NCBI RefSeq assembly: GCF_006715165.1
Contig: NZ_VFMS01000001.1
Location: forward strand, 1,426,001 to 1,490,000
Direction: 5' to 3'
Length of the DNA stretch: 64,000 bases
Source: Arthrobacter sp. SLBN-122
GTDB lineage: Bacteria > Actinomycetota > Actinomycetes > Actinomycetales > Micrococcaceae
The position numbers and the translations under genes are program-made. Shown piece by piece: positions 1 to 64,000 of the stretch; position 1 is the stretch's first letter; every line of letters begins with the position of its first letter. The notes under the pieces were generated by a model. It was not told where the DNA came from, searched no databases, and saw nothing but the letters and a program-made list of their open reading frames with translations.

Positions 1-158
1 ATGTGCCTCTCACATGAAGAAAGCCCACTCCCTGGAAAGGATCTCCAATCAGGAGCAGGCGGCATCACTGCACATCAAGTTCCTCCAGTCTAGCATCCCG
101 CGGCCCATCCCCCGTCCCGGGCGTTGCCTTCGAGTCCATGGCGGGGCAGTGTTGAGGC
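1..158. other. Window edge, no gene assigned
   Basis: A reading frame open from base 1 runs 30 codons to a TAG at 91-93 and could be the tail of a gene entering from the left. A second overlapping frame is also open to about base 202. Neither contains a recognisable motif, so I do not assign a product. Confidence 0.3.
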
Positions 159-926
159 ATGAGCGAACAGCCGGGGCAGCGCCAGGACAGGCACCAGAGT
201 GAGGCACGCCAGCACCAAGCGGACGACGGCGGCGGGGCGCCGGAGGGGGCAGGTGGCGGCATCGATCCCGCTGCAGTCTGGGACGAGCGGTACAGCAGCA
301 GGGCCCGGCTTTGGAGCGGGAAGCCGAACCCGCAGCTGGTCCGCGAGGCCGGCGGCCTGCGCCCGGGAAAGGCGCTGGAACTGGGATGCGGCGAAGGCGC
401 GGACGCCATCTGGCTTGCCCAGCAAGGCTGGTCCGTGACCGCCGTCGACGTTTCCGCTGTTGCCCTGGAGCGGGCGCATTCGCACGAGCTGGCGGAACTG
501 GCCCGGGAAAGCGTGGGCGTGTCCAACGGGGACATCGGCAGCCGGATCAGCTGGCAACTGGCGGACCTCACGCAGTGGCAGCCGGGTACTTCCTTTGACC
601 TGGTGACCTCCCAGTTCCTGCACTCCCAGGAATTGGACTGGCGGGTCCCGCTGCGCACGGCCGCCGCAGCCGTCAAGCCCGGCGGAACCCTGCTGGTGGT
701 GGGCCACCACCCGGACCGGCTGCCGCCCTGGGGCAACGACCACCACAGCCACCGGGAGATGTTCTACACCGGTGACGACCTGGTCCGTGAACTGGGGCTA
801 GCCGGGCCCGGATGGCAGATCGAGGTCCTCACCAGCCGGGAGCGGCCGGCGACCGGGCCGGACGGACAGGAAGCGACCATTGCGGACGTCGTCCTGCGCG
901 CCACCCGCCTGCCCCTAGTCCGGTAA
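159..926 (+). CDS. Class I SAM-dependent methyltransferase
   Basis: This is a 255-residue cytosolic methyltransferase of the Rossmann-fold class; the substrate is unknown. Motif I, LELGCGEGAD, lies near residues 73-82, followed by the acidic strand VTAVDVS near 93-99. Farther on, a KPGGTLLVVGHHP segment matches the post-motif III region. The overall look is of the TehB/thiopurine-like small-molecule methyltransferases. The first 35 residues are polar and low in complexity, and the ATG has only a weak, closely spaced GAGG before it, so the true start may be farther in. Its end overlaps the end of the convergent MFS gene by 12 bases. Confidence 0.8.
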   Translation: MSEQPGQRQDRHQSEARQHQADDGGGAPEGAGGGIDPAAVWDERYSSRARLWSGKPNPQLVREAGGLRPGKALELGCGEGADAIWLAQQGWSVTAVDVSAVALERAHSHELAELARESVGVSNGDIGSRISWQLADLTQWQPGTSFDLVTSQFLHSQELDWRVPLRTAAAAVKPGGTLLVVGHHPDRLPPWGNDHHSHREMFYTGDDLVRELGLAGPGWQIEVLTSRERPATGPDGQEATIADVVLRATRLPLVR

Positions 927-2339
927 CGTCCTCCTGGCGGTGACCCGCGGCGCTACCACTGCCGCGGCTGCGCCGATGGCCGCTGTGAAGGCGAAGACGC
1001 CCGCGAAGGACTGGACCGCCGTCGTAAAGGCAGCGAAGACAATCCCGGTGGTAGCCAGCGACAACGCCCCGCCGAGGGAGTCCGAGATGGACATGGCGGA
1101 GCTGTTGAAGCCTTCGTTCTCCTTGGTGGACAGCGCCAGGGTCATCACGCTCAGGCGCGGGTAGAGCAGGCCCATGCCGCCCCCGGCCAGGACCCAGCCG
1201 GCGATGGCGACGGCGGCCGGCCAGTGCAGCGCGGTGGTGGCCAGGGCCAGGAGAACAGCTGCCAGAACCATGAGCGATCCCACCTGGACGGCGCGCAGGT
1301 CCGGCAGCCTGGCACCCAGCCGGCCCTGCACGGCGGCGGCACCGGCCCAGGCCAGCGCACCACCGGTGAGGGTCAGGCCGGCCAGGGTGGGCGGGAACGC
1401 GTACCGGTCGATCAGGAGGTACGGCAGGTAGACCTCCGCGCCGAAGAACGATGCCGACGCCAGCCCCCGCGCCAGGATCACGCTGGGCAGTCCGCGGCGG
1501 GCGGTGAGGGTCCCGGCGGGCACCAGCGGCCGGACCGCCACGAGGGCCAGGACGACGGCGGCGCACGCCAGGAGCGCCGCGGCGGCGGGAAAGGCGGGGA
1601 TGCGGACGTCCGCGGAGAGGTTCAGGCCCAGCACGGCGAGCGCGGCCAGCGCCGCCCACGCCAGGCGGCCAAGGGCCCACGGCGGGACAGTTTCCTTCGG
1701 GCGGCCAGCCCTCTCCAGCCCGTCCGCGGCGCCCGGTGCATCGGTTCCCCGCAGTACCGGCGCGATCATCGCCAGCGCGGGAATGACCAGGCCCACCACG
1801 CCCAGGAACACCCAGTGCCAGCTGAAGACCTGGGCCACCACGCCGGCTGCGAATGGCCCCACCAGCGACGGGATCACCCAGGCGGCGGAGAACGCGGCGA
1901 AGATTTTGGGGTGCAGGGGCCCGGGGAAGAACCGCGCCACCAGCACGTACAGCGCCACGGTGAGGGCGCCGCCGCCGAGCCCCTGGACCAGCCGGCCGGC
2001 CACCAGCATGGGCATGGAAACCGAGGTGCCGGCGATCAGGAGTCCGGCCACGAACAGTGCCACGGAGGTGTACAGCGGCATGGCGGGGCCGCGGCGGTCA
2101 GACCAGTTCCCGGCCCCCACCATGCCGATCACACCGGTAGCCATTGGCCCCGCGAAGGCCAGGGCGTAAAGGCTTGCGCCGTTCAGCTCACGGCTGACCA
2201 GGGGCATGATGGTGGTCACGGCCAGGGATTCGAACGCGGCCAGGAACACCAGGGCGCAGGTGCCCAGGGTTACCCAGAAATACGGGGGCCGGAAGATCCC
2301 GGTAGCGGGGTGGGTGGCCGGAAGGGTGGAGTGCCGCAC
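915..2339 (-). CDS. MFS transporter, drug-exporter type
   Basis: The product is a hydrophobic integral membrane protein of about 474 residues, probably a proton-driven exporter. The family signature GNWSDRRGPAMPLY between the second and third membrane segments matches MFS motif A. A later LVQGLGGGALTVALYVLVA segment fits the motif C region of exporters. The frame is open much farther upstream, but the recognisable protein begins with the GTG at 2339, reading VRHSTLP, eight bases after the stop of the upstream MFS gene. This spacing suggests the two transporters are co-transcribed and perhaps translationally coupled. The substrate cannot be told from sequence alone. Confidence 0.85.
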   Translation of the reverse strand: MRHSTLPATHPATGIFRPPYFWVTLGTCALVFLAAFESLAVTTIMPLVSRELNGASLYALAFAGPMATGVIGMVGAGNWSDRRGPAMPLYTSVALFVAGLLIAGTSVSMPMLVAGRLVQGLGGGALTVALYVLVARFFPGPLHPKIFAAFSAAWVIPSLVGPFAAGVVAQVFSWHWVFLGVVGLVIPALAMIAPVLRGTDAPGAADGLERAGRPKETVPPWALGRLAWAALAALAVLGLNLSADVRIPAFPAAAALLACAAVVLALVAVRPLVPAGTLTARRGLPSVILARGLASASFFGAEVYLPYLLIDRYAFPPTLAGLTLTGGALAWAGAAAVQGRLGARLPDLRAVQVGSLMVLAAVLLALATTALHWPAAVAIAGWVLAGGGMGLLYPRLSVMTLALSTKENEGFNSSAMSISDSLGGALSLATTGIVFAAFTTAVQSFAGVFAFTAAIGAAAAVVAPRVTARRTLPD

Positions 2340-2347
2340 AGCGTTTC

Positions 2348-3691
2348 CTAGCCCACGTACCGGTTCCGGCCGGACCGGTAGCCGAAGACCGCCGCGAGAA
2401 GGCCCACCACCATGAACAGGACTCCGGCGGGAACGAAGGACCCGGTGGCCTGGTGCAGCTGGCCCACCATCAGCGTCCCTGTGGAGCCCACCCCGTAGCC
2501 AACGCCCTGCATCATGCCCGACAGGTGGGCGGCGGTGTGCCCGTCGCGGGTGCGGAGCATGATCAAGGTCAGCGCGCAGGCAGTGAGGCTGCCCTGCCCC
2601 AGCCCGAGCAGCCCGGCCCACACCCAGATCAGGTCCAGCGGGCCCAGGATGCTCAGCACGAATCCGCCGCCGGTCATCAGGGCGACCACCGTGTTGATGG
2701 CGCGCTGGTCCCGGAAACGCGCCGCCAGGGCCGGCGCGAACAGGGAACCCAACATCTGCAGCACGATGCATACGGCAACGATGAGGCCCGCCGTCGCCCC
2801 GTCCACACCCCGTTCGCGAAGGATGGGTGCCAGCCAGGCGAAACCGCTGAAGGACATCATGGCCTGCAGCACCATGAAGATGGTTACCTGCCAGGCAACG
2901 GAGGAGCGCCACACGTTAACCCCGTCCCGGACCGCCTGGTGCCGGACACTCCCCTGCCGGACAGCGACGGGAAGGAACAGGAGAAGGACGACGGCGGCAG
3001 GCAGCGCCCAGACCCACAGTGCCTTGGTCCACTCCCCCGTTGCCGTGTAGACCGGGAAGGTAAAGCCGGCACCGAGCGCGGCGGAGGCGCAGATGGCGGT
3101 GGTGTAGAGGCCGCCCATGAGTCCCAGCCGGTGTGGGAAGTCGCGCTTGACCAGGCCCGGCAGAAGCACGTTGCACAGCGCGATGGCGGCGCCGCAGGCT
3201 GCGGTGCCGACCAGGAGGGCAGGCAGATGGCTGCCGCCTGGGCCGGAACCGGTGTCCACCGGGCGGAGCAGCAGCCCCGCGGTCAGCAGCGCCATGGCGC
3301 CCAGCAGCACCCGCTCCGCACCGAACCGGCGCGCCAGGACCGGGGCGAGCGGCGCGAACACACCCAGCAGCGTGACGGGCACGGTGGTGAGCACCACTAC
3401 GGACCAGCCGGGCAGCGCTGCCTGCGAGGTCACCTCCGGGAGGACGGCGGAAAGGCTGGAAAAGACGCTCCGCAGGTTCAGCCCGATCAGGACAAGGCAC
3501 ACGCCCAGGTAGGCAAGGGCGCGGCGGCTGCCTACCCGGGTTGGTTCCGCAGGCGGCAGTTCATCGATTTCGGCATCCACCAGGGTGCCGGGTTCCACCA
3601 GGCTGCTGCCGGTCCGGGACCGTCCCGGTCCGTCCCCGGAGGAAGGCCCCCGCCGCCGCTTCCCCGCTTCGGCATTCGTTGCGTCCGTCAT
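2348..3691 (-). CDS. MFS transporter, CynX/NimT-like
   Basis: This is an integral membrane protein of about 447 residues resembling the CynX/NimT (cyanate, nitroimidazole) branch of the MFS. The segment VCLVLIGLNLRSVFSSLSAVLP is typical of this branch, which usually starts with a conserved NLR in the first membrane helix. I chose the ATG at 3691 (MTDATNAEAG) because the longer open frame from 3775 reads through a short tandem repeat that looks non-coding. The N-terminal 60 residues are polar and likely cytosolic. It is the first gene of a two-transporter unit with the gene ending at 915. The real substrate is unknown. Confidence 0.85.
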   Translation of the reverse strand: MTDATNAEAGKRRRGPSSGDGPGRSRTGSSLVEPGTLVDAEIDELPPAEPTRVGSRRALAYLGVCLVLIGLNLRSVFSSLSAVLPEVTSQAALPGWSVVVLTTVPVTLLGVFAPLAPVLARRFGAERVLLGAMALLTAGLLLRPVDTGSGPGGSHLPALLVGTAACGAAIALCNVLLPGLVKRDFPHRLGLMGGLYTTAICASAALGAGFTFPVYTATGEWTKALWVWALPAAVVLLLFLPVAVRQGSVRHQAVRDGVNVWRSSVAWQVTIFMVLQAMMSFSGFAWLAPILRERGVDGATAGLIVAVCIVLQMLGSLFAPALAARFRDQRAINTVVALMTGGGFVLSILGPLDLIWVWAGLLGLGQGSLTACALTLIMLRTRDGHTAAHLSGMMQGVGYGVGSTGTLMVGQLHQATGSFVPAGVLFMVVGLLAAVFGYRSGRNRYVG

Positions 3692-3703
3692 GCGCCCATT
3701 CTT

Positions 3704-3746
3704 GCAGGAGTGGTCCGCCGGTCTGCAGGAGTGGTCCGCCGGTCTG
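3704..3746. repeat. Tandem repeat of about 21 bp, two copies
   Basis: Two adjacent copies of a unit containing GCAGGAGTGGTCCGCC lie just upstream of the chosen start of the CynX/NimT-like gene. The period is close to two DNA turns. It may be a regulator site or simple slippage. Confidence 0.65.
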
Positions 3747-3871
3747 CGGGAGAGCGCGGCCGGGAAGTTTTCCACATACGGCGCAAAGCACCTTCCGGCG
3801 CCCTCCTGCAGCTTCGTACGTTATAAGCAGCCGCGGCCCGGCAGAGGGCCGCACTAATCAACGGGAGCACC

Positions 3872-4366
3872 ATGGAAACCACACCGCCACCGGAATCACG
3901 CCCCGCGCCGACGCAAACCACTTCCAAGAGCGCATCTCCGGCCGGGACCAGCCCACCTCCTGTCCTTCAGGGGCACCCTGGCCACCCCCCGGGCGTGCCC
4001 GGCAACAACCCACCTGGCAACAACATGCCCGGCAACGAAGGCCCCGGGAACAAAGGAACAAACAGCCTGGTCCTGGCGATCCTTGCCCCTGCAAGCATGA
4101 TCCTCACCGCACCTGCTTCCATGTTCGCCATGTTGATGACGTACTCGGATGACGGCTCCTCGAGCAGGCGATGGGTGACTCCCCTGGTGCTGTTCAGCCT
4201 GCCTGTCCTGTTTGCGTCACTGGCGCTGAGGCTGGCACTACCTGCCCTCAAGGTGTCTCCGCGGAAATCAGCCAACTGGACTGCGGCGGCCGTTGCCCTC
4301 TGTATCTGCGGCCTGATCTTCGCCCTGGCGCTGGGTCCGGCGCTGGCCAACCTGGGGCTGTTCTGA
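3872..4366 (+). CDS. Proline-rich membrane protein, unknown function
   Basis: I do not recognise this 164-residue protein beyond its architecture. The first 65 residues are rich in Pro, Thr, Gly and Asn, with repeated PGNN/PGNE elements. They are followed by about three hydrophobic helices (roughly residues 67-90, 102-122 and 138-160). Such Pro-rich heads on short membrane proteins are common in actinobacteria and often carry DUF4190-like domains. The ATG follows a GGGAGCACC stretch acceptable as a ribosome site. It lies 44 bases upstream of trmB on the same strand, so they may share a transcript. Confidence 0.65.
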   Translation: METTPPPESRPAPTQTTSKSASPAGTSPPPVLQGHPGHPPGVPGNNPPGNNMPGNEGPGNKGTNSLVLAILAPASMILTAPASMFAMLMTYSDDGSSSRRWVTPLVLFSLPVLFASLALRLALPALKVSPRKSANWTAAAVALCICGLIFALALGPALANLGLF

Positions 4367-4410
4367 CCCCTCCGGTCCCCGGCCCGTACCGCGGCGCTAT
4401 TCTGGAAGGG

Positions 4411-5334
4411 ATGAGCGAATCCCCTGAAAACCCCCAGCAGCCGCATGTTCCCAGGCCTGTCACGCCCGGCACCCAGGCCTCCTTCGGCACCTACGGCGGC
4501 CGTCCTGTCAGCTTCGTGCGCCGCGGCACCAGGCTGCAGGGCCGGCGGCAGGCCGCCTGGGCCGAACACGCCGAACGGTGGGCCGTCAACGTGCCACGGC
4601 ACGTGGCCAACACCTCGGTCCACCCCGACTACACCTTCGACGCCGCAGCGGAGTTCGGGCGTGAGGCCCCGCTCATCGTCGAGATCGGTTCGGGCCTTGG
4701 CGACGCCATCTGCCATGCGGCGGAACAGAATCCCGACACCAACTTCCTGGCCGTGGAGGTCTACACCCCGGGGCTGGCCAACACCATCATCAAGATCAAC
4801 AGCCGCGGTCTGGACAATGTCCGCGTGGTGGAGGCCAATGCCCCGGAGGTACTGGCCACCATGCTGCCCGAAGGCTCGGTCAGCGAACTTTGGGTCTTCT
4901 TCCCCGATCCCTGGCACAAATCGCGGCACCACAAGCGCCGCCTCATCCAGCCCGAGTTTGCCGGGCTGGCAGCACGGGCGCTGAAGCCTGGCGGCCTGTT
5001 CCGGATCGCCACCGACTGGTCCAACTATGCGGTCCACGTCCGGGACGTCTTGGCGGGCTCACCTGACTTCGAAAACCTCCACACCGGCGAGCGCCGCGGG
5101 CCCGAAAGCCCGTTGACCCAAGTGTGGCAGTCCGGCGTTGAATCGGTGGTGGGCGGCGCCCCCGTCCGTGAGGGACGTGCACCGGTGAGCACGGAGCACA
5201 CCGGCCCCAACGAAGGCGTGGATGAAACGGGCGGCTGGGCACCCCGCTTCGAGGGCAGGATCCGGACCAGCTTCGAGGCGAAGGCCCACGAGGCGGGCCG
5301 GCTCATCTTCGATCTCTGCTACCGCCGCCGCTGA
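4411..5334 (+). CDS. trmB: tRNA (guanine-N7-)-methyltransferase
   Basis: TrmB methylates N7 of G46 in the variable loop of tRNA using SAM. The 307-residue protein has a SAM-binding LIVEIGSGLGDAI near residues 88-100 and the family hallmark FPDPWHKSRHHKRRL near 164-178. IATDWSNYA follows, completing the substrate pocket. The N-terminal RRGTRLQGRRQAAW segment is also typical. It is longer than the E. coli enzyme because of an N-terminal tail and a loop of about 45 residues near residues 235-280 (PESPLTQVWQSGV onward). The start is the ATG at 4411; the longer open frame begins inside the upstream gene. The last codons overlap a degenerate direct repeat. Confidence 0.95.
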   Translation: MSESPENPQQPHVPRPVTPGTQASFGTYGGRPVSFVRRGTRLQGRRQAAWAEHAERWAVNVPRHVANTSVHPDYTFDAAAEFGREAPLIVEIGSGLGDAICHAAEQNPDTNFLAVEVYTPGLANTIIKINSRGLDNVRVVEANAPEVLATMLPEGSVSELWVFFPDPWHKSRHHKRRLIQPEFAGLAARALKPGGLFRIATDWSNYAVHVRDVLAGSPDFENLHTGERRGPESPLTQVWQSGVESVVGGAPVREGRAPVSTEHTGPNEGVDETGGWAPRFEGRIRTSFEAKAHEAGRLIFDLCYRRR

Positions 5335-5384
5335 CGGCATCTCTGACGGCGCCGCTGAACCGTGCCTCTGACGCGCGCCGCTGA
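5312..5384. repeat. Degenerate direct repeat over the trmB stop, three copies
   Basis: Three copies of a unit of about 24-26 bp, each ending CGCCGCTGA (ends at 5334, 5358 and 5384) and mostly beginning with a CTCTG element. The first copy encodes the last residues and stop of trmB; the other two lie downstream and repeat the stop-containing end. Confidence 0.6.
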
Positions 5385-5401
5385 CTGGCGCCGCGCGGCG
5401 G

Positions 5402-5848
5402 TCAGGCCACGCTGATCGAGGCAACAATCTCCTTCAGCATCTCCAGCCGGGGTTCCGCCTGCGGGTTCAGGTAGGGCCAGATGACCACCACACCAATGAA
5501 CCGCCCGCTTTCCCACACACCCACTGTGGCTGCCACCTTGGCCGGGCCGCCGTCGTCGCCATATCCCACAACCACTGCATACGCGGCCTTGCCGGGCAGG
5601 TTCAGCTCACCCTCCGCCAGGAGGGTGCCGCCGCGTTCCTCGAGGTAGAAGCCTGACATCAGGTGGGCCCAGCCGTTGGCCTGCGGCGCATCCTGCACCG
5701 AAGTGTCGTCCTTGATCACGGTCACCAGGACCCCGCCCAGCAGGCCGTACTGCTCGCTGTTGGGCCCGGCCGTGGAGTCGTCCAGGACCTGGGTGTGCTC
5801 GGGGAAGTCTGCGGTGAAGCCCAGCGGGGATTCGATGTGCACTGACAT
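5402..5848 (-). CDS. Conserved small protein paired with WXG gene
   Basis: I cannot name this 148-residue soluble protein. It begins MSVHIESPLGFTADFP and has alternating hydrophobic strands with few charged clusters, suggesting a compact alpha/beta fold. It has no signal peptide and no membrane helix. Its start lies five bases after the stop of the WXG-headed gene at 5854-7434, so the two are almost certainly co-transcribed. That spacing would fit a chaperone, immunity or secretion-partner role, but nothing in the sequence demonstrates one. Confidence 0.7.
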   Translation of the reverse strand: MSVHIESPLGFTADFPEHTQVLDDSTAGPNSEQYGLLGGVLVTVIKDDTSVQDAPQANGWAHLMSGFYLEERGGTLLAEGELNLPGKAAYAVVVGYGDDGGPAKVAATVGVWESGRFIGVVVIWPYLNPQAEPRLEMLKEIVASISVA

Positions 5849-5853
5849 TGGTT

Positions 5854-7434
5854 TCAGAGCCTCTCGAGCTTGGTGTCGTTGGGGACTTTATAGTACGTGG
5901 ACACGTTGCTGGTGGACTGGTTCTCGGTCTTGACCTCCACCTCGCCCACCTTGACGTCGAACCCCGCCTCGTTCGTTGCGGTCACCACGGAATTCACCTG
6001 CACGGTGGCCGAGCCGGCCTCGTACAGCCGGGCTGCGTCGCGGGCGGCGCCGGCCTCATTGCCCAGGGCGATGTTGCGCAAATAGCTGTCGATGACGGGC
6101 CGGTTTTCCGGTGAGTAGTCCACAGCAATCTTCACCGTGCCCTGGGTTCCGGCCGTCACCGTGGAATCGAACTTCGCGGCCTCGGACTTCACCCCCGAGG
6201 TCACGCCCTGGGCCACGGTGCCGTCCATGGACACGGAGACGGAATCGATGTTGTTGCCCTTGTCCAGGTTGACCTGCAGCCCGCCCTTGCCGGAGGCTTC
6301 GAACACGCGGCCGTCCAGGTTGAGCTTGCCCTGCGCGGAGACCTCCCCACTGGCAGTGGAGGTCCCGTCCGTCAGGTTCCGCTCGTAGGCAAGGTCAAGC
6401 TTGGCCCCGCCGGATGCTGTCCCGGACTCGGCCGAGGCATCAAGCGAGAACGTTCCCTTGGCTTTGTCCGTCTGCCCGGTGGAACCGTTGTCCTCCGCGG
6501 CATCGTTGATGGTGTCCAGGATGTATCCGGGCGGGTTGCCGGCCACGTCCTTGATCTCGCCGATGCTGTCCGGCGGAAGGTCTCGGTACATCTGTTTTCG
6601 GGCTGCCATGGCTTCCTCCACGCTGGCGAAGGTGTACTCACGGGAGACCTCCCCCGTCAGCGTCGCTCCTGCCGTTCCAGTGGTGTCATTGACGCCCAGG
6701 CCCATGTTTCCGTACACCTTCATGGTGGCGGAGCCGTCAGCGTTCTCCACCACTTCGGTCCCCACCTCGGCGCCGCCATGAACCCAGGCGACCCGGGCCT
6801 CGATGGAGGCCTTGCCCGTCTCCGAGTAAACCGGGATGTCCGCCTTGGCCAGTTCCTGCAGGTGCTGCTTGGCCAGCTGCTGTGCGGCCGCGGGAATGCC
6901 GCCATCCATGCGCATCAGGTCTTCGGCGAACGGACCGTCGCTTCCTTCGCCTTCAATCAGGTACTTCCGGTCGGCATCGGAGAGGCCGGCCCACCATTTT
7001 GCCTGCTCGTCCGGGCCGGCATCAACCATCCGGTCCAGCCCAGACTCCAGCTCCCGGCGGTGTTCAGCGGCTGCCCTGGCTGCCTCGGCCTTTTCCTTGA
7101 GCCACTCCCTGGCCTGGGCGGCCAGCGAGGCCAGCCGGTCCCAGGTGCTGCTGCCGGAACCGCCGGCGCCGGCGGTGGACGCTTTTTCCTGCTCGTCAGC
7201 ATGCTTCAGCAGGATTCTTGAGTTCTCCCGCAGGCTCGCCACCACTTTGTCCAGGCTGGGCCGGTGGCTGCTGCTCCACTCCTGGCGGAAGCGTTCCCCG
7301 TCCCGGCCCTTCCACGGCGCCGACTGGATCTGGCTGTGCAGGGAGCCGGCCCGGCTGCTGAGCAGCGACGCTGCCTGGTCCGCCGCTTTGGCCAACGCCC
7401 GCAACTGGCTGACGTCTGCGCCGTAAAAAGTCAT
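5854..7434 (-). CDS. WXG-headed, beta-rich putative secreted protein
   Basis: This is a 526-residue protein. Its first 100 residues form a helical hairpin-like domain with a W41-K-G43 turn (APWKGRDGERF), as in WXG100/ESX substrates. A charged helical linker follows (about residues 110-200). The remaining 300 residues are rich in Gly, Ser, Thr, Ala and alternating strands (for example SGGAKLDLAYERN and AQGKLNLDGRVFEASGKGG), resembling a repetitive beta structure. There is no classical signal peptide, which fits type VII export. A GGGGGAAA ribosome site precedes the ATG. The gene leads a two-gene unit with the 148-residue protein. No known toxin motif is visible, so an effector role is only a guess. 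Confidence 0.65.
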   Translation of the reverse strand: MTFYGADVSQLRALAKAADQAASLLSSRAGSLHSQIQSAPWKGRDGERFRQEWSSSHRPSLDKVVASLRENSRILLKHADEQEKASTAGAGGSGSSTWDRLASLAAQAREWLKEKAEAARAAAEHRRELESGLDRMVDAGPDEQAKWWAGLSDADRKYLIEGEGSDGPFAEDLMRMDGGIPAAAQQLAKQHLQELAKADIPVYSETGKASIEARVAWVHGGAEVGTEVVENADGSATMKVYGNMGLGVNDTTGTAGATLTGEVSREYTFASVEEAMAARKQMYRDLPPDSIGEIKDVAGNPPGYILDTINDAAEDNGSTGQTDKAKGTFSLDASAESGTASGGAKLDLAYERNLTDGTSTASGEVSAQGKLNLDGRVFEASGKGGLQVNLDKGNNIDSVSVSMDGTVAQGVTSGVKSEAAKFDSTVTAGTQGTVKIAVDYSPENRPVIDSYLRNIALGNEAGAARDAARLYEAGSATVQVNSVVTATNEAGFDVKVGEVEVKTENQSTSNVSTYYKVPNDTKLERL

Positions 7435-7503
7435 GGTTTTCCCCCGGGAAAGAGTGCGATGCCTGTCAATCGCTGGTGCTTATGGTTGCACAGCTGGCGG
7501 AAC

Positions 7504-7533
7504 CCGGCGATGGGGATCCCTCCCCATCGCCGG
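7504..7533. repeat. Perfect 12-bp inverted repeat in divergent promoter region
   Basis: The arms CCGGCGATGGGG and CCCCATCGCCGG flank a 6-base loop. The site lies 70 bases upstream of the minus-strand WXG gene and 165 bases upstream of the plus-strand DUF1206 gene, so it is not a terminator for either. Confidence 0.75.
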
Positions 7534-7697
7534 CATCCGGTACCACTGTGGCTTTCGTGCCAGCTCCTCAAAGCACCGCCGGCCGGCTGTTCGGGATCCG
7601 TCCGACGTGCGACGATTGGCTGTAAGAAGGGCACGCACAGCAGCGCACAACGCGCCTGTCCGAAGGAACAACAATTAAAGAAGAACTGAAACAGGCC

Positions 7698-8504
7698 GTG
7701 GACAAGGCCGAGGACGTCACCAATTCACGCGTCCTTGAGGTCTTTGCCCGGTCCGGATTCGCGGCCAGCGGCATCCTGCACCTGCTGGTGGGCACCATTT
7801 CCATCCGCCTTGCAATGGGCGGCACGGGCCACGCCGATTTCAGTGGCGCGGTGGCGGAGCTGGCCACTATGCCCGTTGGTCCCTTCCTGCTGTGGGGCAG
7901 CTTCGCGGCGTGCGCGGCACTCTCGCTCTGGCAGGCGGGCGATGCCATCTTCGACTTCAACCACCAGGCCACAAAGAAGAAGATCAAGAACAAGGCCAAG
8001 GCCGCGCTGCAGGCGATCGTCTACGCCGTCCTGGCCCTGACCCTGTGGCATTTCGCCATGGGCACCGGCTCTGGTGACGACAACCGGAAGGCCGCCAGCG
8101 ACTTCACCATCTCCATGATGGAGGCCCCGGGCGGGGTTGCGCTGCTCGTCCTGATCGGAGTGGCAGTGGCAGTCACGGGCGTGGTGTACGGCATCCGGGG
8201 ACCGAAGAAATCGTTCGAGAAGCAGTTGCAGATGCCTGCCCCCGGCCCGGCCAGAAAAGCGGTAACAGCCCTGGGAGTGGCAGGCTACCTGGCCAAGGGA
8301 ACGGTGCTGCTGCTGGCCGGGCTGCTCATCGCCATCGCCACCCTCAAGGAGCACCCGGAGGATTCCACCGGCCTGGACGGCGGCCTGCGGGCGCTCCGCG
8401 ACCAGCCGCTGGGACCCTGGCTCCTGGCTGCCGTGGGAGCCGGGCTGCTCTGCTACGGCGCCTACATGATCATGCGTGCGCGGCTGGCCAAAATGACCAG
8501 GTAG
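7698..8504 (+). CDS. DUF1206 family membrane protein
   Basis: The protein of 268 residues has six predicted membrane helices arranged as three similar pairs. Each pair begins with a charged segment followed by a small-residue-rich helix (ARSGFAASGILHLLVG, ALGVAGYLAKGTVLLLAG). This threefold pattern is characteristic of DUF1206, whose function is unknown. I give the GTG at 7698, but in-frame codons continue upstream through GAAGAACTGAAACAG. A non-ATG start a few codons earlier is possible, since a GAAGGA site lies there. It is probably transcribed alone or with the SRPBCC gene 27 bases downstream. Confidence 0.85.
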   Translation: MDKAEDVTNSRVLEVFARSGFAASGILHLLVGTISIRLAMGGTGHADFSGAVAELATMPVGPFLLWGSFAACAALSLWQAGDAIFDFNHQATKKKIKNKAKAALQAIVYAVLALTLWHFAMGTGSGDDNRKAASDFTISMMEAPGGVALLVLIGVAVAVTGVVYGIRGPKKSFEKQLQMPAPGPARKAVTALGVAGYLAKGTVLLLAGLLIAIATLKEHPEDSTGLDGGLRALRDQPLGPWLLAAVGAGLLCYGAYMIMRARLAKMTR

Positions 8505-8531
8505 CCGCCGGCGGCGTGGTTAGGTTGAGTC

Positions 8532-9011
8532 ATGCCCCAGGTACGTGCCGAACGTGTGATCCGCATCGACCCGGAGACGGCCTTTGCCTTCTCCCAGACC
8601 ACCGGGGACTTCCGGCTGAAGTGGGACCCCTTCATTTCCGCCCAGGGCTTCCTTGACGGGGCGCGGGCGCCGGGAAAAGGCGTCCGCACCCGCACGAGGT
8701 CCCGGCTTGGCCTGCGCATGGTGAGCCAGTACGTCTCCTACGCGCCGCCCCGCAACGTGGGCATGACCATGGTGTCCGGGCCGTGGTTCTTCACCACCTT
8801 TGGCGGCGGCTGGCGTTTCAGCCCGGACGACGCCGGCACCCGGGCAGTCTGGAAATACACCTTTGCGTGCCGCCCGGCTCTGCTGCGGCCCGCCATGGAG
8901 CGGATCGGCAGCCGGCTGCTGGGCTACGAGATCGAACGGCGGATCGAGGCCTTCGCCCGCGCCTGCGAGGACGAGGCCCTGGTGGCGGAGTTCAGGGCGC
9001 TCAAACCCTAG
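8532..9011 (+). CDS. SRPBCC-family (START/polyketide cyclase-like) protein
   Basis: A 159-residue soluble protein of the SRPBCC helix-grip fold, which binds hydrophobic ligands. The opening RAERVIRIDPETAFAFSQ and the RLKWDPF-type turn (FRLKWDPFISAQGFLDG) are usual for the family. The long C-terminal helix (PAMERIGSRLLGYEIERR) is typical too. No catalytic residue can be proposed. It follows the DUF1206 gene by 27 bases. Its TAG stop overlaps the stop of the convergent anti-sigma gene in a shared CTAG. Confidence 0.8.
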   Translation: MPQVRAERVIRIDPETAFAFSQTTGDFRLKWDPFISAQGFLDGARAPGKGVRTRTRSRLGLRMVSQYVSYAPPRNVGMTMVSGPWFFTTFGGGWRFSPDDAGTRAVWKYTFACRPALLRPAMERIGSRLLGYEIERRIEAFARACEDEALVAEFRALKP

Positions 9012-9664
9012 GGAACCGTGATTACCGCCACGGAGCGCTGGGCGCCGTCGCGCAGTTCCACGCTGGAGATGCTCCCCAGTTGGAGGGGCGTGGCCCCGGT
9101 GACCTTGACCTTTCCGCTGGGGGTGGCCGTCCAGGCGCAGGCCCGGTCCTCTCCGCCGGCACGGTCGCGCACCCACAGGGAGAGGGTGCCTTCCGCGGGC
9201 AGGCTGCTGCCGCTCACCGCAAGCTCGGTTCCCCACGTCTTACGGGCCATGTCGATGTTGACCTGCAGCCCTCCTCCCGACGCCACCGAATAGGTGGCGT
9301 CAGGCTGCGGCGGCCTGGCGAGCAGGGGGCCAGCCGCCAATCCCACGGCCAGGCACGCAGCTGCAAGGGCCCCTGCCAGCGCCGCCCACCGCCGTCGCAA
9401 TGTCCTGCGCCGGCGGACCAGTTCGTCAAAAAGGCGCCCCGGGACGCTGGTGTCCGGGGCGTCGCTGCCGCCGGGAACGGCGGTCAGTGCCACGGCGTCG
9501 GGCACGGGAAGGGAGTCCAGGAGCATGGGCACCTTCTCCAGCTCCGCCAGTTCCTTCCGGCAGGCACCGCAATCCTGGAGATGCGCCTCGAAGAGGGTGA
9601 CGTCGGCGGGATCGAGACCGCCCAGGATGTAGGCCCCCAGCAGGTGGTGCGCGTTGGTGTTCAC
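9008..9664 (-). CDS. Anti-sigma factor, RskA type
   Basis: This 218-residue protein should hold the adjacent ECF sigma factor inactive. The N-terminal cytosolic zinc-finger anti-sigma motif is visible as H28-x3-C32-x2-C35 (HLQDCGAC). A single membrane helix spans about residues 93-115 (GALAAACLAVGLAAGPLLA). The extracytoplasmic half contains the RskA-type strand pattern ending GSISSVELRDGAQRSVAV. The start codon overlaps the sigma factor stop by four bases (ATGA), the usual sign of stoichiometric sigma/anti-sigma coupling. Confidence 0.9.
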   Translation of the reverse strand: MNTNAHHLLGAYILGGLDPADVTLFEAHLQDCGACRKELAELEKVPMLLDSLPVPDAVALTAVPGGSDAPDTSVPGRLFDELVRRRRTLRRRWAALAGALAAACLAVGLAAGPLLARPPQPDATYSVASGGGLQVNIDMARKTWGTELAVSGSSLPAEGTLSLWVRDRAGGEDRACAWTATPSGKVKVTGATPLQLGSISSVELRDGAQRSVAVITVP

Positions 9665-10161
9665 CGTTCCACCCCCATCTCATCCAGGATGGTGCGCAGT
9701 GCACGAAGCGCGTAGAACGCGCGGGACTTGACCGTTCCGCTTGGGATGTTGAGTTGGACGGCTGCCTCATTGACCGTGAACCGGCGGTAATGCAGTGTCA
9801 CCAGGACATCCCGGTGTTCCTTGCTCAGCCGCAGCAGTGCTTCCTCCATCAGGACCCGGTTGAGCATCCCGTCAACCCGGCCTATCACCTCCGCGGGATC
9901 GGTCAGGCTGTCCTCCAGCGCCTCGGGCGGGCGGCGCTGGCTCCGGCGGTAATTGTCGATCATGATGTTCCTGGCCGTGCGGTACAGATAACTGCGGAAG
10001 CTGCCGTTGATGTCCGGGGCGTGCTGCCAGACGCGGAGCACGGTTTCCTGCACCACGTCCTCGGCCAGCTGCGGATCCCGCGTGGCGCTGAGCACGAACC
10101 GGCGCAGCGCACTCCCGTGTTCACGGTAGATTGCCTCCACCACGTCGTCATCGAGCGGCAT
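9661..10161 (-). CDS. RNA polymerase ECF sigma factor, SigK/SigL type
   Basis: This 166-residue sigma factor directs RNA polymerase to an unidentified stress or envelope regulon. Region 2 is visible as LAEDVVQETVLRVWQHA followed by FRSYLYRTARNIMIDNYRR (2.3-2.4). Region 4 is LSKEHRDVLVTLHYRR then NIPSGTVKSRAFYALRALR. I chose the ATG at 10161 (MPLDDDVVEAIY); the longer open frame upstream has no sigma-like content. Membership in the RskA-regulated group is inferred from the partner. The divergent COG4315 lipoprotein 240 bases away is a candidate target. Confidence 0.92.
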   Translation of the reverse strand: MPLDDDVVEAIYREHGSALRRFVLSATRDPQLAEDVVQETVLRVWQHAPDINGSFRSYLYRTARNIMIDNYRRSQRRPPEALEDSLTDPAEVIGRVDGMLNRVLMEEALLRLSKEHRDVLVTLHYRRFTVNEAAVQLNIPSGTVKSRAFYALRALRTILDEMGVER

Positions 10162-10401
10162 ACCACTCCTCCCGTCCCCGGCCCTGCACACAGCGTGGAA
10201 CGCCAACCGCATCCTGCGCCCCCGGCTGTTACCACGTCCGGAAGCAGGAAACGGTTCAATCGCGGAGTTCCACAGCGCACCTGTGAACCATTCTTTACCG
10301 GGAAGCGTCGTAGGGGTTAGCGTCCGGTGATTCGACGCCGGGCGCCTGCTCGATGCATCAGCAATTACACCAACCGGGAAAGTCCAGCCAAGGAGCACAC
10401 C

Positions 10402-10971
10402 ATGAAACACCATGTCGGGCCAGGCCTTGCCATCCTGGCCCTGGCGGCGGCCCTCTCCGCCTGCGGCACCAGCACAGGCACCACCCCTGCGGGCACCAGC
10501 GCGGCCCCGGGTGCCGCCAGCACCGCCTCCGGCAGTGCGTCCGGCGCGGCTTCTTCGTCCACCACCGCCTCAGCCCCCGCGTCATCAACGCAGCCAGGCG
10601 CCGCCGTCGACGTTAAAACGGCGTCCTCGTCCGCAGGCAACATTGTGGTGGATGCGAAGGGAATGAGCCTCTACTTCTTCACCAAGGACACCAAGGACTC
10701 CGGCACCAGCGCCTGCACCGGCTCCTGTTTGGTCCAATGGCCCCCGTTGACCACCACGTCGGGGTCACCCGCGGCCGATGGCGTGACCGGGAAGCTGGGG
10801 ACCATCAACACCCCCGACGGGAAGAAGCAGGTGACACTGAACGGCATGCCCCTCTACTACTACGTCAAGGACACCAAGCCCGGGGACGTCCTGGGCCAGG
10901 GCGTCGGGGGCGTCTGGTACCTGTCGGACCCGTCCGGCGCGATGATCAAGCCGGCCGGCCAGGGCTACTAG
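10402..10971 (+). CDS. Secreted lipoprotein with COG4315 repeats
   Basis: The 189-residue product is an exported lipoprotein with lipobox LSAC at residues 18-21. A Ser/Thr/Ala/Pro-rich linker to about residue 75 is followed by two copies of the COG4315 'secreted repeat of unknown function' (GMSLYFFTKDTKD and GMPLYYYVKDTKPGD). A conserved CTGSCLVQWPP lies between them. The family is found on the cell surface next to ECF sigma genes in many actinobacteria; the biochemical role is not known. AAGGAG lies eight bases before the ATG at 10402. Divergent from the sigma/anti-sigma pair. Confidence 0.88.
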   Translation: MKHHVGPGLAILALAAALSACGTSTGTTPAGTSAAPGAASTASGSASGAASSSTTASAPASSTQPGAAVDVKTASSSAGNIVVDAKGMSLYFFTKDTKDSGTSACTGSCLVQWPPLTTTSGSPAADGVTGKLGTINTPDGKKQVTLNGMPLYYYVKDTKPGDVLGQGVGGVWYLSDPSGAMIKPAGQGY

Positions 10972-10989
10972 GCCTGGCACCCGCCCGCC

Positions 10990-11733
10990 CTACTTCAGGG
11001 GAACGTCCGGCACTTTGCCGGGGAGCGGGACTTCCGTGGGGACTGGAACGGGCAGTTTGGAGCCTTGTTCCAGGCCCTTCCTGACGTCCTCCGGAACATT
11101 GGCGGGCAGTGACGGTTCGGCGGGTGCCTCCGCCGGTTTCCGGGCGGCAGCATCATGGCTGGGAGTGTTGCCCGGCCGGGCAGGAGTGGCCGACGGCGCC
11201 GCTCCGGCGGGTGCCGAAGCCGGAGCCGGTGCCGGCGGGACGGCGTCCGGGCCGCCGGTTGCCGTCGGCTGCGGCACCGCGGGCCGGGGCGCAGGCACCT
11301 GCGGGGCGTCGGAGCGCGCCGGCGCCGCACTGGATCCAGTCACGAACGAGGTGACGGCGTGGTTCAGCTGGCTGAAGGATTCGCGGAATCCCTGGTCGGA
11401 GGCGGCGGCAACAGCGCCGCCGGCCGCGAGCGACGCGGCCACCGACAAGGTGGTGAGCGTGATGCGGCGCCTGGCCTTGCGGCGTGCGGCGAGTTCATCG
11501 GCCGGCCGGCCGGTGGGAAGCGCGGCGGTGGCAGCGGGTTCGACGGCGGGAAGCGCTGCGGTAGACATCCCTGCCATCAACGCCGCGACTTCGGCGGAAG
11601 GCTCAGGGGTCTCTGCTGCCAGGGCACCCAGGTTGACCAGGGCGTGACGGAGCTGGCCGTCGTCGTCCATGCCGGCCTCGAGCAGGAGCTGGTCGATGGC
11701 CCCTTCGTTGCGGGGTCCTGCGGTGTCACTCAT
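10990..11733 (-). CDS. Putative anti-sigma / membrane-anchored partner of ECF sigma
   Basis: I infer this 247-residue protein is the regulator of the sigma factor immediately upstream. The N-terminal 85 residues are acidic and cytosolic (AIDQLLLEAGMDDDGQLRHAL). A basic ARRKARRR anchor precedes one membrane helix at about residues 91-111. The outer part is a Pro/Ala-rich stretch without Cys. It lacks the HxxxCxxC zinc motif of typical anti-sigma proteins. Start at 11733 overlaps the sigma gene end by 8 bases. The frame continues upstream inside the sigma gene but without motif support. Confidence 0.7.
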   Translation of the reverse strand: MSDTAGPRNEGAIDQLLLEAGMDDDGQLRHALVNLGALAAETPEPSAEVAALMAGMSTAALPAVEPAATAALPTGRPADELAARRKARRRITLTTLSVAASLAAGGAVAAASDQGFRESFSQLNHAVTSFVTGSSAAPARSDAPQVPAPRPAVPQPTATGGPDAVPPAPAPASAPAGAAPSATPARPGNTPSHDAAARKPAEAPAEPSLPANVPEDVRKGLEQGSKLPVPVPTEVPLPGKVPDVPLK

Positions 11734-12304
11734 GGTTCGCCTGGTTTCTTTTGAGTGTTTGGGCCTTGAGGTTCTGCAGGGCGCGGCGCTGGAGCTGCTT
11801 GATGGCTCCGGCGCTCTTGCCCATGATGGCGGCCACCTGGTCAATGGACAGGTCCGCCACGACGCGCAGGGCCAGGACCTCCTGGTGTTCGTCGCTGAGG
11901 CCTTCGAGCATCGCCGCGGCGCCGCCGGTCAGTTCCACGGCATGGTCCTCTGCGGACGGGGAGGTGCGGCCGTCCTGCTGGGGGTCGTACGGTGTCAGCT
12001 GCGGCCTGCGCTCCAGCCGGCGGTAGTGGTCCACCATCCGGGCATGGGCGATGGAAAAGATCAGGGACTTCGCGCCCGCCAGGCCCCCGGTGAGGGTGCC
12101 GATCCTGGGATAGAAAGCCAGGAAGACATCCTGGGTGACGGCTTCGGCATCATCCAGTCCCCGTGCCCTGAGATAGCCCTGCACCGGGCCCGCGAAGGTT
12201 CGATAGGCAGCGGCGAACAACGCGGCCGGATCCGTTCCGGCTGCGTCGTCGAATATGTCGATCTCTTCTTGGGCCAAAGTGTCTAGCACCAGGGGCTCCT
12301 CCAT
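11726..12304 (-). CDS. RNA polymerase sigma-70 family factor (ECF)
   Basis: A 192-residue ECF-type sigma factor. Region 2 is represented by GYLRARGLDDAEAVTQDVFLAFYPRI and SLIFSIAHARMVDHYRRLERRP. Region 4 is LSDEHQEVLALRVVADLSIDQVAAIMGKSAGAIKQLQRRALQNLK. The HTH reads KSAGAIKQLQRRAL, with Ala/Ile replacing the more common Thr/Val. It is followed by the putative membrane-anchored regulator with an 8-base overlap. Upstream on the same strand lies the VPA-repeat secreted protein, separated by a strong hairpin, so that gene is probably a separate transcript or a target. Confidence 0.9.
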   Translation of the reverse strand: MEEPLVLDTLAQEEIDIFDDAAGTDPAALFAAAYRTFAGPVQGYLRARGLDDAEAVTQDVFLAFYPRIGTLTGGLAGAKSLIFSIAHARMVDHYRRLERRPQLTPYDPQQDGRTSPSAEDHAVELTGGAAAMLEGLSDEHQEVLALRVVADLSIDQVAAIMGKSAGAIKQLQRRALQNLKAQTLKRNQANHE

Positions 12305-12431
12305 CCCGGGATCCGGCCTGCGCCTTGTCCCGGTCTCCGGTGCGGACTGTCAGTCCCCGCGGTCTTCCAGCTGCGTCGTTGCATGCCTGGCAGGGGTGCA
12401 CCTCCACTGGTGTGCGTCCCCGGCCGGCTGC

Positions 12432-12471
12432 CTGGACTGCGGCCGCAGCCGGGGCGGCGGCCGCAGTCCAG
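12432..12471 (-). terminator. 15-bp perfect stem-loop after the VPA-repeat gene
   Basis: Arms CTGGACTGCGGCCGC (12432-12446) and its exact complement (12457-12471) flank a 10-base loop, 15 bases past the stop of the gene at 12487. There is no T-run, as is common for actinobacterial terminators. Confidence 0.75.
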
Positions 12472-12486
12472 ACTAGCCAATGTGCC

Positions 12487-13191
12487 TTAGCGGGTGGAAA
12501 CCGACGGCGCGTGCACGGTGTTGCCGCCAGCGGCGGGAACGGCGGGAACGGCAGGAACGGTGGTTTCGCCGTCGACGCCCGGAACCGCCGGAACGGCAGG
12601 AACGGCGGGAACGGCGGGAACGGACGGAACCTCAGGCTTTTCAACCTCAACGGCAGCCGAACCCTTGGTTTCGGCGCCGGCCTTGGCAGCGGCATCGGCC
12701 TTGGCCAGAACGTCGGTGCAGTAGCTCTCGATGTTCGCGTCACCCTGGGCTGCGATGGACAGCGAGGAGAACGCCTTCGAGGAAGTGTTCACGCCGCCGT
12801 GGGTGTAGGCGGTGCAGAGGCCCAGGGCTGCCGGACCGGCGGCGTCAACAGCGGTGTTGGCTGCTGCGGAAGCCGTTGCGTCCGCGGTGACCTCTTCGTC
12901 GGAGGCGTCAGCGGCGGCGGAAGCCTTGGCGGCGGCATCGGCGTCGGCGGTCTCCAGGGCGCCGGTTACAGCGCCGGTGGCCGTGGGAGCGGGGGTGGCC
13001 TGGGCGTCAGCGGCTGCTTCGGCTGCAAGCTTGGGGGCCGGAGCGCCGAAGAGTTCGTGGGCGGTCTGCTGGGCCTGGGCGGGAAGGACGCCCGAGACGG
13101 CTGCGGCGCCGGTTCCTCCTACGGCCAGGGTTCCGGCGGCCAGGACTCCGGCGGCGACTTTGCTGGTGGCGAGAACGGTGAACACAGACAT
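12487..13191 (-). CDS. Exported Ala-rich protein with Val-Pro-Ala repeats
   Basis: I do not recognise a family for this 234-residue protein. A hydrophobic stretch at residues 7-33 (SKVAAGVLAAGTLAVGGTGA) could be a signal or anchor helix. A long Ala-rich region with acidic residues follows, then a C-terminal tract of VPAVPA triplets (about residues 188-222) broken by GVDGETT. A Cys pair (LCTAYTHGG and SYCTDVL, residues about 149 and 173) could form a disulfide outside the cell. VPA tracts are reminiscent of cell-wall spanning linkers. Position upstream of the second ECF sigma gene suggests it belongs to that regulon, which is inference. Confidence 0.7.
   Translation of the reverse strand: MSVFTVLATSKVAAGVLAAGTLAVGGTGAAAVSGVLPAQAQQTAHELFGAPAPKLAAEAAADAQATPAPTATGAVTGALETADADAAAKASAAADASDEEVTADATASAAANTAVDAAGPAALGLCTAYTHGGVNTSSKAFSSLSIAAQGDANIESYCTDVLAKADAAAKAGAETKGSAAVEVEKPEVPSVPAVPAVPAVPAVPGVDGETTVPAVPAVPAAGGNTVHAPSVSTR
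12532..12628. repeat. 9-bp coding microsatellite-like repeat (VPA tract)
   Basis: Tandem CGGCGGGAA-type 9-mers occur in two blocks (about 12532-12560 and 12588-12628). They encode the Val-Pro-Ala triplets on the minus strand. In-frame gain or loss of units would change the tract length. Confidence 0.75.
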
Positions 13192-13388
13192 CTAACTTCT
13201 CCAAACCTAGACAACACATCAGAGTGGGCCGCCGTGCGGACCCATCACGGACTACATCGCCCGGGGTTGCGGAAAGGTTACGGCTAGCTGGATTTTTCTT
13301 TTTCTGCGCCCAAATCGCTGGAAACGTTCGGGATCGCCGGTCCGTTCCGGCTAGGTCGCAGCGCTCCCACGATCCGCGAGGCAGCGGC

Positions 13389-13415
13389 GCCGGCGCGGGC
13401 CACCCGCCTGCCGGC
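13389..13415 (-). terminator. Stem-loop directly after the DUF4375-like gene
   Basis: GCCGGC-GCGGG, loop CCA, CCCGC-(CT bulge)-GCCGGC. It begins at the base next to the stop codon of the minus-strand gene at 13416. Confidence 0.6.
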
Positions 13416-13958
13416 CTAGTCAGGAACCAGCGCCGCCAGCCGCTGAATGTACGGCCCCACTTCCTCATCGTCCAGGACCAGCAGGTCCGGCTGGCCGCAC
13501 AGCCAGCGGGCGTTGAGGGCGGTGATGTTCCCGTGTTCCAGCAGCTCCTCGAACTCGCCGTCGAGCTCATCCATACGGAAGACGCCGTCGGGAAGGGGCC
13601 CCGTGCCGCCGGGCCCTTCCAGGGAGGCGGCGGTCAGTCCGTCGTAGGCAGCCACGGCCCGGTTGAACAGGTCGAAGTGTGCCGTGGCACCCATTCCCGC
13701 CATTCCCTCCCGGACCAGCGCGTCCGTGGCGGTCCGGGCGGCCGCCATGACGGCATACTGCGCGAACCCGCCCTCCAGCGCCTGGCAAAGGTAGAAGTCC
13801 ACGAAGTAGCTGCGGACGGCCACCGGTGACATGAGCTCGGCTCCCAGCAGGGCGTTGTGCATCGCGTCGATGATGGCCACGTTGGCCTCCACCACCTCCT
13901 CGTCCCTGCCGTCGATGCTGCTGCTGGTCAGGACAACGGGCTGCTGGCTGGTGGTCAT
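13416..13958 (-). CDS. DMP19/DUF4375-like protein
   Basis: The 180-residue soluble protein carries the pattern YFVDFYLCQALEGGFAQYA near its first third. This matches the 'E-x-GGF-x-Q-Y' core of the DMP19 (DUF4375) family. In Neisseria, DMP19 is a DNA mimic that binds a regulator; whether this member does so is unknown. The protein is acidic, especially the C-terminal half (ELDGEFEELLEHG, LVLDDEEVGP), consistent with but not proof of DNA mimicry. Start ATG at 13958 is preferred over the ATG 14 codons upstream because GCAAGGAG lies just before it. Confidence 0.65.
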   Translation of the reverse strand: MTTSQQPVVLTSSSIDGRDEEVVEANVAIIDAMHNALLGAELMSPVAVRSYFVDFYLCQALEGGFAQYAVMAAARTATDALVREGMAGMGATAHFDLFNRAVAAYDGLTAASLEGPGGTGPLPDGVFRMDELDGEFEELLEHGNITALNARWLCGQPDLLVLDDEEVGPYIQRLAALVPD

Positions 13959-14167
13959 GGCACTCCTTGCGGGGGGTGGCGGTACGCCGGACGCCTTCAC
14001 GCTACGGCGGCCACGGCAGCCTGGGGCAGGAAATGAACGTCACGCGAAGTTTTCGGGGCCGGCTGGGAGGGCACCCGGCATGGGCCTGCCGCCGGGCGAA
14101 CTAAGATGAATCAGATAACCACCCACCGGACCCGGCCCCGCCGTGACCTGCCGAAAGTAGCGCGTAC

Positions 14168-17100
14168 ATGCCATCCCAACCGGACGAAAGTGCGGAACTG
14201 GCAATACAGACACCCGCCATCAACGACCGCTCGCTGGCGGCGGGGCTGGCGTATGCCATGGCCAGCAGGGTCTCGGGCATATCGTTCGACGGCGGCACGG
14301 GGCTCATGCTGGGAAAGGTCCGGGGTGGCGCGGAGGTTCCTTATTCCACCACGGCCAAGCTGGTCCGGAAGGGCGGCGGCTGGAGCTGCACGGTGGGCGT
14401 GTGCAGCTGCCCGGTCCGCAAGGACTGCAAGCACGTGGCGGCCCTGCTCTTCGCGGCGGAGGACAACCCGGCCATCCGGGTGCAGCTGCTGTCGCCGTCC
14501 ACTTCCACGCAGGTGTCCCGCGCCCCTTCGGCGGCGCTCTCCGACTGGGAGCAGGCCCTCAGCCCGCTGATCTCCCAGCCAGGTTCCGCCCCGTCCACCA
14601 GCGGGGTTCCCCTGGCCCTGCAGTTCGAGGTGGAGGAACCGCCGCCGCATTTCTCCTACACCGGCCGCCGGGACCCGGTGCGCGGCGTGCGGCAGCTCAA
14701 GGTGCGGCCGGTGATCATGGGGGCCAAGGGCAAGTGGATCCGCGGCGACGTTTCCTGGAATACCTTGAGCTACCTGAACTTCCGGCGCGAATCGAACCAG
14801 GCGCACGTGGAATGGCTGCAGGAGTTCCTTGCCGGCCACTCCTCCTCCGCCAGCCGGATGCACAACTCCGCGGGCCTGTGGCTGAGCCTGAACTCCTATG
14901 CAGGCAAGAACCTGTGGGGCCTGCTGTCCGATGCCACGAAGATCGGGCTCGCCCTGGTCCACTCGCGCGGCACCGAACCAGTCCGGCTCGCCGAAGACCC
15001 TGCCGCCGTCGGGCTTTCCCTGAGCCGGTACGGCACTCCGGTGGCCGACGCTGCGGAGGCCGGCAGCACGGCCAAGGCAGAGTCGTCCGACGGCGGCCTG
15101 GAGCTTTCGCCTACCATCACCGTGGAGGGGGCTGAGGTTGATCCGGCGTCCGTGGGCACCATCGGCAGGCCCGCGCACGGCCTGTTCTTTACCTCCGGCG
15201 AAGCAGCCCTGCCCGGCGTTCCCGACCCCAACGGCACCATCACCCTGGCACCCCTGGAAAACGGGCTGAGCGAGGAGCTGCTGGCGTTTGTCACCGCAGC
15301 CAGCACCCTGCACATCCCGGCCAAGGACGAGTCGCGGTTCCTCACGGGCTTCTATCCGAAGCTGAAGCAGACGGCCCGGGTCACGGCGCGCGACGAGTCC
15401 GTGGAACTGCCCGAACTGGCCGTCCCCACGCTGTCGCTGCTGGCCAACTACGGGGCGGACCACCGGGTGCGGCTGCACTGGGAGTGGCACTACAAGACCG
15501 GCAAGCTGGTCACCGCGCAGCCTTTGTGGCGGCACCCAGGCGATGCCGGCTACCGCGACGACACAGCGGAATCCCGCATTCTGGAGGGCATCGGCCGGCC
15601 GTGGGACGTGGTGCCGGCCCTGGGCGAATCCGCCACCGGCGGGTGGGGCACCCCCCGCCTGGCCGCCTCTGCCGAACTGAGCGGCCTGGACACACTGGCG
15701 TTCACGGAGGAAGTGCTGCCCCGGCTGCGCGAAGCCCCGGACGTGGACGTGGAGACGGTGGGCGACATCGCCGACTACCGCGAGGCCGAGGAGGCACCGG
15801 TGGTCTCCATCTCCACCAAGGCTACCGAACAGCGCGACTGGTTCGACCTGGGCATCCAGATTTCCCTGGAAGGCCAGCCCGTTTCCTTCGCCGCCGTGTT
15901 CTCCGCGCTCGCCGCCGGACACACCAAGATGCTGCTGCCCAGCGGCGCCTACTTCTCCCTGGACCTGCCGGAGCTGCACCAGCTGCGGGCCCTGATCGAG
16001 GAAGCCAGGTCGCTGCAGGACAACAAGGACGCGCCGCTGCAGATCAGCCGGTTCCAGGCCGGGCTGTGGGACGAGCTGGCGCAGCTGGGGATCGTTGACG
16101 AACAGGCTGCCGCCTGGCGGTCCGCGGTGGGTGGCCTCCTGGAGGGCGGCATCGACGGGCTGCCGTTGCCTGCCTCCCTCAACGCAGAGCTGCGACCCTA
16201 CCAGCTGGAGGGCTACAACTGGCTCAGCTTCCTGTACAAGCACGGGCTGGGCGGGATTCTGGCCGACGACATGGGGCTGGGCAAGACCGTGCAGGCACTG
16301 GCGCTCATGTGCGCCGCGAAGGAACTGGCCGTTGAAGCCGCGGCGGCACTGGAAAGGTCCGACGACGGTGCTGCCGCCGCCAGTGTTGTGGACGGCGCAA
16401 ACCAGCCCGCCGCCGTCGCGCCCTTCCTGGTGGTGGCGCCCACCAGCGTGGTGGGCAACTGGGCGGCCGAAGCCGCGCGCTTTGCTCCTGGCCTTACCGT
16501 CCGCACGGTTGGCGAGACCTTTGCCAAGAGCGGCCAGGCGGTGGCGGAGGCACTCGGCGGGGCGGACATCGTCATCACTTCCTACGCGTTGTTCCGCATC
16601 GATTACGAGTCGTATGCCTCCCGTACCTGGTCCGGGCTGGTGCTGGATGAGGCGCAGTTCGTGAAGAACCACCAGTCCAAGGCGTACCAGTGCGCGCGGA
16701 AGCTGCCGGCGGCGTTCAAGCTTGCCATCACAGGCACTCCGCTGGAGAACAACCTCATGGAATTCTGGGCGCTGACGTCCATCGTGGCTCCGGGCCTGTT
16801 TTCCAGCCCCAAGCGCTTCGCCGAGTACTACCAGAAGCCGGTGGAGAAGAACGGCGACAAGGGGCAGCTGGAGAAGCTCCGACGCCGGGTCCGGCCGCTG
16901 ATGATGCGGCGCACCAAGGACCAGGTGATCAAGGACCTGCCGCCCAAGCAGGAGCAGGTCCTCGAGGTGGTGCTGAACCCGCGGCACCAGAAGGTGTACC
17001 AGACGCACCTGCAGCGGGAGCGGCAGAAGATCCTGGGGCTGATCGAGGACGTCAACAAGAACCGGTTCACCATTTTCCAGTCGCTGACGCTGCTGCGGCA

Positions 17101-17656
17101 GCTGAGCCTGGACGTGTCCCTGGTGGATCCGGCCCTCTCCGCCGTGCGCTCGAGCAAACTGGATGTTCTTTTCGAGCAGCTCGAGGACCTGGTGGCGGAG
17201 GGGCACCGCGCCCTGATCTTCAGCCAGTTCACCGGATTCCTCGGCAAGGTCCGGGAGCGGCTGGACGAGGAGGACATCGAGTACTGCTACCTCGACGGCA
17301 GCACCCGCAACCGCGCCGATGTGGTCAGCGAATTCAAGAACGGCAGCGCGCCGGTGTTCCTGATCTCGCTGAAGGCCGGCGGGTTCGGGCTTAACCTCAC
17401 GGAGGCCGACTACGTGTTCCTGCTTGATCCATGGTGGAACCCGGCGTCCGAGGCGCAGGCCGTGGACCGCACGCACCGGATCGGCCAGGCCCGGAACGTC
17501 ATGGTGTACCGGCTGGTGGCCAAGGACACCATCGAGGAAAAGGTCATGGCGCTGAAGACCCGGAAGTCGCAGCTGTTCGCGGACGTCATGGAGGGCGACG
17601 CCCTGGCCGGTGGCGCCATCACGGCCGAGGACCTGGCAGGGCTGTTCAAGGAGTAG
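14168..17656 (+). CDS. SNF2-family DEAD/DEAH helicase with SWIM zinc finger
   Basis: This 1162-residue protein is an SNF2/Rad54-like ATP-dependent DNA translocase. An N-terminal SWIM zinc finger is visible as CSC-PVRKDCKH near residues 80-93. The RecA-like lobe 1 has Walker A DDMGLGKT near residue 700 and DEAQ (LVLDEAQFVKN) near 825. The ITGTPLENN motif follows near 857. Lobe 2 shows LIFSQFTGFLGKVRERL near 1016 and the closing WWNPASEAQAVDRTHRIGQ near 1089. Such bacterial SWIM-SNF2 proteins occur singly or with restriction/defence genes; no partner is visible here. A nearly full-length antisense open frame is a GC-rich shadow. Confidence 0.93.
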   Translation: MPSQPDESAELAIQTPAINDRSLAAGLAYAMASRVSGISFDGGTGLMLGKVRGGAEVPYSTTAKLVRKGGGWSCTVGVCSCPVRKDCKHVAALLFAAEDNPAIRVQLLSPSTSTQVSRAPSAALSDWEQALSPLISQPGSAPSTSGVPLALQFEVEEPPPHFSYTGRRDPVRGVRQLKVRPVIMGAKGKWIRGDVSWNTLSYLNFRRESNQAHVEWLQEFLAGHSSSASRMHNSAGLWLSLNSYAGKNLWGLLSDATKIGLALVHSRGTEPVRLAEDPAAVGLSLSRYGTPVADAAEAGSTAKAESSDGGLELSPTITVEGAEVDPASVGTIGRPAHGLFFTSGEAALPGVPDPNGTITLAPLENGLSEELLAFVTAASTLHIPAKDESRFLTGFYPKLKQTARVTARDESVELPELAVPTLSLLANYGADHRVRLHWEWHYKTGKLVTAQPLWRHPGDAGYRDDTAESRILEGIGRPWDVVPALGESATGGWGTPRLAASAELSGLDTLAFTEEVLPRLREAPDVDVETVGDIADYREAEEAPVVSISTKATEQRDWFDLGIQISLEGQPVSFAAVFSALAAGHTKMLLPSGAYFSLDLPELHQLRALIEEARSLQDNKDAPLQISRFQAGLWDELAQLGIVDEQAAAWRSAVGGLLEGGIDGLPLPASLNAELRPYQLEGYNWLSFLYKHGLGGILADDMGLGKTVQALALMCAAKELAVEAAAALERSDDGAAAASVVDGANQPAAVAPFLVVAPTSVVGNWAAEAARFAPGLTVRTVGETFAKSGQAVAEALGGADIVITSYALFRIDYESYASRTWSGLVLDEAQFVKNHQSKAYQCARKLPAAFKLAITGTPLENNLMEFWALTSIVAPGLFSSPKRFAEYYQKPVEKNGDKGQLEKLRRRVRPLMMRRTKDQVIKDLPPKQEQVLEVVLNPRHQKVYQTHLQRERQKILGLIEDVNKNRFTIFQSLTLLRQLSLDVSLVDPALSAVRSSKLDVLFEQLEDLVAEGHRALIFSQFTGFLGKVRERLDEEDIEYCYLDGSTRNRADVVSEFKNGSAPVFLISLKAGGFGLNLTEADYVFLLDPWWNPASEAQAVDRTHRIGQARNVMVYRLVAKDTIEEKVMALKTRKSQLFADVMEGDALAGGAITAEDLAGLFKE

Positions 17657-17714
17657 GCTCCCCCAGTTTGGACCTATGCTGGTTCCAACGGAAAAGTACA
17701 ACGTTGGAGAAGCG

Positions 17715-18754
17715 ATGTCACAGCAGCAGACGGCACAGCAGAAATCCGCGGAAGCGCCGCCGCCGGCCCTGGCTCCCCTACGCCCCGACGCCTTCACCGT
17801 CCCCTACCGCGATCCCGTGTGGGATGGCCCCACCGACCCCATCCTCGTCGCCGACCACCTCAAGGGCGAGTGGGTCCTGTTCTACACCCAGCGCCGCGCC
17901 ACCGCACCGGGGCTGACGGGGGTCGAATGGGTGCACGGAACCGGCATCGGCGTCGCCAGGTCTTCCGACGGCGGTGCCACCTGGCGCTACCAAGGCACCG
18001 TTGAGGGACTCATCCCGCCGGGAACGGAACTGCCCGCAACCCTTTGGGCGCCCGACGTCGTACGCATTGGAGACCGTTGGATCATGTATCTCACGGTCCT
18101 GGGCGGCCGGCGGACGGACTGGACCGGCACGGCGGAAATCGTCCAGTTCGCCAGCCGCGACCTGGAACGTGGGAGTACCTTGGCCGCATCAACCTGGACT
18201 CGCCGCGGGTGATCGACGCAGCCGTGGCCCGCTGCAGGGACGGCCGCTACCGGCTCTGGTACAAGGACGAGGCCCACGGATCGAACACCTGCAGCGCGGT
18301 CAGTGACAGGCCGGACGACCCGTCATCGTGGATTGCTGAAGGCGTCGCCATCCCCGGCCGGCCGCACGAAGGGCCCAAGGTCTTCCGGCTCGGCGGCTGG
18401 TACTGGATGATCGTGGACGAGTGGCGCGGCCAGGCCGTTTACCGCTCCCCCGATGCAACCGGCAACTGGGTCCGGCAGGAGCACCTTGGCGGGCTGATCC
18501 TCACGGCGCCGGAGAGCGTGGACGGAAGGGCCGTCGTCGGGCGCCATGCTGACGTGGTGCCCCTTCCGGACGGGGCGGCCGGTGACATGTCCGACGGCGG
18601 CACGCAGCGTGCGCTGCTGGTCTACTTCACCCATCCGTACTGGGGCGGCGAGGAGATCGACACGATGGCGCCGGACCCGCGCACCCGCCTCAGCCACGTG
18701 CGGGCCGCGTTACTGGAAATGGTCGGTGGAAACCTGGTCTGCACGGAACATTAG
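17715..18754 (+). pseudogene. Beta-propeller glycoside hydrolase-like gene with frameshift
   Basis: Two overlapping frames together encode one protein of about 345 residues resembling five-bladed beta-propeller hydrolases (GH43/GH32-like). The first half runs to TAEIVQFASRDLE, then goes off frame into a stop at 18212. The second half resumes as WEYLGRINLDSPRVIDAAVARC in the frame shifted by -1. The junction is at about 18165-18172 (CTGGAACGTGGGAGTACC), where one missing base explains the break. Motifs such as WDGPTDPILV and LWAPDVVRIGDRW fit the propeller family. The break may be a recent mutation or a sequencing error, since both halves are well kept. Confidence 0.75.
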
Positions 18755-18778
18755 TCACTCCAATGCCGGACACGGCGA

Positions 18779-18838
18779 AGGGCCAAACCCCGGAACTATA
18801 AGCCGGCTGCTGCCGGCACCGGTCCGAGGTTTGGCCCT
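18779..18838. terminator. Bidirectional terminator between hydrolase and amtB
   Basis: An 11-bp outer stem (AGGGCCAAACC at 18779-18789 with GGTTTGGCCCT at 18828-18838) encloses a second hairpin GCCGGC-TGCT-GCCGGC (18802-18817). It lies between two convergent genes. Confidence 0.75.
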
Positions 18839-18871
18839 GATTCGTGCGCTGGGATGCGTGATGCGCTGCAG

Positions 18872-20161
18872 CTAGACCCGCTGCGGCGAGCCCAGTTCCA
18901 CCGGATCCTCGTCCGTCAGGTACGCCAGCTCAGAGTGGGCTGCGAGATCGATGCCGCGCAGTTCGTCCTCGGGCTTGATGCGCAGGCCGATGGTCTTGTC
19001 CAGGATCTTTGCCAGGACCCAGGTGATGCCGAACGAGTAGACCAGCACGGTGATGGTGGCCAGGGCCTGGACGCCCAGCAGTTCGAAGCCGCCGCCGTAG
19101 AAGAGGCCGGTGACCGCGTTGGGTGCCGCGTCCGTGGCGAAGAGGCCGATCAGCAGGGTGCCCAGGATGCCGCCCACCAGGTGGACGCCGACGACGTCGA
19201 GGGAATCGTCGAAGCCGAGCCGGAACTTCAGTTCGATGGCCAGGGAGCAGACAGCCCCGGCGATGGCGCCGATGGCCACAGCACCCAGCGGGCTGACGGC
19301 ACCACAGGCGGGCGTGATGGCCACGAGTGCGGAGATCAGGCCGGATGCGGCGCCCATGCTGGTGGCTGCGCCGTGGCGGACCCGCTCCACCAGGGCCCAT
19401 GCGAGCAGGCCGGCGGACGCTGCTACTGCAGTGTTCAGGAAGACCACTGACGCCGACTGGCCGGCGGAGAGTGCCGAACCGGCGTTGAAGCCGAACCAGC
19501 CGACCCACAGCAGGCCCGCGCCCACCAGGACCAGCGGGCGGCTGTGCGGCTTGGCGTGTTCCACCTTGGGCCACCCGGAGCTCTTGCCCAGGACCAGGGC
19601 AAGGGCAAGGGCGGCCGCGCCGGCATTCATGTGGACCGCGGTGCCGCCGGCGAAGTCGATGGCCTTGATGCCGTTGGCGATCCAGCCGCCCATGGTGCTG
19701 CCGTCGGCCGAGTCGAATGCGAACACCCAGTGGGCGATGGGGAAGTAGACAACTGTGGCCCAGATGCCGGCGAACAGCATCCAGGCGCCGAACTTCATCC
19801 GCCCGGCCGCGGCACCGGCAACCAGGGCCGTGGTGACGCAGGCGAAGAACAGCTGGAACGCGGCGAACAGGATGACCGGGATGGATGCCGAATCATCGGC
19901 CGCCAGCAGCTGGCCCATGCCGGGGAACTCGGTGACGTCACCGATCAGCCCCAGCCCCCCAACAGAGTTGCCGAACGCCATCGAATAACCGAACAGGGCC
20001 CAAAGGACGGCCACCAGGCTGGCGCCGCCGAAGCACATCATCATCATGTTCAGAATCCGGCGTGACCCCACCATGCCCCCGTAAAACAGGGCCAGGGCGG
20101 GGATCATCATGCAAACCAGCGCCGAGCTGGCCAAAATCCAAGCGACATTTCCCGAATCCAT
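18872..20161 (-). CDS. amtB: Ammonium transporter
   Basis: A 429-residue Amt/MEP/Rh channel that takes up ammonium. It has about 11 membrane helices. The Amt signature IDFAGGTAVHMNAGAAAL follows the conserved DGSTMGGW. The cytosolic C-terminal tail (DDEL..., then GIDLAAHSELAYL) is the usual PII-interacting type, though no glnK/glnB or glnD gene follows it here. The ribosome site GAAAGGGG lies just before the ATG. A strong bidirectional hairpin closes the transcript. I could not find a convincing GlnR or AmtR box upstream by eye. Confidence 0.95.
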   Translation of the reverse strand: MDSGNVAWILASSALVCMMIPALALFYGGMVGSRRILNMMMMCFGGASLVAVLWALFGYSMAFGNSVGGLGLIGDVTEFPGMGQLLAADDSASIPVILFAAFQLFFACVTTALVAGAAAGRMKFGAWMLFAGIWATVVYFPIAHWVFAFDSADGSTMGGWIANGIKAIDFAGGTAVHMNAGAAALALALVLGKSSGWPKVEHAKPHSRPLVLVGAGLLWVGWFGFNAGSALSAGQSASVVFLNTAVAASAGLLAWALVERVRHGAATSMGAASGLISALVAITPACGAVSPLGAVAIGAIAGAVCSLAIELKFRLGFDDSLDVVGVHLVGGILGTLLIGLFATDAAPNAVTGLFYGGGFELLGVQALATITVLVYSFGITWVLAKILDKTIGLRIKPEDELRGIDLAAHSELAYLTDEDPVELGSPQRV

Positions 20162-20610
20162 GGGAAACCCCTTTCAAGATGCGAAGAAAGAACGGTAAGT
20201 TGCCGTCAGAGCCGCTCCGTGGGAGGGACGCGGAGGGAGAGGCCGCGTTCGGCGGAGGGGCGGCTGGTGTCGTCTGGTTCCAACTGTATGGCCGCTGTTT
20301 TGGGGTGGGTTTCCGGTGTGTTAAATGATCGTTTCGGTCATCCGCCACCGAGTTTCAGGCGTCCCACTGCACCCAGGTGCACGAGTGCGTCACGCACGGC
20401 ATGCTTTGAGGGAGCGGACGACGGCGGGAGGCCGGGTTTTCGCGTCACCGGCACCAAAGGTGGGTCGAAAACATGCGCTGCGTGACGCCGTCGACCGGCT
20501 GCTCCATATTGCCGGACGGAAGCGACGGCTAGGCTGAAAGCCATTGGGCGGAAGGTTGCTTCGACCGGTACCGGCCACTGTCAAAACCCGGCACGAAAGG
20601 AAGCACCGCT
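20162..20610. other. 449-bp divergent regulatory region, amtB / Gfo-Idh
   Basis: No gene seen. It holds two adjacent palindromes: TGCACC-CA-GGTGCA (20368-20381) and GTGCG-TCA-CGCAC (20385-20397). The right end carries AAAGGAAG before the TTG start at 20611. Confidence 0.55.
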
Positions 20611-21741
20611 TTGAACAACCAGCAGGCCATCGACCGGCAGGCACCCACGCCCGGAGACGAACCGCGGGAACTGCGGGTTGGCGTGGTCGGCATCGGATGG
20701 GCCGGCCAGCAGCACCTGAGAGCCTATTCGGAGCTGGACGGCGTCCGCATCGTGTCGCTGGCGGGAATGGAACAGGAACTGCGCGACTCCCTGCAGGCCG
20801 AGTATGCCATTCCCAACGGCTTTGGCCGCTGGGAAGAGATGCTGGACCACGGCGGCCTCGACACCATCAGCGTGGCAGTTCCCACCTTCCTGCACGCCCC
20901 GATCGCCATCGCCGCCCTGGAGCGGGGAATCCATGTGCTGAGCGAGAAGCCCATCGCGCGCAACGCCGTCGAGGGCCAGGCCATGGTGGACGCAGCCCGC
21001 AAGGCCGGACGCGTCCTGGACGTGGCCTTCAACCACCGCCGCCGCGGCGACATCCAGGCGCTCAAGGAAGTGATCGATGCCGGCGGGCTGGGCAGGCCCT
21101 ATTACGCCAAGGCGTCCTGGCTGCGCCGCTCCGGCATCCCCACCCTGGGCAGCTGGTTCACGAATCCGGAGCTCGCCGGCGGCGGACCGCTGGCGGACAT
21201 TGGCGTGCATGCGCTGGACTACGCCCTGCACCTCCTCGGTGAACCGAAGGTGGTGGCCGTGTCCGCCGCCACGCATTCAGAGCTGGGCCCGCAGGGCAGG
21301 GGCGGTGGAAACCGGTATACTGCGCAGGCCACCAGCCACGCCTTCGAGGTGGAGGACTTCGCGTCAGCGTTCCTCCGGCTTGAAGGCGGTAGGACGCTCC
21401 TCCTCGAGGCCGGCTGGGCCACCTACCGGGAAACGGACGACCTGCTCGACTTCACCGTCTACGGCAGCGACGGTGGCGCAGAACTGAAGGTGAAGGGCGC
21501 ACCGTTCCCGCCGGTGGGCCAGCTCAGGGTCTTCACGGACAAGGAGGGCGAATCCGCCGATTACGTGCCGGCCGTGCTGCCTGGCCGGGCGCACGACGCA
21601 GTGGTGGAAGACTTCGTTACGGCGGTGCGCGGCGGCGAAGCAGTGTGGGCCGGGCACGACGGTTCCCTGGCCCTGTACCGTGCCCAGATCATTGACGCGT
21701 GCTACCAGTCCGCACTGGAGCAGAGGGAGGTTCGACTCTAA
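20611..21741 (+). CDS. Gfo/Idh/MocA family oxidoreductase
   Basis: This 376-residue NAD(P)-dependent dehydrogenase probably acts on a sugar or inositol derivative. The Rossmann motif [14 protein letters not shown] lies at residues 23-36 and the family EKP at 112-114 (SEKPIARN). The C-terminal domain shows [21 protein letters not shown], typical of the substrate-binding half. It starts with TTG at 20611 behind AAAGGAAG. The stop overlaps the ATG of the ThuA-like gene by one base, so the two are translationally coupled. The exact substrate cannot be read from sequence. Confidence 0.92.
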
Positions 21742-22499
21742 TGAACGGCAAACTGAGGATCCGGGTGTGGAACGAGGGCGTCCACGAGGCCATCAACGAG
21801 CCCTCCCACATCGGGGAGATCTACCCCGACGGCATTCACGGCGCCATCGCCGCGGGCCTTCGCTCCCACTTTCCGGACGCAGACATCACGACGGCGGTCC
21901 TGGCCACCGACGACGAACACGGCCTTGACGAGGAGGTGCTCGCTGAAACGGACGTCCTGCTGTGGTGGGGCCATATGGCCCATGCCGAGGTGGGCGACGC
22001 CGTCGTGGAACGCGTCCACCGGCACGTGCTCGGCGGAATGGGCCTGATCGTGCTCCATTCCGGACACTTCGCGAAGATCTTCACCAAGCTCCTGGGCACC
22101 AGCTGCTCGCTGGCCTGGCGCAATGACGGCGAGCGCGAGCTGGTGTGGACCGTCAAGCCATCGCACCCCATCGCCGAGGGCGTGGACAGCCCCATCGTCA
22201 TCCCCGAGCAGGAGATGTACGGGGAACTGTTCGACATCCCGGACCCGGACGACTTGATCTTCATCAGCTCCTTCGCGGGCGGCGAAGTGTTCCGTTCGGG
22301 TGTCACCTTCACCCGCGGCAAGGGCCGCATTTTCTACTTCAGCCCGGGCGACCAGGAGTACCCGGTGTACCACCACCCGCAGGTCCAGCGGGTCCTCGCC
22401 AACGGCGTGAAGTGGGCCGCGCAACCGGGGCTACAGCGTTCAGCCGCGGAAGTGACCAACCCTGCCCGGGAGTGGTTCGGGGAGGAAATGCGCCATTGA
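21741..22499 (+). CDS. ThuA-like (trehalose utilisation) protein
   Basis: The 252-residue protein resembles the ThuA family, a class I glutamine amidotransferase-like fold used in keto-disaccharide catabolism. Family-typical segments are WNEGVHE at the N-terminus, [11 protein letters not shown] (strand and turn), [13 protein letters not shown], and the C-terminal [20 protein letters not shown]. It is coupled to the Gfo/Idh dehydrogenase; the pairing is seen in many sugar-degradation loci, where the dehydrogenase supplies or uses a 3-keto sugar. The specific sugar is unknown. Confidence 0.88.
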
Positions 22500-22645
22500 C
22501 ATCGGGTCCGGCCGGGAGCACATTGAGAGCGTCGCGCACGCGGTTCGGCAGGTTCTGGACGGGCACACCCTCCCTGACGGACCATCTCCCGGCGCCGCCC
22601 AGCCCGCCGGATGAATTAACAACCACTCCTTACCGGGAGCCAGAA

Positions 22646-23020
22646 ATGCCTGCAGTAACGGTCACGAACCTCGAATCCAAATCCTTCAACGAACCTGACG
22701 AGAAGCGCCGCCCGCCCAAGACCGAGGTGGATGTGGTCAACATTGGCGGCGCAACCCTGGGACGTTTCACCTTTGAGCCCGGCTGGCGCTGGTCTGAAAC
22801 CGTCAAGACCGTGGTCAAGACGGACAGCTGCCAGAACAACCACCTCGGGTTCTGCACCTCCGGCACCCTGACGGTGCAGCTCAACGACGGAACGCAGCAG
22901 ACCATCCATGCCGGCGACGCCTATTCCATCCCGGCCGGGCACGACGCCTGGGTGGAAAACGATGAGGCGTTCGTGGGTTATGAAGTCATGAGTGCAGCCG
23001 AGTACGCCAAGCCCGCCTGA
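22646..23020 (+). CDS. Cupin-domain protein
   Basis: A 124-residue single-domain cupin. The beta-barrel pattern is visible as LGFCTSGTLTVQLNDG followed by HAGDAYSIPAGHDAWVENDE. The first cupin metal motif is weak: HLGFCTSG has one His and no clear second His/Glu pair. The second motif retains PAGHD. It might be a binding or isomerase-type cupin rather than a full metalloenzyme. It follows the ThuA gene by about 146 bases and ends just before a strong terminator, so it is the last gene of that unit or separate. Confidence 0.8.
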   Translation: MPAVTVTNLESKSFNEPDEKRRPPKTEVDVVNIGGATLGRFTFEPGWRWSETVKTVVKTDSCQNNHLGFCTSGTLTVQLNDGTQQTIHAGDAYSIPAGHDAWVENDEAFVGYEVMSAAEYAKPA

Positions 23021-23046
23021 TAACACGGAAGACCAAGGCGAACCAG

Positions 23047-23082
23047 CAGGAAAGGGAGGCCCGCCAGGACCTCCCTTTCCTG
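23047..23082 (+). terminator. Terminator after the cupin gene
   Basis: Perfect 13-bp stem (CAGGAAAGGGAGG with CCTCCCTTTCCTG) and a 10-base loop, 26 bases past the cupin stop. Confidence 0.85.
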
Positions 23083-23127
23083 TGCCGGCGGCCCTACGGT
23101 TGAGGGGAATACAACGATCGGAGAGCA

Positions 23128-24114
23128 ATGAAAGTCACCGTCATCGGCGGCAGCGGCCACATCGGTTCGTTCCTGGTCCCACGGCTGGTCCGCGCCGGCC
23201 ACGAGGTCACCACCATCAGCCGCGGCACCAGCAAGCCCTACATCGACTCGCCGGAATGGCGGCACGTCCACCAGGTCACCGCAGACCGGCAGGCGGAAGA
23301 CCGGGACGGCACATTCGGGGACCGGGTGGCCGGGCTGAAGCCGGACGCGGTGGTGGACCTGGTCTGCTTCACCCTCGAATCTGCGGCGTCACTGGTGCAC
23401 CGCCTGCGCGGCGAGGTGGGGCACCTGCTGCACTGCGGCTCCATCTGGCGCTACGGGCAAAGCCTGAAGCTGCCCATCCGGGAAGGCTCTGATTCAGCGG
23501 CGGAGCCCTTTGGTGACTACGGTGTCCAGAAGAACCGCATCGCGGTGATGCTGCAGGAGGAGACCGCCAGCAGCGGCCTGGCAACCACCTCGCTGCATCC
23601 CGGCCACATCGTCGGACCGGGCTGGCACCCCATCGGCCCGCTCGGAAACCTGGACCCCGCCGTCTGGCAGGCACTCTCCGCCGGCCAGCCCCTTCGGATC
23701 CCCGGCACCGGCGCGGAACTGATGCACCACGTGCACGCCGACGACGTCGCCCAGGCTTTCGAAAAGGCCCTCGCCCACCGCGAGGCGGCCGCCGGCGAGG
23801 ACTTCAACATCGTGGCCCCCACGGCGCTTACGGTCCGCGGCTACGCCGACATTGCGGCCGCCTGGTTCGGGCACGCCGCCGTTTTGGAGACGGTCAGCTG
23901 GGAGCGGTTCCGCGAAAACACCTCCCGCGAGTACGCCGAATCCAGCTGGGAACACCTCTACCGCAGCCACTGCTTCAGCATCGAGAAGGCCGCGTCCGTG
24001 CTGGGCTACGCGCCGCGGTACGAACCGGAACAGGCCGTCTTCGAATCCATCCAGTGGCTGGTGGAGCAGGGCAAGCTGCACGTCGCGCGCCCGCTGGGCG
24101 TCCCGGCGGGGTGA
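23128..24114 (+). CDS. NAD-dependent epimerase/dehydratase family protein
   Basis: An extended-SDR enzyme of 328 residues. The nucleotide-binding VIGGSGHIGSFLVPRLVRAGHEV lies at residues 4-26. The catalytic Tyr-x3-Lys is YGVQKN near residues 131-136, and SLHPGHIVGPGWHP forms the post-active-site loop. These proteins act on nucleotide sugars or related hydroxy compounds. GGAGAG precedes the ATG. A terminator separates it from the cupin, so it has its own promoter, but its position suggests it belongs to the same sugar-related region. Confidence 0.88.
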   Translation: MKVTVIGGSGHIGSFLVPRLVRAGHEVTTISRGTSKPYIDSPEWRHVHQVTADRQAEDRDGTFGDRVAGLKPDAVVDLVCFTLESAASLVHRLRGEVGHLLHCGSIWRYGQSLKLPIREGSDSAAEPFGDYGVQKNRIAVMLQEETASSGLATTSLHPGHIVGPGWHPIGPLGNLDPAVWQALSAGQPLRIPGTGAELMHHVHADDVAQAFEKALAHREAAAGEDFNIVAPTALTVRGYADIAAAWFGHAAVLETVSWERFRENTSREYAESSWEHLYRSHCFSIEKAASVLGYAPRYEPEQAVFESIQWLVEQGKLHVARPLGVPAG

Positions 24115-24120
24115 GGCCGC

Positions 24121-24591
24121 CTAGGCAGGCCGCCGCCGGAGCCGTGACACCAGCGAGGCGGCCAGCAGGGCAGTCATCAGTTCCAGCGCGATGACCAGCA
24201 GCAGTTCCGCGGCGCCGTTTGCACGGGCAATGGACGACGGCGGCGGCGCCCCGGCGTGGGCGTGTCCCGCACCGCCGGCGCCAAGCAGCAGGAACCCGTG
24301 GAGGGCTGCCATGGCCACCGCGGCAACAGTGACCTGGTGCAGGGCGCCCATGCGGCTGTGCCGCCAGATGTGCACCGTGCAGGGCAGGCAGACGGCGGCA
24401 AGCGCCAGCATGAACACGCTCAGCCAAAGGCCGTGGCGGCCGGCCGCGGCCAGCCACAGGTGCGCAGCGCAGCCTGCGGCGGTGACCACGGCGACCAGCC
24501 GGGAATGCAGGACCGGACCCTTGGCACCGGGCCGTCCTGCCGCCGTCGTACTCCCTGCCCCGGCGGCGACCAGACTAGTGGCAGGAGCCAC
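24121..24591 (-). CDS. Small membrane protein downstream of amine oxidase
   Basis: I do not recognise a family. The 156-residue protein has about four hydrophobic segments ([74 protein letters not shown]) and a His/Ala loop [11 protein letters not shown]. The GTG at 24591 is preferred because GAGGG lies eight bases upstream; it overlaps the end of the amine oxidase by 17 bases, suggesting coupling. A longer ATG start at 24648 lies deeper in the oxidase gene. A role in copper handling is conceivable but nothing demonstrates it. Confidence 0.65.
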
Positions 24592-26518
24592 GGCTGACGC
24601 CCTCGGTGTGGCAGGCCGCGGCCTGCTTGTTGGGATTGGCGGGTACATCCAGGACGGGACTGCGGTCGAAGAAGCCCTCGGGGCGGAGCTTGAAGCCCAC
24701 CGTGTCCACCGGCATGATGGGCCAGTCCTCCACCCGCGGGAAGTGGGTCAGGCCAAAGGTGTGCCACACAACGATGTCCTGTCCGTCGATGTCCCGGTCC
24801 TGCGCCACGTAGGCCGGAAGGCCAGCTCCCCCGGCATGCTGGTTCACGAAGTCGCCGGTGGGGTAGCGCTCGTCCTCGGCGTGGCGGGTCACCCAGAGGT
24901 CCTTCGTGGCGAACGCAGCGCGGCGCGCAATGGACGAGTCCGGGTCCGCGAGCAGCGTGGGCTGGTTGGAGGAATGCAGCTTGTAGCCCACAGGCTCCCC
25001 CAGCCGGTTGTGGGATTCGGGGTTGGAAATGATCCAGGTCCGGCCGCGGCGGGCATCAGCCTCGCGGACCGCTTCGGATTCACGGGCCAGGACGGTGCGC
25101 TTTCGGGAGAAGGCGTTGCCGCGCTCATTGCCGGGACCCAGGGCCTGGCGGACCACGTCCTCCTCCTCCACCCGGTTGGTGAACCCATCGACTGCCATGT
25201 CCAGCCGGGCGCTGAAGAGGTGCTGGTGGAACGGGGCGCCCAGGCCGGGGGCCAGTTGGGAGATGTTGTCCGAGCCGCCCTCGGGGAAGGCTGACGTGAA
25301 GACGATGCCGGTGGCCTTGGCTTCGAATTCGATGGTGCCGTCCAGGTAGAGGTACCAGTAGAAGCCGTAATCGTAGTTGCCAATGGTGGTGAAGAAGGAG
25401 ATGACCAGACGGCGGTTGCGGCGGGTGTAGGTGACGCCGCTCCACAGGTCCGAGTGCTTGGAGAGGATGCTCCAGTCCTCCTCGTGCATGCAGATGCCGT
25501 TGCGGACTTCGCGGGGGTTGCCGAAGGCGTCCGAGATGACGGGGCTCAGGTACGTGATGTCGCCCACGCAGTCGCAGCCCAGTTCCAGTGAGTTGGCGTA
25601 CTGGCCCACCAGGTATTCGCCGGTGTCGAAGTAGTTCTGCCAGGACCGGATGGGTGACGGGTCACCGTAGGGGACCACCATTTCGGCGATCGAGGCGCGG
25701 TTGATGATGGGCCGCAGCCGGTCCCCGTCCCGGAAGCCGAGGTTGTGCAGGACCACGCCTTCGCGGACATCGAAACCGACGTCCACGCTCCACTTTTCCC
25801 ACTCGACGTGATTGCCGCCGGTCACGGTGAAACTGGGTCCCTCCGGCTGGGTGATGCTGATGGGTTTCTGGGTGGTCCGCAGCGGCCCGGTCAGTTCCGG
25901 GTCCGTGTAGTTGCCGTGTTCGGCCGGGATGGGCATCACGCCCAGGTCGATCACCTGGGTGACCTCCTTGCTGACCACGTCCACGTAGGCCACCAATCCG
26001 TCCACGGGGTGCGCCCACGCGCTGTCTTCCGGGAACTCCTGCACGAACGCCAGTCCACGCAGGATCCGCCGGCCCTTCTCCTCCGTGTATTCGAAGACAC
26101 CGGCGGAGAGCGGGGCAACCCGGACCTTTTCGACGGCGAGTCCGCGGTCCGCGAGCGCCTCGAGCCAGCGGTCATCCGTGGCCAGGAGGGCTTCAACCAC
26201 CTCGAATTCCTCCTCCAGCACCGGCAGTTCGCCCGTCACCGCTGTATCCAGTTCGACGGCGGAGTCCACCCTTTGGTGCGTGACGGAGACAAGGACATCG
26301 TGCGGGGCCGCGCCGGAGACGTCGTGGATGAAAACCCGGAAACGGCGGTCCGCCGCCTCCGGATCCGAGCCGCGGGGCGGATCCTGCAGGCCCAGGTAGG
26401 CAATCCGGTGCTGCGGACCCAGGCGGCCTTCCGCCTGCAGGATGGACCGCACCTGCAGGATTTCGGCAGCGGTTGCCAGGCCGAATGCGGAGGCAGTTTC
26501 AGTTGGAGCAAGCGTCAT
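24575..26518 (-). CDS. Copper amine oxidase (primary-amine/phenylethylamine oxidase)
   Basis: This 647-residue enzyme oxidises primary amines to aldehydes, releasing ammonia and hydrogen peroxide. The topaquinone motif is N381-Y382-D383-Y384 ([10 protein letters not shown]), with Tyr382 the cofactor precursor. The catalytic base is D298 (NYFDTGEY). Copper ligands are H431 and H433 ([10 protein letters not shown]) and H592 ([10 protein letters not shown]). These positions are identical to those known for Arthrobacter globiformis phenylethylamine oxidase, so it is a close relative. It has no signal peptide and is probably cytosolic. It is divergent from a TetR regulator with a likely operator between them. 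Confidence 0.96.
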
Positions 26519-26556
26519 GGGTGAACCTTTGTCCGGGCCGTTGCCGGCCTCTGGGA

Positions 26557-26584
26557 TTTATTTTCTATAGTTGTAGAGAATAAA
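26557..26584. promoter_or_regulatory. 28-bp operator-like palindrome, amine oxidase / tetR
   Basis: The half-sites TTTATTTTCTATAG and TTGTAGAGAATAAA match as an inverted repeat at 11 of 14 positions. The site is AT-rich in a GC-rich genome and lies 38 bases upstream of the amine oxidase start and 58 upstream of the TetR gene. It probably binds that regulator. Confidence 0.75.
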
Positions 26585-26642
26585 CGTACGTAACATGGCT
26601 CACAAGAGTCAGGACCAAAATATTTTCCGGGGAGTGGCCGCG

Positions 26643-27248
26643 ATGCCCAAGATTGTCGACCATGACGAGCGGCGCCTGGAACTGGTGGATGCCACCTGGC
26701 GGATCATTGCGCGGCAGGGACTGGAAGGCGCCACCATGCGCGAGATCGCCATGGAAGCCGGCTTTGCCAACGGAGCCCTGAAGCCCTACTTCCCCACCAA
26801 GGACACGTTGCTGGAGTTCGCCTTCGGCCACGTCTTCAACCGCACCAATCAGCGCATCGCCGAGGGCACCAGGGGCAAGTCCGGCCTGGCAGCCCTGCGG
26901 GCCTTTTGCCTTGAAGTACTCCCCCTGGACGAGGAACGCATCAACGAGGCACGGATCGTCATCCCGTTCTGGCAAAGGGCGGTGAATGACGCCCAGAAGG
27001 CCGGGATCCACCAGCGCTCGATGGACGAATGGCTGGCCGCCATCCACCGCTACCTGCAGGAGGCGAGGGACAGCGGAGACGTGACAACCGCCGTCAACAA
27101 CCATGTCCTGGCCGGCCAACTGTTGAACATGCTGCTGGGCGCGCAGATAGAAGCGGCGCTTGCGCCGGAAGGCCGCACGGACTTCGGCCACGCGGCGCAG
27201 CTGGAGGGGTACCTGGCACTGCTGGGCAAAAATCCTGCCGGCAAATGA
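26643..27248 (+). CDS. TetR-family regulator of amine oxidase (predicted)
   Basis: The 201-residue protein has an N-terminal TetR HTH: ATMREIAMEAGFANGALKPYFPTKDTLLEFAF, about residues 28-60. The C-terminal ligand domain is all-helical. ATG at 26643 (MPKIVDHDERR) is the likely start; the frame extends 16 codons upstream without a ribosome site. It is transcribed divergently from the copper amine oxidase across a palindrome, so it most likely represses that gene until an amine inducer is present. The inducer is unknown. Confidence 0.88.
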   Translation: MPKIVDHDERRLELVDATWRIIARQGLEGATMREIAMEAGFANGALKPYFPTKDTLLEFAFGHVFNRTNQRIAEGTRGKSGLAALRAFCLEVLPLDEERINEARIVIPFWQRAVNDAQKAGIHQRSMDEWLAAIHRYLQEARDSGDVTTAVNNHVLAGQLLNMLLGAQIEAALAPEGRTDFGHAAQLEGYLALLGKNPAGK

Positions 27249-27333
27249 GCGCCTTACTCGAAAGTATGCTTACTATTGAGGGGTCAGGTTCTGGTTCACG
27301 CCGGAGCGAGCACGAACTGTTAGGAGCATCTCC

Positions 27334-27510
27334 ATGGGTTTGGATGACAAGATCGGCAACGCAGCAGAGAAGCTCGGCGGCAAGGGCAAGGAAGCTGCCG
27401 GAAACGCCACGGGCGATGAGAGCCTGAAGGCCGAAGGCCAGACGGACCAGTCGAAGTCGGACCTCAAGCAGGCCGGCGAGCACGTCAAGGACGCCTTCAA
27501 GAAGGACTAG
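27334..27510 (+). CDS. CsbD-family stress protein
   Basis: A small hydrophilic protein of 58 residues, MGLDDKIGNAAEKLGGKGKE, rich in Lys, Ala and Gly. It fits the CsbD family (about 60 residues, induced by general stress in Bacillus). TAGGAG precedes the ATG by eight bases. It is followed by a strong hairpin. The function of the family is not known. Confidence 0.85.
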   Translation: MGLDDKIGNAAEKLGGKGKEAAGNATGDESLKAEGQTDQSKSDLKQAGEHVKDAFKKD

Positions 27511-27523
27511 TCGACGCTCGCAT

Positions 27524-27557
27524 AATGGGTGCAGCTCCAGCCGGAGTTGCACCCATT
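27524..27557. terminator. Bidirectional terminator, CsbD / DUF1003
   Basis: A 15-bp stem with one mismatch: AATGGGTGCAGCTCC at 27524-27538 against GGAGTTGCACCCATT at 27543-27557, with a 4-base loop. It lies between convergent gene ends. Confidence 0.85.
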
Positions 27558-27564
27558 GTCGTAT

Positions 27565-28002
27565 TCAGGGCCGCTGCTCCCCCACGTTGCCGGCCTGCAC
27601 ATTGCCGTGCATGTCCCGCAATTCCTGCAGCAGTCTCAGTTGTTCGGCGTTGATGTTCATGAGCATCTCGATGTGCGCCGCAGCGCGAACGTCCGTTTCG
27701 TAGTCATGCTGCGCCATGGCCGAGGCGATGGCGTCCTGGCGCTTGGCCGCGATCAACAGGATGGCCCCCTGCAGCCCGGCCAGCATGGACAGGAAAAGGT
27801 TCAGGAGGATGTAGGGATAAGGATCCCACGCACTGGCGGCGAGGACGTAGCTGTTCAGCGCAGCCCACGCTGCCATGAACGCCAGGAAGATGCCCACGAA
27901 AGGCCAGCTGCCCATCCCGTTCCGGAGGGTGTCCGCGGCCCTCTCACCGGGAGTGAGGCCTTCCTTGTGCCGCCGGTGCCAGTTGCTTCTGATGTCCGTC
28001 AT
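27565..28002 (-). CDS. DUF1003 membrane protein
   Basis: A protein of 145 residues with two membrane helices (SWPFVGIFLAFMAAWAALN and YPYILLNLFLSMLAGLQGAILL). The conserved NRQ/KRQD turn that follows (AAKRQDAIASAMAQHDYETD) is the hallmark of DUF1003. The C-terminal helix is amphipathic (MLMNINAEQLRLLQELRDM) and probably cytosolic. Some relatives are cyclic-nucleotide or CRP-associated membrane proteins, but the role is unknown. It is 36 bases downstream of the DUF1345 gene on the same strand. Confidence 0.88.
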   Translation of the reverse strand: MTDIRSNWHRRHKEGLTPGERAADTLRNGMGSWPFVGIFLAFMAAWAALNSYVLAASAWDPYPYILLNLFLSMLAGLQGAILLIAAKRQDAIASAMAQHDYETDVRAAAHIEMLMNINAEQLRLLQELRDMHGNVQAGNVGEQRP

Positions 28003-28038
28003 GGCCCCAGACTATGTCCTGGGTGAGGAGCCGCGCGG

Positions 28039-28716
28039 CTAGTGGATAAGCCCTGACACGAGGTTGATGGTGGTGGCCAGCACGATCGCGCCAAGAAGGT
28101 AGGACAGCAGGGCCTGCCGCAGCACGGTGGCACGGATGGCGTTGGTCTTGAGGTTGGTGTCGGATACCTGGAAGGTCATCCCCACGGTAAAGGCCAGGTA
28201 GGCAAAATCCGCGTACCTGGGAGGGCTCTCCTCGTTGAAGTCGATGCCGGCCCCATTCCGGTAGTAGATGGCGGCATACCTCAGGGTGAACAGGGTGTGG
28301 ACCAGGAACCAGGACAGGGCAATGCTGCCCAGGGCCATGGCCACGGTTGCGTCCTTGCTGTAGCCCTGGGCATTGGACGCATCCGCCAGGATCAGCCCCA
28401 CGCCCGCAAAACTGGCCACCGTGGCCGTGAGGACCAGCGCGTCCGAAGAGACCCGGCCCGGATCCTCCCGCAATGCGTGCGCAGCGGTAGCCGCGGGACC
28501 GAGACGCCCAATGACGAGCCAGACCCACAGCAGGTACGTAACCGACGCCGCGGCCCAGCCAAGTGCCGGCGCGTAGGCCCAGTTGCCCAGGAAACCCACC
28601 AGCAGGGCGGCAGCCAGGCCGACGCCGGCCATCACCAGCAGGCGGAGCCGTGATTGGTGCGCGGGGGAATCGAAGTTCCGGCCGGGACCCGAGGGGACGG
28701 CCTGCATGGGATTCAT
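28039..28716 (-). CDS. DUF1345 membrane protein
   Basis: A protein of about 225 residues with six predicted membrane helices. The segments HTLFTLRYAAIYY, then PPRYADFAYLAFTVGMTFQVSDTNL, are the conserved core of DUF1345, a family of unknown function. I give the ATG at 28716, though another ATG nine bases inside is equally possible and no clear ribosome site distinguishes them. It probably shares a transcript with the DUF1003 gene 36 bases downstream. Confidence 0.85.
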   Translation of the reverse strand: MNPMQAVPSGPGRNFDSPAHQSRLRLLVMAGVGLAAALLVGFLGNWAYAPALGWAAASVTYLLWVWLVIGRLGPAATAAHALREDPGRVSSDALVLTATVASFAGVGLILADASNAQGYSKDATVAMALGSIALSWFLVHTLFTLRYAAIYYRNGAGIDFNEESPPRYADFAYLAFTVGMTFQVSDTNLKTNAIRATVLRQALLSYLLGAIVLATTINLVSGLIH

Positions 28717-28877
28717 GGCCAGATCATGGCACGCCCGTCTTGTGCTTTGCTGGAGGTGGAGACTTCTTATTTTCGACAACTGTTGAAAATAGACGGTCAG
28801 GGGACTAACCTGAACTCACTGTGTCGCGGGACACAGGCGGGGGATCGTCGAGTTGCATTCCGTTACGAGGAAAATCC

Positions 28878-31246
<2,369 letters not shown>

Positions 31247-31387
31247 TTAGGTTTACAGTTCAACCTATCCGATTGCGACTGGGAGCCGTTAGCCCGCTGC
31301 TACCGTGTGCACTAATCTCCGTATTGTGACAGTAATTTTCCGCTCAGTGAGATTAGCCCCGCCGGTACGCACAGTGGGAACGCCCTG

Positions 31388-32017
31388 ATGCCGTACGTCT
31401 GCCTCCTCCTCTCCGGCGCCGCGCTGCTGGTCAACGGCCTGGCCACCCTTGGGCACCTTCCCCGCCGCGACGCCGCTGTGTTCAGCCTGGTCATCGGGGG
31501 CACCCAGCTGGCGCTCGGCGTCGTCCATGTCTCCACAGCCGGGAACGCCCCGCCGGCGCTCCTGACGGCGGCCGGCATGTTCCTGTTCGGGGTGACGTAC
31601 CTGTACTCAGGGCTGGATCAACTGCTGAAACTCGGTGGCCGCGGCCTGGGCTGGTTCTGCGGGATGGTGGCCTTCTGCGGGGTGCTGCTGGCAGCCGCTT
31701 GGCTGGGCCCGGACCCGCTGCTGGCGGTTCTGTGGCTGTGCTGGTCGGTGCTGTGGGCGCTGCTGTTTGCCGGCATGGCCCTCGGCGCAGCGCGGCTCGA
31801 ACCGTTCACGGGCTGGGCGTTGGTGCTGACCAGCCAGGCGTCGGCCACGGTTCCGGCCGTTCTTGGCCTGGCCGGGCACTGGCCCCATTCCCCTACCGCG
31901 GCGGCGCTGGCCGCCCTGTTCCTGTCCGCCCTGTTCCTTGCAGCACGGACACTGGCCCGGCGCGGAGGCAATGTTCCGCGCCGGGCCAGTGCCCAAGGGA
32001 CCCTGCCTGCTAGGTGA
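31388..32017 (+). CDS. AmiS/UreI family transporter
   Basis: A hydrophobic protein of 209 residues with six to seven helices of the AmiS/UreI family, which conduct urea or short-chain amides. The opening LLLSGAALLVNGLATLG and GVTYLYSGLDQLLKLGGRGLGWFCG (helix 3 and loop) match the family. Compared with UreI it has an Arg-rich C-terminal tail. No amidase or urease gene is adjacent. The 3' end contains a perfect hairpin and overlaps the end of the convergent APC gene by eight bases. Confidence 0.87.
   Translation: MPYVCLLLSGAALLVNGLATLGHLPRRDAAVFSLVIGGTQLALGVVHVSTAGNAPPALLTAAGMFLFGVTYLYSGLDQLLKLGGRGLGWFCGMVAFCGVLLAAAWLGPDPLLAVLWLCWSVLWALLFAGMALGAARLEPFTGWALVLTSQASATVPAVLGLAGHWPHSPTAAALAALFLSALFLAARTLARRGGNVPRRASAQGTLPAR
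31950..31991 (-). terminator. 16-bp perfect hairpin inside the amiS-like 3' end
   Basis: The arms at 31950-31965 and 31976-31991 are exact complements with a 10-base loop. It lies in the coding end of the AmiS/UreI gene and 19 bases downstream of the stop of the convergent APC permease, for whose transcript it is well placed as a terminator. Confidence 0.75.
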
Positions 32018-33485
32018 GCGCGTGGCCCAGGGCGGCAACGTGATGGCGGCGCTGGACTGCCGACTCCACCAGCACGCCGGCCAGGAAGACCACGGGGACT
32101 GCCACCAGGAGGGCCACGGCGGTCTCCGCGCTGCCGCCAATGAGGGCCGTGAAGTTGCTGACCACCAGGTAGAGGACCCAGGCCAGCAGGATCACCGCCA
32201 GGATGGGAGCCACGCGGGTTTGCCAGAGGAGCGCACCCGCACGTTCCCGCCGGAAGAATGCGACGACGGCCGCCGAGCAGAGCATGTACAGCACCAGCAG
32301 GGCCGCCACGGCCAAACCGCTGAACCAGGAGAACAGGGTCAGCACGGGGTCCAGCGCCAGGATGGCGAAGGGCACCACCAGCACGACGGCGGTGGCGGAC
32401 TGGACCCAGGCGGCGACAGCGGGTGCCCGGTGCCGGTTGGTCCGGGCGAGGACGGCGGGCATGGAGCCGCGCAGCGCCAGGGAGTGCAGGTAGCGGTTGA
32501 TGCCGTTGTGGAACGCGATGATCCCGGCGAGCAGCGAGGTGACCAGGAGGATCCCGGCCACGATGCCCGCCCAGGGGCCGAACAGTTCCACCAGCGGACC
32601 CATGACGAAGGAGGTGGCGTCCCCTGATTCCAGCGCGGCGCCAGCGGCATCCATCACCTGTGAGGGCCCGTAGTAGCTGACCAGCATCCAGGAGATGAAG
32701 GCGAAGAACACCGAGATCACGCCGACGGAGAGGTAGGTTGCCCGGGCCACGGTGCGGTGCGGATCCTTGGCTTCGGCGGAGTAGATGGCCGTCGATTCGA
32801 AGCCGAACATGGAGGCCACCGCGAACATGATGGCAACACCGGGAGCTCCTGCGCCGATGGCTTCCGGGGAGAAGGACGCGGCAACGCTGATGCCCTCCGG
32901 GCCGCCGCCGTGGAACAGCACGGTGAAGCCGAACATCAGGAGGATGGCCACCTCGAGTCCCACCAGGACGGCCAGGACGCGGGCGCCGAGTTCGATGTTG
33001 AGGGAGCCCAGCACCTGGACCCCGGCCATGGTGGCCAGGGACAGCAGCCACCAGGGAAGCTCGAGTCCGGCAGAAGCCAGGAGCCCGGAGAGGGCTGCAC
33101 CGTAGAGGCCGTACATGGCGGCCTGGACGGTGCTGTAGGCCAGCAGGGCCAGCCACGCCGCGCCGGCGCCGGTCCTCCTGCCGAACGCTGCCGTCACATA
33201 CGCATAAAAGGCGCCGTTGGCCTGGATCTTCCGGCTCATGGCCACAAAGCCCACGGCGAAGATCACGATGACGACGCCGACAATCAGGTAGGCGCCCGGG
33301 GCGCCGGCACCGTTGCCCAACGCTGCCGCGAGCGGTGCCGCGCCCACGATCCCCGTCAGGGGCGCCTGGGCGGACAGGACGAAGAACAGGATGCCCAGCA
33401 CGCCGATGCTGCCGGCGCGGAGGGCCGTGGAATGCTCCTTGACCGGAGCGTCAGTGGTCCGGGTCTCGGAATTCGAAATACTCAT
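32010..33485 (-). CDS. APC-family amino acid permease
   Basis: The 491-residue protein has about 12 membrane helices typical of the APC superfamily. The first helix reads GSIGVLGILFFVLSAQAPLTGIVG; helix 6 shows VASMFGFESTAIYSAEAKDPHRTVARAT, the conserved acidic loop. AAGGA lies six bases before the ATG at 33485 (MSISNSETR), chosen over upstream in-frame ATGs. It is separated from purU by a terminator. Its location next to the sarcosine operon hints at uptake of glycine, sarcosine or a related amine, but specificity is not visible. Confidence 0.87.
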   Translation of the reverse strand: MSISNSETRTTDAPVKEHSTALRAGSIGVLGILFFVLSAQAPLTGIVGAAPLAAALGNGAGAPGAYLIVGVVIVIFAVGFVAMSRKIQANGAFYAYVTAAFGRRTGAGAAWLALLAYSTVQAAMYGLYGAALSGLLASAGLELPWWLLSLATMAGVQVLGSLNIELGARVLAVLVGLEVAILLMFGFTVLFHGGGPEGISVAASFSPEAIGAGAPGVAIMFAVASMFGFESTAIYSAEAKDPHRTVARATYLSVGVISVFFAFISWMLVSYYGPSQVMDAAGAALESGDATSFVMGPLVELFGPWAGIVAGILLVTSLLAGIIAFHNGINRYLHSLALRGSMPAVLARTNRHRAPAVAAWVQSATAVVLVVPFAILALDPVLTLFSWFSGLAVAALLVLYMLCSAAVVAFFRRERAGALLWQTRVAPILAVILLAWVLYLVVSNFTALIGGSAETAVALLVAVPVVFLAGVLVESAVQRRHHVAALGHALT

Positions 33486-33620
33486 TGGATCCTTCTTAAC
33501 GGTCATGAGCTCGGGAAAATTGCTGTGGGATCCAGCCTGGCAGCGGCCCGCGCTGCTGCTTTGTCCACCAGCGATCAGTTGTTGTCCGTCAGCGCAGTGC
33601 CGGTGCGCCGGGCACAACAA

Positions 33621-33660
33621 AGCGCGGCCGGCCACCCCGGACGGGGCAGCCAGCCGCGCT
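33621..33660 (-). terminator. Terminator of the sox operon after purU
   Basis: AGCGCGGC with GCCGCGCT form the outer 8-bp stem, with inner GGC/GCC and CCCCG-GA-CGGGG pairing. On the minus strand it is followed by a T-rich TTGTTGTG. It lies 23 bases past the purU stop. Confidence 0.8.
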
Positions 33661-33682
33661 GGCAGTATTCAGTTGGATCCGG

Positions 33683-34579
33683 TTACCGGAGCACCACGGT
33701 GCGGTTGCCCTGCAGGATGACCCGGCCCTCGCAGTGCCACTTGACGGCGTTGGAGAGGGCTTTGCATTCGGTGTCGCGGCCGGCGGCCACCAGGTCCTCC
33801 GGCCCGTACGTGTGGTCCACCTCCACCACCTGCTGGGCGATGATCGGCCCCTCGTCCAGCTCTGCGTTGACGTAGTGGGCCGTGGCGCCCACGGTCTTGA
33901 CACCGCGCGCGTAGGCCTGGTGGTAGGGCTTGGCACCCTTGAAGCTGGGCAGGAACGAGTGGTGGATGTTGATGGCCCGGCCGTCCAGCTGCCGGGTCAG
34001 GTCGTCACTGAGCACCTGCATGTAGCGGGCCAGCACCACCAGTTCCACGTCCAGCCCGTCCACCAGTTCCATGAGTTTCGCCTCGGCCTCGGGCTTGGTT
34101 CCGGCCGTGACCGGGATGTGGTGGAACGGGATGCCGTGCCACTCCACCAGGGCCTGGTGGTCCCGGTGGTTGGACACCACCGCCACCACATCGATGGGCA
34201 GTTCGCCGATCCGTGCCCGGAACAGCAGGTCGTTCAGGCAGTGCCCGAACTTCGACACCATGATCAGCACCTTGCGCTTGGAACCCTGGCGTTCCAGCTG
34301 CCACCGCATGCCGAACTTCCCGGCAACGGGGGCAAAAGAGGACCGCAGGAGCTCCAGCGTGGATTCGTCCCCCTCGGAGACGAAGTGCACGCGCATGAAG
34401 AAGTGGCCCTCGGAGCGCTCGCCGAACTGCTTGTTGTCGATGATGTCGCAGCCGTGCTCCAGCAGGAAGCCGGAGACGGCGTGCACGATCCCGGGACCTT
34501 CCGGACAGTCAAGGGTCAGGACGTGTTCCACGGTGGTGGGCGCCTTGGGTGCGGGGAGATGGGTTTCAGTAACAGTCAT
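33683..34579 (-). CDS. purU: Formyltetrahydrofolate deformylase
   Basis: PurU hydrolyses 10-formyl-THF to formate and THF. The 298-residue protein has an N-terminal ACT domain (LTLDCPEGPGIVHAVSGFLLEHGCDI). The catalytic domain contains INIHHSFLPSFKGAKPYHQA (Asn-His catalytic site) and ATAHYVNAELDEGPIIAQQ with the conserved Asp. It is the last gene of the glyA-sox-sdaA unit, where it would recycle THF loaded by sarcosine oxidase. It lies three bases from sdaA. A terminator follows. Confidence 0.95.
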   Translation of the reverse strand: MTVTETHLPAPKAPTTVEHVLTLDCPEGPGIVHAVSGFLLEHGCDIIDNKQFGERSEGHFFMRVHFVSEGDESTLELLRSSFAPVAGKFGMRWQLERQGSKRKVLIMVSKFGHCLNDLLFRARIGELPIDVVAVVSNHRDHQALVEWHGIPFHHIPVTAGTKPEAEAKLMELVDGLDVELVVLARYMQVLSDDLTRQLDGRAINIHHSFLPSFKGAKPYHQAYARGVKTVGATAHYVNAELDEGPIIAQQVVEVDHTYGPEDLVAAGRDTECKALSNAVKWHCEGRVILQGNRTVVLR

Positions 34580-34582
34580 GGC

Positions 34583-35998
34583 TCAGCACTCGATTACATT
34601 CACGGCGAGGCCTCCTCGGGAGGTTTCCTTGTACTTGGTTTTCATGTCGGCTCCGGTGTCGCGCATGGTCTTGATGGCCTTGTCCAGCGAGACCTTGTGG
34701 CTGCCGTCCCCGTGCAGGGCCAGCCGGGCCGCGTTGATCGCCTTCACGCTGGCGATCGCGTTGCGCTCAATGCACGGGATCTGCACCAGGCCGCCCACAG
34801 GATCACAGGTGAGGCCCAGGTTGTGCTCGATCCCCACCTCTGCGGCGTTTTCCACCTGCGCGGGCGTTCCGCCGAGCACTTCGCAGAGCCCGGCCGCCGC
34901 CATGGAGCAGGCGGAGCCCACCTCACCCTGGCAGCCCACTTCGGCGCCGGAGATGGAGGCGTTCGTCTTGAAAAGGATTCCGACGGCGGCCGCCGCCAGC
35001 AGGAAGCGGACCACGCCGTCGTCGTCGGCTCCCGGAACAAACTTGATGTAGTAGTGCAGCACGGCCGGCACGATCCCGGCCGCGCCGTTGGTGGGCGCGG
35101 TGACAATCCGGCCGCCCGCGGCGTTTTCCTCGTTCACGGCGAGCGCGAACAGGTTGACCCATTCCATCGCCAGCAGCGGGTCCGCCGGTGCCTGGACGGG
35201 CGACGGCGCTGCTGCCGCGGCTTCGGCGCTTGCCGCGGAGGCGGTCAGGGTGCGGAACAGTGACGGCGCCCGCCGGGTGACGTTCAGGCCGCCCGGCAGG
35301 ATGCCTTCGGCGTTGCAGCCGTTCTCCACGCATTCGCGCATCACCGCCCAAAGGCCCAGCAGTTTCTCCCGCAGTTCCGCTTCGCTGTGCCAGGTGAGCT
35401 CGTTGGCCAGCATGACCTCGGAGATGGACATGCCCTCACGGCTGCAGATCTGCAGCAACTCGTCGGCGGTGGAGAACGGGTAGGGCAGGACGGTGTCGTC
35501 CGGCACCACCTTGTCAGCGCCCGCCGCGTCCCCGTCCACCACGAAGCCGCCCCCAATGGAATAGAAGCTCCGTTCGCTCAGTACGGCTCCGGTGTGGTCC
35601 AGCGCGCGGAAGGTCATGCCGTTGGGGTGCGCGGGGAGGGACTTGCGCCGGTGGAGCACCACGTCCTCTTCCCAGTTGAAATCCACCCGGTGGGAGCCGG
35701 CGATATGCAGCTCGGCGTTCAGCGCCGCGGCCGCCACCTGGTCGTCTGCCGTGAAGGTGTTCACCGTTTCAGGTTCCAGGCCCTGCAGCCCCAGGACCAC
35801 CGCCTTGTCCGAGCCGTGGCCCCGCCCCGTAGCGCCCAGGGAACCGAAAAGTTCCGACTGGACGCGCACCGTGGAGGCCAGCTGGCCGTCGCCCTTCAAC
35901 CCGTCCGCGAAGAGCTTGGCCGCCCGCATCGGGCCCACCGTGTGTGACGACGAGGGCCCGATGCCGACGGAAAACAGGTCAAGGACGCTGAGCGCCAT
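34583..35998 (-). CDS. sdaA: L-serine ammonia-lyase, iron-sulfur type
   Basis: The single-chain enzyme of 471 residues converts L-serine to pyruvate and ammonia through a 4Fe-4S cluster. The N-terminal domain begins [25 protein letters not shown], and the C-terminal catalytic half shows [19 protein letters not shown] and [14 protein letters not shown], containing the cluster cysteines. ATG at 35998 overlaps the soxG stop by one base. Within this operon it would drain serine made by GlyA from glycine and methylene-THF, completing sarcosine conversion to pyruvate. Confidence 0.95.
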
Positions 35999-36636
35999 CA
36001 GGGAACCTCTGGTGAGGCGTACTCCCGCATGGCGTCCAGCAGCCACCGGCCCAGGAACTCGGCGAAGGATGCCCGGGGGAAAATCCGGAAGGACTCCTCC
36101 CCCGTCTTCCACAGGATGGCGGGGATGTTGGCGATCTCGGTGGAGAAGGCGGTGCCGGCCTTGAACACCCTGGGGTGCAGGTCCAGCGAGCAGCCTTTTT
36201 CCAGGACGCCGCGGGCCCGGGGGCCGGTCAGTTCGAACGTGGTCCGGTTGGCGGAAAGGTCCACCACCTGGCCCGCGTCGCTGCCCAGTCCCTCCCGGAG
36301 TGCGCGGATCAGGCCGCCGCCCAGGGATTCGTGCGCCTCGGTGGGTGCCACCACCAGGAATTCGCCGGGTCCCAGCCAGAGGACGGAGGTGTCGCCGCTG
36401 CCGGCGACGGCACCGGATCCGGCGGGAAGGCCGCCGGTGACAGCGGCCAGGCGCTGTGCCGTGTCCGATCCCGCCGTTGCCCGGAGCCCCACCATGGTGA
36501 GGAAGGGCAGCTCGGCGATCTCAACAGTCCCGGGCAGAGAGCCGGCCGCGAAGGCTTCGGAGAGCTGCTTGGCGGGGCTGACTCGGGCTGCGAGGTTCTT
36601 GTCTGCGGCGGTGGGGGATGCTGCTGTTTCAGCCAT
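35998..36636 (-). CDS. soxG: Sarcosine oxidase gamma subunit
   Basis: A 212-residue subunit of heterotetrameric sarcosine oxidase. The domain resembles the C-terminal half of aminomethyltransferase folds ([46 protein letters not shown]). It has no cofactor motif, as expected. Start at 36636 (MAETAAS) overlaps the end of soxA by eight bases. It sits between soxA and sdaA. Confidence 0.93.
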
Positions 36637-39571
36637 CTTTACGGGTCCCTTCTGGGTCAAAAAGCACTGTTTCTGCAACAACCACGTCAACCAGCTGGTC
36701 GCCGGCGGCGGCCACCAGGGTTTCGCCGATGCGGTTGCGGCCGTTCTTGATCAGGGCCAGGCCGAAGGACCTGCCCATGGCTGCACTGTGGTAGCTGGAG
36801 GTGACAAAGCCTTCCATCGGCACCGGCCCGTAGGCAGGGTTCGTGGAGCGGCCCTTTTCCACCAGCTGGGTGCCTTCGGGGAGCCGGAGCGTCCCGTCCA
36901 CGGGCAGGACGCTGACCAGGTGCTTGCGGTCCTCGCGCTGGGCGTCGGCCCGGGAGTAGGAGCGCTTGCCGATGAAGTCCTTGGCCTTGGAGACGATCCA
37001 CTCCATGCCCGCGTCCTGCGGGGTGACGGTGCCGTCGGTGTCCTGCCCGACAATCGGGTAGCCCTTCTCGGCGCGGAGCACGTGCATGGTTTCCGTGCCG
37101 TACGGGGTGATGTTGAATTCGGCACCGGCGGCAGCCACGGCTTCCCACGTGTTCAGTCCGTACCAGGCCGGGATGTTGATTTCGTAGGCCAGCTCGCCGG
37201 AGAACGAGATCCGGCAGATCCGGGCGCGGACGCCGGAGGCGAGGGTGGTTTCGCGGAAGGTCATGAACGGGAACGCCTCGGCGTCCAGGCCACCGTTGGC
37301 TGCCAGTTCCGGGGCCACCTTGGCGATGACCTCGCGGGACTTGGGCCCGACGACGGCGATGGTGCTCCACTGCTCCGTCACCGAGGTGCAGTGCACGTCC
37401 AGCTCCGGCCACTCGGTCTGCAGCCATTCCTCCAGCCAGTCCAGGACCTTCGCGGCACCGCCCGTGGTGGTGGTCATGAAGTAGGTGTCACCGTCCACGC
37501 GGAGGGTCACGCCGTCGTCGAAAATCATCCCGTCCGGCGTGCACATGACGCCGTAACGGGCCGAACCCGGGGCGAGCTTCTTGAACGCGTTGGTGTAGAC
37601 CCGGTTCAGGAACTCCCCCGCGTCCTTGCCGCGGATCTCGATCTTGCCCAGGGTGGTGGCGTCCATGAAACCCACGGACTCGCGGACGGCGGCGCATTCG
37701 CGCAGCACGGCAGCGTCCATGTCCTCCCCGTCCTGCGGGTAGAACCAGGGGCGCTTCCACTGTCCAACGTCCTCGAACAGGGCGCCCTTGGCCACGTGCC
37801 AGGGATGGATCGAGGTGATGCGGGCGGGGTCGAACAGCTCCCCGCGCTGGCGTCCGGCCAGCGCCGCGAAGGCCACCGGGGTGAACGGTGCACGGTAGGT
37901 GGTGGTGCCGATGTCCCCGATGCCGCGGGACGCCTCGCCGGCCGTGCGGAGTGCGGCCGCAATGACGCCGATCGCGTTGACGCCGGAGGTCTTGCCCTGG
38001 TCGTTGGCGGTGCTGATGGAGGTGTACCGCTTGATGTGCTCCACGGAGCGCATGCCGGCCCCGGTGGAACGCAGCACGTCGGCCACGGACTGGTCGCGCT
38101 GGAAGTCCACGAAGTGGTGGTGCCAGTCGTCCGGGGTACCGTTCTCCCCCGGCACCAGCCACAGCTGGCGGGTGGGGGCCGCTGCCTTCGGTGCGGCGAG
38201 CGGGGAAGGCTCGACGGCGGACGCGAAGCCCGCGGCGATGGCGGCTTTTGCGCCGGCGGAGATTCCCTCGGCAAGGCAGTCGGCGGTGGCGAAGGAGCCC
38301 CGGCCGGAGCCGATGGTCTGCTGGTTGGGAACTTCGGTGCTGGGCACGAAGGCCGCCAGTTCGTCGTCCCAGCGCAGCTTGCCCTGCCGCTGGGAGTGCA
38401 GGTGGACCAGCGGGCTCCAGCCGCCGGACACAGCCAGCAGGTCGCAGCCGATCTGCTCGACGCCCGAGGTGAGTTCGCCGTCGTCGTTAATGCTGCGGAC
38501 GGTGACACCGTCCAGCCTACCTGCGGAATCGGCGGAGGTGTTGGCCACGGCGCTGCCGATCAGCACCCGGATCCCGGATTCGACGGCGGCAGTTGCCGCG
38601 GCGGTCAGCGCGGGACGGGCGTCCACCACGGCGGCAACCTTGACGCCTGCGGCGGCGAGGTCAGCTGCCACGGAGTAGGCGCTGTCATTGGTGGTGCTGA
38701 TGACCACGCGCTTTCCGGCGGCCACTGCGTAGCGGTTGAGGTAGGTGCGGACGGCCGAGGCCAGCATGATCCCGGGGCGGTCGTTGTTCTCGAACACCAG
38801 GGGACGTTCGTGGGCGCCGGGGGCCAGGACCACCTGGTTGGCACGGATGTGCCAAATCCGCTGGCGGGACACACCCGGAGCAGCGGGGGTGGTGAGGTGG
38901 TCGGTGCGGTTCTGGACGGCAATGACGTAGTTGGCGTCGTAGGCTCCGAAGGCGGTGGTGCGGTTCAGGACGGTCGATTCCGCGCCGGACACGAGCTCCG
39001 CCTCAACGTCAGCCACCCACTCCAGGGCAGGCTTGCCCTCGATGGTCTCGGCCAGGCCGGGGGCGGTGGAGCCGGAGAGCAGGGAACCGCCGAGTTCGGG
39101 CTGGTCATCGAGCAGCATCACACGGGCGCCGGTGCGGACAGCTTCGCGGGCCGCGGCGAGGCCGGCGGGGCCGCCACCGATCACCAGGACGTCGGTGTGG
39201 ACGTACTTCTTGTCGTACTCGGCGCGGTCATCCTCCGGGTCCAGCTTGCCCAGGCCGTTGAGCAGGGTGGCCTGCAGCCCGTCCACGAGTGAGACGGTGG
39301 TGGCGGGGAGCATGGATTCTGCCACGTGGCCGGGGAACCGGGCCTCTACGCGGACCAGGGCGTTGGCTTCCTCCACGCCGGCGGACATGATGCCGCGGGC
39401 GCGGTCCTCGTAGAGGGAGTTGCCGGCGGCGATGCGGCCGTTGGCCAGCAGGGCCGAGGCCAGGGTGTCACCGGGGTGGCCGGTGAACTCCTCGCCGTCG
39501 AGCGTGAATCGCCAGGAGATGGTGCGGTCGAAGCGGCCGCCGGTTGCCAGGCGGGCGTTCTGGGAAGTCAC
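36629..39571 (-). CDS. soxA: Sarcosine oxidase alpha subunit
   Basis: The 980-residue alpha subunit binds NAD+ and folate in the complex that demethylates sarcosine to glycine, forming 5,10-methylene-THF. A 2Fe-2S ferredoxin-like N-terminal fold ([17 protein letters not shown]) is followed by a dinucleotide site, [19 protein letters not shown] second nucleotide-binding region appears near [19 protein letters not shown]. The C-terminal half is a GcvT-like domain ([21 protein letters not shown]). The start is the GTG at 39571 ([11 protein letters not shown]), overlapping soxD by four bases; the longer frame upstream lies in soxD. Confidence 0.95.
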
Positions 39572-39936
39572 TTGGTCGCTCCTTCCGGGGCGGTGGTGCT
39601 GAGGGGGGTGGTGCTCGCCGGGCCGGTGCTGGCGGTGCCAGTGACGGCGGCCGCGGGAAGTGGTGCGGCTGGCCGCGGCACTCCCATCGGGTAGACGGCC
39701 TGAATGTCGTAGCTCACGGTGTCGCGGAGCATGTTGAACCACTGGCGGCAGCCGGTGCTGTGGACCCAGCGCTCGGCGAAGACGCCCTTGGGATTCTCAC
39801 GGTAGAAGAGGTAGCGGGACCATTCGGTGTCGCTCAGCTCGTTCGGGTTCTCCGGGTACGGCACGTGGGCCTGGCCACCGTAGTGGAATTCGGTTTCGTC
39901 CCGCGGGCCGCAGTTGGGGCATGGGATCAGCAGCAT
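39568..39936 (-). CDS. soxD: Sarcosine oxidase delta subunit
   Basis: This small subunit of 122 residues binds zinc. The site is visible as C6-P-N-C9 ([16 protein letters not shown]), His at QAHVPYP and a later Cys in [10 protein letters not shown]. The sequence [19 protein letters not shown] is conserved in the family. The C-terminal 30 residues are Pro/Ala/Thr-rich and look like a linker. It is between soxB and soxA; its stop overlaps the soxA start. Confidence 0.95.
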
Positions 39937-39965
39937 ATGCGTTAGTCCTTTTCTGGTGGCAGCGG

Positions 39966-41186
39966 CTAGTGGGCCACGGCGGCGGCGCCGTGTTCGTCGA
40001 TCAGGGCGCCGGTTTCGAAGCGTTCCAGCGAGAACGGCTTGTTCAGCGCGTGCGGGGCGCCGGTGGCGATGGTGTGCGCGAAGGTGAGGCCGGCGGCGGG
40101 GGTGCCCTTGAACCCGCCGGTTCCCCAGCCGCAGTTCACGAACATGTTCTCCACCGGGGTCAGGCCCACGATCGGGGAGGCGTCCAGGGTGGTGTCCACG
40201 ATCCCGCCCCAGGTCCGGAGCACGTGGGCCCGGGCAAAGATGGGGAAGAGCTCGACGGCGGCCGCCATCTGCTGCTCGATCACATGGAAGGAGCCGCGCT
40301 GGCCGTAGCCGTTGTAGGAGTCGACGCCGGCGCCCATGACCAGTTCGCCCTTGTGGGCCTGGGAGACGTAGACGTGGACGTGGTTGGACATGACCACCGT
40401 GGGGTGGACGGGCTCGTGCAGTTCGGACACCAGTGCCTGCAGCGGGTGGGACTGGATGGGCAGCTGGAAGCCCGCCATCTCGGCCAGGACCGAGCTGTGG
40501 CCGGCTGCGCAGAGGCCCACCTTTTCAGTGTTGATGGTGCCCCGGCTGGTCTTGACGCCCACCACGCGGTCGCCGTCCTTGAGGAAGCCGGTCACTTCGC
40601 AGTTCTGGATGATGTCCACGCCCATTTCGTCGCACTTGCGGGCGAAGGCCCAGGCCACGTGGTCGTGCTTGGCGATGCCGGCGCGCGGCTGGTAGGTGGC
40701 GCCCATGACGGGGTAGCGGATGTTGTCGCGGATGTTCAGGATGGGGCAGAGTTCCTTGACCTGCTGCGGGTCCAGCCATTCGGCGTCCACGCCGTTGAGC
40801 TTGTTGGCGCCCACGCGGCGGATGCTTTCGCGGACGTCGCCCAGGGTGTGGGCCAGGTTCATCACGCCGCGCTGGCTGAAGAGGAAGTCGTATTCAAGTT
40901 CCTCAGGCAGGATCTCCCAGAGCTTGAGGGCGTGCTCGTAGATGGCCGCGCTCTCGTCCCAGAGGTAGTTGGAGCGGATGATGGTGGTGTTGCGCGCCAT
41001 GTTGCCGCCGGCCAGCCAGCCCTTTTCCAGGACGGCGATGTTGGTCATGCCGTGGTTCTTGGCCAGGAAGTAGGCGGTGGCCAGGCCGTGCCCGCCGCCG
41101 CCCACGATCACGGCGTCATAGGAGGACTTGGGTTCCGGGTTCCGCCAGAGGAAGTCCGGGTGCTCCGGAAGATGCTGGGTGCTCAC
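39966..41186 (-). CDS. soxB: Sarcosine oxidase beta subunit
   Basis: A 406-residue flavoprotein that carries the sarcosine-oxidising site and the FAD and covalent FMN of the heterotetramer. The FAD-binding motif is [20 protein letters not shown] at residues 25-44. [21 protein letters not shown] continues the domain. The C-terminal [16 protein letters not shown] and [16 protein letters not shown] close the flavin-binding fold. ATGA overlap of four bases links it to the end of glyA. Complex with SoxA, SoxD and SoxG in the cytosol. Confidence 0.95.
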
Positions 41187-42523
41187 TGGGCGGCTCCAAT
41201 CAGGTCTGCTTCAGCTTCGGCCCGGCCGGCGTCGGCGGAGAGGTGCGGGTAAAGGGGGAACTTGTCGGCCAGGGCCGCCACGCGGTTGCGGAGTTCGACG
41301 GCGGTGTCCCCGGGCAGGGTGCCCGTGCCGGCCGAGGCAATCAGCGCTGTGGCAATGATGTCTGCAACCTCGGCGAACTCGGCGGCGCCGAAGCCGCGGG
41401 CGGCGAGGGCTGGGGTGCCGATCCGGAGGCCGGAGGAAACCATCGGCGGGCGGGGGTCGAACGGTACGGCGTTGCGGTTGACGGTGATGCCGATGCGGTG
41501 GAGGGCGTCCTCGCCCTGCTGGCCGTCGAGTTCGGAGTTCCGCAGGTCCACCAGGACCAGGTGGACGTCCGTGCCACCATTGACAACCGAGATGCCGGCG
41601 ACCTGGACGTCTTCCTGGAGGAGGCGCTCTGCCAGCAGCTTGGCGCCCTGCAGGACGCGTTCCTGGCGTTCCTTGAATTCAGGGGCTGCGGCGAGCTTGA
41701 AGGCCACGGCCTTGGCGGCGATGACGTGCTCCAGGGGACCGCCCTGCTGGCCGGGGAACACGGCGCTGTTGATCTTCTTGGCGTATTCCTCCTTGGCCAG
41801 GATGACGCCGCCGCGGGGGCCGCCCAGCGTCTTGTGGGTGGTGGTGGTGACCACGTCAGCGTACGGGACGGGGTTGGGGTGCAGGCCTGCGGCGACGAGG
41901 CCGGCGAAGTGGGCCATGTCCACCATGAGGTAGGCCCCCACGAGGTCGGCGATCCGGCGGAATTCGGCGAAGTCCAGCTGGCGGGAGTAGGCGGACCAGC
42001 CGGCCACGATCAGCTTGGGCTTGTGTTCCAGGGCCAGGGCTTCCACCTCTGCCATGTCCACGCGGAGGTCGGATTCGCGGACGTGGTAGGGCACCACGTT
42101 GTAGAGCTTGCCGGAGAAGTTGATCTTCATGCCGTGGGTGAGGTGGCCGCCGTGGGCCAGCGAGAGGCCGAGGATGGTGTCGCCGGGGTTCAGCAGCGCG
42201 AACATGGCGGCGGCGTTGGCCTGCGCGCCGGAGTGCGGCTGCACGTTGGCGAATTCGGCGCCGAACAGTGCCTTCACGCGGTCGATGGCGAGCTGCTCGA
42301 TCACATCGACGTGCTCGCAGCCGCCGTAGTAGCGCTTGCCCGGGTAGCCCTCGGCGTACTTATTGGTAAGCACCGAGCCCTGGGCTTCCATCACGGAGGA
42401 CGGAGCGAAGTTCTCCGAGGCAATCATTTCCAGGGTGGACTGCTGGCGGTGCAGTTCCTGTGCCACAGCGGCGGCGACGTCGGCGTCGACAGTGGCGAGC
42501 GAGGCGTTCAGTACGTCCTGCAT
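41183..42523 (-). CDS. glyA: Serine hydroxymethyltransferase
   Basis: GlyA interconverts glycine plus methylene-THF with serine plus THF. It is 446 residues long, with the PLP lysine at K231 ([16 protein letters not shown]) and N-terminal EMIASENF, plus [14 protein letters not shown], all family invariants. AGGAG lies five bases before the ATG at 42523. It is the first gene of the glyA-soxBDAG-sdaA-purU operon, so it should be a dedicated catabolic copy in addition to a housekeeping glyA elsewhere, which this window cannot show. Confidence 0.96.
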
Positions 42524-42550
42524 TGTTCTCCTTTTGAGCCCTTCGGAGTT

Positions 42551-42592
42551 ACTGATCCATAACTGATCTGTAACTGATATATTAGAACTGAC
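42551..42592. promoter_or_regulatory. Phased ACTGAT repeats between glyA and gntR
   Basis: ACTGAT occurs at 42551, 42562 and 42573, exactly 11 bp apart; a fourth variant ACTGAC lies at 42587. A near-palindrome CTGATATATTAG overlaps the third copy (42574-42585). One-turn phasing places the copies on the same DNA face, suggesting a multimeric regulator site for the sarcosine operon or GntR gene. Confidence 0.7.
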
Positions 42593-42647
42593 GCAATAGT
42601 ATGTTGTAGATCACGTGGCAGTCAATAGCTACCTTGGGAGAGCCCGG

Positions 42648-43316
42648 ATGAGCGTAATGACAGAAAACCAGCTGGCGGGAGAAGGCGAGCTCTCGCTCGC
42701 CGAGCAGGCCTACCGGCACCTACGGGACCGGCTGATCATGCTCGACATCCGGCCCGGCGAGGCGATCAACGACGGCAAGCTCGCCGCGGAACTCGGGATC
42801 GGCCGCACGCCGGTCCGCGAAGCGCTGAAGCGCCTGGAAGGCGACCACCTCGTGGTGTCGTACCCCCGCCGCGGAACGTTCGCCACCGTCGTCGACATCA
42901 CTGAACTTGCGGACGTCTCGGAACTGCGCGAGTCGCTGGAACCGCTGGCCGCGCGCCGGGCCGCCAAGCTGGCCACCCCTGCCCTCCGCAAGGAGATCAG
43001 GGACACGGCGGCGGCTATTGCGGACATGGGCGACGAGGACGATCCCTATGACCTCATGCGGTACGACATCAAAGTCCACCGCCTGATCTACCGGGCCGCC
43101 GCCAACACGCACCTTGAGGACGTCCTGATCCGGTACGACAACCTGGCCACCCGCATCTGGTGCATGGTGCTGGAAAAGGTGCCGTCCGTGGCGGCGCACA
43201 TCGCCGAGCACGTGGAACTGCTGGAAGCAGTGGCCGACGGCGATTCGGACCGGGCGGGCAAGCTCGCCCTTGAGCACGTAACCAGTTTCGAGCAGGCCAT
43301 CCGCAGCGTGCTGTAG
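42648..43316 (+). CDS. GntR-family regulator (FCD type), sarcosine operon
   Basis: The 222-residue protein has a GntR winged HTH (EAINDGKLAAELGIGRTPVREALKRLEGDHLV, about residues 40-70). It is followed by an all-helical FCD ligand domain, with the metal-type DIKVHRLIYRAAANTHL and HVELLEAVADGD. It is divergent from glyA and the sox genes across the phased repeats, so it most likely controls that operon. GGGAG precedes the ATG at 42648; a GTG 11 codons upstream is less likely. The effector is unknown, perhaps sarcosine or glycine. Confidence 0.88.
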   Translation: MSVMTENQLAGEGELSLAEQAYRHLRDRLIMLDIRPGEAINDGKLAAELGIGRTPVREALKRLEGDHLVVSYPRRGTFATVVDITELADVSELRESLEPLAARRAAKLATPALRKEIRDTAAAIADMGDEDDPYDLMRYDIKVHRLIYRAAANTHLEDVLIRYDNLATRIWCMVLEKVPSVAAHIAEHVELLEAVADGDSDRAGKLALEHVTSFEQAIRSVL

Positions 43317-43741
43317 GTTCCGCATCGACACCGTCACCTACCCAAGCGCCATTGCAGTAAAGGTCTCACCCGGCAGAGTTGTTCCTTCCAGCCAGACACA
43401 AATGGGCGCCGTTGAAGCAAGATAGTTGTTTTCAACCTGGCTGTGACGAACGGCGGAACGGAACCCATCGAGGTGCAGAATGATGGGCCGTCCGAAGGTC
43501 AGCTACAGCGCCGAGGGCATCGAGGCGCAGTCGGCTTTTGACTTCGGGGCGGTGGGGAACAGACAGCAGCGCTGAGAAAGGTAGCAAGTCCAGGCAGCAC
43601 CACGCTTAATATCGTCGCTGACGTAGAAGGGCTTTCCGAGCTCAGGGACTGGGCTTTCATCGTGACGGTCGGCATGCCCTTTGACGCCATCATCAATCCT
43701 GTTCCGGCGGCACCGAGCAGACACGCAAGGCAAACATTCTC
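43317..43741. other. Degenerate region after gntR
   Basis: No intact gene. Short disrupted frames are present, for example MMGRPKVSYSAEGIEAQSA near 43481 and a stretch ending DAIINPVPAAP near 43715, each closed by stops. I cannot name a parent for them. Confidence 0.5.
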
Positions 43742-44068
43742 CAGCTGACCTGCTACGGAAATTCGTCAGGCTACCTGCCCGGGTTTGCTGACGACGAGCA
43801 AAAGATCAGGGACTGGATGGAGGACGTGTACACGGTGGCTCCCCAGCTTCGGGGCCGGGTGCTCGGCGTGCACGCCCAAACCTGGCAGCACTGCTTCGCC
43901 CTGCTCAGCCCGGAACGGGCATCTGCCCTTCCCGAACTGCAGCACCCCGTGGGATGGCTGCACTTCGCCGGTGACTATACCTCGGAGACCGCCGGCACCC
44001 ATGGGGCGTATTCCGAAGGAGAACGAGTAGCAGCCCAGATACGCGCTGCCCTGAAGCCCGCAAGGTAG
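43742..44068 (+). pseudogene. C-terminal remnant of a flavin amine oxidase
   Basis: About 109 codons encode the end of an FAD-dependent amine oxidase. LTCYGNSSGYLPGFADDEQ leads into the closing WLHFAGDYTSETAGTHGAYSEGERVAAQIRAAL, the standard C-terminal FAD loop and helix of that family. There is no start and the N-terminal three-quarters, including the Rossmann motif, are absent. This suggests deletion rather than a frameshift. It stands next to a P5C reductase-like gene and the sarcosine operon, so an amine-related gene was probably lost here. Confidence 0.7.
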
Positions 44069-44152
44069 CAGGCAAAACCGGCAAGGGCACCGCCGGGCCC
44101 AAGCCATGCCCTGATCCTGCAACGAGCTTCCCTTTATTGAAAGGACCTCCTC

Positions 44153-44923
44153 ATGACGGTCTTCGGAATAATCGGCGTCGGGTCTATTGCTGCCGCCATC
44201 GTCACCGGCCTATGTGAAGACGTCGGAGAACCCCCACAGGTAGTGCTGTCACCGCGCAGCCAGGCGCGTTCCAGTGATCTTGCCGCACGCTTCCGAACAG
44301 TCACGATTGCTTCAACCAACCAAGAAGTCGTGGACCAGAGCGACGTGGTCGTTTTGTGCGTACTGCCGCACCAAGCAGAGGAAGTGCTCGGGGAACTGGT
44401 ATTTGGAGAAAACCAGGGAGTTGTCAGTGCCGTGGCCGGGGTGCACCTGTCCGTCCTGCAAAACCTGGTCTTCCCGGCCAAAGACATCGCACGAAGCATT
44501 CCGGCACCAGCCGTAGCCACACGGTCGAGCATTACACCGATCTACCCCGCCACGGAAGCTGCCCGCGACCTCTACGACAGACTTGGCGGAGGCATGGTGC
44601 TCGATGATGAGCTCGCATATGAATCAGTCTCTGCGGCATCGGCGACTGTCGAAGCCTACTTCCACTACCTTGGCGCCATCGCCGACTGGCTCGTTGCGCA
44701 CGGAGTAGCCGCCACAGATGCCCGTCGATACGTCGCCGCCACGTTCAGCGACTTGTCCGAGGAAATGGACACGCCGCACGTCGATTTCAATACCCTGGCC
44801 CGCACGCACACGACAAAAGAAGGCCTCAACGAACAATTCGCAAAGCACCTCACCTCGAAAGGCACCTTCACAGCCGTGGGCGAAGGTCTCGATGCGGTTC
44901 TCGCACGCCTCTCACCCAACTGA
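44153..44923 (+). CDS. Pyrroline-5-carboxylate reductase family protein
   Basis: The 256-residue protein has an N-terminal NAD(P) site FGIIGVGSIAAAIVTGL, then DVVVLCVLPHQAEEVL and a C-terminal helical dimer domain (ATFSDLSEEMDTPHVDFNTLARTHTTKEGLNEQ) similar to the substrate loop of ProC. It is about 15 residues shorter than ProC and lacks the exact SPGG of that loop. It may act on another imine or amino acid rather than be the biosynthetic ProC. Upstream lies an amine oxidase remnant. Composition looks lower in GC than the genes around. Confidence 0.72.
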   Translation: MTVFGIIGVGSIAAAIVTGLCEDVGEPPQVVLSPRSQARSSDLAARFRTVTIASTNQEVVDQSDVVVLCVLPHQAEEVLGELVFGENQGVVSAVAGVHLSVLQNLVFPAKDIARSIPAPAVATRSSITPIYPATEAARDLYDRLGGGMVLDDELAYESVSAASATVEAYFHYLGAIADWLVAHGVAATDARRYVAATFSDLSEEMDTPHVDFNTLARTHTTKEGLNEQFAKHLTSKGTFTAVGEGLDAVLARLSPN

Positions 44924-45352
44924 CAGGGCCAGCATCGCATCGCCGGTCCCAAGCCCCCTTTCAACAACAGCGCCCAACTTAAAGAGGTCGATCGCTCTAC
45001 TCCCGACCGGACCCGATTGGGTACACCCCAACCTGGCGTCACAACCGCCTGATAAGGGAGGACTTGGCCAACGGCGGAGCTCCCAATCGTTCTCCGGTGC
45101 ACTCCCCGGTGGCCACTGGTAGCACAGGCACCAAATGCCCCAGGCGGACTCTTCAGGGACAAGATCTTAGGATCGTTTGGATGCTTCTCAAGCTTCCGCA
45201 TGTTGCTTCCTTGCCAGCAACTGTCAGGGTGAGATCTGAGAAGGCCAAGAACCGCTGTCAATAAAACAGGACCTCGTACTATCCTGACGCCACCACAGCC
45301 GCTGCCGTAACAGCGATCAGCCGGAGGGTCTAGCACCGTACTGAAGGAGTAC
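44924..45352. other. Intergenic, no gene seen
   Basis: About 430 bases with several stops in every frame. No terminator hairpin or known RNA was recognised. A GAAGGAG element at 45343-45349 sits just ahead of the tandem repeat. Confidence 0.45.
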
Positions 45353-45398
45353 ACTCACAGGGACTCACAAGACCCACAAGACTCACAAGGACTCACAG
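45353..45398. repeat. Short tandem repeat abutting the ATPase start
   Basis: Five imperfect 9-10-base units of the ACTCACAAG/GACTCACAG type run directly into the ATG at 45399. The last inter-unit junction makes AAGGA (45387-45391) seven bases before the ATG, so the repeat itself supplies the ribosome site. A separate GAAGGAG lies about 50 bases upstream. Confidence 0.75.
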
Positions 45399-46505
45399 AT
45401 GCCCCCGCTGCCCAATCCCTTCCGCCCCACGGCGGGGGCCACTCCCCCGGAACTCATCGGACGCCAGGGAATGCTCGACGAGTTCGAGTACGGCCTTCGG
45501 CTCGGTTCGGGCGCCCCAGGATTGCTGACTATCATCACCGGCGCCCGCGGCATCGGCAAGACAGCGCTGCTCAGCGAGGCTCAAGAAAAAGCCCGCCAGC
45601 AAGGCTGGATCGTCATCTCCGAAACAGCCACGCCCGGCTTCCTCGGCCGGATCGGCGAGACGATGCGGCTTCATCTGGAGGAACTCGGCCCCGGCCCTGC
45701 CGCGCGCCGAATCACCGCCCTTGGCGTGGCCGGCTTCACGGTAACGACGCAACTGCCGCCCGAGCGGCAGGTAGATTGGCGCCGACTGGGCGAGCAACTC
45801 CTAAACGTGCTCGCGGAGACGAAGACCGGGCTGCTTTTCACTGTTGATGAGATCCACTCAGCTGACCGCACGGAACTGTCCCAACTCGCCGCCGACGTCC
45901 AACACTTCATTCGCGACGGGCTGCCGATAGGCCTGATTTTCGCCGGGCTCCCGGCGGCGGTATCGGACCTGCTCAACGAAGGCGTTGCCACGTTCCTGCG
46001 CAGGGCCGAACGGATCGACCTGCATGCCGCGACCATTAGCGAAGTTGAACGCTCCTACGAAGAGACGTTCCGGCGGGCAGGAATCAGGGTCAATAAGGAG
46101 CAGATCCGGCGCGCAGCTGAGGCGACCGGGGGCTACCCCTTCCTGATCCAGCTCATCGGCTACCAGCTCTGGCGCCAAGCCGAGATCAACGACCTCACCT
46201 TGGAAGCGGAGAACGTCACCCAGGCCATCGCAGCAGCCAGTCGCCGTCATGAAATGACGGTAATAGAAGCAGCTCTTTCCACTGCCTCGGAGAAAGATAA
46301 GGACTTCCTCCGCGCCATGGCGGAAGACGATGGTGCTGTTGCCGCCGGGGACATCGGCAAGCGGCTCAACGCGAAAAGCAACGTCGTGGCCAACTACCGG
46401 GCCCGGCTCATCGCCGCTGGACTCATTGAGGCACCTGGGTACGGGAAGGTGGATTTCGCCATCCCAGGCCTTCGCGAATACCTCCGCAAAAGTCGACACA
46501 CGTAG
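45399..46505 (+). CDS. AAA/STAND-type ATPase, unknown role
   Basis: The 368-residue protein has Walker A GARGIGKTALL at residues 48-58 and Walker B LLFTVDEIHS near 145-153. A sensor-like GLPIGLIFAGLPAAV follows. The helical lid reads AAEATGGYPFLIQLIGYQLWR. The C-terminal 60 residues resemble a winged helix (DIGKRLNAKSNVVANYRARLIAAGLIE). This AAA_16/ORC-like plan is shared by regulatory and transposon/plasmid-associated ATPases. No partner gene is adjacent, so the job is open. The start is fixed by the AAGGA in the preceding repeat. Confidence 0.8.
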   Translation: MPPLPNPFRPTAGATPPELIGRQGMLDEFEYGLRLGSGAPGLLTIITGARGIGKTALLSEAQEKARQQGWIVISETATPGFLGRIGETMRLHLEELGPGPAARRITALGVAGFTVTTQLPPERQVDWRRLGEQLLNVLAETKTGLLFTVDEIHSADRTELSQLAADVQHFIRDGLPIGLIFAGLPAAVSDLLNEGVATFLRRAERIDLHAATISEVERSYEETFRRAGIRVNKEQIRRAAEATGGYPFLIQLIGYQLWRQAEINDLTLEAENVTQAIAAASRRHEMTVIEAALSTASEKDKDFLRAMAEDDGAVAAGDIGKRLNAKSNVVANYRARLIAAGLIEAPGYGKVDFAIPGLREYLRKSRHT

Positions 46506-46818
46506 CCCCGCCCATCGGGCACTGCCTCATCTGGCCAGCCAGCTTTACGGAACCTGCATTATCGGCGTGCTGAAATGGACGGGGGAGAGGGCTTCGAAAG
46601 GGGCTTCGCCTGATTTCCAACCGACACGCCTCTAGGACAATTGGCGACGACTTTAGCGAATTGCGGCTCGATTCCAGCCTCGGGAGTGGCCCGGAAAGCG
46701 GGCTCGGGCTGAACGTCGAATAGGAATCAGATGTGGCAGCGGTTCGTCCGTGATGGGGAGGAAGAACGCGCCTTGACGCAGGCTCCCGTTATCTCTGGCT
46801 CTTCGTGGGCATCCGTTT
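46506..46818. other. Convergent intergenic, no gene seen
   Basis: About 313 bases between the ATPase end and the permease end. No coding signal, tRNA or clear strong hairpin recognised. Confidence 0.4.
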
Positions 46819-48675
46819 CTACCGCGTGCTCGGGCCGTGGGAAGTACATTGGATGTTCTCCAACTTCTCTGCAGCCAGGAGGGAGGCAAGTTCTTCAGTT
46901 GGGCCGCCGGCCCAAACAGACCAGAAGAACGTCCCGACAGCGAGGGCTGCCATGGTCAGGATGTCAGTTTGATTTCCCAGCGCGGGCTCGCCTAGGGGGC
47001 CGAACTGTCCATAGTAGGCAATAAGGAGCGTCGTCAGGAAGGTGACGACTATCCACAGGCCGCCGCGGATGTGACCCCGCCCCTTCGTGTTGCTCGACAG
47101 GTACAGGCCGCCTAGAAATAGCCCAGCGACTATGACCATGGCGCTGAAATAGATGGGGAAAGACCATGAGCCCGGGGCTTGTTCCTGGTTCCGGGTGAAC
47201 AACCAGCCGCCGGCGGCCGCTACCCAGATCCACGCGACAGTGAAGCCTGCGGAGAGCAGCCAGCTGGGCAGAGGACGGCTCCACCCGCTCCGAACGCTTG
47301 CGTAGCCGCCGTAGAGCGGAAGCGCGAAGAATACGACGGTGAAAAGGTTGATGAGAGAGACCCAGCCGGCGAAGTAGATCAGCAACAGGCTGGCTACGTA
47401 TCCGGCGAGGGCCCAGAAGGTGGCGGCCTTGAGCCGGAATGGGCGTGGGAGCTCAGGTGCGGTGCGCCGAAGGACAACGAGCACTGGCCCACCCATTAGG
47501 TAACTCAGTGTCAGGGCGATCGAAACCTGACCAACGAAGGAGTACCAGCTTGGGGCCGGAAAGAAGAAGAACATCCCCAGAGCTGTGCATATGGCCAGCG
47601 CCACGATGGGTGTGCCGAACCGGTTGATCCGTTGAAGTGCTTTGGGCAGCTCCCCATTTACCGACATGGAGTACGTGGACCGTGCGCCAATGCCCAGCCA
47701 CACCCAGCCCGTGGCCATTGGCGAGAGTGCTGCGTCCGAGAGCAGGACCACGGAAAACCACGCGAAACCGGCGGCGGTGACGGCGTTGAGCAACGGCGCG
47801 GAAGCCCAGTGGCTTCCAAGGAGAGCGTGCCAGTCCCCTGACGCTACGTTGGCCGCGTCCCAGTTCACGGCTCCCACGAATCCGATCTGCAGAAGTATGT
47901 AAATCACCAGGGGAATCAACAGTCCTCCGACCACGATGGCGATCGGGATGTTCCGCTGTGGATTGATTGCCTCGCCGCCGAAGTCAAGAATCTGGCGGAG
48001 GCCGGAGTAGGCGAACACGATGCCGCCGCTGGCAAGTGCGCCGAGGATAGCGCCTGCACCTTGAGGGGCGAAGCCACCGCCGATGGTGAAGTTCGCGGAG
48101 GAAAAAGCGAAGAACATCAGCGTCGCTGCCACGAGTGGGATCACGAGCTTCCAAATAGTGATGTATTTGTTCGACTCGCTCAGGACTTTCGCGCCAAAGG
48201 AATTGAGGATGAAGAAGACAATGAGGAGCCCGAAACCTGCCACGATTCCCCGGGGCCATGACAGGATCATCGTCCCGTCGCTTTCGGTGAGGAGTCCTAG
48301 TTCAGGCCAGTTGCCCCCGACGTACGTGAGGATTGCCTGGACTTCAATAACGGGCAGTGCCAGCGCCGCAATCAGGTAACCCCACCCGTTGAACCAACTC
48401 AGGAATGCTCCGTGGGTGAGTCTGGGGTAGCGGACGCCTGCGCCCGAGCGCGGGAGCATGGTTCCCAGCTCCATCCATGCCGCTCCGATGACGCCGAAGA
48501 AGACGGCGCCCAGTACCCAGGTGATAATCGAGGCAGGTCCGGCGATACTTGCTGCGGCGAGGGTGGCCAGGAGCCAGCCGGAACCGATTTGAACGCTGAC
48601 AGCAAGCGCGACCAGGCCGAAAAGTCCGATCTGCTTCTTCAGCTGGGCGTCGCTCGCCTCATAAGCTTCCCTCAT
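46819..48675 (-). CDS. APC-family amino acid/polyamine permease
   Basis: This is a 618-residue integral membrane protein, longer than the 12-helix APC norm, with perhaps 13-14 helices. The first helices read LFGLVALAVSVQIGSGWLLA and IITWVLGAVFFGVIGAAWMELGTMLPRSG. Helix 6 contains GGIVFAYSGLRQILDFGGEAINPQRNIPIA, the typical APC loop. The substrate is probably an amino acid or amine. Nearby aminotransferase, PucR and MSDH genes suggest an omega-amino acid such as beta-alanine, which is inference. An 85-residue gene lies upstream on the same strand. Confidence 0.85.
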   Translation of the reverse strand: MREAYEASDAQLKKQIGLFGLVALAVSVQIGSGWLLATLAAASIAGPASIITWVLGAVFFGVIGAAWMELGTMLPRSGAGVRYPRLTHGAFLSWFNGWGYLIAALALPVIEVQAILTYVGGNWPELGLLTESDGTMILSWPRGIVAGFGLLIVFFILNSFGAKVLSESNKYITIWKLVIPLVAATLMFFAFSSANFTIGGGFAPQGAGAILGALASGGIVFAYSGLRQILDFGGEAINPQRNIPIAIVVGGLLIPLVIYILLQIGFVGAVNWDAANVASGDWHALLGSHWASAPLLNAVTAAGFAWFSVVLLSDAALSPMATGWVWLGIGARSTYSMSVNGELPKALQRINRFGTPIVALAICTALGMFFFFPAPSWYSFVGQVSIALTLSYLMGGPVLVVLRRTAPELPRPFRLKAATFWALAGYVASLLLIYFAGWVSLINLFTVVFFALPLYGGYASVRSGWSRPLPSWLLSAGFTVAWIWVAAAGGWLFTRNQEQAPGSWSFPIYFSAMVIVAGLFLGGLYLSSNTKGRGHIRGGLWIVVTFLTTLLIAYYGQFGPLGEPALGNQTDILTMAALAVGTFFWSVWAGGPTEELASLLAAEKLENIQCTSHGPSTR

Positions 48676-48899
48676 GGGCGCATTATTTTTCGAGTGTCCA
48701 TATGACTCCTTTGTCCTACCAGTATCCGGCTTCCGGACTTCACGCGATGTAGACGTTTCAGCTGTCGATTCGGCTTTGACTGCGCTTGCTGGCTGGCTTT
48801 GTTCCTGGCACTTCCCCTGCCGCCGCTTTTGGGGTCGGTTGATCCGGCCGTTCCAGGAAATGCCAAGGACGTCCTTCCGGCGTGGAACGTCTTTCAGGT

Positions 48900-49148
48900 T
48901 TATAAGAAATGGCGGTCCTGGGGTGCGCCACGGGAGGCGCGTCTAAGGAGTGCCATCTGCGTGAGGTCGTCGACGACCTGGTTGACGCGGGTTCTCCGGG
49001 CCTTGCTGCCGAGGGAGCGGCGCTGTTTGCCTGCGGCCAATATACGGGCCTGTTCCCGAGCGGTGGGAATCGCGTCCGTCCCCGGGGCGTGTGTGTAGGG
49101 ATGGTAGAAGAGCGGCAGATTCGATCTGTCCTGCTCGTACTCAGACAT
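48900..49148 (-). CDS. Small hypothetical protein upstream of permease
   Basis: I do not recognise this protein. It is 82 residues long, MSEYEQDRSNLPLFYHPYTH at its start, polar and with a basic middle (AAGKQRRSLGSKARRTRVNQ). There is no signal or membrane helix. The strand, composition and its position 224 bases before the APC permease make it a plausible gene, perhaps an accessory to transport. The ATG at 49148 is preferred over one three codons upstream. Confidence 0.5.
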   Translation of the reverse strand: MSEYEQDRSNLPLFYHPYTHAPGTDAIPTAREQARILAAGKQRRSLGSKARRTRVNQVVDDLTQMALLRRASRGAPQDRHFL

Positions 49149-49185
49149 TGTTCTCACGTTTTCAGTCCATTGTCGTCACGAAACA

Positions 49186-49218
49186 TGGTGCTGCCTATCG
49201 CAGGGATAGGCAGCACCA
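49186..49218 (-). terminator. Terminator between aminotransferase and small gene
   Basis: Perfect 14-bp stem (TGGTGCTGCCTATC and complement) with a 5-base loop. It lies 60 bases past the aminotransferase stop and just before the start of the small gene at 49148. Confidence 0.85.
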
Positions 49219-49277
49219 CAAGGATCTACGTCTCATAGGCACCCTGGGCCTAAGAGCACGCCGGCCCGCAGATTTTT

Positions 49278-50636
49278 TCAGTGTGTCATGGCGGTGAAAG
49301 CCTGATCGTAGATGGCCAGCGCCTGCTTCACCTCATCTGCCGTGACGACGGCGGGCGGCACCACGTGGAGGCGGTTGTCGGCCAGGAACGGCAGCAGGCC
49401 CAGGCGGAGCAGTTCAGCCTTGAGCCGGCCCATGTACTCCGCGTTGACAGGGGTGCGGGAGTCCCGGTCCTGGACGAGTTCCAGGGCCCAGAAGACGCCG
49501 CGGCCGCGGACTTCTCCGATGACGCCGTGCTTTTCGGCCAGTGCGAGCAGGCCGGGTTCGAGGTGGTCGCGGCCGATCCTGGCGGCATTGCCGACGATGT
49601 CTTCTTCTTCGAAGGCTTCGATGGACGCCACCACCGAGGCCGCGGCGAGCGGGTGCCCGGAGTAGGTGAGCCCGCCGGGGAAGACCCGCTCATCGAAAGT
49701 GGCGGCGATGTCGCCGGAGATGATGACGCCGCCTACGGGGACGTAGCCGGAGTTGACGCCCTTGGCGAAGGTGATGAGGTCCGGGGTGACGTTGAAGGCG
49801 TCGAAGGCGAACCAGTCGCCGGTGCGGCCGAAGCCGGCCATGACCTCGTCGAGGATCATCACGATGCCGTATTCGTCGCAGAGCGCCCGGACGCCTTCGA
49901 GGTAGCCGGGTGTGGGGACCAGGATGCCGGCGGTGCCGGGGACGGTTTCCAGCAGGATGGCGGCGATGGACTGCGGGCCTTCGGCCTGGATCACCCGACG
50001 GAGGTGGTGGAGGGCGCGCTCGGTTTCCTGTTCGGGGGTTTCGGCCCAGAACTCGGAGCGGTAGAGGTAGGGGCCGAAGACGTGGACGTGGCCGCGGGAG
50101 TATTCGTTGGGGATGCGCCGCCAGTCACCGGTGGCAACGATGGCAGCGCCGGTGTTGCCGTGGTAGGAGCGGTAGCGCGAAAGGACTTTGTCGCGGCCGG
50201 TGTGCAGGCGGGCCATCCGGATGGCGTTTTCGTTGGCGTCTGCACCACCGTTGGTGAAGAACACCTTTTCCATGTTGGCGGGTGCGTGGGACAGGATCTT
50301 GGCTGCGGCGGTGGCCCTGACGTGGTTTGCGGCCGCGGGTGCCACGGTGGCCAGGGTGGTGGCCTGCTGGGCGATGGCGGCTATGACTTTGGGGTGCTGG
50401 TGGCCGATGTTGGTGTTGACGAGCTGGCTGGAGAAGTCCAGGTAGGTGTTGCCGTCATGGTCCCAGACGGTGCTGCCGGATCCGCCGGCGATCGCCATAG
50501 GGTTCAGGGACTTCTGCGCGGACCAGGAATGGAAGACGTTGGCCCGGTCGAGGGCTACGACGTCGGCGTTGCTGAGGGATACAGCGGCCGACGTCTTGGC
50601 GTCTGCTGCGGGCAGGAGTGCCTGGTTGGCGACCAT
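49278..50636 (-). CDS. Class III omega-aminotransferase
   Basis: The 452-residue PLP enzyme transfers an amino group from an omega-amino acid or amine to a keto acid. The PLP lysine is K292 (LITFAKGVNSGYVPVGG), and D263 lies in ILDEVMAGFGRTG, the cofactor-ring Asp. FFTNGGADANENAIRMAR is the phosphate-binding region. Together with the MSDH-like gene and PucR regulator it fits a beta-alanine:pyruvate type reaction giving malonate semialdehyde. Taurine or GABA are alternatives. It is divergent from the PucR gene. Confidence 0.9.
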   Translation of the reverse strand: MVANQALLPAADAKTSAAVSLSNADVVALDRANVFHSWSAQKSLNPMAIAGGSGSTVWDHDGNTYLDFSSQLVNTNIGHQHPKVIAAIAQQATTLATVAPAAANHVRATAAAKILSHAPANMEKVFFTNGGADANENAIRMARLHTGRDKVLSRYRSYHGNTGAAIVATGDWRRIPNEYSRGHVHVFGPYLYRSEFWAETPEQETERALHHLRRVIQAEGPQSIAAILLETVPGTAGILVPTPGYLEGVRALCDEYGIVMILDEVMAGFGRTGDWFAFDAFNVTPDLITFAKGVNSGYVPVGGVIISGDIAATFDERVFPGGLTYSGHPLAAASVVASIEAFEEEDIVGNAARIGRDHLEPGLLALAEKHGVIGEVRGRGVFWALELVQDRDSRTPVNAEYMGRLKAELLRLGLLPFLADNRLHVVPPAVVTADEVKQALAIYDQAFTAMTH

Positions 50637-50709
50637 GGCGTTTCCTCTCGGTAAGTGGAATGGGAAGTTCCTTCATCATCCGCTTTCCGTCAGGGCTAGT
50701 GCCGTATAC

Positions 50710-50721
50710 GTTTGTACAACC
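50710..50721. promoter_or_regulatory. Putative PucR operator
   Basis: GTTTGTACAACC, a near-perfect palindrome centred on TGTACA, lies between the divergent aminotransferase and pucR-like genes, 39 bases before the latter's ATG. Confidence 0.5.
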
Positions 50722-50759
50722 CATCTGTTTCTGTTCGACGTTTTCACACCGGGGATCAC

Positions 50760-52283
50760 ATGCCGCCAAATCTCAATGTCCTGCTGCGCAGCCGCTCGCT
50801 GAAGCTGCGGCTGGTGGTGCCGGACCTCGGGGCGCCTCGCCTTGAGGAGCCCGTCAGCTGGGTCCACAGCTCGGACCTGGCGGACCCCACCCCGTTCCTG
50901 GACTCCGGCCAGCTGTTGCTGACGGACGGTACCCAGTTCCCCGTGGAGGGTGAGTTCCGGAAGGGGTATGAGCAGTATGTGGGCCGGCTGGTGGAGCATG
51001 GCATCGTGGGACTGGGCTTTGCCACCCAGGTAGTCCACGGGACGTTGCCTGCAGGCCTCGAGGAAGCCTGCAGGGATCAGGGCTTGCCGCTGGTCGAGGT
51101 ACCGGACCGGACACCCTTTATCGCCATCATCCGCACCGTTGCGGACTATCTGGCGCGGGAAGAGCACGCACGGGCCGAGTGGTCGCTGCAGGCCCAGCGT
51201 GCCATCTCGCGGGCAGCCCTGCGGCCTGACGGGTTGACCTCGATCCTCGGTGAGCTCGAGCGCCAGCTCCACAGCTGGGTTGCCCTGTACGATGCCGCGG
51301 GAAACTATGTGCGCATGCCGCGGAACCGCCCGGTCCCCTCCGGCATTGCCCCAGAGGTCACGGAGAAGGTGCGGCGCGCTCTCGACCTCGGTACCAGGTC
51401 GGCGTCCCATCTGAACGTCCGAGGGCAGTCGGTGACCCTGCAGACTCTTGGCCGGAAAGACAACCTGCGCGGCGCCCTGGTACTGGGCGCCATCGAACCC
51501 CTCGACCCCGCCCGGGCGGACATTGTCAACAGCGTGATCGGTCTGGCCAGCCTGGCCCTGGAGCAGGCGCGGACCCTCGATACGGCACGCAGGCACCTGC
51601 GCGCGGGAGTCTTCGAGCAGTTGCTGGCGGGCAGCACCGACGTCGCATGCCGCACAGCCCGCCAGGTGTGGGGCCAGCTGCCACGGGATCCGCTGATGGT
51701 GACCGTCTCCCGGCAGGAGAGCCCGGCGCCAAACCTGTTGGAGGCCTTGGAGCTGCTGGCGGACGACCACCGGGGTGCCGTGTTCTATGCGCTGCGGGGC
51801 GAGGTCCTGGTGATCCTGGCGGGCCAGGCCCACCAGGGGAAGGTTTTGGAGCTGCTGGGGCGCCACGGCGCGACGTGTGGTGTCTCGGCCGAGGCACCAA
51901 TGGAGGGGCTTGCCGGTGCCCTGGAAGAAGCCACACGTGCGTTGCGGCGGGCAGCTGAAGTGGGCAGGGCCGTCGTCGAATTTTCCGAGCTCTCGACAGG
52001 CGGCATGCTGGGCCTGCTTCGCGAGGAGAAGGCCGGCCCGGTGGCCCGGGGGTTGCTGCAGCCGCTGATCAGCCATGACGCGGCCGAGCAGACGGAACTG
52101 CTGGAAACCGTACGGGAATGGTTTGCCAATAACTGTGTCTGGGACAAGACAGCGCGCCGTCTGGGAGTGCACCGCCATACGCTCAGGAACAGGATTGATA
52201 CTGCCGGCCGAATCCTTGGACTGAACCTGGACAGCATGCAGGACCGCCTGGAGCTGTACGCGGCTGTTCAGTTCCTGGAATAG
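50760..52283 (+). CDS. PucR-family transcriptional regulator
   Basis: This regulator of 507 residues has an N-terminal PucR sensor domain (LNVLLRSRSLKLRLVVPD ... WVHSSDLADPTPFLDSGQLLLTDG). A GGDEF-like/CdaR middle region follows. The C-terminal HTH is FANNCVWDKTARRLGVHRHTLRNRI, diagnostic of the family. PucR members activate catabolism of purines, GABA, beta-alanine or related nitrogen compounds. It is divergent from the omega-aminotransferase and convergent with the MSDH gene, both likely targets. ATG at 50760 follows GGGGA. Confidence 0.9.
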   Translation: MPPNLNVLLRSRSLKLRLVVPDLGAPRLEEPVSWVHSSDLADPTPFLDSGQLLLTDGTQFPVEGEFRKGYEQYVGRLVEHGIVGLGFATQVVHGTLPAGLEEACRDQGLPLVEVPDRTPFIAIIRTVADYLAREEHARAEWSLQAQRAISRAALRPDGLTSILGELERQLHSWVALYDAAGNYVRMPRNRPVPSGIAPEVTEKVRRALDLGTRSASHLNVRGQSVTLQTLGRKDNLRGALVLGAIEPLDPARADIVNSVIGLASLALEQARTLDTARRHLRAGVFEQLLAGSTDVACRTARQVWGQLPRDPLMVTVSRQESPAPNLLEALELLADDHRGAVFYALRGEVLVILAGQAHQGKVLELLGRHGATCGVSAEAPMEGLAGALEEATRALRRAAEVGRAVVEFSELSTGGMLGLLREEKAGPVARGLLQPLISHDAAEQTELLETVREWFANNCVWDKTARRLGVHRHTLRNRIDTAGRILGLNLDSMQDRLELYAAVQFLE

Positions 52284-52296
52284 GCCGGAAACGAAG

Positions 52297-52332
52297 GCGA
52301 GGACCTCCGGCAGGTGTGCCGGAGGTCCTCGC
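52297..52332. terminator. Bidirectional terminator, pucR-like / mmsA
   Basis: Perfect 16-bp stem (arms 52297-52312 and 52317-52332) with the 4-base loop GGTG, between two convergent genes. Confidence 0.92.
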
Positions 52333-52376
52333 TGTCAGGGCCCAGTGCCAGGTGCTGACATCCTGTGGGTGCTGCC

Positions 52377-53882
52377 CTAGTTCTGCGGGAAGCCCAGGTT
52401 AATGCCGCCGTGGCTCGGGTCGAGCCAACGGGAGGTGATGGCCTTTTCGCGGGTGAAGAACTGGAAGCCCTGGAGGCCGTAGGCCTTGGAGCTGCCGAAG
52501 ATGGAATCCTTGAACCCTCCGAAGGAGTAGTACGCCACCGGAACCGGGATTGGCACGTTGATACCCACCATGCCCACTTCCACCTCGTTCTGGAAGCGGC
52601 GGGCCGCGCCGCCGTCGTTGGTGAAAATAGCCGTGCCGTTGCCGTACGCACTGGAGTTGATAAGGTCAAGACCCTCTTCATAGCTGTGGACGCGGACCAC
52701 CGCCAGGACCGGGCCGAAGATCTCCTCGGTGTAAGCGCGGGAGGTGACCGGGACCTCGTCGATCAGGGTCGGGCCGAGCCAGAAGCCGTTCTCGTCGCCG
52801 TCCACGTTGATGCCGCGGCCGTCCGCCACAACCTTTGCGCCATCCTCAACGGCAATGTCGATGTAGGACGCCACCTTGTCGCGGTGCTGCTTGGTCACCA
52901 GGGGGCCCATGTCGCAGTTGCGGCGTCCGTCACCGATCTTCAGGGTCGCCATCCGGGAGGTGATCTTCTCGATCAGTTCGTCAGCGACGGGCTCGACGGC
53001 GACGACGACGCTGATGGCCATGCAGCGTTCACCGGCGGATCCGAAGCCGGCGTTGATGGCGGCGTCGGCAGTCAGGTCGAGGTCGGCATCGGGCAGGACC
53101 AGCATGTGGTTCTTCGCGCCGCCCAACGCCTGGACGCGCTTGCCGTTTTTGGCTGCAGTTTCGTAAATGTACTGGGCAATGGGGGTGGAGCCCACGAAGG
53201 AGATCGCCTTGACGTCGCGGTGCTCGAGGAGTCCGTCGACGGCTTCCTTGTCTCCGTGCAGGACGTTGAACACGCCTGCCGGAAGGCCTGCTTCGGTGAA
53301 CAGTTCGGCGAGCCAGTTGGCGGCGGAGGGGTCCTTCTCGCTGGGCTTGAGCACGACGGTGTTGCCGGCGGCGATGGCGACAGGCAGGAACCACAGGGGA
53401 ACCATGGCCGGGAAGTTGAACGGGCTGATGATGCCCACGACACCGAGGGGTGCCTTGGTGGAGTAGACGTCCACTCCGGTGGAGACGTTTTCGGAGTGCT
53501 CGCCCTTGATCAGGTGCGGGAAACCAGTGGCCAGTTCCACGACCTCCAGGCCGCGGGTGATTTCGCCCAGCGCGTCCGAGACGACTTTGCCGTGCTCAGC
53601 GGTGATGATCTGGGCGAGCTCGCCTTTGCGCTCGTTCAGCAGTTCGCGGACGCGGAACAGGATCTGCTGGCGCTTGGTGATGGAGAGGTCACGCCAGGCA
53701 GGGAAGGCTTTGTGGGCGGACGAGATGGCGGTTTCGATGTCCGAGGCATTCGCCAGGGCGACGCGTTTGGTTTCGATGCCGCGGGCCGGGTCGTAGACCG
53801 GGGCGGTGCGGTCCCCCGAGGAAAGGGCCTCGGCGCCGTCGATCCAGTGGGACAGGACGGGAAGTTCTTCGTTCGCGGTCAC
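52377..53882 (-). CDS. mmsA: CoA-acylating methylmalonate/malonate-semialdehyde dehydrogenase
   Basis: The 501-residue NAD-dependent enzyme converts methylmalonate or malonate semialdehyde to propionyl- or acetyl-CoA. The catalytic Cys is C287 (NAGFGSAGERCMAISVVV). The family-specific ALGGAKNHMLV replaces the Glu-containing segment of ordinary aldehyde dehydrogenases. IISPFNFPAMVPLWFLPVAI completes the nucleotide site. Start is GTG at 53882 (VTANEELPVL); the open frame extends 350 codons farther but with no homology. It could complete beta-alanine catabolism with the aminotransferase, or serve valine or inositol breakdown. Confidence 0.92.
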   Translation of the reverse strand: MTANEELPVLSHWIDGAEALSSGDRTAPVYDPARGIETKRVALANASDIETAISSAHKAFPAWRDLSITKRQQILFRVRELLNERKGELAQIITAEHGKVVSDALGEITRGLEVVELATGFPHLIKGEHSENVSTGVDVYSTKAPLGVVGIISPFNFPAMVPLWFLPVAIAAGNTVVLKPSEKDPSAANWLAELFTEAGLPAGVFNVLHGDKEAVDGLLEHRDVKAISFVGSTPIAQYIYETAAKNGKRVQALGGAKNHMLVLPDADLDLTADAAINAGFGSAGERCMAISVVVAVEPVADELIEKITSRMATLKIGDGRRNCDMGPLVTKQHRDKVASYIDIAVEDGAKVVADGRGINVDGDENGFWLGPTLIDEVPVTSRAYTEEIFGPVLAVVRVHSYEEGLDLINSSAYGNGTAIFTNDGGAARRFQNEVEVGMVGINVPIPVPVAYYSFGGFKDSIFGSSKAYGLQGFQFFTREKAITSRWLDPSHGGINLGFPQN

Positions 53883-54074
53883 GCTGTTGCTCGCTTTCAG
53901 TTCAGGGAGTGTTGCCGGAGCGGCTTTGCAGCAACGGTACGGGGACGCCGCACGCTCGCGGGGACTCCATTTGGAGCTTGGTGCCGTTTCGGCTCGACAC
54001 ATGTATAGGCGGCCGCAGCCAGCGGACGTCCCTACCGTGGAGGCCACAGCAGGATCAAGTCTTTGAGGAGCCCA

Positions 54075-54350
54075 ATGAAACGACGCAGCCACTTCCCTTC
54101 TGTACCCCCAGGCGCCGCCCGTACCGGGGAACACTGCCCCCAAACCGGATGGTGGAACCCGGCCGGGGAAGAGGCAACCAAAGCTTCCCTCCGAGCCGCC
54201 GCCGAGGCACGCTTCATAGGAGAGGGAAGCCTCATGCCGCCCATCAATGGCCTGCCCGGGACATGGGTGCCCCGCTGGCTCCGGGCTGCAGTTGCCCGTT
54301 CCAAAGACTCGTTCGATATCGGTGTATACGCGAAGTCGGAAAAACGGTAG
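54075..54350 (+). CDS. Small conserved protein with CPxTGWW motif
   Basis: A 91-residue protein with the pattern GEHCPQTGWWNP near residues 18-29, RFIGEGSLMPPINGLPGTW near 50-68, and a basic tail. Similar 'CP-x-[ST]-GWW ... G-x-x-MP' blocks occur in small proteins and domains linked to secretion or toxin/immunity systems; the function is not established. GAGGAG precedes the ATG at 54075. It lies divergent from mmsA and ahead of the GntR regulator. Confidence 0.6.
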   Translation: MKRRSHFPSVPPGAARTGEHCPQTGWWNPAGEEATKASLRAAAEARFIGEGSLMPPINGLPGTWVPRWLRAAVARSKDSFDIGVYAKSEKR

Positions 54351-54353
54351 AGT

Positions 54354-54364
54354 TTGTCTGACAA
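54354..54364. promoter_or_regulatory. GntR operator-like palindrome upstream of gntR
   Basis: TTGTCTGACAA, TTGT and ACAA arms around CTG, fits the FadR/GntR site form T-N-G-T-N3-A-C-N-A. It lies 44 bases before the GntR gene start; a TAGAGT element directly precedes it. Confidence 0.7.
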
Positions 54365-54408
54365 TCTGCACACGCAGTAGTCGACTTTCGAATGTATTGG
54401 GGAAGCTC

Positions 54409-55122
54409 ATGGCGGAATCAAACATGTCAGCTGCGGCACTTCCTCTGCGGATGTCCCCGGTGGCCTCGGTGTCGCGCAGGGATGGCGTCGTCAATGAGAT
54501 CCGGCGCGCCGTTGTGCTTGGCACCATCAAGCCCGGCGAGAAGCTCACGGAGGTCCAGCTTTCCGAATGGCTCAACGTCAGCCGGCCCACTGTCCGAGAA
54601 GCCCTCAACCAGATGGCCCAGGAAGGACTCCTGGTCCAGGAGCCGTACCGCGGCCTCAGGGTGGCAACCCTGGACGCAGCAGCCATCATGGACCTCGCCA
54701 ACACCCGCATGGCCTTGGACATGCTGGCCGCCACCGCGATCGTGGAGGATGACTCCGGGCGCCGCATGAAAATGGTGGAGGACAGCTGGGCCGAGTACAG
54801 CCGCGTGGAGATGGATCCGGACCCGGTCATCCGGCACGAAAGCCACGTGTCATTCCACCGGAGCCTGTGGGCCGCGTCAGAGAACGCGCTGCTGCTGCGA
54901 CTCTGGCCGGTCACCGAAGCGCACCTGACCATCATCCTTGCCCAGGACCAGGCGGCACGGGCAGACCCCGTCCGCGCGCACCGGGTCCACGAAAAGCTGG
55001 TTCAGGCCCTTCGAACCAAGGACCTCGACGTCATCCGGAAAGCCTTCAGCGAACACACCATGCGCAGCGCGGAGGAACTCATCCCGCTGCTGGGCAGCGC
55101 AATCCCACAGAAAGAGAGCTAA
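54409..55122 (+). CDS. GntR-family regulator of the hydroxyproline-type operon
   Basis: The 237-residue protein has a GntR HTH (KLTEVQLSEWLNVSRPTVREALNQMAQEGLLVQ, about residues 44-76) and an FCD helical ligand domain (MDLANTRMALDMLAATAIVEDD, RHESHVSFHRSLWAASENALLLRLW). GGGGAAG precedes the ATG. The same 11-bp palindrome occurs upstream of this gene and of the ABC transporter operon, so it probably represses both and itself. It is followed three bases later by an SDR. A likely inducer is hydroxyproline or an intermediate. Confidence 0.88.
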   Translation: MAESNMSAAALPLRMSPVASVSRRDGVVNEIRRAVVLGTIKPGEKLTEVQLSEWLNVSRPTVREALNQMAQEGLLVQEPYRGLRVATLDAAAIMDLANTRMALDMLAATAIVEDDSGRRMKMVEDSWAEYSRVEMDPDPVIRHESHVSFHRSLWAASENALLLRLWPVTEAHLTIILAQDQAARADPVRAHRVHEKLVQALRTKDLDVIRKAFSEHTMRSAEELIPLLGSAIPQKES

Positions 55123-55125
55123 CCC

Positions 55126-55722
55126 ATGAAGATTCTGATCGTAGGCTCGACCGGCCTGCTCGGGTCCTCGGCCGCCGCCGCCCTGCGGGACCGGCACGAG
55201 ATCATCGAAGCCTCCCGCTCCGGGCAGGTCACGGTCGACCTCACCGAACCGGACTCCATCCGCCGGATGTTTGACCGGGTAGGACGCGTGGACGCCGTCA
55301 TATCCTGCACCGGCTCCGTCCCCTTCAAGCCGCTCGCAGAACTCACGGTCAAAGACTTCCGGGTCGGCTTCGAGGACAAGGTCCTCGGCCAAGTCAACCT
55401 GGTCCAGATCGGCGTGGAGTATGTAAACGACGGCGGCTCCTTCACGCTGACCAGCGGCGTACTTGCCCGTGAACCCATCCTGACTGGTGTCGCAGCCTCC
55501 CTGGCCAATGGCGCCCTGGAATCCTTTGTCATGGCGGCCGCGGCCGAGCTGCCGCGCCGTATCCGCATCAATGCCGTCAGCCCCTCGGTCCTTGCCGAGG
55601 CCACCGGCTACCACGACTACTTCCCCGGATTCCAACAGGTTCCCGCGGAAACGGTGGGACGCGCGTACGTAAAGTCCGTCGAAGGCATCCAGACGGGACA
55701 GACGTACGCCCTGGACCAGTAG
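55126..55722 (+). CDS. Short-chain dehydrogenase/reductase
   Basis: A compact SDR-like protein of 198 residues, shorter than the usual 250. The nucleotide motif is VGSTGLLGSSAAAAL at residues 6-20 and the NNAG-equivalent is AVISCTGSVPF. The usual Tyr-x3-Lys is not present in its standard form: the segment SGVLAREPILTGVAASLANGALE carries the conserved Ser region but no YxxxK. Catalysis may therefore be altered or lost. It follows the GntR gene by three bases and is closed by a strong terminator. Its substrate is unknown. Confidence 0.78.
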   Translation: MKILIVGSTGLLGSSAAAALRDRHEIIEASRSGQVTVDLTEPDSIRRMFDRVGRVDAVISCTGSVPFKPLAELTVKDFRVGFEDKVLGQVNLVQIGVEYVNDGGSFTLTSGVLAREPILTGVAASLANGALESFVMAAAAELPRRIRINAVSPSVLAEATGYHDYFPGFQQVPAETVGRAYVKSVEGIQTGQTYALDQ

Positions 55723-55760
55723 ACAGGCAGCGCGCGCACCCCTCCCGCGGGCAACCCCCG

Positions 55761-55798
55761 CAAAAGCCGGTCTTCACACCCGTGAAGGCCGGCTTTTG
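55761..55798 (+). terminator. Strong terminator after the SDR
   Basis: A 17-bp stem with one G-T pair (CAAAAGCCGGTCTTCAC against GTGAAGGCCGGCTTTTG) and a 4-base loop; the descending arm ends GCTTTTGCTG, giving a modest T-run. Confidence 0.92.
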
Positions 55799-55977
55799 CT
55801 GTTTCCAGTGGCAGTCCTCTGCGGCGCGGTCATCAGGAATTTACATTCGCGGTCTTCCTCACCCCCTCGCCGGCCCCGGCCCCGGAAGCACCCGGAAGCC
55901 GCGTTACAGCTTTATTTCCTTCACACTCGTCTTTTTTGCAGCAGCCACTGGACGTGGCGCCGGTCACAGGTTTACGC

Positions 55978-56006
55978 TTGAAGCACGAAGCTGATTGTAA
56001 GACAAT
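55978..56006 (+). promoter_or_regulatory. Promoter with overlapping GntR operator for ABC operon
   Basis: A -35-like TTGAAG (55978-55983), a 17-bp spacer, and a -10-like GACAAT (56001-56006). The palindrome TTGTAAGACAA (55995-56005) covers the -10. This is the same class of site as at 54354. Transcription would begin near 56013, leaving a leader of about 160 bases before the start at 56176. Confidence 0.65.
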
Positions 56007-56175
56007 AAAACAACCAAACGACATCCGGATGGCAACATCTTCAGCCATTCGCCCCCAGGACAGCTCGGCAGCATGGTGGCCGCGTCCGATCAGAAAAACT
56101 TCCATCCAGTCGGCGTATTTTCCTTAGTTTTTCCCGCCGGCCCCCTGACCCGTTTCCTGTAAAGAGGGTTTTAAA

Positions 56176-57030
56176 ATGACCAAAACAAGCAAGATTGTCC
56201 TCGCCATCCTGGCCGTCCTGGTCCTCGGGGGGATTGGCGGCACATTGGGCGGCAAAATGTTCGGCGGCAACAGTGCCACGGCAGCGTCATCAGTCTCCGC
56301 CCAGGGCTCCTTTATCGATGACATCAAAAAGCGCGGCGAGCTCCGCGTCGGCGTGGCCATCGCCCCGCCCATGACCACCCAGCAGCCGGACGGGACCCTC
56401 GGCGGCCCCAACCTCATTCCCCTCGAGGAACTGGCCAAGCAACTGGGCGTGAAGCTGGTTCCGGTAGCCGCGGAGTGGAAGAACATCGTGGCAGGCTTGC
56501 AGGCCAACCGCTACGACTTCGCTGCAAACTTGGACTACACGGTGGAACGGTCACTGGCGATCTCCTTCACCAACCCGGTCTACGAATACCCCGGCGTGTT
56601 CGTCGTCAAGGCGGATGCCCCATTCACCACAAGCGACCAGGTCATCAGCAGCGGCGGCCAAATTGCCACCGCCCAGGGCGCAGCACCCGAGGCGACGCTG
56701 AAGGGCCTGACCGGGAACATCATGCCGATGGACTCCTACTCCAACGCCATCTCCGCTATCCAGGCAGGACGCGCGGTGGCAGAATTTACCGACCTTCCCA
56801 CCGCAGAGTCCCAGGCACAGGCCGACTCTTCCCTGAAGATCATCGTCCCCAAGCCTGAAATCTACTCCGGCACCGCCGCCTACGGGGTTCCCGCCGGCGT
56901 CGACGCCCGGTCCATGCAGATCGTGAACATCGCCATCGAGCGCGCCCAGAAGAGCGGCACTCTGGCACAGGCCTACACCAAGGTCAACTACTTCGAGGTC
57001 AACAACCTCGGCGACCTCGCCAAGAAGTGA
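56176..57030 (+). CDS. ABC transporter substrate-binding protein (family 3)
   Basis: The 284-residue extracytoplasmic protein binds a polar amino acid for uptake. An N-terminal hydrophobic segment at residues 7-27 (IVLAILAVLVLGGIGGTLGG) lacks a lipobox Cys, so it is a signal peptide or anchor rather than a lipoprotein. The mature part begins with the family start FIDDIKKRGELRVGVAIAPP. The Arg-Asp type ligand site is suggested by NRYDFAANLDYTVERSLAISF. It heads a unit with permease and ATPase genes. The neighbours suggest hydroxyproline or proline-betaine as substrate. Confidence 0.9.
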   Translation: MTKTSKIVLAILAVLVLGGIGGTLGGKMFGGNSATAASSVSAQGSFIDDIKKRGELRVGVAIAPPMTTQQPDGTLGGPNLIPLEELAKQLGVKLVPVAAEWKNIVAGLQANRYDFAANLDYTVERSLAISFTNPVYEYPGVFVVKADAPFTTSDQVISSGGQIATAQGAAPEATLKGLTGNIMPMDSYSNAISAIQAGRAVAEFTDLPTAESQAQADSSLKIIVPKPEIYSGTAAYGVPAGVDARSMQIVNIAIERAQKSGTLAQAYTKVNYFEVNNLGDLAKK

Positions 57031-57064
57031 TCCGCCAGGAACAACGCGGCCAAGGAGCCAAGAC

Positions 57065-57802
57065 ATGAACTACAACTTCGACTGGAACGTGGTGGCCAAC
57101 GCCTTCCCTGCAATGATGCAGGGGCTGGGTCTCACCCTCCAGATCACTGTGATCACCATCGTCATCAGCATGATCCTCGCGGTGCCCCTGGCAGTGGGCC
57201 GCATGTCGAAGATCGAGGTGATCCGCTGGGCTGCCCAGGGATACATCGAGATCTTCCGCTGCACCCCGCTGCTGGTCCAACTGTTCTGGATCTTCTACGC
57301 ACTGCCTGCCCTCACCGGGGTTACGCTCCCCGGATACGCGTCGGCTGTCATTGCCCTCACGGCGAACCTCACCGCCTTCATGGCCGAAACCTACCGCAGC
57401 GGTTTCCAGTCCGTTCCGGTTGAACAGGTCGAAGCCGGCAGGATGCTGCAGCTGAGCCGTTTCCAGCAGCTGCGCTACATCATCGTCCCGCAGGCCCTGC
57501 GCCAGCAGCTGCCGGTCATCCTCTCCCTGAACATCTCCCTCTTCAAGGACACGGCGCTGGTCTCCACCATTGCCGTCTCGGACCTGATGTTCATCTCCAA
57601 CACGATTTCTTCCCAGACCTACCGGGCCCTGGAAGTCTTCACCCTCGCAGCGGGCGTCTACTTCGCCATCGCCTTCCCGATTTCGCTGATCACCAGCTCC
57701 ATCGAACGCAGGATGCAGAACAGCTCCGGCATGGGTGCCCCGGCGCCCAGGAGGCTCGCATCGCGAATGATGCCCGGAACCCGTCCGGTGGTGCCGGCAT
57801 GA
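57065..57802 (+). CDS. Amino acid ABC transporter permease (HisMQ type)
   Basis: A 245-residue membrane subunit with five to six helices. The HisM/HisQ signature is GYIEIFRCTPLLVQLFWIFYALP and the coupling-helix EAA region is VEQVEAGRMLQLSRFQQLRYIIVPQALR. This family usually works as a dimer, here probably a homodimer because a second permease gene is absent. AAGGAG precedes the ATG at 57065; the end overlaps the ATPase start by four bases. Confidence 0.93.
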   Translation: MNYNFDWNVVANAFPAMMQGLGLTLQITVITIVISMILAVPLAVGRMSKIEVIRWAAQGYIEIFRCTPLLVQLFWIFYALPALTGVTLPGYASAVIALTANLTAFMAETYRSGFQSVPVEQVEAGRMLQLSRFQQLRYIIVPQALRQQLPVILSLNISLFKDTALVSTIAVSDLMFISNTISSQTYRALEVFTLAAGVYFAIAFPISLITSSIERRMQNSSGMGAPAPRRLASRMMPGTRPVVPA

Positions 57803-58665
57803 GCCATTCACTGAGCACCGGGCTTCCTCCGGTCCAGCAGCAGAAGGACAATGATGGAACCGAACAGAAGGGCATCAAGGTGACAGCGCTCGAGCCCACC
57901 CCCCAGCTCACCGGGAATCGGCAGGTCCTGGTGGAAGCCCGCGGCCTCCAAAAAGCCTTTGGACCCCGCCAGATCCTCAAGAATGTCGACTTCGAGATGA
58001 ACAAGGGCGACATCACCGTCATCATCGGCAAGAGCGGCTCCGGCAAATCCACCCTCCTTCGCGCCCTGGCCGGCCTCACCGACCCGGACGAGGGCCAGAT
58101 CCTGATCGACGGGCACACGGTCTTCGCGGACCAGAAACGCACCAAGGAATGGGACAACATCCGCTCCGAAGTGGGCATGGTCTTCCAGGCCTACACGCTC
58201 TGGCCGCACATGAACGTGCTGGACAACCTCGTCCTTGCCCCCCGCAAGGTTCGCGGCGCCGCCGCCTCGGAATCCCGCGACCGGGCCGAAGCCGCCCTGG
58301 GCGAAGTAGGCATGGCCCACCACGTCCTCAGCAAGCCCACCCAGCTCTCCGGCGGTGAGCGCCAGCGCGTCGCCATCGCCCGGGCCCTGATGATGAAGCC
58401 CAAGCTCCTGCTCTGTGACGAAATCACCTCCGCCCTGGACCCACCCGTCGCGGCAGAAGTACTCGACGTCCTGCGCCGGCTCAAGGAAGAGGACGGCATC
58501 GCGGTCGCCCTGGTCACCCACGACATGGCCTTCGCCTCCAAAGCCGCGGACCGGGTGGTGTTCTTCCACAACGGCGAAATCGCCGTCAACGCCACCCCGG
58601 AGGCCGCGTTCGACAAGTGCGATAACGAAGACCTCAAGAAATTCGTGGACGCCGTCCGCTTCTAG
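57799..58665 (+). CDS. Amino acid ABC transporter ATP-binding protein
   Basis: The 288-residue ATPase powers the adjoining permease. Walker A is GKSGSGKST at residues 77-85, signature LSGGERQRVAIARAL near 183, and Walker B LLLCDEITSALDP after it. LEPTPQLTGNRQ and the 30 residues before it are a polar N-terminal extension. The start is coupled by ATGA to the permease; a later GTG (VTALEP) is an alternative that would fit the usual length better. It forms a polar amino acid uptake system with the two genes before. Confidence 0.93.
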   Translation: MSHSLSTGLPPVQQQKDNDGTEQKGIKVTALEPTPQLTGNRQVLVEARGLQKAFGPRQILKNVDFEMNKGDITVIIGKSGSGKSTLLRALAGLTDPDEGQILIDGHTVFADQKRTKEWDNIRSEVGMVFQAYTLWPHMNVLDNLVLAPRKVRGAAASESRDRAEAALGEVGMAHHVLSKPTQLSGGERQRVAIARALMMKPKLLLCDEITSALDPPVAAEVLDVLRRLKEEDGIAVALVTHDMAFASKAADRVVFFHNGEIAVNATPEAAFDKCDNEDLKKFVDAVRF

Positions 58666-58716
58666 GCCCACCGGTCCGGAACAGCCCCTCTGCCCCGGAC
58701 CAAGAAAGGAACCATT

Positions 58717-59979
58717 GTGCACACCGTAGTGATTGGTGGCGGCGTCATCGGCCTCACCCAGGCCTACCACCTCGCCCGCGAGGGCGAGGACGTCACCGTC
58801 ATTGACGCCCGGGCCACCGGCCTGGGCGCGTCGAAAGTCAACGCGGGGTGGATCTGCCCCGCGGAATCGGCACCCGTGCCCGGACCCGGCGTCGTCCTCA
58901 AATCCATGAAATGGATGCTCCGCCCGGACAGCCCGCTCTACATCCGGCCGTCCCTGAATCCAGCCTTCATAGGATTCATGCTGGGCATGTGGCGCAAGTC
59001 CAACGCCCGCGACCAGCGCGCCGGCTTCGAGGGCCACCTCCGGCTTGCCGCCGACACCCTGCAGATCTTTGACGAGTACCGCGCCGACGGCATGGACTTC
59101 GAAATGCACACGAACGGGCTGCTCATGGCATTCATGGAGCAGGACAACTTCGACCACCACGTCGACAACCTCGACCTGGCATCCCAGTACGGACGCCAGC
59201 CACGCGTACTGGACCGGGACGCGGTGCACGAGCAGGAACCACTGCTCACCGACGAGGTCCTGGGCGGCATCTACTTCCCGCAGGAACGCCACGTGGATCC
59301 GGGCGCAATGGCCACCGCGCTGCACCAGCGGCTGGTGGCAATGGGTGTCAAGATTATCGAGAACGCCCCCATTGATGCCGTGGACCGCAACGGGGACCGC
59401 GTCACCGCAGTACACAGCCGCGGCAACAGTTACACGGGCGACAACTTCGTCCTCGCTGCCGGCGCCTGGAGCGGAAACCTGTCCAAGCAGTTCGGAGTGC
59501 CCCTGCCCGTCCGTCCCGGGAAGGGGTACAGCGTGGAGGTTCCCGCCCTGGGCCTATGCAGCACCGTCAACCTCTGGGACGCCAAAGTGGCGGTCACCCC
59601 GTTCAACGAACGCCTGCGCCTGGCCGGCACCATGGAGTTCGGCGGCCTGGACGAGAAGATCAACCAGGTCCGCGTCGATGCGATCCTGCGGGCCCCGGCG
59701 AAGTACTTCCGCAACTGGGAGCCGCCCGCGACCAAGCCGACGCCGATGGCCGGCATGCGGCCGATGACACCGGACGGGCTCCCCGTGATCGGAAATCTCG
59801 GACACCTGCAGAACACGTACGTTTCCACCGGCCACGGCATGATGGGCATCACCCTCGCCCCCGGAACGGCTTCGGCACTGACGGATCTGATCGTCCGCGG
59901 GAGGATGGCACCCACCCTCCAGCCCTTCAGGGCCGACCGTTTCCGCGGCGTCCAGCGCCAGCCAGTCCCGGCCCACTAG
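58717..59979 (+). CDS. FAD-dependent D-amino acid (D-hydroxyproline) dehydrogenase
   Basis: A 420-residue DAO-family flavoprotein that oxidises an imino or D-amino acid. FAD is bound by VVIGGGVIGLTQAYHLAREGEDVTVID at residues 4-30. The C-terminal GMRPMTPDGLPVIGNL and STGHGMMGITLAPGTA are the flavin loop and helix of DadA/glycine-oxidase relatives. In hydroxyproline-use clusters the same position is held by cis-4-hydroxy-D-proline dehydrogenase, forming pyrroline-4-hydroxy-2-carboxylate. GTG start with AAAGGA at six bases. Confidence 0.88.
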   Translation: MHTVVIGGGVIGLTQAYHLAREGEDVTVIDARATGLGASKVNAGWICPAESAPVPGPGVVLKSMKWMLRPDSPLYIRPSLNPAFIGFMLGMWRKSNARDQRAGFEGHLRLAADTLQIFDEYRADGMDFEMHTNGLLMAFMEQDNFDHHVDNLDLASQYGRQPRVLDRDAVHEQEPLLTDEVLGGIYFPQERHVDPGAMATALHQRLVAMGVKIIENAPIDAVDRNGDRVTAVHSRGNSYTGDNFVLAAGAWSGNLSKQFGVPLPVRPGKGYSVEVPALGLCSTVNLWDAKVAVTPFNERLRLAGTMEFGGLDEKINQVRVDAILRAPAKYFRNWEPPATKPTPMAGMRPMTPDGLPVIGNLGHLQNTYVSTGHGMMGITLAPGTASALTDLIVRGRMAPTLQPFRADRFRGVQRQPVPAH

Positions 59980-60047
59980 TACCGGACCCCCAAATTTCCT
60001 GCCGCCCAACAGCGGCCTGACCACCTTTTGAAAGGAAGCGCCACACC

Positions 60048-60965
60048 ATGTCTGCACGCACCAAGAAGGAACTCCGCGGCATCCTCGCCGCCGTCACCAC
60101 CCCGTTCACCGAGGACGGCTCCGCCATCGACGAAGCGGCTCTGCAGCGCCAGGTGGAGCGCCTGGTCACCGCCGGCATCCACGGCCTCGTCCCCACGGGT
60201 ACCACCGGTGAATTCACCACCCTCTCCCCCGAGGAGTACCGCCGCGTCATCGAGCTCTACGTCAAAGGCGCCGACGGACGCATCCCCGTAGTCGCCGGCA
60301 TCGGAGCGCTCTCCACCCAAGGCGCCATCGACCTGGCCCAGCACGCCGAAGCCGTCGGCGCGGACGCCATCATGCTGGTCCCGCCGTTCTACGACCCCCT
60401 GGACCTCAGCACCCTCAAGACGTTCCTCTCCGCCGTCGCCGCGTCCATCAACATCCCGATCGTCTACTACAACGTCCCCGGTGCCACCGGCATCCAGCTG
60501 ACCGCCGCTGAACTGGCCGAGCTCGGCCAGATCGACGGAGTGGACTACATCAAGAACACCTCCGATGACGCCGTGGGCCTGGCCGAACTCCTCGCCAACC
60601 ACACCGACAGCATCAAGGCCTTCAACGGCTGGGACACCCTGACGTTCTTCGGCATCGCCTCCGGCGCCGAGGCCTCGGTCTGGGGCACCGCCGGCGTGGT
60701 GCCCGAACTCGCCGTCGAATTCTGGGAGGCCCTTGCAGAACAGAAGGACCTGGTCCGCGCCCGCGAACTGTGGAAGCACCTGTGGGCCATCAGCGACTTC
60801 CTCGAGTCCGTCAACTACGTGGCCGGCATCAAGGCAGGCCTGGAACTCATCGGCGAACCTGTCGGCCCGGCCCGCCTGCCCATCCAGCCGCTGCCCGCCG
60901 AGGAACGCGAGCGTTTCGCCGGCATCCTGCGCAACGCAGGCGTCCTCCCGGCAGTAGCAGCATGA
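60048..60965 (+). CDS. DHDPS-family deaminase/dehydratase (Pyr4H2C deaminase type)
   Basis: The 305-residue (beta-alpha)8 lyase uses a Schiff base on K169 (DYIKNTSDD). Y141 (VYYNVPG) and the GTTGE of residues 51-55 complete the class I aldolase-like site. Synthase members act in lysine synthesis, but in clusters with a proline racemase-family gene and a D-amino-acid dehydrogenase the enzyme is typically pyrroline-4-hydroxy-2-carboxylate deaminase, giving 2-oxoglutarate semialdehyde. ATGA overlap with the epimerase gene. GAAAGGAAG ribosome site. Confidence 0.88.
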   Translation: MSARTKKELRGILAAVTTPFTEDGSAIDEAALQRQVERLVTAGIHGLVPTGTTGEFTTLSPEEYRRVIELYVKGADGRIPVVAGIGALSTQGAIDLAQHAEAVGADAIMLVPPFYDPLDLSTLKTFLSAVAASINIPIVYYNVPGATGIQLTAAELAELGQIDGVDYIKNTSDDAVGLAELLANHTDSIKAFNGWDTLTFFGIASGAEASVWGTAGVVPELAVEFWEALAEQKDLVRARELWKHLWAISDFLESVNYVAGIKAGLELIGEPVGPARLPIQPLPAEERERFAGILRNAGVLPAVAA

Positions 60966-62038
60966 CCGCGCGCTCCGCCACCAAACTCGCCCTCGACGCC
61001 ATCGAGGTCCACGCCGAAGGCGAGCCGGGCCGGATCCTGACCTCCGCCGCGTCCCTCGTGCAGGGCGAGACGATGGCGGAGCGCCTGCAGTACTGCAAGG
61101 ACAACCTGGACTGGCTGCGCCGGCTCATGCTGCATGAGCCGCGCGGTTACCCGGGCCTCTGCTCGGTGATCCTCCTGCCTCCGGTCAACGAAGGCTCCGA
61201 CTTTGGCATCGTGGTCCTGGAACAGGGCGGCTTCACCCCGATGTCCGGATCCAACACCATCTGCGCCGTCACCGCGGCCCTGGAGGAAGGCATCGTGCCG
61301 GTCCGCGGACCGGAAACCGTGGTCACCATCGACACTGCCGTCGGTATCGTCCAGGCAATCGCCAAGGTCCAGGACGGCAAGGTCCTCTCCGTGACCGTCG
61401 TGAACGTCCCGGCGTTCGTCGTCGAACTCGACTTCCCGCTCGAGGTGCCGGAGTTCGGCACAGTGCCCGTCGACGTCGTTTTCGGCGGCCAGTTCTTCGC
61501 ACAGGCCAAGGCAGCGGACCTCGGCTTGGAACTGCACCCGGACAACGGCAAGGAACTTGCCCGCGCCGGTGCCTTGATCAAGATGGCCGCGCTGGAGCAG
61601 ATCGCCTGCGTCCACCCGGACAATCCGCTGATTTCTGGGGTCAACCTGGTCATGCTGCACACCGGCGACCGCGTTCCCGGCCGGCAGGACCGCAACACCG
61701 TGGTGCTGTCCAACGGCAAACTCGTCCCGTCGGACCCGTCCACCTGGACTGGTGCGCTGGACCGCTCCCCCTGCGGGACCGGCACATCGGCCCGGATGGC
61801 AGCCCTGCACGCCCGTGGGCAGCTGGCCATCGGCGAAGACTTCTCCCACCACAGCATCATCGGCAGCGAATTCATCGGGCAGCTGACAGGAACAACGACG
61901 GCGGGCGGCCGCGAAGCGGTCCTTCCCACCATCCGGGGCCGCGGCTGGGTGACCGGCCGCACCCAATGGCTGCTGGACCCCACCGACCCCTTCCCCTCCG
62001 GCTACACCGTCGGCGACATCTGGGCCCCGGGCGCCTAA
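60962..62038 (+). CDS. Proline racemase-family epimerase, Ser/Cys active site
   Basis: The 358-residue enzyme belongs to the proline racemase / 4-hydroxyproline epimerase family. The first catalytic position, usually Cys in MCGH, is Ser95 here (TPMSGSNTICAV), while the second is the standard C271 (DRSPCGTGTSARM). Ser/Cys members are known and include hydroxyproline 2-epimerases with extra dehydratase-type activity. The expected role is L-hydroxyproline to D-hydroxyproline epimerisation, feeding the flavoprotein upstream. Start coupled to the DHDPS gene by four-base overlap. Confidence 0.88.
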   Translation: MTARSATKLALDAIEVHAEGEPGRILTSAASLVQGETMAERLQYCKDNLDWLRRLMLHEPRGYPGLCSVILLPPVNEGSDFGIVVLEQGGFTPMSGSNTICAVTAALEEGIVPVRGPETVVTIDTAVGIVQAIAKVQDGKVLSVTVVNVPAFVVELDFPLEVPEFGTVPVDVVFGGQFFAQAKAADLGLELHPDNGKELARAGALIKMAALEQIACVHPDNPLISGVNLVMLHTGDRVPGRQDRNTVVLSNGKLVPSDPSTWTGALDRSPCGTGTSARMAALHARGQLAIGEDFSHHSIIGSEFIGQLTGTTTAGGREAVLPTIRGRGWVTGRTQWLLDPTDPFPSGYTVGDIWAPGA

Positions 62039-62083
62039 AGCACCCACTTAGACACTTTTCCGAAACAACTGAAAGCAGGAGTT

Positions 62084-63559
62084 GTGAGCCAGTTCATTAA
62101 CGGCAAACTCGTCGACGGCAGCACCAGCGAAACCGTGGACGTCATCGACCCGTCCAACGGCAAAACCATTCGCACCATCACCCTGGCCGGAAGCGACGAC
62201 GTCAAACAAGCTGTGCAGGCAGCCCGCGACGCGTTCCCCGCCTGGTCCCGTGCCACCCCCGGTGAACGGTCCGCCGTCCTCACCAAGTTTGCCGCGTTCA
62301 TGGAAGAACGCGCCGAAGAATTTGCCCAGCTCGAATCCCGCCAGGCCGGCAAACCCATCCGCCTCACCCGCGAATTCGACGTCCCCGGCACCATCGACAA
62401 CATCGCCTTCTACGCCGGCGCAGCCCGCAACCTCGAAGGCAAAGCCACCGGCGAATACTCCCCCGACCACACCTCCTCCATCCGCCGCGAAGCGATCGGC
62501 GTGATCGGTTCCATCTCACCCTGGAACTACCCGCTGCAGATGGCCGCCTGGAAGATCCTGCCCGCCGTCGCCGCCGGCAACACGATCGTCCTCAAGCCTG
62601 CGGAGATCACGCCGTTGACCAGCCTGCTGTTCGCAGAAGTGGCCACCGAAGCAGGCGTCCCTGACGGCGTTATCAACGTCCTCACCGGCCGCGGCTCCAC
62701 CATCGGTGCCGAACTGCTGCGCCACCCGGACGTGGACATGCTCTCCTTCACCGGGTCCACCTCCGTAGGCCGGACCGTCCTGGACGCCGCAGCCACCACC
62801 GCCAAGCGCGTCCACCTCGAGCTCGGCGGCAAGGCCCCCTTCGTCGTCTTCGACGACGCGGACCTTGAGGCAGCCATCCATGGTGCCGTCGCCGGATCAC
62901 TGATCAACACCGGGCAGGACTGCACGGCCGCCACCCGCGCCATCGTCCACCGCTCGCTCTACGAGAAATTCATCGAAGGCGTCGCCGACCTGTACGCCAA
63001 GGTCAAGCTCGGGCCCACTGCCGACCCCGCCACCGACCTCGGCCCGCTCGTCTCCCGCAAGCACCAGGAAACCGTCGCGGGGATGGTGGACCGGGCCCGC
63101 GGCTACGCCCGCGTCATCGGCGGCGGCATCCCTGAAGGGGACCTGGCGGGAGGCTCTTACTACCGGCCCACCCTGGTCGCCGACGCCACCCCGGACAGCG
63201 AAATCTTCCGCGACGAAGTCTTCGGCCCCGTCCTTGCCGTCACCCCGTTCGACACCGACGACAAAGCCATTGAACTGGCCAACGACACCCCCTACGGCCT
63301 GGCCGCTTCGGCATGGACCAAGGATGTCTACCGTGCCCTGCGAGCCACCCGCGAAATCCGCGCCGGCGCCGTCTGGGTCAACGACCACATCCCGATCATC
63401 AGCGAAATGCCACACGGCGGCTTCAAGCAGTCCGGCTTCGGCAAGGACATGTCCACCTACTCCTTCGACGAATACACCGTGGTCAAGCACGTCATGTTCG
63501 ACCTCACCGGACAGCAGGCCAAGGAGTGGCACCGCACCATCTTCACCCTGGAGGGGTAG
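62084..63559 (+). CDS. NAD(P)-dependent aldehyde dehydrogenase (semialdehyde type)
   Basis: The 491-residue enzyme has catalytic C280 (LINTGQDCTAATRAI) and E246 (VHLELGGKAP). The closing ISEMPHGGFKQSGFGKDMSTYSFDEYT is typical of gamma-aminobutyraldehyde dehydrogenases of the YdcW/PatD type. In this cluster the expected reaction is 2-oxoglutarate semialdehyde to 2-oxoglutarate; an aminobutyraldehyde activity is the alternative. The GTG start is unusually close to its AGGAG (two bases), so the start may be slightly different. Confidence 0.9.
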   Translation: MSQFINGKLVDGSTSETVDVIDPSNGKTIRTITLAGSDDVKQAVQAARDAFPAWSRATPGERSAVLTKFAAFMEERAEEFAQLESRQAGKPIRLTREFDVPGTIDNIAFYAGAARNLEGKATGEYSPDHTSSIRREAIGVIGSISPWNYPLQMAAWKILPAVAAGNTIVLKPAEITPLTSLLFAEVATEAGVPDGVINVLTGRGSTIGAELLRHPDVDMLSFTGSTSVGRTVLDAAATTAKRVHLELGGKAPFVVFDDADLEAAIHGAVAGSLINTGQDCTAATRAIVHRSLYEKFIEGVADLYAKVKLGPTADPATDLGPLVSRKHQETVAGMVDRARGYARVIGGGIPEGDLAGGSYYRPTLVADATPDSEIFRDEVFGPVLAVTPFDTDDKAIELANDTPYGLAASAWTKDVYRALRATREIRAGAVWVNDHIPIISEMPHGGFKQSGFGKDMSTYSFDEYTVVKHVMFDLTGQQAKEWHRTIFTLEG

Positions 63560-63564
63560 GCAGA

Positions 63565-64000
63565 ATGACGACGACGGGACGTGGGCGCCGCTTCGACGGC
63601 AAGACCGCACTGGTCACCGGGGCTGGCGGCGGGATCGGATCCGCCATCAGCCGCCGGCTGGCCGCCGAAGGTGCCCGCGTGTTCGTGGCCGATGCCAATG
63701 AAACAGCCGCAAAGGAAGTAGCCGACGACCTGACGGGTGAAGGTTTCTCCGCCGAGGCGCTGGTCTTCGACCTTCTCGACCCCGAAGCGTCAGCGGCGGC
63801 CGTCCAGCACATCGTTGATGCCCGCGGCCGGATTGACGTGCTGGCCAACAACGCCGGCGTTAACCGACGCGGGGACCTGCTCTCCCTTTCGGAGTACGAC
63901 TGGGACCTGTCCTTTGCCGTCAATGTGGACGCACTGTTCCACCTGTGCCGTGCGGTGCTGCCGCACATGATCGGCGCAGGTGGGGGTGCCATCGTGAACA
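63565..64000 (+). CDS. SDR-family oxidoreductase, partial at window end
   Basis: The first 145 codons of a classical short-chain dehydrogenase. The NAD motif is TGAGGGIG at residues 18-25 and NNAG follows near residue 97 (LANNAGVNRRGDL). The catalytic Ser-Tyr-Lys lies beyond the window edge. It is five bases downstream of the aldehyde dehydrogenase and so belongs to the same operon. Its place in hydroxyproline breakdown is unclear; it may act on another hydroxy-acid or a side substrate. Confidence 0.85.
   Translation, partial: MTTTGRGRRFDGKTALVTGAGGGIGSAISRRLAAEGARVFVADANETAAKEVADDLTGEGFSAEALVFDLLDPEASAAAVQHIVDARGRIDVLANNAGVNRRGDLLSLSEYDWDLSFAVNVDALFHLCRAVLPHMIGAGGGAIVN

Follow-up and report, generated by a model that had tools for sequence, protein, structure and literature searches.

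A candidate gene cluster for the catabolism of a hydroxylated cyclic imino acid, possibly 4-hydroxypipecolate, in Arthrobacter sp. SLBN-122

Gene content of the locus

The window, i.e., the whole 64,000-nt stretch of the Arthrobacter sp. SLBN-122 genome that was analyzed, ends with a set of genes that all lie on the + strand. This set starts with a GntR regulator with an FCD domain (54409..55122, start chosen by eye; PF00392 and PF07729), followed by a small short-chain dehydrogenase (SDR) of the PRK07578 type, SDR1 (55126..55722; NF005754, 272 bits for a cut-off of 167), and by an amino-acid ABC transporter with a solute-binding protein (56176..57030; PF00497), a single permease (57065..57802; PF00528 and TIGR01726) and an ATPase (57799..58665; PF00005). 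Next are a DadA-like FAD D-imino-acid oxidase/dehydrogenase (DAO; 58717..59979; PF01266, with NF001933 at 286 bits, below its cut-off of 383), a DHDPS-family class I enzyme with the invariant Lys169, a putative pyruvate aldolase (60048..60965; PF00701), an epimerase of the proline racemase superfamily (60962..62038; PF05544, 354 bits), an aldehyde dehydrogenase (ALDH; 62084..63559) and a second SDR, SDR2 (63565..64000), which exceeds an NCBIfam SDR subfamily cut-off. The window end truncates the SDR2 gene, which extends to 64338 (window numbering; contig position 1490338). A third SDR, SDR3, lies outside the window (64335-65081 in window numbering), overlaps SDR2 by 4 bases and scored below every cut-off listed in the profile scan. 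Each of the nine cluster proteins scanned exceeded the Pfam cut-off of its named family; open reading frames and Pfam matches thus bear out the gene list and order of the earlier note, including the single permease. The permease/ATPase and the DHDPS/epimerase genes overlap by 4 bases, so that the set reads as an operon.

A motif search predicted GntR operators upstream of the regulator gene (TTTGTCTGACAAT, consensus GATTGTnnnACAATC; 54353..54365) and of the transporter (ATTGTAAGACAAT; 55994..56006). The two regions share these operator-like sites, and we infer that GntR would control the operon through the GATTGTnnnACAATC sites. The motif is not unique to the cluster: near matches were read before a presumed 5-oxoprolinase-type operon elsewhere in the genome. 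The generic pattern TNGTNNACNA was unhelpful, with 11 matches for 5.1 expected.

Directly upstream, at a distance of some 0.5 kb from GntR, lies a module (49278-53864) that is absent from the earlier note. It consists of a class III aminotransferase of the PRK06062 subfamily (49278..50636, - strand; NF004718, 742 bits for a cut-off of 472), a regulator read as PucR-type (50712..52283, + strand, start uncertain) and a CoA-acylating methylmalonate/malonate-semialdehyde dehydrogenase (MMSDH; 52377..53864, - strand, start approximate; TIGR01722, 683 bits for a cut-off of 448.5). The aminotransferase probably acts on beta-alanine.

Divergence from hydroxyproline clusters

The earlier note matched four of the enzymes to the steps of hydroxyproline (Hyp) use. 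The main rival of the 4-hydroxypipecolate route proposed below follows this assignment: the set would serve ordinary trans-4-hydroxy-L-proline use through a non-orthologous epimerase, D-Hyp oxidase, Pyr4H2C deaminase and alpha-ketoglutarate-semialdehyde dehydrogenase, and the SDRs and beta-alanine genes would be incidental. Four matching enzyme classes within one operon speak for this explanation, which we nevertheless consider somewhat unlikely, since none of the four proteins proved close to a characterized or canonical enzyme of its class. In all 20 canonical Micrococcaceae Hyp loci that we fetched, the epimerase is of the Cys/Cys type, the flavoprotein is distant, and the DHDPS protein and the dehydrogenase belong to another subfamily and another type, respectively, so that each of these four window enzymes is of another subfamily, and neither the SDR pair nor beta-alanine genes were found in any of these 20 loci. 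The window set therefore differs from the hydroxyproline cluster usual in its family, which supports the earlier suspicion of a modified pathway.

The canonical actinobacterial Hyp cluster is represented by S. coelicolor SCO6289-6293 with HypR (PMC6608401); our comparison rests on fetched loci, such as those of Arthrobacter Rue61a p232 and a Citricoccus plasmid, the S. coelicolor proteins lying outside the sequence comparison. These clusters share with the window a GntR-type regulator, a DAO-type flavoprotein, a DHDPS-family enzyme, a proline racemase family epimerase and, often, an amino-acid ABC transporter. In contrast to the window, they present a Cys/Cys epimerase (as read from the motifs of the Rue61a and Citricoccus enzymes), a flavoprotein gene adjoining 2Fe-2S and second oxidoreductase genes, a KEFxGDxRR-type deaminase, an NADP-type ALDH (in the loci fetched) and often OCD, and they lack the SDR pair and, within 15 kb, any gene for the aminotransferase or MMSDH. 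The hyp cluster of S. meliloti pSymB, whose genes we take to be HypD, HypH, HypO and HypRE, has the same enzyme classes as the window but identities of 27-32% and a Cys/Cys epimerase, and no SDR pair was found in that stretch. Sinorhizobium meliloti Rm41 possesses both a window-like set and a canonical Hyp cluster, which also argues against ordinary Hyp use.

The epimerase combines the Ser of an MSGSN motif with the Cys of DRSPCG and thus belongs to the Ser/Cys type of the superfamily. Assignment by curated HMMs was abandoned because no model scored above its cut-off, every listed PRS equivalog included. In the tree, window-type epimerases formed a separate clade (support 100/99), and they make up a rare, separate actinobacterial group with a Ser/Cys dyad. 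Neither the equivalog cut-offs nor the tree placed the window enzyme in a characterized 4HypE subfamily. The earlier note named grouping of the epimerase or flavoprotein with another pathway's enzymes as grounds for refutation; this applies in part, as the epimerase has a clade of its own but does not group with any enzyme whose role in a different pathway is proven. The Ser/Cys dyad is itself compatible with 4-Hyp epimerization, as 4LB0 is a Ser/Cys enzyme assigned as 4-Hyp epimerase (eLife 2014 cluster 9; PMC4113996). The window enzyme shares its dyad and SGSN motif but is only 39% identical to it. Three observations on the epimerases count against the 4-hydroxypipecolate reading: the cluster epimerase is the sole proline-racemase gene above cut-off in the genome, a point in favor of ordinary Hyp use; the epimerases of the rhizobial sets are sister to 4LB0 (56% identity); and the epimerase accompanying the set on two Rhizobium plasmids (L105, L106) is of PRS2 type instead of the usual one. 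The surroundings of a 4LB0-like gene in Shinella (L097) yielded no match to the cluster proteins.

The flavoprotein is 24-28% identical to its Hyp counterparts and is not of a known D-Hyp dehydrogenase type (three-subunit or HypO; 24% and 28% identity); no 2Fe-2S/NAD(P) subunit genes were read in the window operon. D-HypDH types do differ among bacteria according to PMC5144071, which fits ordinary Hyp use. The DHDPS protein (28-33% identical to its Hyp counterparts) does not have the canonical Hyp-deaminase signature and by sequence falls outside the Pyr4H2C deaminase subfamily, a further point against ordinary Hyp use. The window-type DHDPS profile scored up to 236 bits on solved DapA/NAL/YagE-type enzymes versus 132 bits for the canonical Hyp deaminase profile, which speaks for the 4-hydroxypipecolate reading. 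Conversely, an Ldh-family reductase was read in place of the DHDPS gene in two loci (L059, L062), which counts against it.

The earlier note was right that the ALDH resembles aminobutyraldehyde dehydrogenase: it reached 722.8 bits with NF010000 (PRK13473; cut-off 615), and aminobutyraldehyde dehydrogenases (1wnb, 6c43) are among its best solved relatives, although it lies far under the ABALDH equivalog cut-off (517 vs. 909 bits). Curated models do not place it among alpha-ketoglutarate-semialdehyde dehydrogenases (348 vs. 770 and 385 vs. 750 bits). Its membership in an aminoaldehyde subfamily supports the 4-hydroxypipecolate reading, and this unexpected type, together with two 54-55% matches to the expected type elsewhere in the genome, argues against ordinary Hyp use. 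However, the type varies across loci: it was read as SSADH-like in Leucobacter and Microbacterium mangrovi and is BADH-like in rhizobia and Pantoea. This inconstancy counts against 4-hydroxypipecolate, and the SSADH-like enzyme of Leucobacter suits ordinary Hyp use.

Recurrence of the SDR pair and of the upstream genes

Uncharacterized operons with the same six enzyme classes as the window set, among them the SDR pair, are also present in rhizobia, Paracoccus, Sulfitobacter and Pantoea, mostly with a transporter and GntR. At the proteobacterial loci read, the cluster SDRs share 64-70% identity with SDR2. The description of the SDRs as extra in the earlier note was thus not borne out; chance neighborhood of the terminal SDRs was ruled out by the presence of the pair in these groups and in Agrobacterium, and its recurrence across phyla argues against ordinary Hyp use. 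The proteobacterial operons differ from the window in gene order, in having two permeases where the transporter is annotated whole, in a third DHDPS subfamily and in an epimerase nearer 4LB0. Several window-type clusters (Kineosporia, Phytohabitans) are missing the SDR pair, which counts against the 4-hydroxypipecolate reading. A phylum-wide SDR2 search at E 1e-70, with few candidates scored per genome, matched 1 of 396, the window's own. Matches in solved-structure searches with SDR2 and SDR3 were too broad to help.

Of 32 window-type genomes, 17 of them from a single genus, 22 have an aminotransferase and/or MMSDH gene no more than 15 kb from the epimerase gene; none of 21 canonical Hyp genomes does, although 15 and 18 of the latter possess the aminotransferase and MMSDH, respectively, somewhere in the genome. 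By genus, linkage was 4/11 versus 0/10, which is suggestive only. The window-type aminotransferase lies near the set in several lineages, and an aminotransferase or MMSDH neighborhood was seen in Kocuria (L027) and A. celericrescens (L006) as well. A PucR-type match adjoins both genes in L064, with similar genes read in L056 and L059. Both genes are linked to the set in the window and in both Pantoea loci examined, which combine the six classes with DadA, MMSDH and an aminotransferase that belongs to another subfamily and shares 30-32% identity with that of the window (AptA model, 694 bits for a cut-off of 500, tested in P. piersonii, whose locus also contains DadX). The two Pantoea have recruited their beta-alanine genes independently. 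In Paraburkholderia (L107), an AptA-like aminotransferase lies about 2.3 kb from the epimerase in a stretch without MMSDH. This recurrent linkage supports the 4-hydroxypipecolate reading by way of beta-alanine. Counting against it, none of 14 rhizobial/Rhodobacterales loci scanned presented either gene near the cluster, S. meliloti has a class III aminotransferase (35%) about 5 kb from its canonical hyp genes, and in one canonical genome (G620) MMSDH adjoins a second epimerase, which is of PRS2 type.

Proposed pathway and remaining alternatives

Of the earlier view, the analysis supports a catabolic cluster that looks complete and would act on a cyclic imino acid, probably a hydroxylated one. 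We tentatively propose that the cluster serves the uptake of a six-ring imino acid with a 4-hydroxyl group, 4-hydroxypipecolate being the likeliest, and its degradation through beta-alanine; the substrate, the aldolase activity, the role of the SDRs and the beta-alanine intermediate are what we infer. The Ser/Cys epimerase would invert C2 from L to D, and the DadA-like flavoprotein would oxidize the D-form to a cyclic imine opening to 6-amino-4-hydroxy-2-oxohexanoate. The DHDPS-family enzyme would cleave this product by a retro-aldol reaction into pyruvate and 3-aminopropanal, which the aminobutyraldehyde-type dehydrogenase would convert to beta-alanine, and the neighboring aminotransferase and MMSDH would lead on to malonate semialdehyde and acetyl-CoA. 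SDR2 and SDR3 may interconvert the 4-hydroxy epimers through a 4-oxo compound. By pathway logic, among the C4-hydroxylated ring imino acids considered, the five-membered ring would yield aminoacetaldehyde, and the six-membered ring a C3 aminoaldehyde that leads to beta-alanine. That many carriers of the set are legume rhizobia was also counted for 4-hydroxypipecolate, which occurs in legumes: PMC11854323 reports it in seeds of C. spinosa (1 of 22 samples), and the reference list of PMC12299671 includes a 1983 report on Calliandra. Among the matches listed in a licence-limited literature, no title or abstract opening mentioned bacterial breakdown of hydroxypipecolate. It is possible that actinobacteria and proteobacteria share an undescribed 4-hydroxypipecolate pathway made of a Ser/Cys epimerase, a D-imino-acid oxidase, a DHDPS-family pyruvate aldolase and an SDR pair serving several stereoisomers.

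The recurring tandem SDR pair would equally suit the use of other 4-hydroxyproline isomers, the pair converting cis-4-hydroxy-L-proline (or 4-oxoproline) to the trans form for the usual route to 2-oxoglutarate. This is unlikely, as it leaves the beta-alanine genes and the aminoaldehyde-type ALDH unexplained; moreover, the solved L-KDFDH (8y11/8y46) shows no special closeness to SDR2, being one of many matches, and is not among the best 60 solved-structure matches listed for SDR3. Quite unlikely, in our view, is that the substrate is a different hydroxylated imino acid or a precursor (5-hydroxypipecolate, dihydroxypipecolate, baikiain or a sulfated form), to which a choline-sulfatase-type gene in the Sulfitobacter operon and a gene annotated as pyrroline-5-carboxylate reductase adjoining several rhizobial operons could point; the 5-hydroxy compounds would need further steps for retro-aldol cleavage. 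Finally, aldolase action on 4-hydroxyproline itself, yielding pyruvate and aminoacetaldehyde for oxidation to glycine, shares the chemistry of the 4-hydroxypipecolate route and suits the aminoaldehyde-type ALDH but is highly improbable, since it leaves the aminotransferase and MMSDH without a role.

Clusters of this kind are easily assigned to hydroxyproline use. If 4-hydroxypipecolate is indeed the substrate, the SDR pair and one branch of the proline racemase superfamily would gain a function, a DHDPS-family enzyme would gain a new aldolase reaction, and named genes would make it possible to test how soil and nodule bacteria break down a non-protein amino acid of legumes. Even with a hydroxyproline isomer as the substrate, the separation from the canonical cluster and the recurrent SDR pair would still correct annotation.

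Gene content and relationships of the enzymes

The window spans positions 1426001-1490000 of its contig. The host genome (4.47 Mb) is actinobacterial, with Arthrobacter and Pseudarthrobacter as its nearest named relatives. All of the genes listed in the earlier note are present, in the order given and on a single strand. The permease and ATPase genes overlap by 4 bases, as do the DHDPS-family and epimerase genes, and 5 bases separate the stop of the aldehyde dehydrogenase (ALDH) gene from the start of SDR2, which runs off the end of the window and is overlapped, outside it, by SDR3. A module comprising an aminotransferase, a regulator of PucR type (named by reading) and a methylmalonate/malonate-semialdehyde dehydrogenase (MMSDH) lies upstream of the GntR gene, at a gap of ~0.5 kb. 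Just past SDR3, a gene of the aspartate/glutamate-racemase family is found on the opposite strand (fetched stretch L003:3716-4462; TIGR00035, 117 bits, cut-off 93); it was not found in the relatives scanned.

The window epimerase presents Ser in its first motif (MSGSN) and Cys in its second (DRSPCG). This is the arrangement of the solved Ser/Cys 4-hydroxyproline epimerase 4LB0, although identity is only 39%, and the protein falls below every curated cut-off listed. A tree of 53 sequences places the 32 window-type rows in a single group with 100/99 support; the Cys/Cys 4-hydroxyproline epimerases, the t3HypD group, and 4LB0 together with the rhizobial SDR-cluster epimerases all fall outside it. 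PMC4113996 assigns Ser/Cys 4-hydroxyproline epimerases and reports t4Hyp use in S. lividans (cluster 11); one of its assayed proteins may belong to the window-type clade.

The flavoprotein (DAO) is 24% identical to canonical actinobacterial flavoprotein subunits and 28% identical to S. meliloti HypO. The DHDPS-family protein has the motifs GTTGEF, YYNVPGATG and KNTSDD, whereas ten canonical actinobacterial proteins have GSLGEY, YNNPxDTKVD and KEFxGDxRR; solved DapA-, NAL- and YagE-type enzymes scored up to 236 bits with a window-type profile (built from 18 proteins) versus 132 with the canonical profile. The ALDH lies above the aminobutyraldehyde-dehydrogenase subfamily cut-off and far below those for alpha-ketoglutarate-semialdehyde dehydrogenase; two matches to the canonical-cluster ALDH (54-55%) are encoded elsewhere in the host genome. 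The gene content given in the earlier note is confirmed; its reading as a complete hydroxyproline cluster is supported in part only. The window cluster is very probably not a canonical hydroxyproline system.

Conservation of the gene set and canonical loci

The family was searched with the epimerase: 46 of 245 genomes matched at E 1e-20, and five qualified as window type (E 1e-100 or better). Another 35 places in the E 1e-20 list showed 40-46% identity. Among the 23 fetched, 21 were canonical (L069, L071-L090) and two carried a third, PRS2-type epimerase (L048, L070) and were excluded from the control. The 20 canonical loci fetched together were scanned by tblastn (E 1e-10): the canonical versions of all four enzymes (epimerase, flavoprotein, DHDPS protein, ALDH) were present in every one and an OCD gene in 18; SDR1, SDR3, MMSDH, the aminotransferase and the ALDH of window type gave no match in any of the 20. 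SDR2 had a match in one locus (35%, at its edge). The S. coelicolor operon described in PMC6608401 is similar to these canonical loci in its gene make-up. An M9 metallopeptidase gene (L030:18143-20410) lies near the canonical cluster of Arthrobacter Rue61a plasmid p232.

An epimerase search gave 25 named loci, of which 13 contain both SDR2 and SDR3 and 11 the window-type ALDH, several of the contigs being short. At E 1e-50, SDR2 matched 135 proteobacterial plasmid records, and in 121 the identity was 60-80%. In twelve proteobacterial loci read with annotation, two SDRs accompany DHDPS, DAO, ALDH and epimerase genes, and most of these loci also have a transporter and GntR. Genes lacking annotation in L036 and L040 were recovered by tblastn, which gave no transporter match beside the L041 cluster and only traces beside that of L037. 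In the unannotated loci L103-L106, tblastn found DHDPS, DAO, ALDH and both SDRs in 4/4; the epimerase accompanying the set is PRS2-type in L105:8462-14756 and L106:13248-24400 (Rhizobium plasmids, hosts Calliandra and Gliricidia). A DadX-like gene lies near the L106 cluster. Identities to the window in the compared proteobacterial loci were 64-70% (SDR2), 38-58% (SDR3), 37-43% (epimerase), 39-42% (ALDH), 27-31% (DAO) and 26-31% (DHDPS). Because both SDRs recur with the enzyme set in actinobacterial and proteobacterial loci, they are part of the system. S. meliloti Rm41 carries the whole set on pSymA and, on NC_018701, canonical hyp genes; this coexistence speaks against the two clusters having identical roles.

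Several loci present variations. An annotated pyrroline-5-carboxylate reductase adjoins GntR in rhizobial clusters (L034:589-1356, L036:627-1409, L040:664-1446, L041:3488-4270). At the same locus in two genomes of genus g271 (L059:8397-12097, L062:7922-11530), the window-type epimerase and flavoprotein are kept, the DHDPS protein is replaced by an Ldh-family reductase (by reading), and a PucR-type regulator, MMSDH and aminotransferase adjoin the cluster. A related cluster in genome G620 (L070:7542-19500 and L091:1-1444) combines an 87% identical MMSDH with a Ser/Cys proline racemase superfamily member from a different clade, a PLP enzyme of class III and what reads as an APH-type kinase, and also has SDR1, transporter, GntR, ALDH (61%) and DHDPS (53%); a DAO match is absent from these two stretches. 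Alongside two SDRs (51% and 44% to SDR2), a Cereibacter sphaeroides plasmid (L099:9992-15919) shows matches to the ALDH and the DHDPS protein, together with an FCD regulator and an ABC transporter of betaine/proline type; this record has neither an epimerase nor a DAO match.

Linkage to probable beta-alanine genes and predicted operators

The aminotransferase (E 1e-120) and MMSDH (E 1e-150) were sought in 53 genomes, with distances computed by script; a genome counted as linked when either or both genes lay no more than 15 kb from the epimerase and shared its contig. Linkage was found in 22 of 32 window-type genomes (4/11 genera: g1, g271, g422, g8) and, by the same definition, in 0/21 canonical genomes (0/10 genera). 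In unlinked G800 and G716, the epimerase lies near a contig start. Anywhere in the genome, the aminotransferase was present in 31/32 window-type and 15/21 canonical genomes, and MMSDH in 24/32 and 18/21. The window-type genomes are not independent, since 17 of the 32 belong to one genus and flanking genes are common to the g271 loci read; the per-genus contrast, 4/11 versus 0/10, is suggestive only. In G620, counted as canonical, MMSDH adjoins the second, PRS2-type epimerase (L070).

Both genes lie beside the cluster in Kocuria (L027) and A. celericrescens (L006). The clusters of Pantoea piersonii and P. soli adjoin MMSDH, an aminotransferase of another subfamily and DadA; the P. piersonii aminotransferase reached 694 bits with the AptA model (cut-off 500; run for this species), and DadX is also nearby there. 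DadX/DadA would turn L-alanine from beta-alanine:pyruvate aminotransferase back into pyruvate. Paraburkholderia (L107) presents only an AptA-like gene, and SDR2 is absent from that stretch. Neither aminotransferase nor MMSDH was found in 14 rhizobial/Rhodobacterales loci; in S. meliloti, the canonical hyp genes have a class III aminotransferase (35% identical) at a distance of ~5 kb.

The palindrome GATTGTnnnACAATC (at least 9 of the 10 letters of ATTGTnnnACAAT) was found in 27 of 33 distinct window-type loci, a count that leaves out L054 (same locus as L015) and L070/L091 (not window type); L070 has two sites. By inspection, sites mostly precede the GntR, transporter, DAO or SDR1 gene. Canonical loci contained two sites in 405 kb (21 loci). 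In the window, predicted operators lie at 54353 and 55994 (two observed versus 0.32 expected). No palindrome precedes the window aminotransferase and MMSDH genes except the site near GntR, so both are probably controlled by the PucR-type regulator. Nor is the motif specific to this cluster: it is of a general type, and near copies precede an apparent 5-oxoprolinase-type operon. Operator-like GATTGTTCAACAA sites at L109:4947 and L109:12038 precede, by reading, an NRAMP-type transporter and this operon, which has its own GntR.

Candidate substrate

If the imino acid were a six-membered ring with a 4-hydroxyl, the enzyme classes would lead to beta-alanine: oxidation at C2 and ring opening would give a product whose aldol cleavage would release pyruvate and 3-aminopropanal, and oxidation of the latter would yield beta-alanine. 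Analogous cleavage of hydroxyproline would yield aminoacetaldehyde and glycine. A choline-sulfatase-type gene lies within the Sulfitobacter operon (L102:4251-5795; TIGR03417, 578 bits, cut-off 433) and would fit a sulfated hydroxy acid as substrate; a natural sulfate ester of 4-hydroxypipecolate exists. We tentatively propose that the substrate may be 4-hydroxypipecolate, with beta-alanine as an intermediate.
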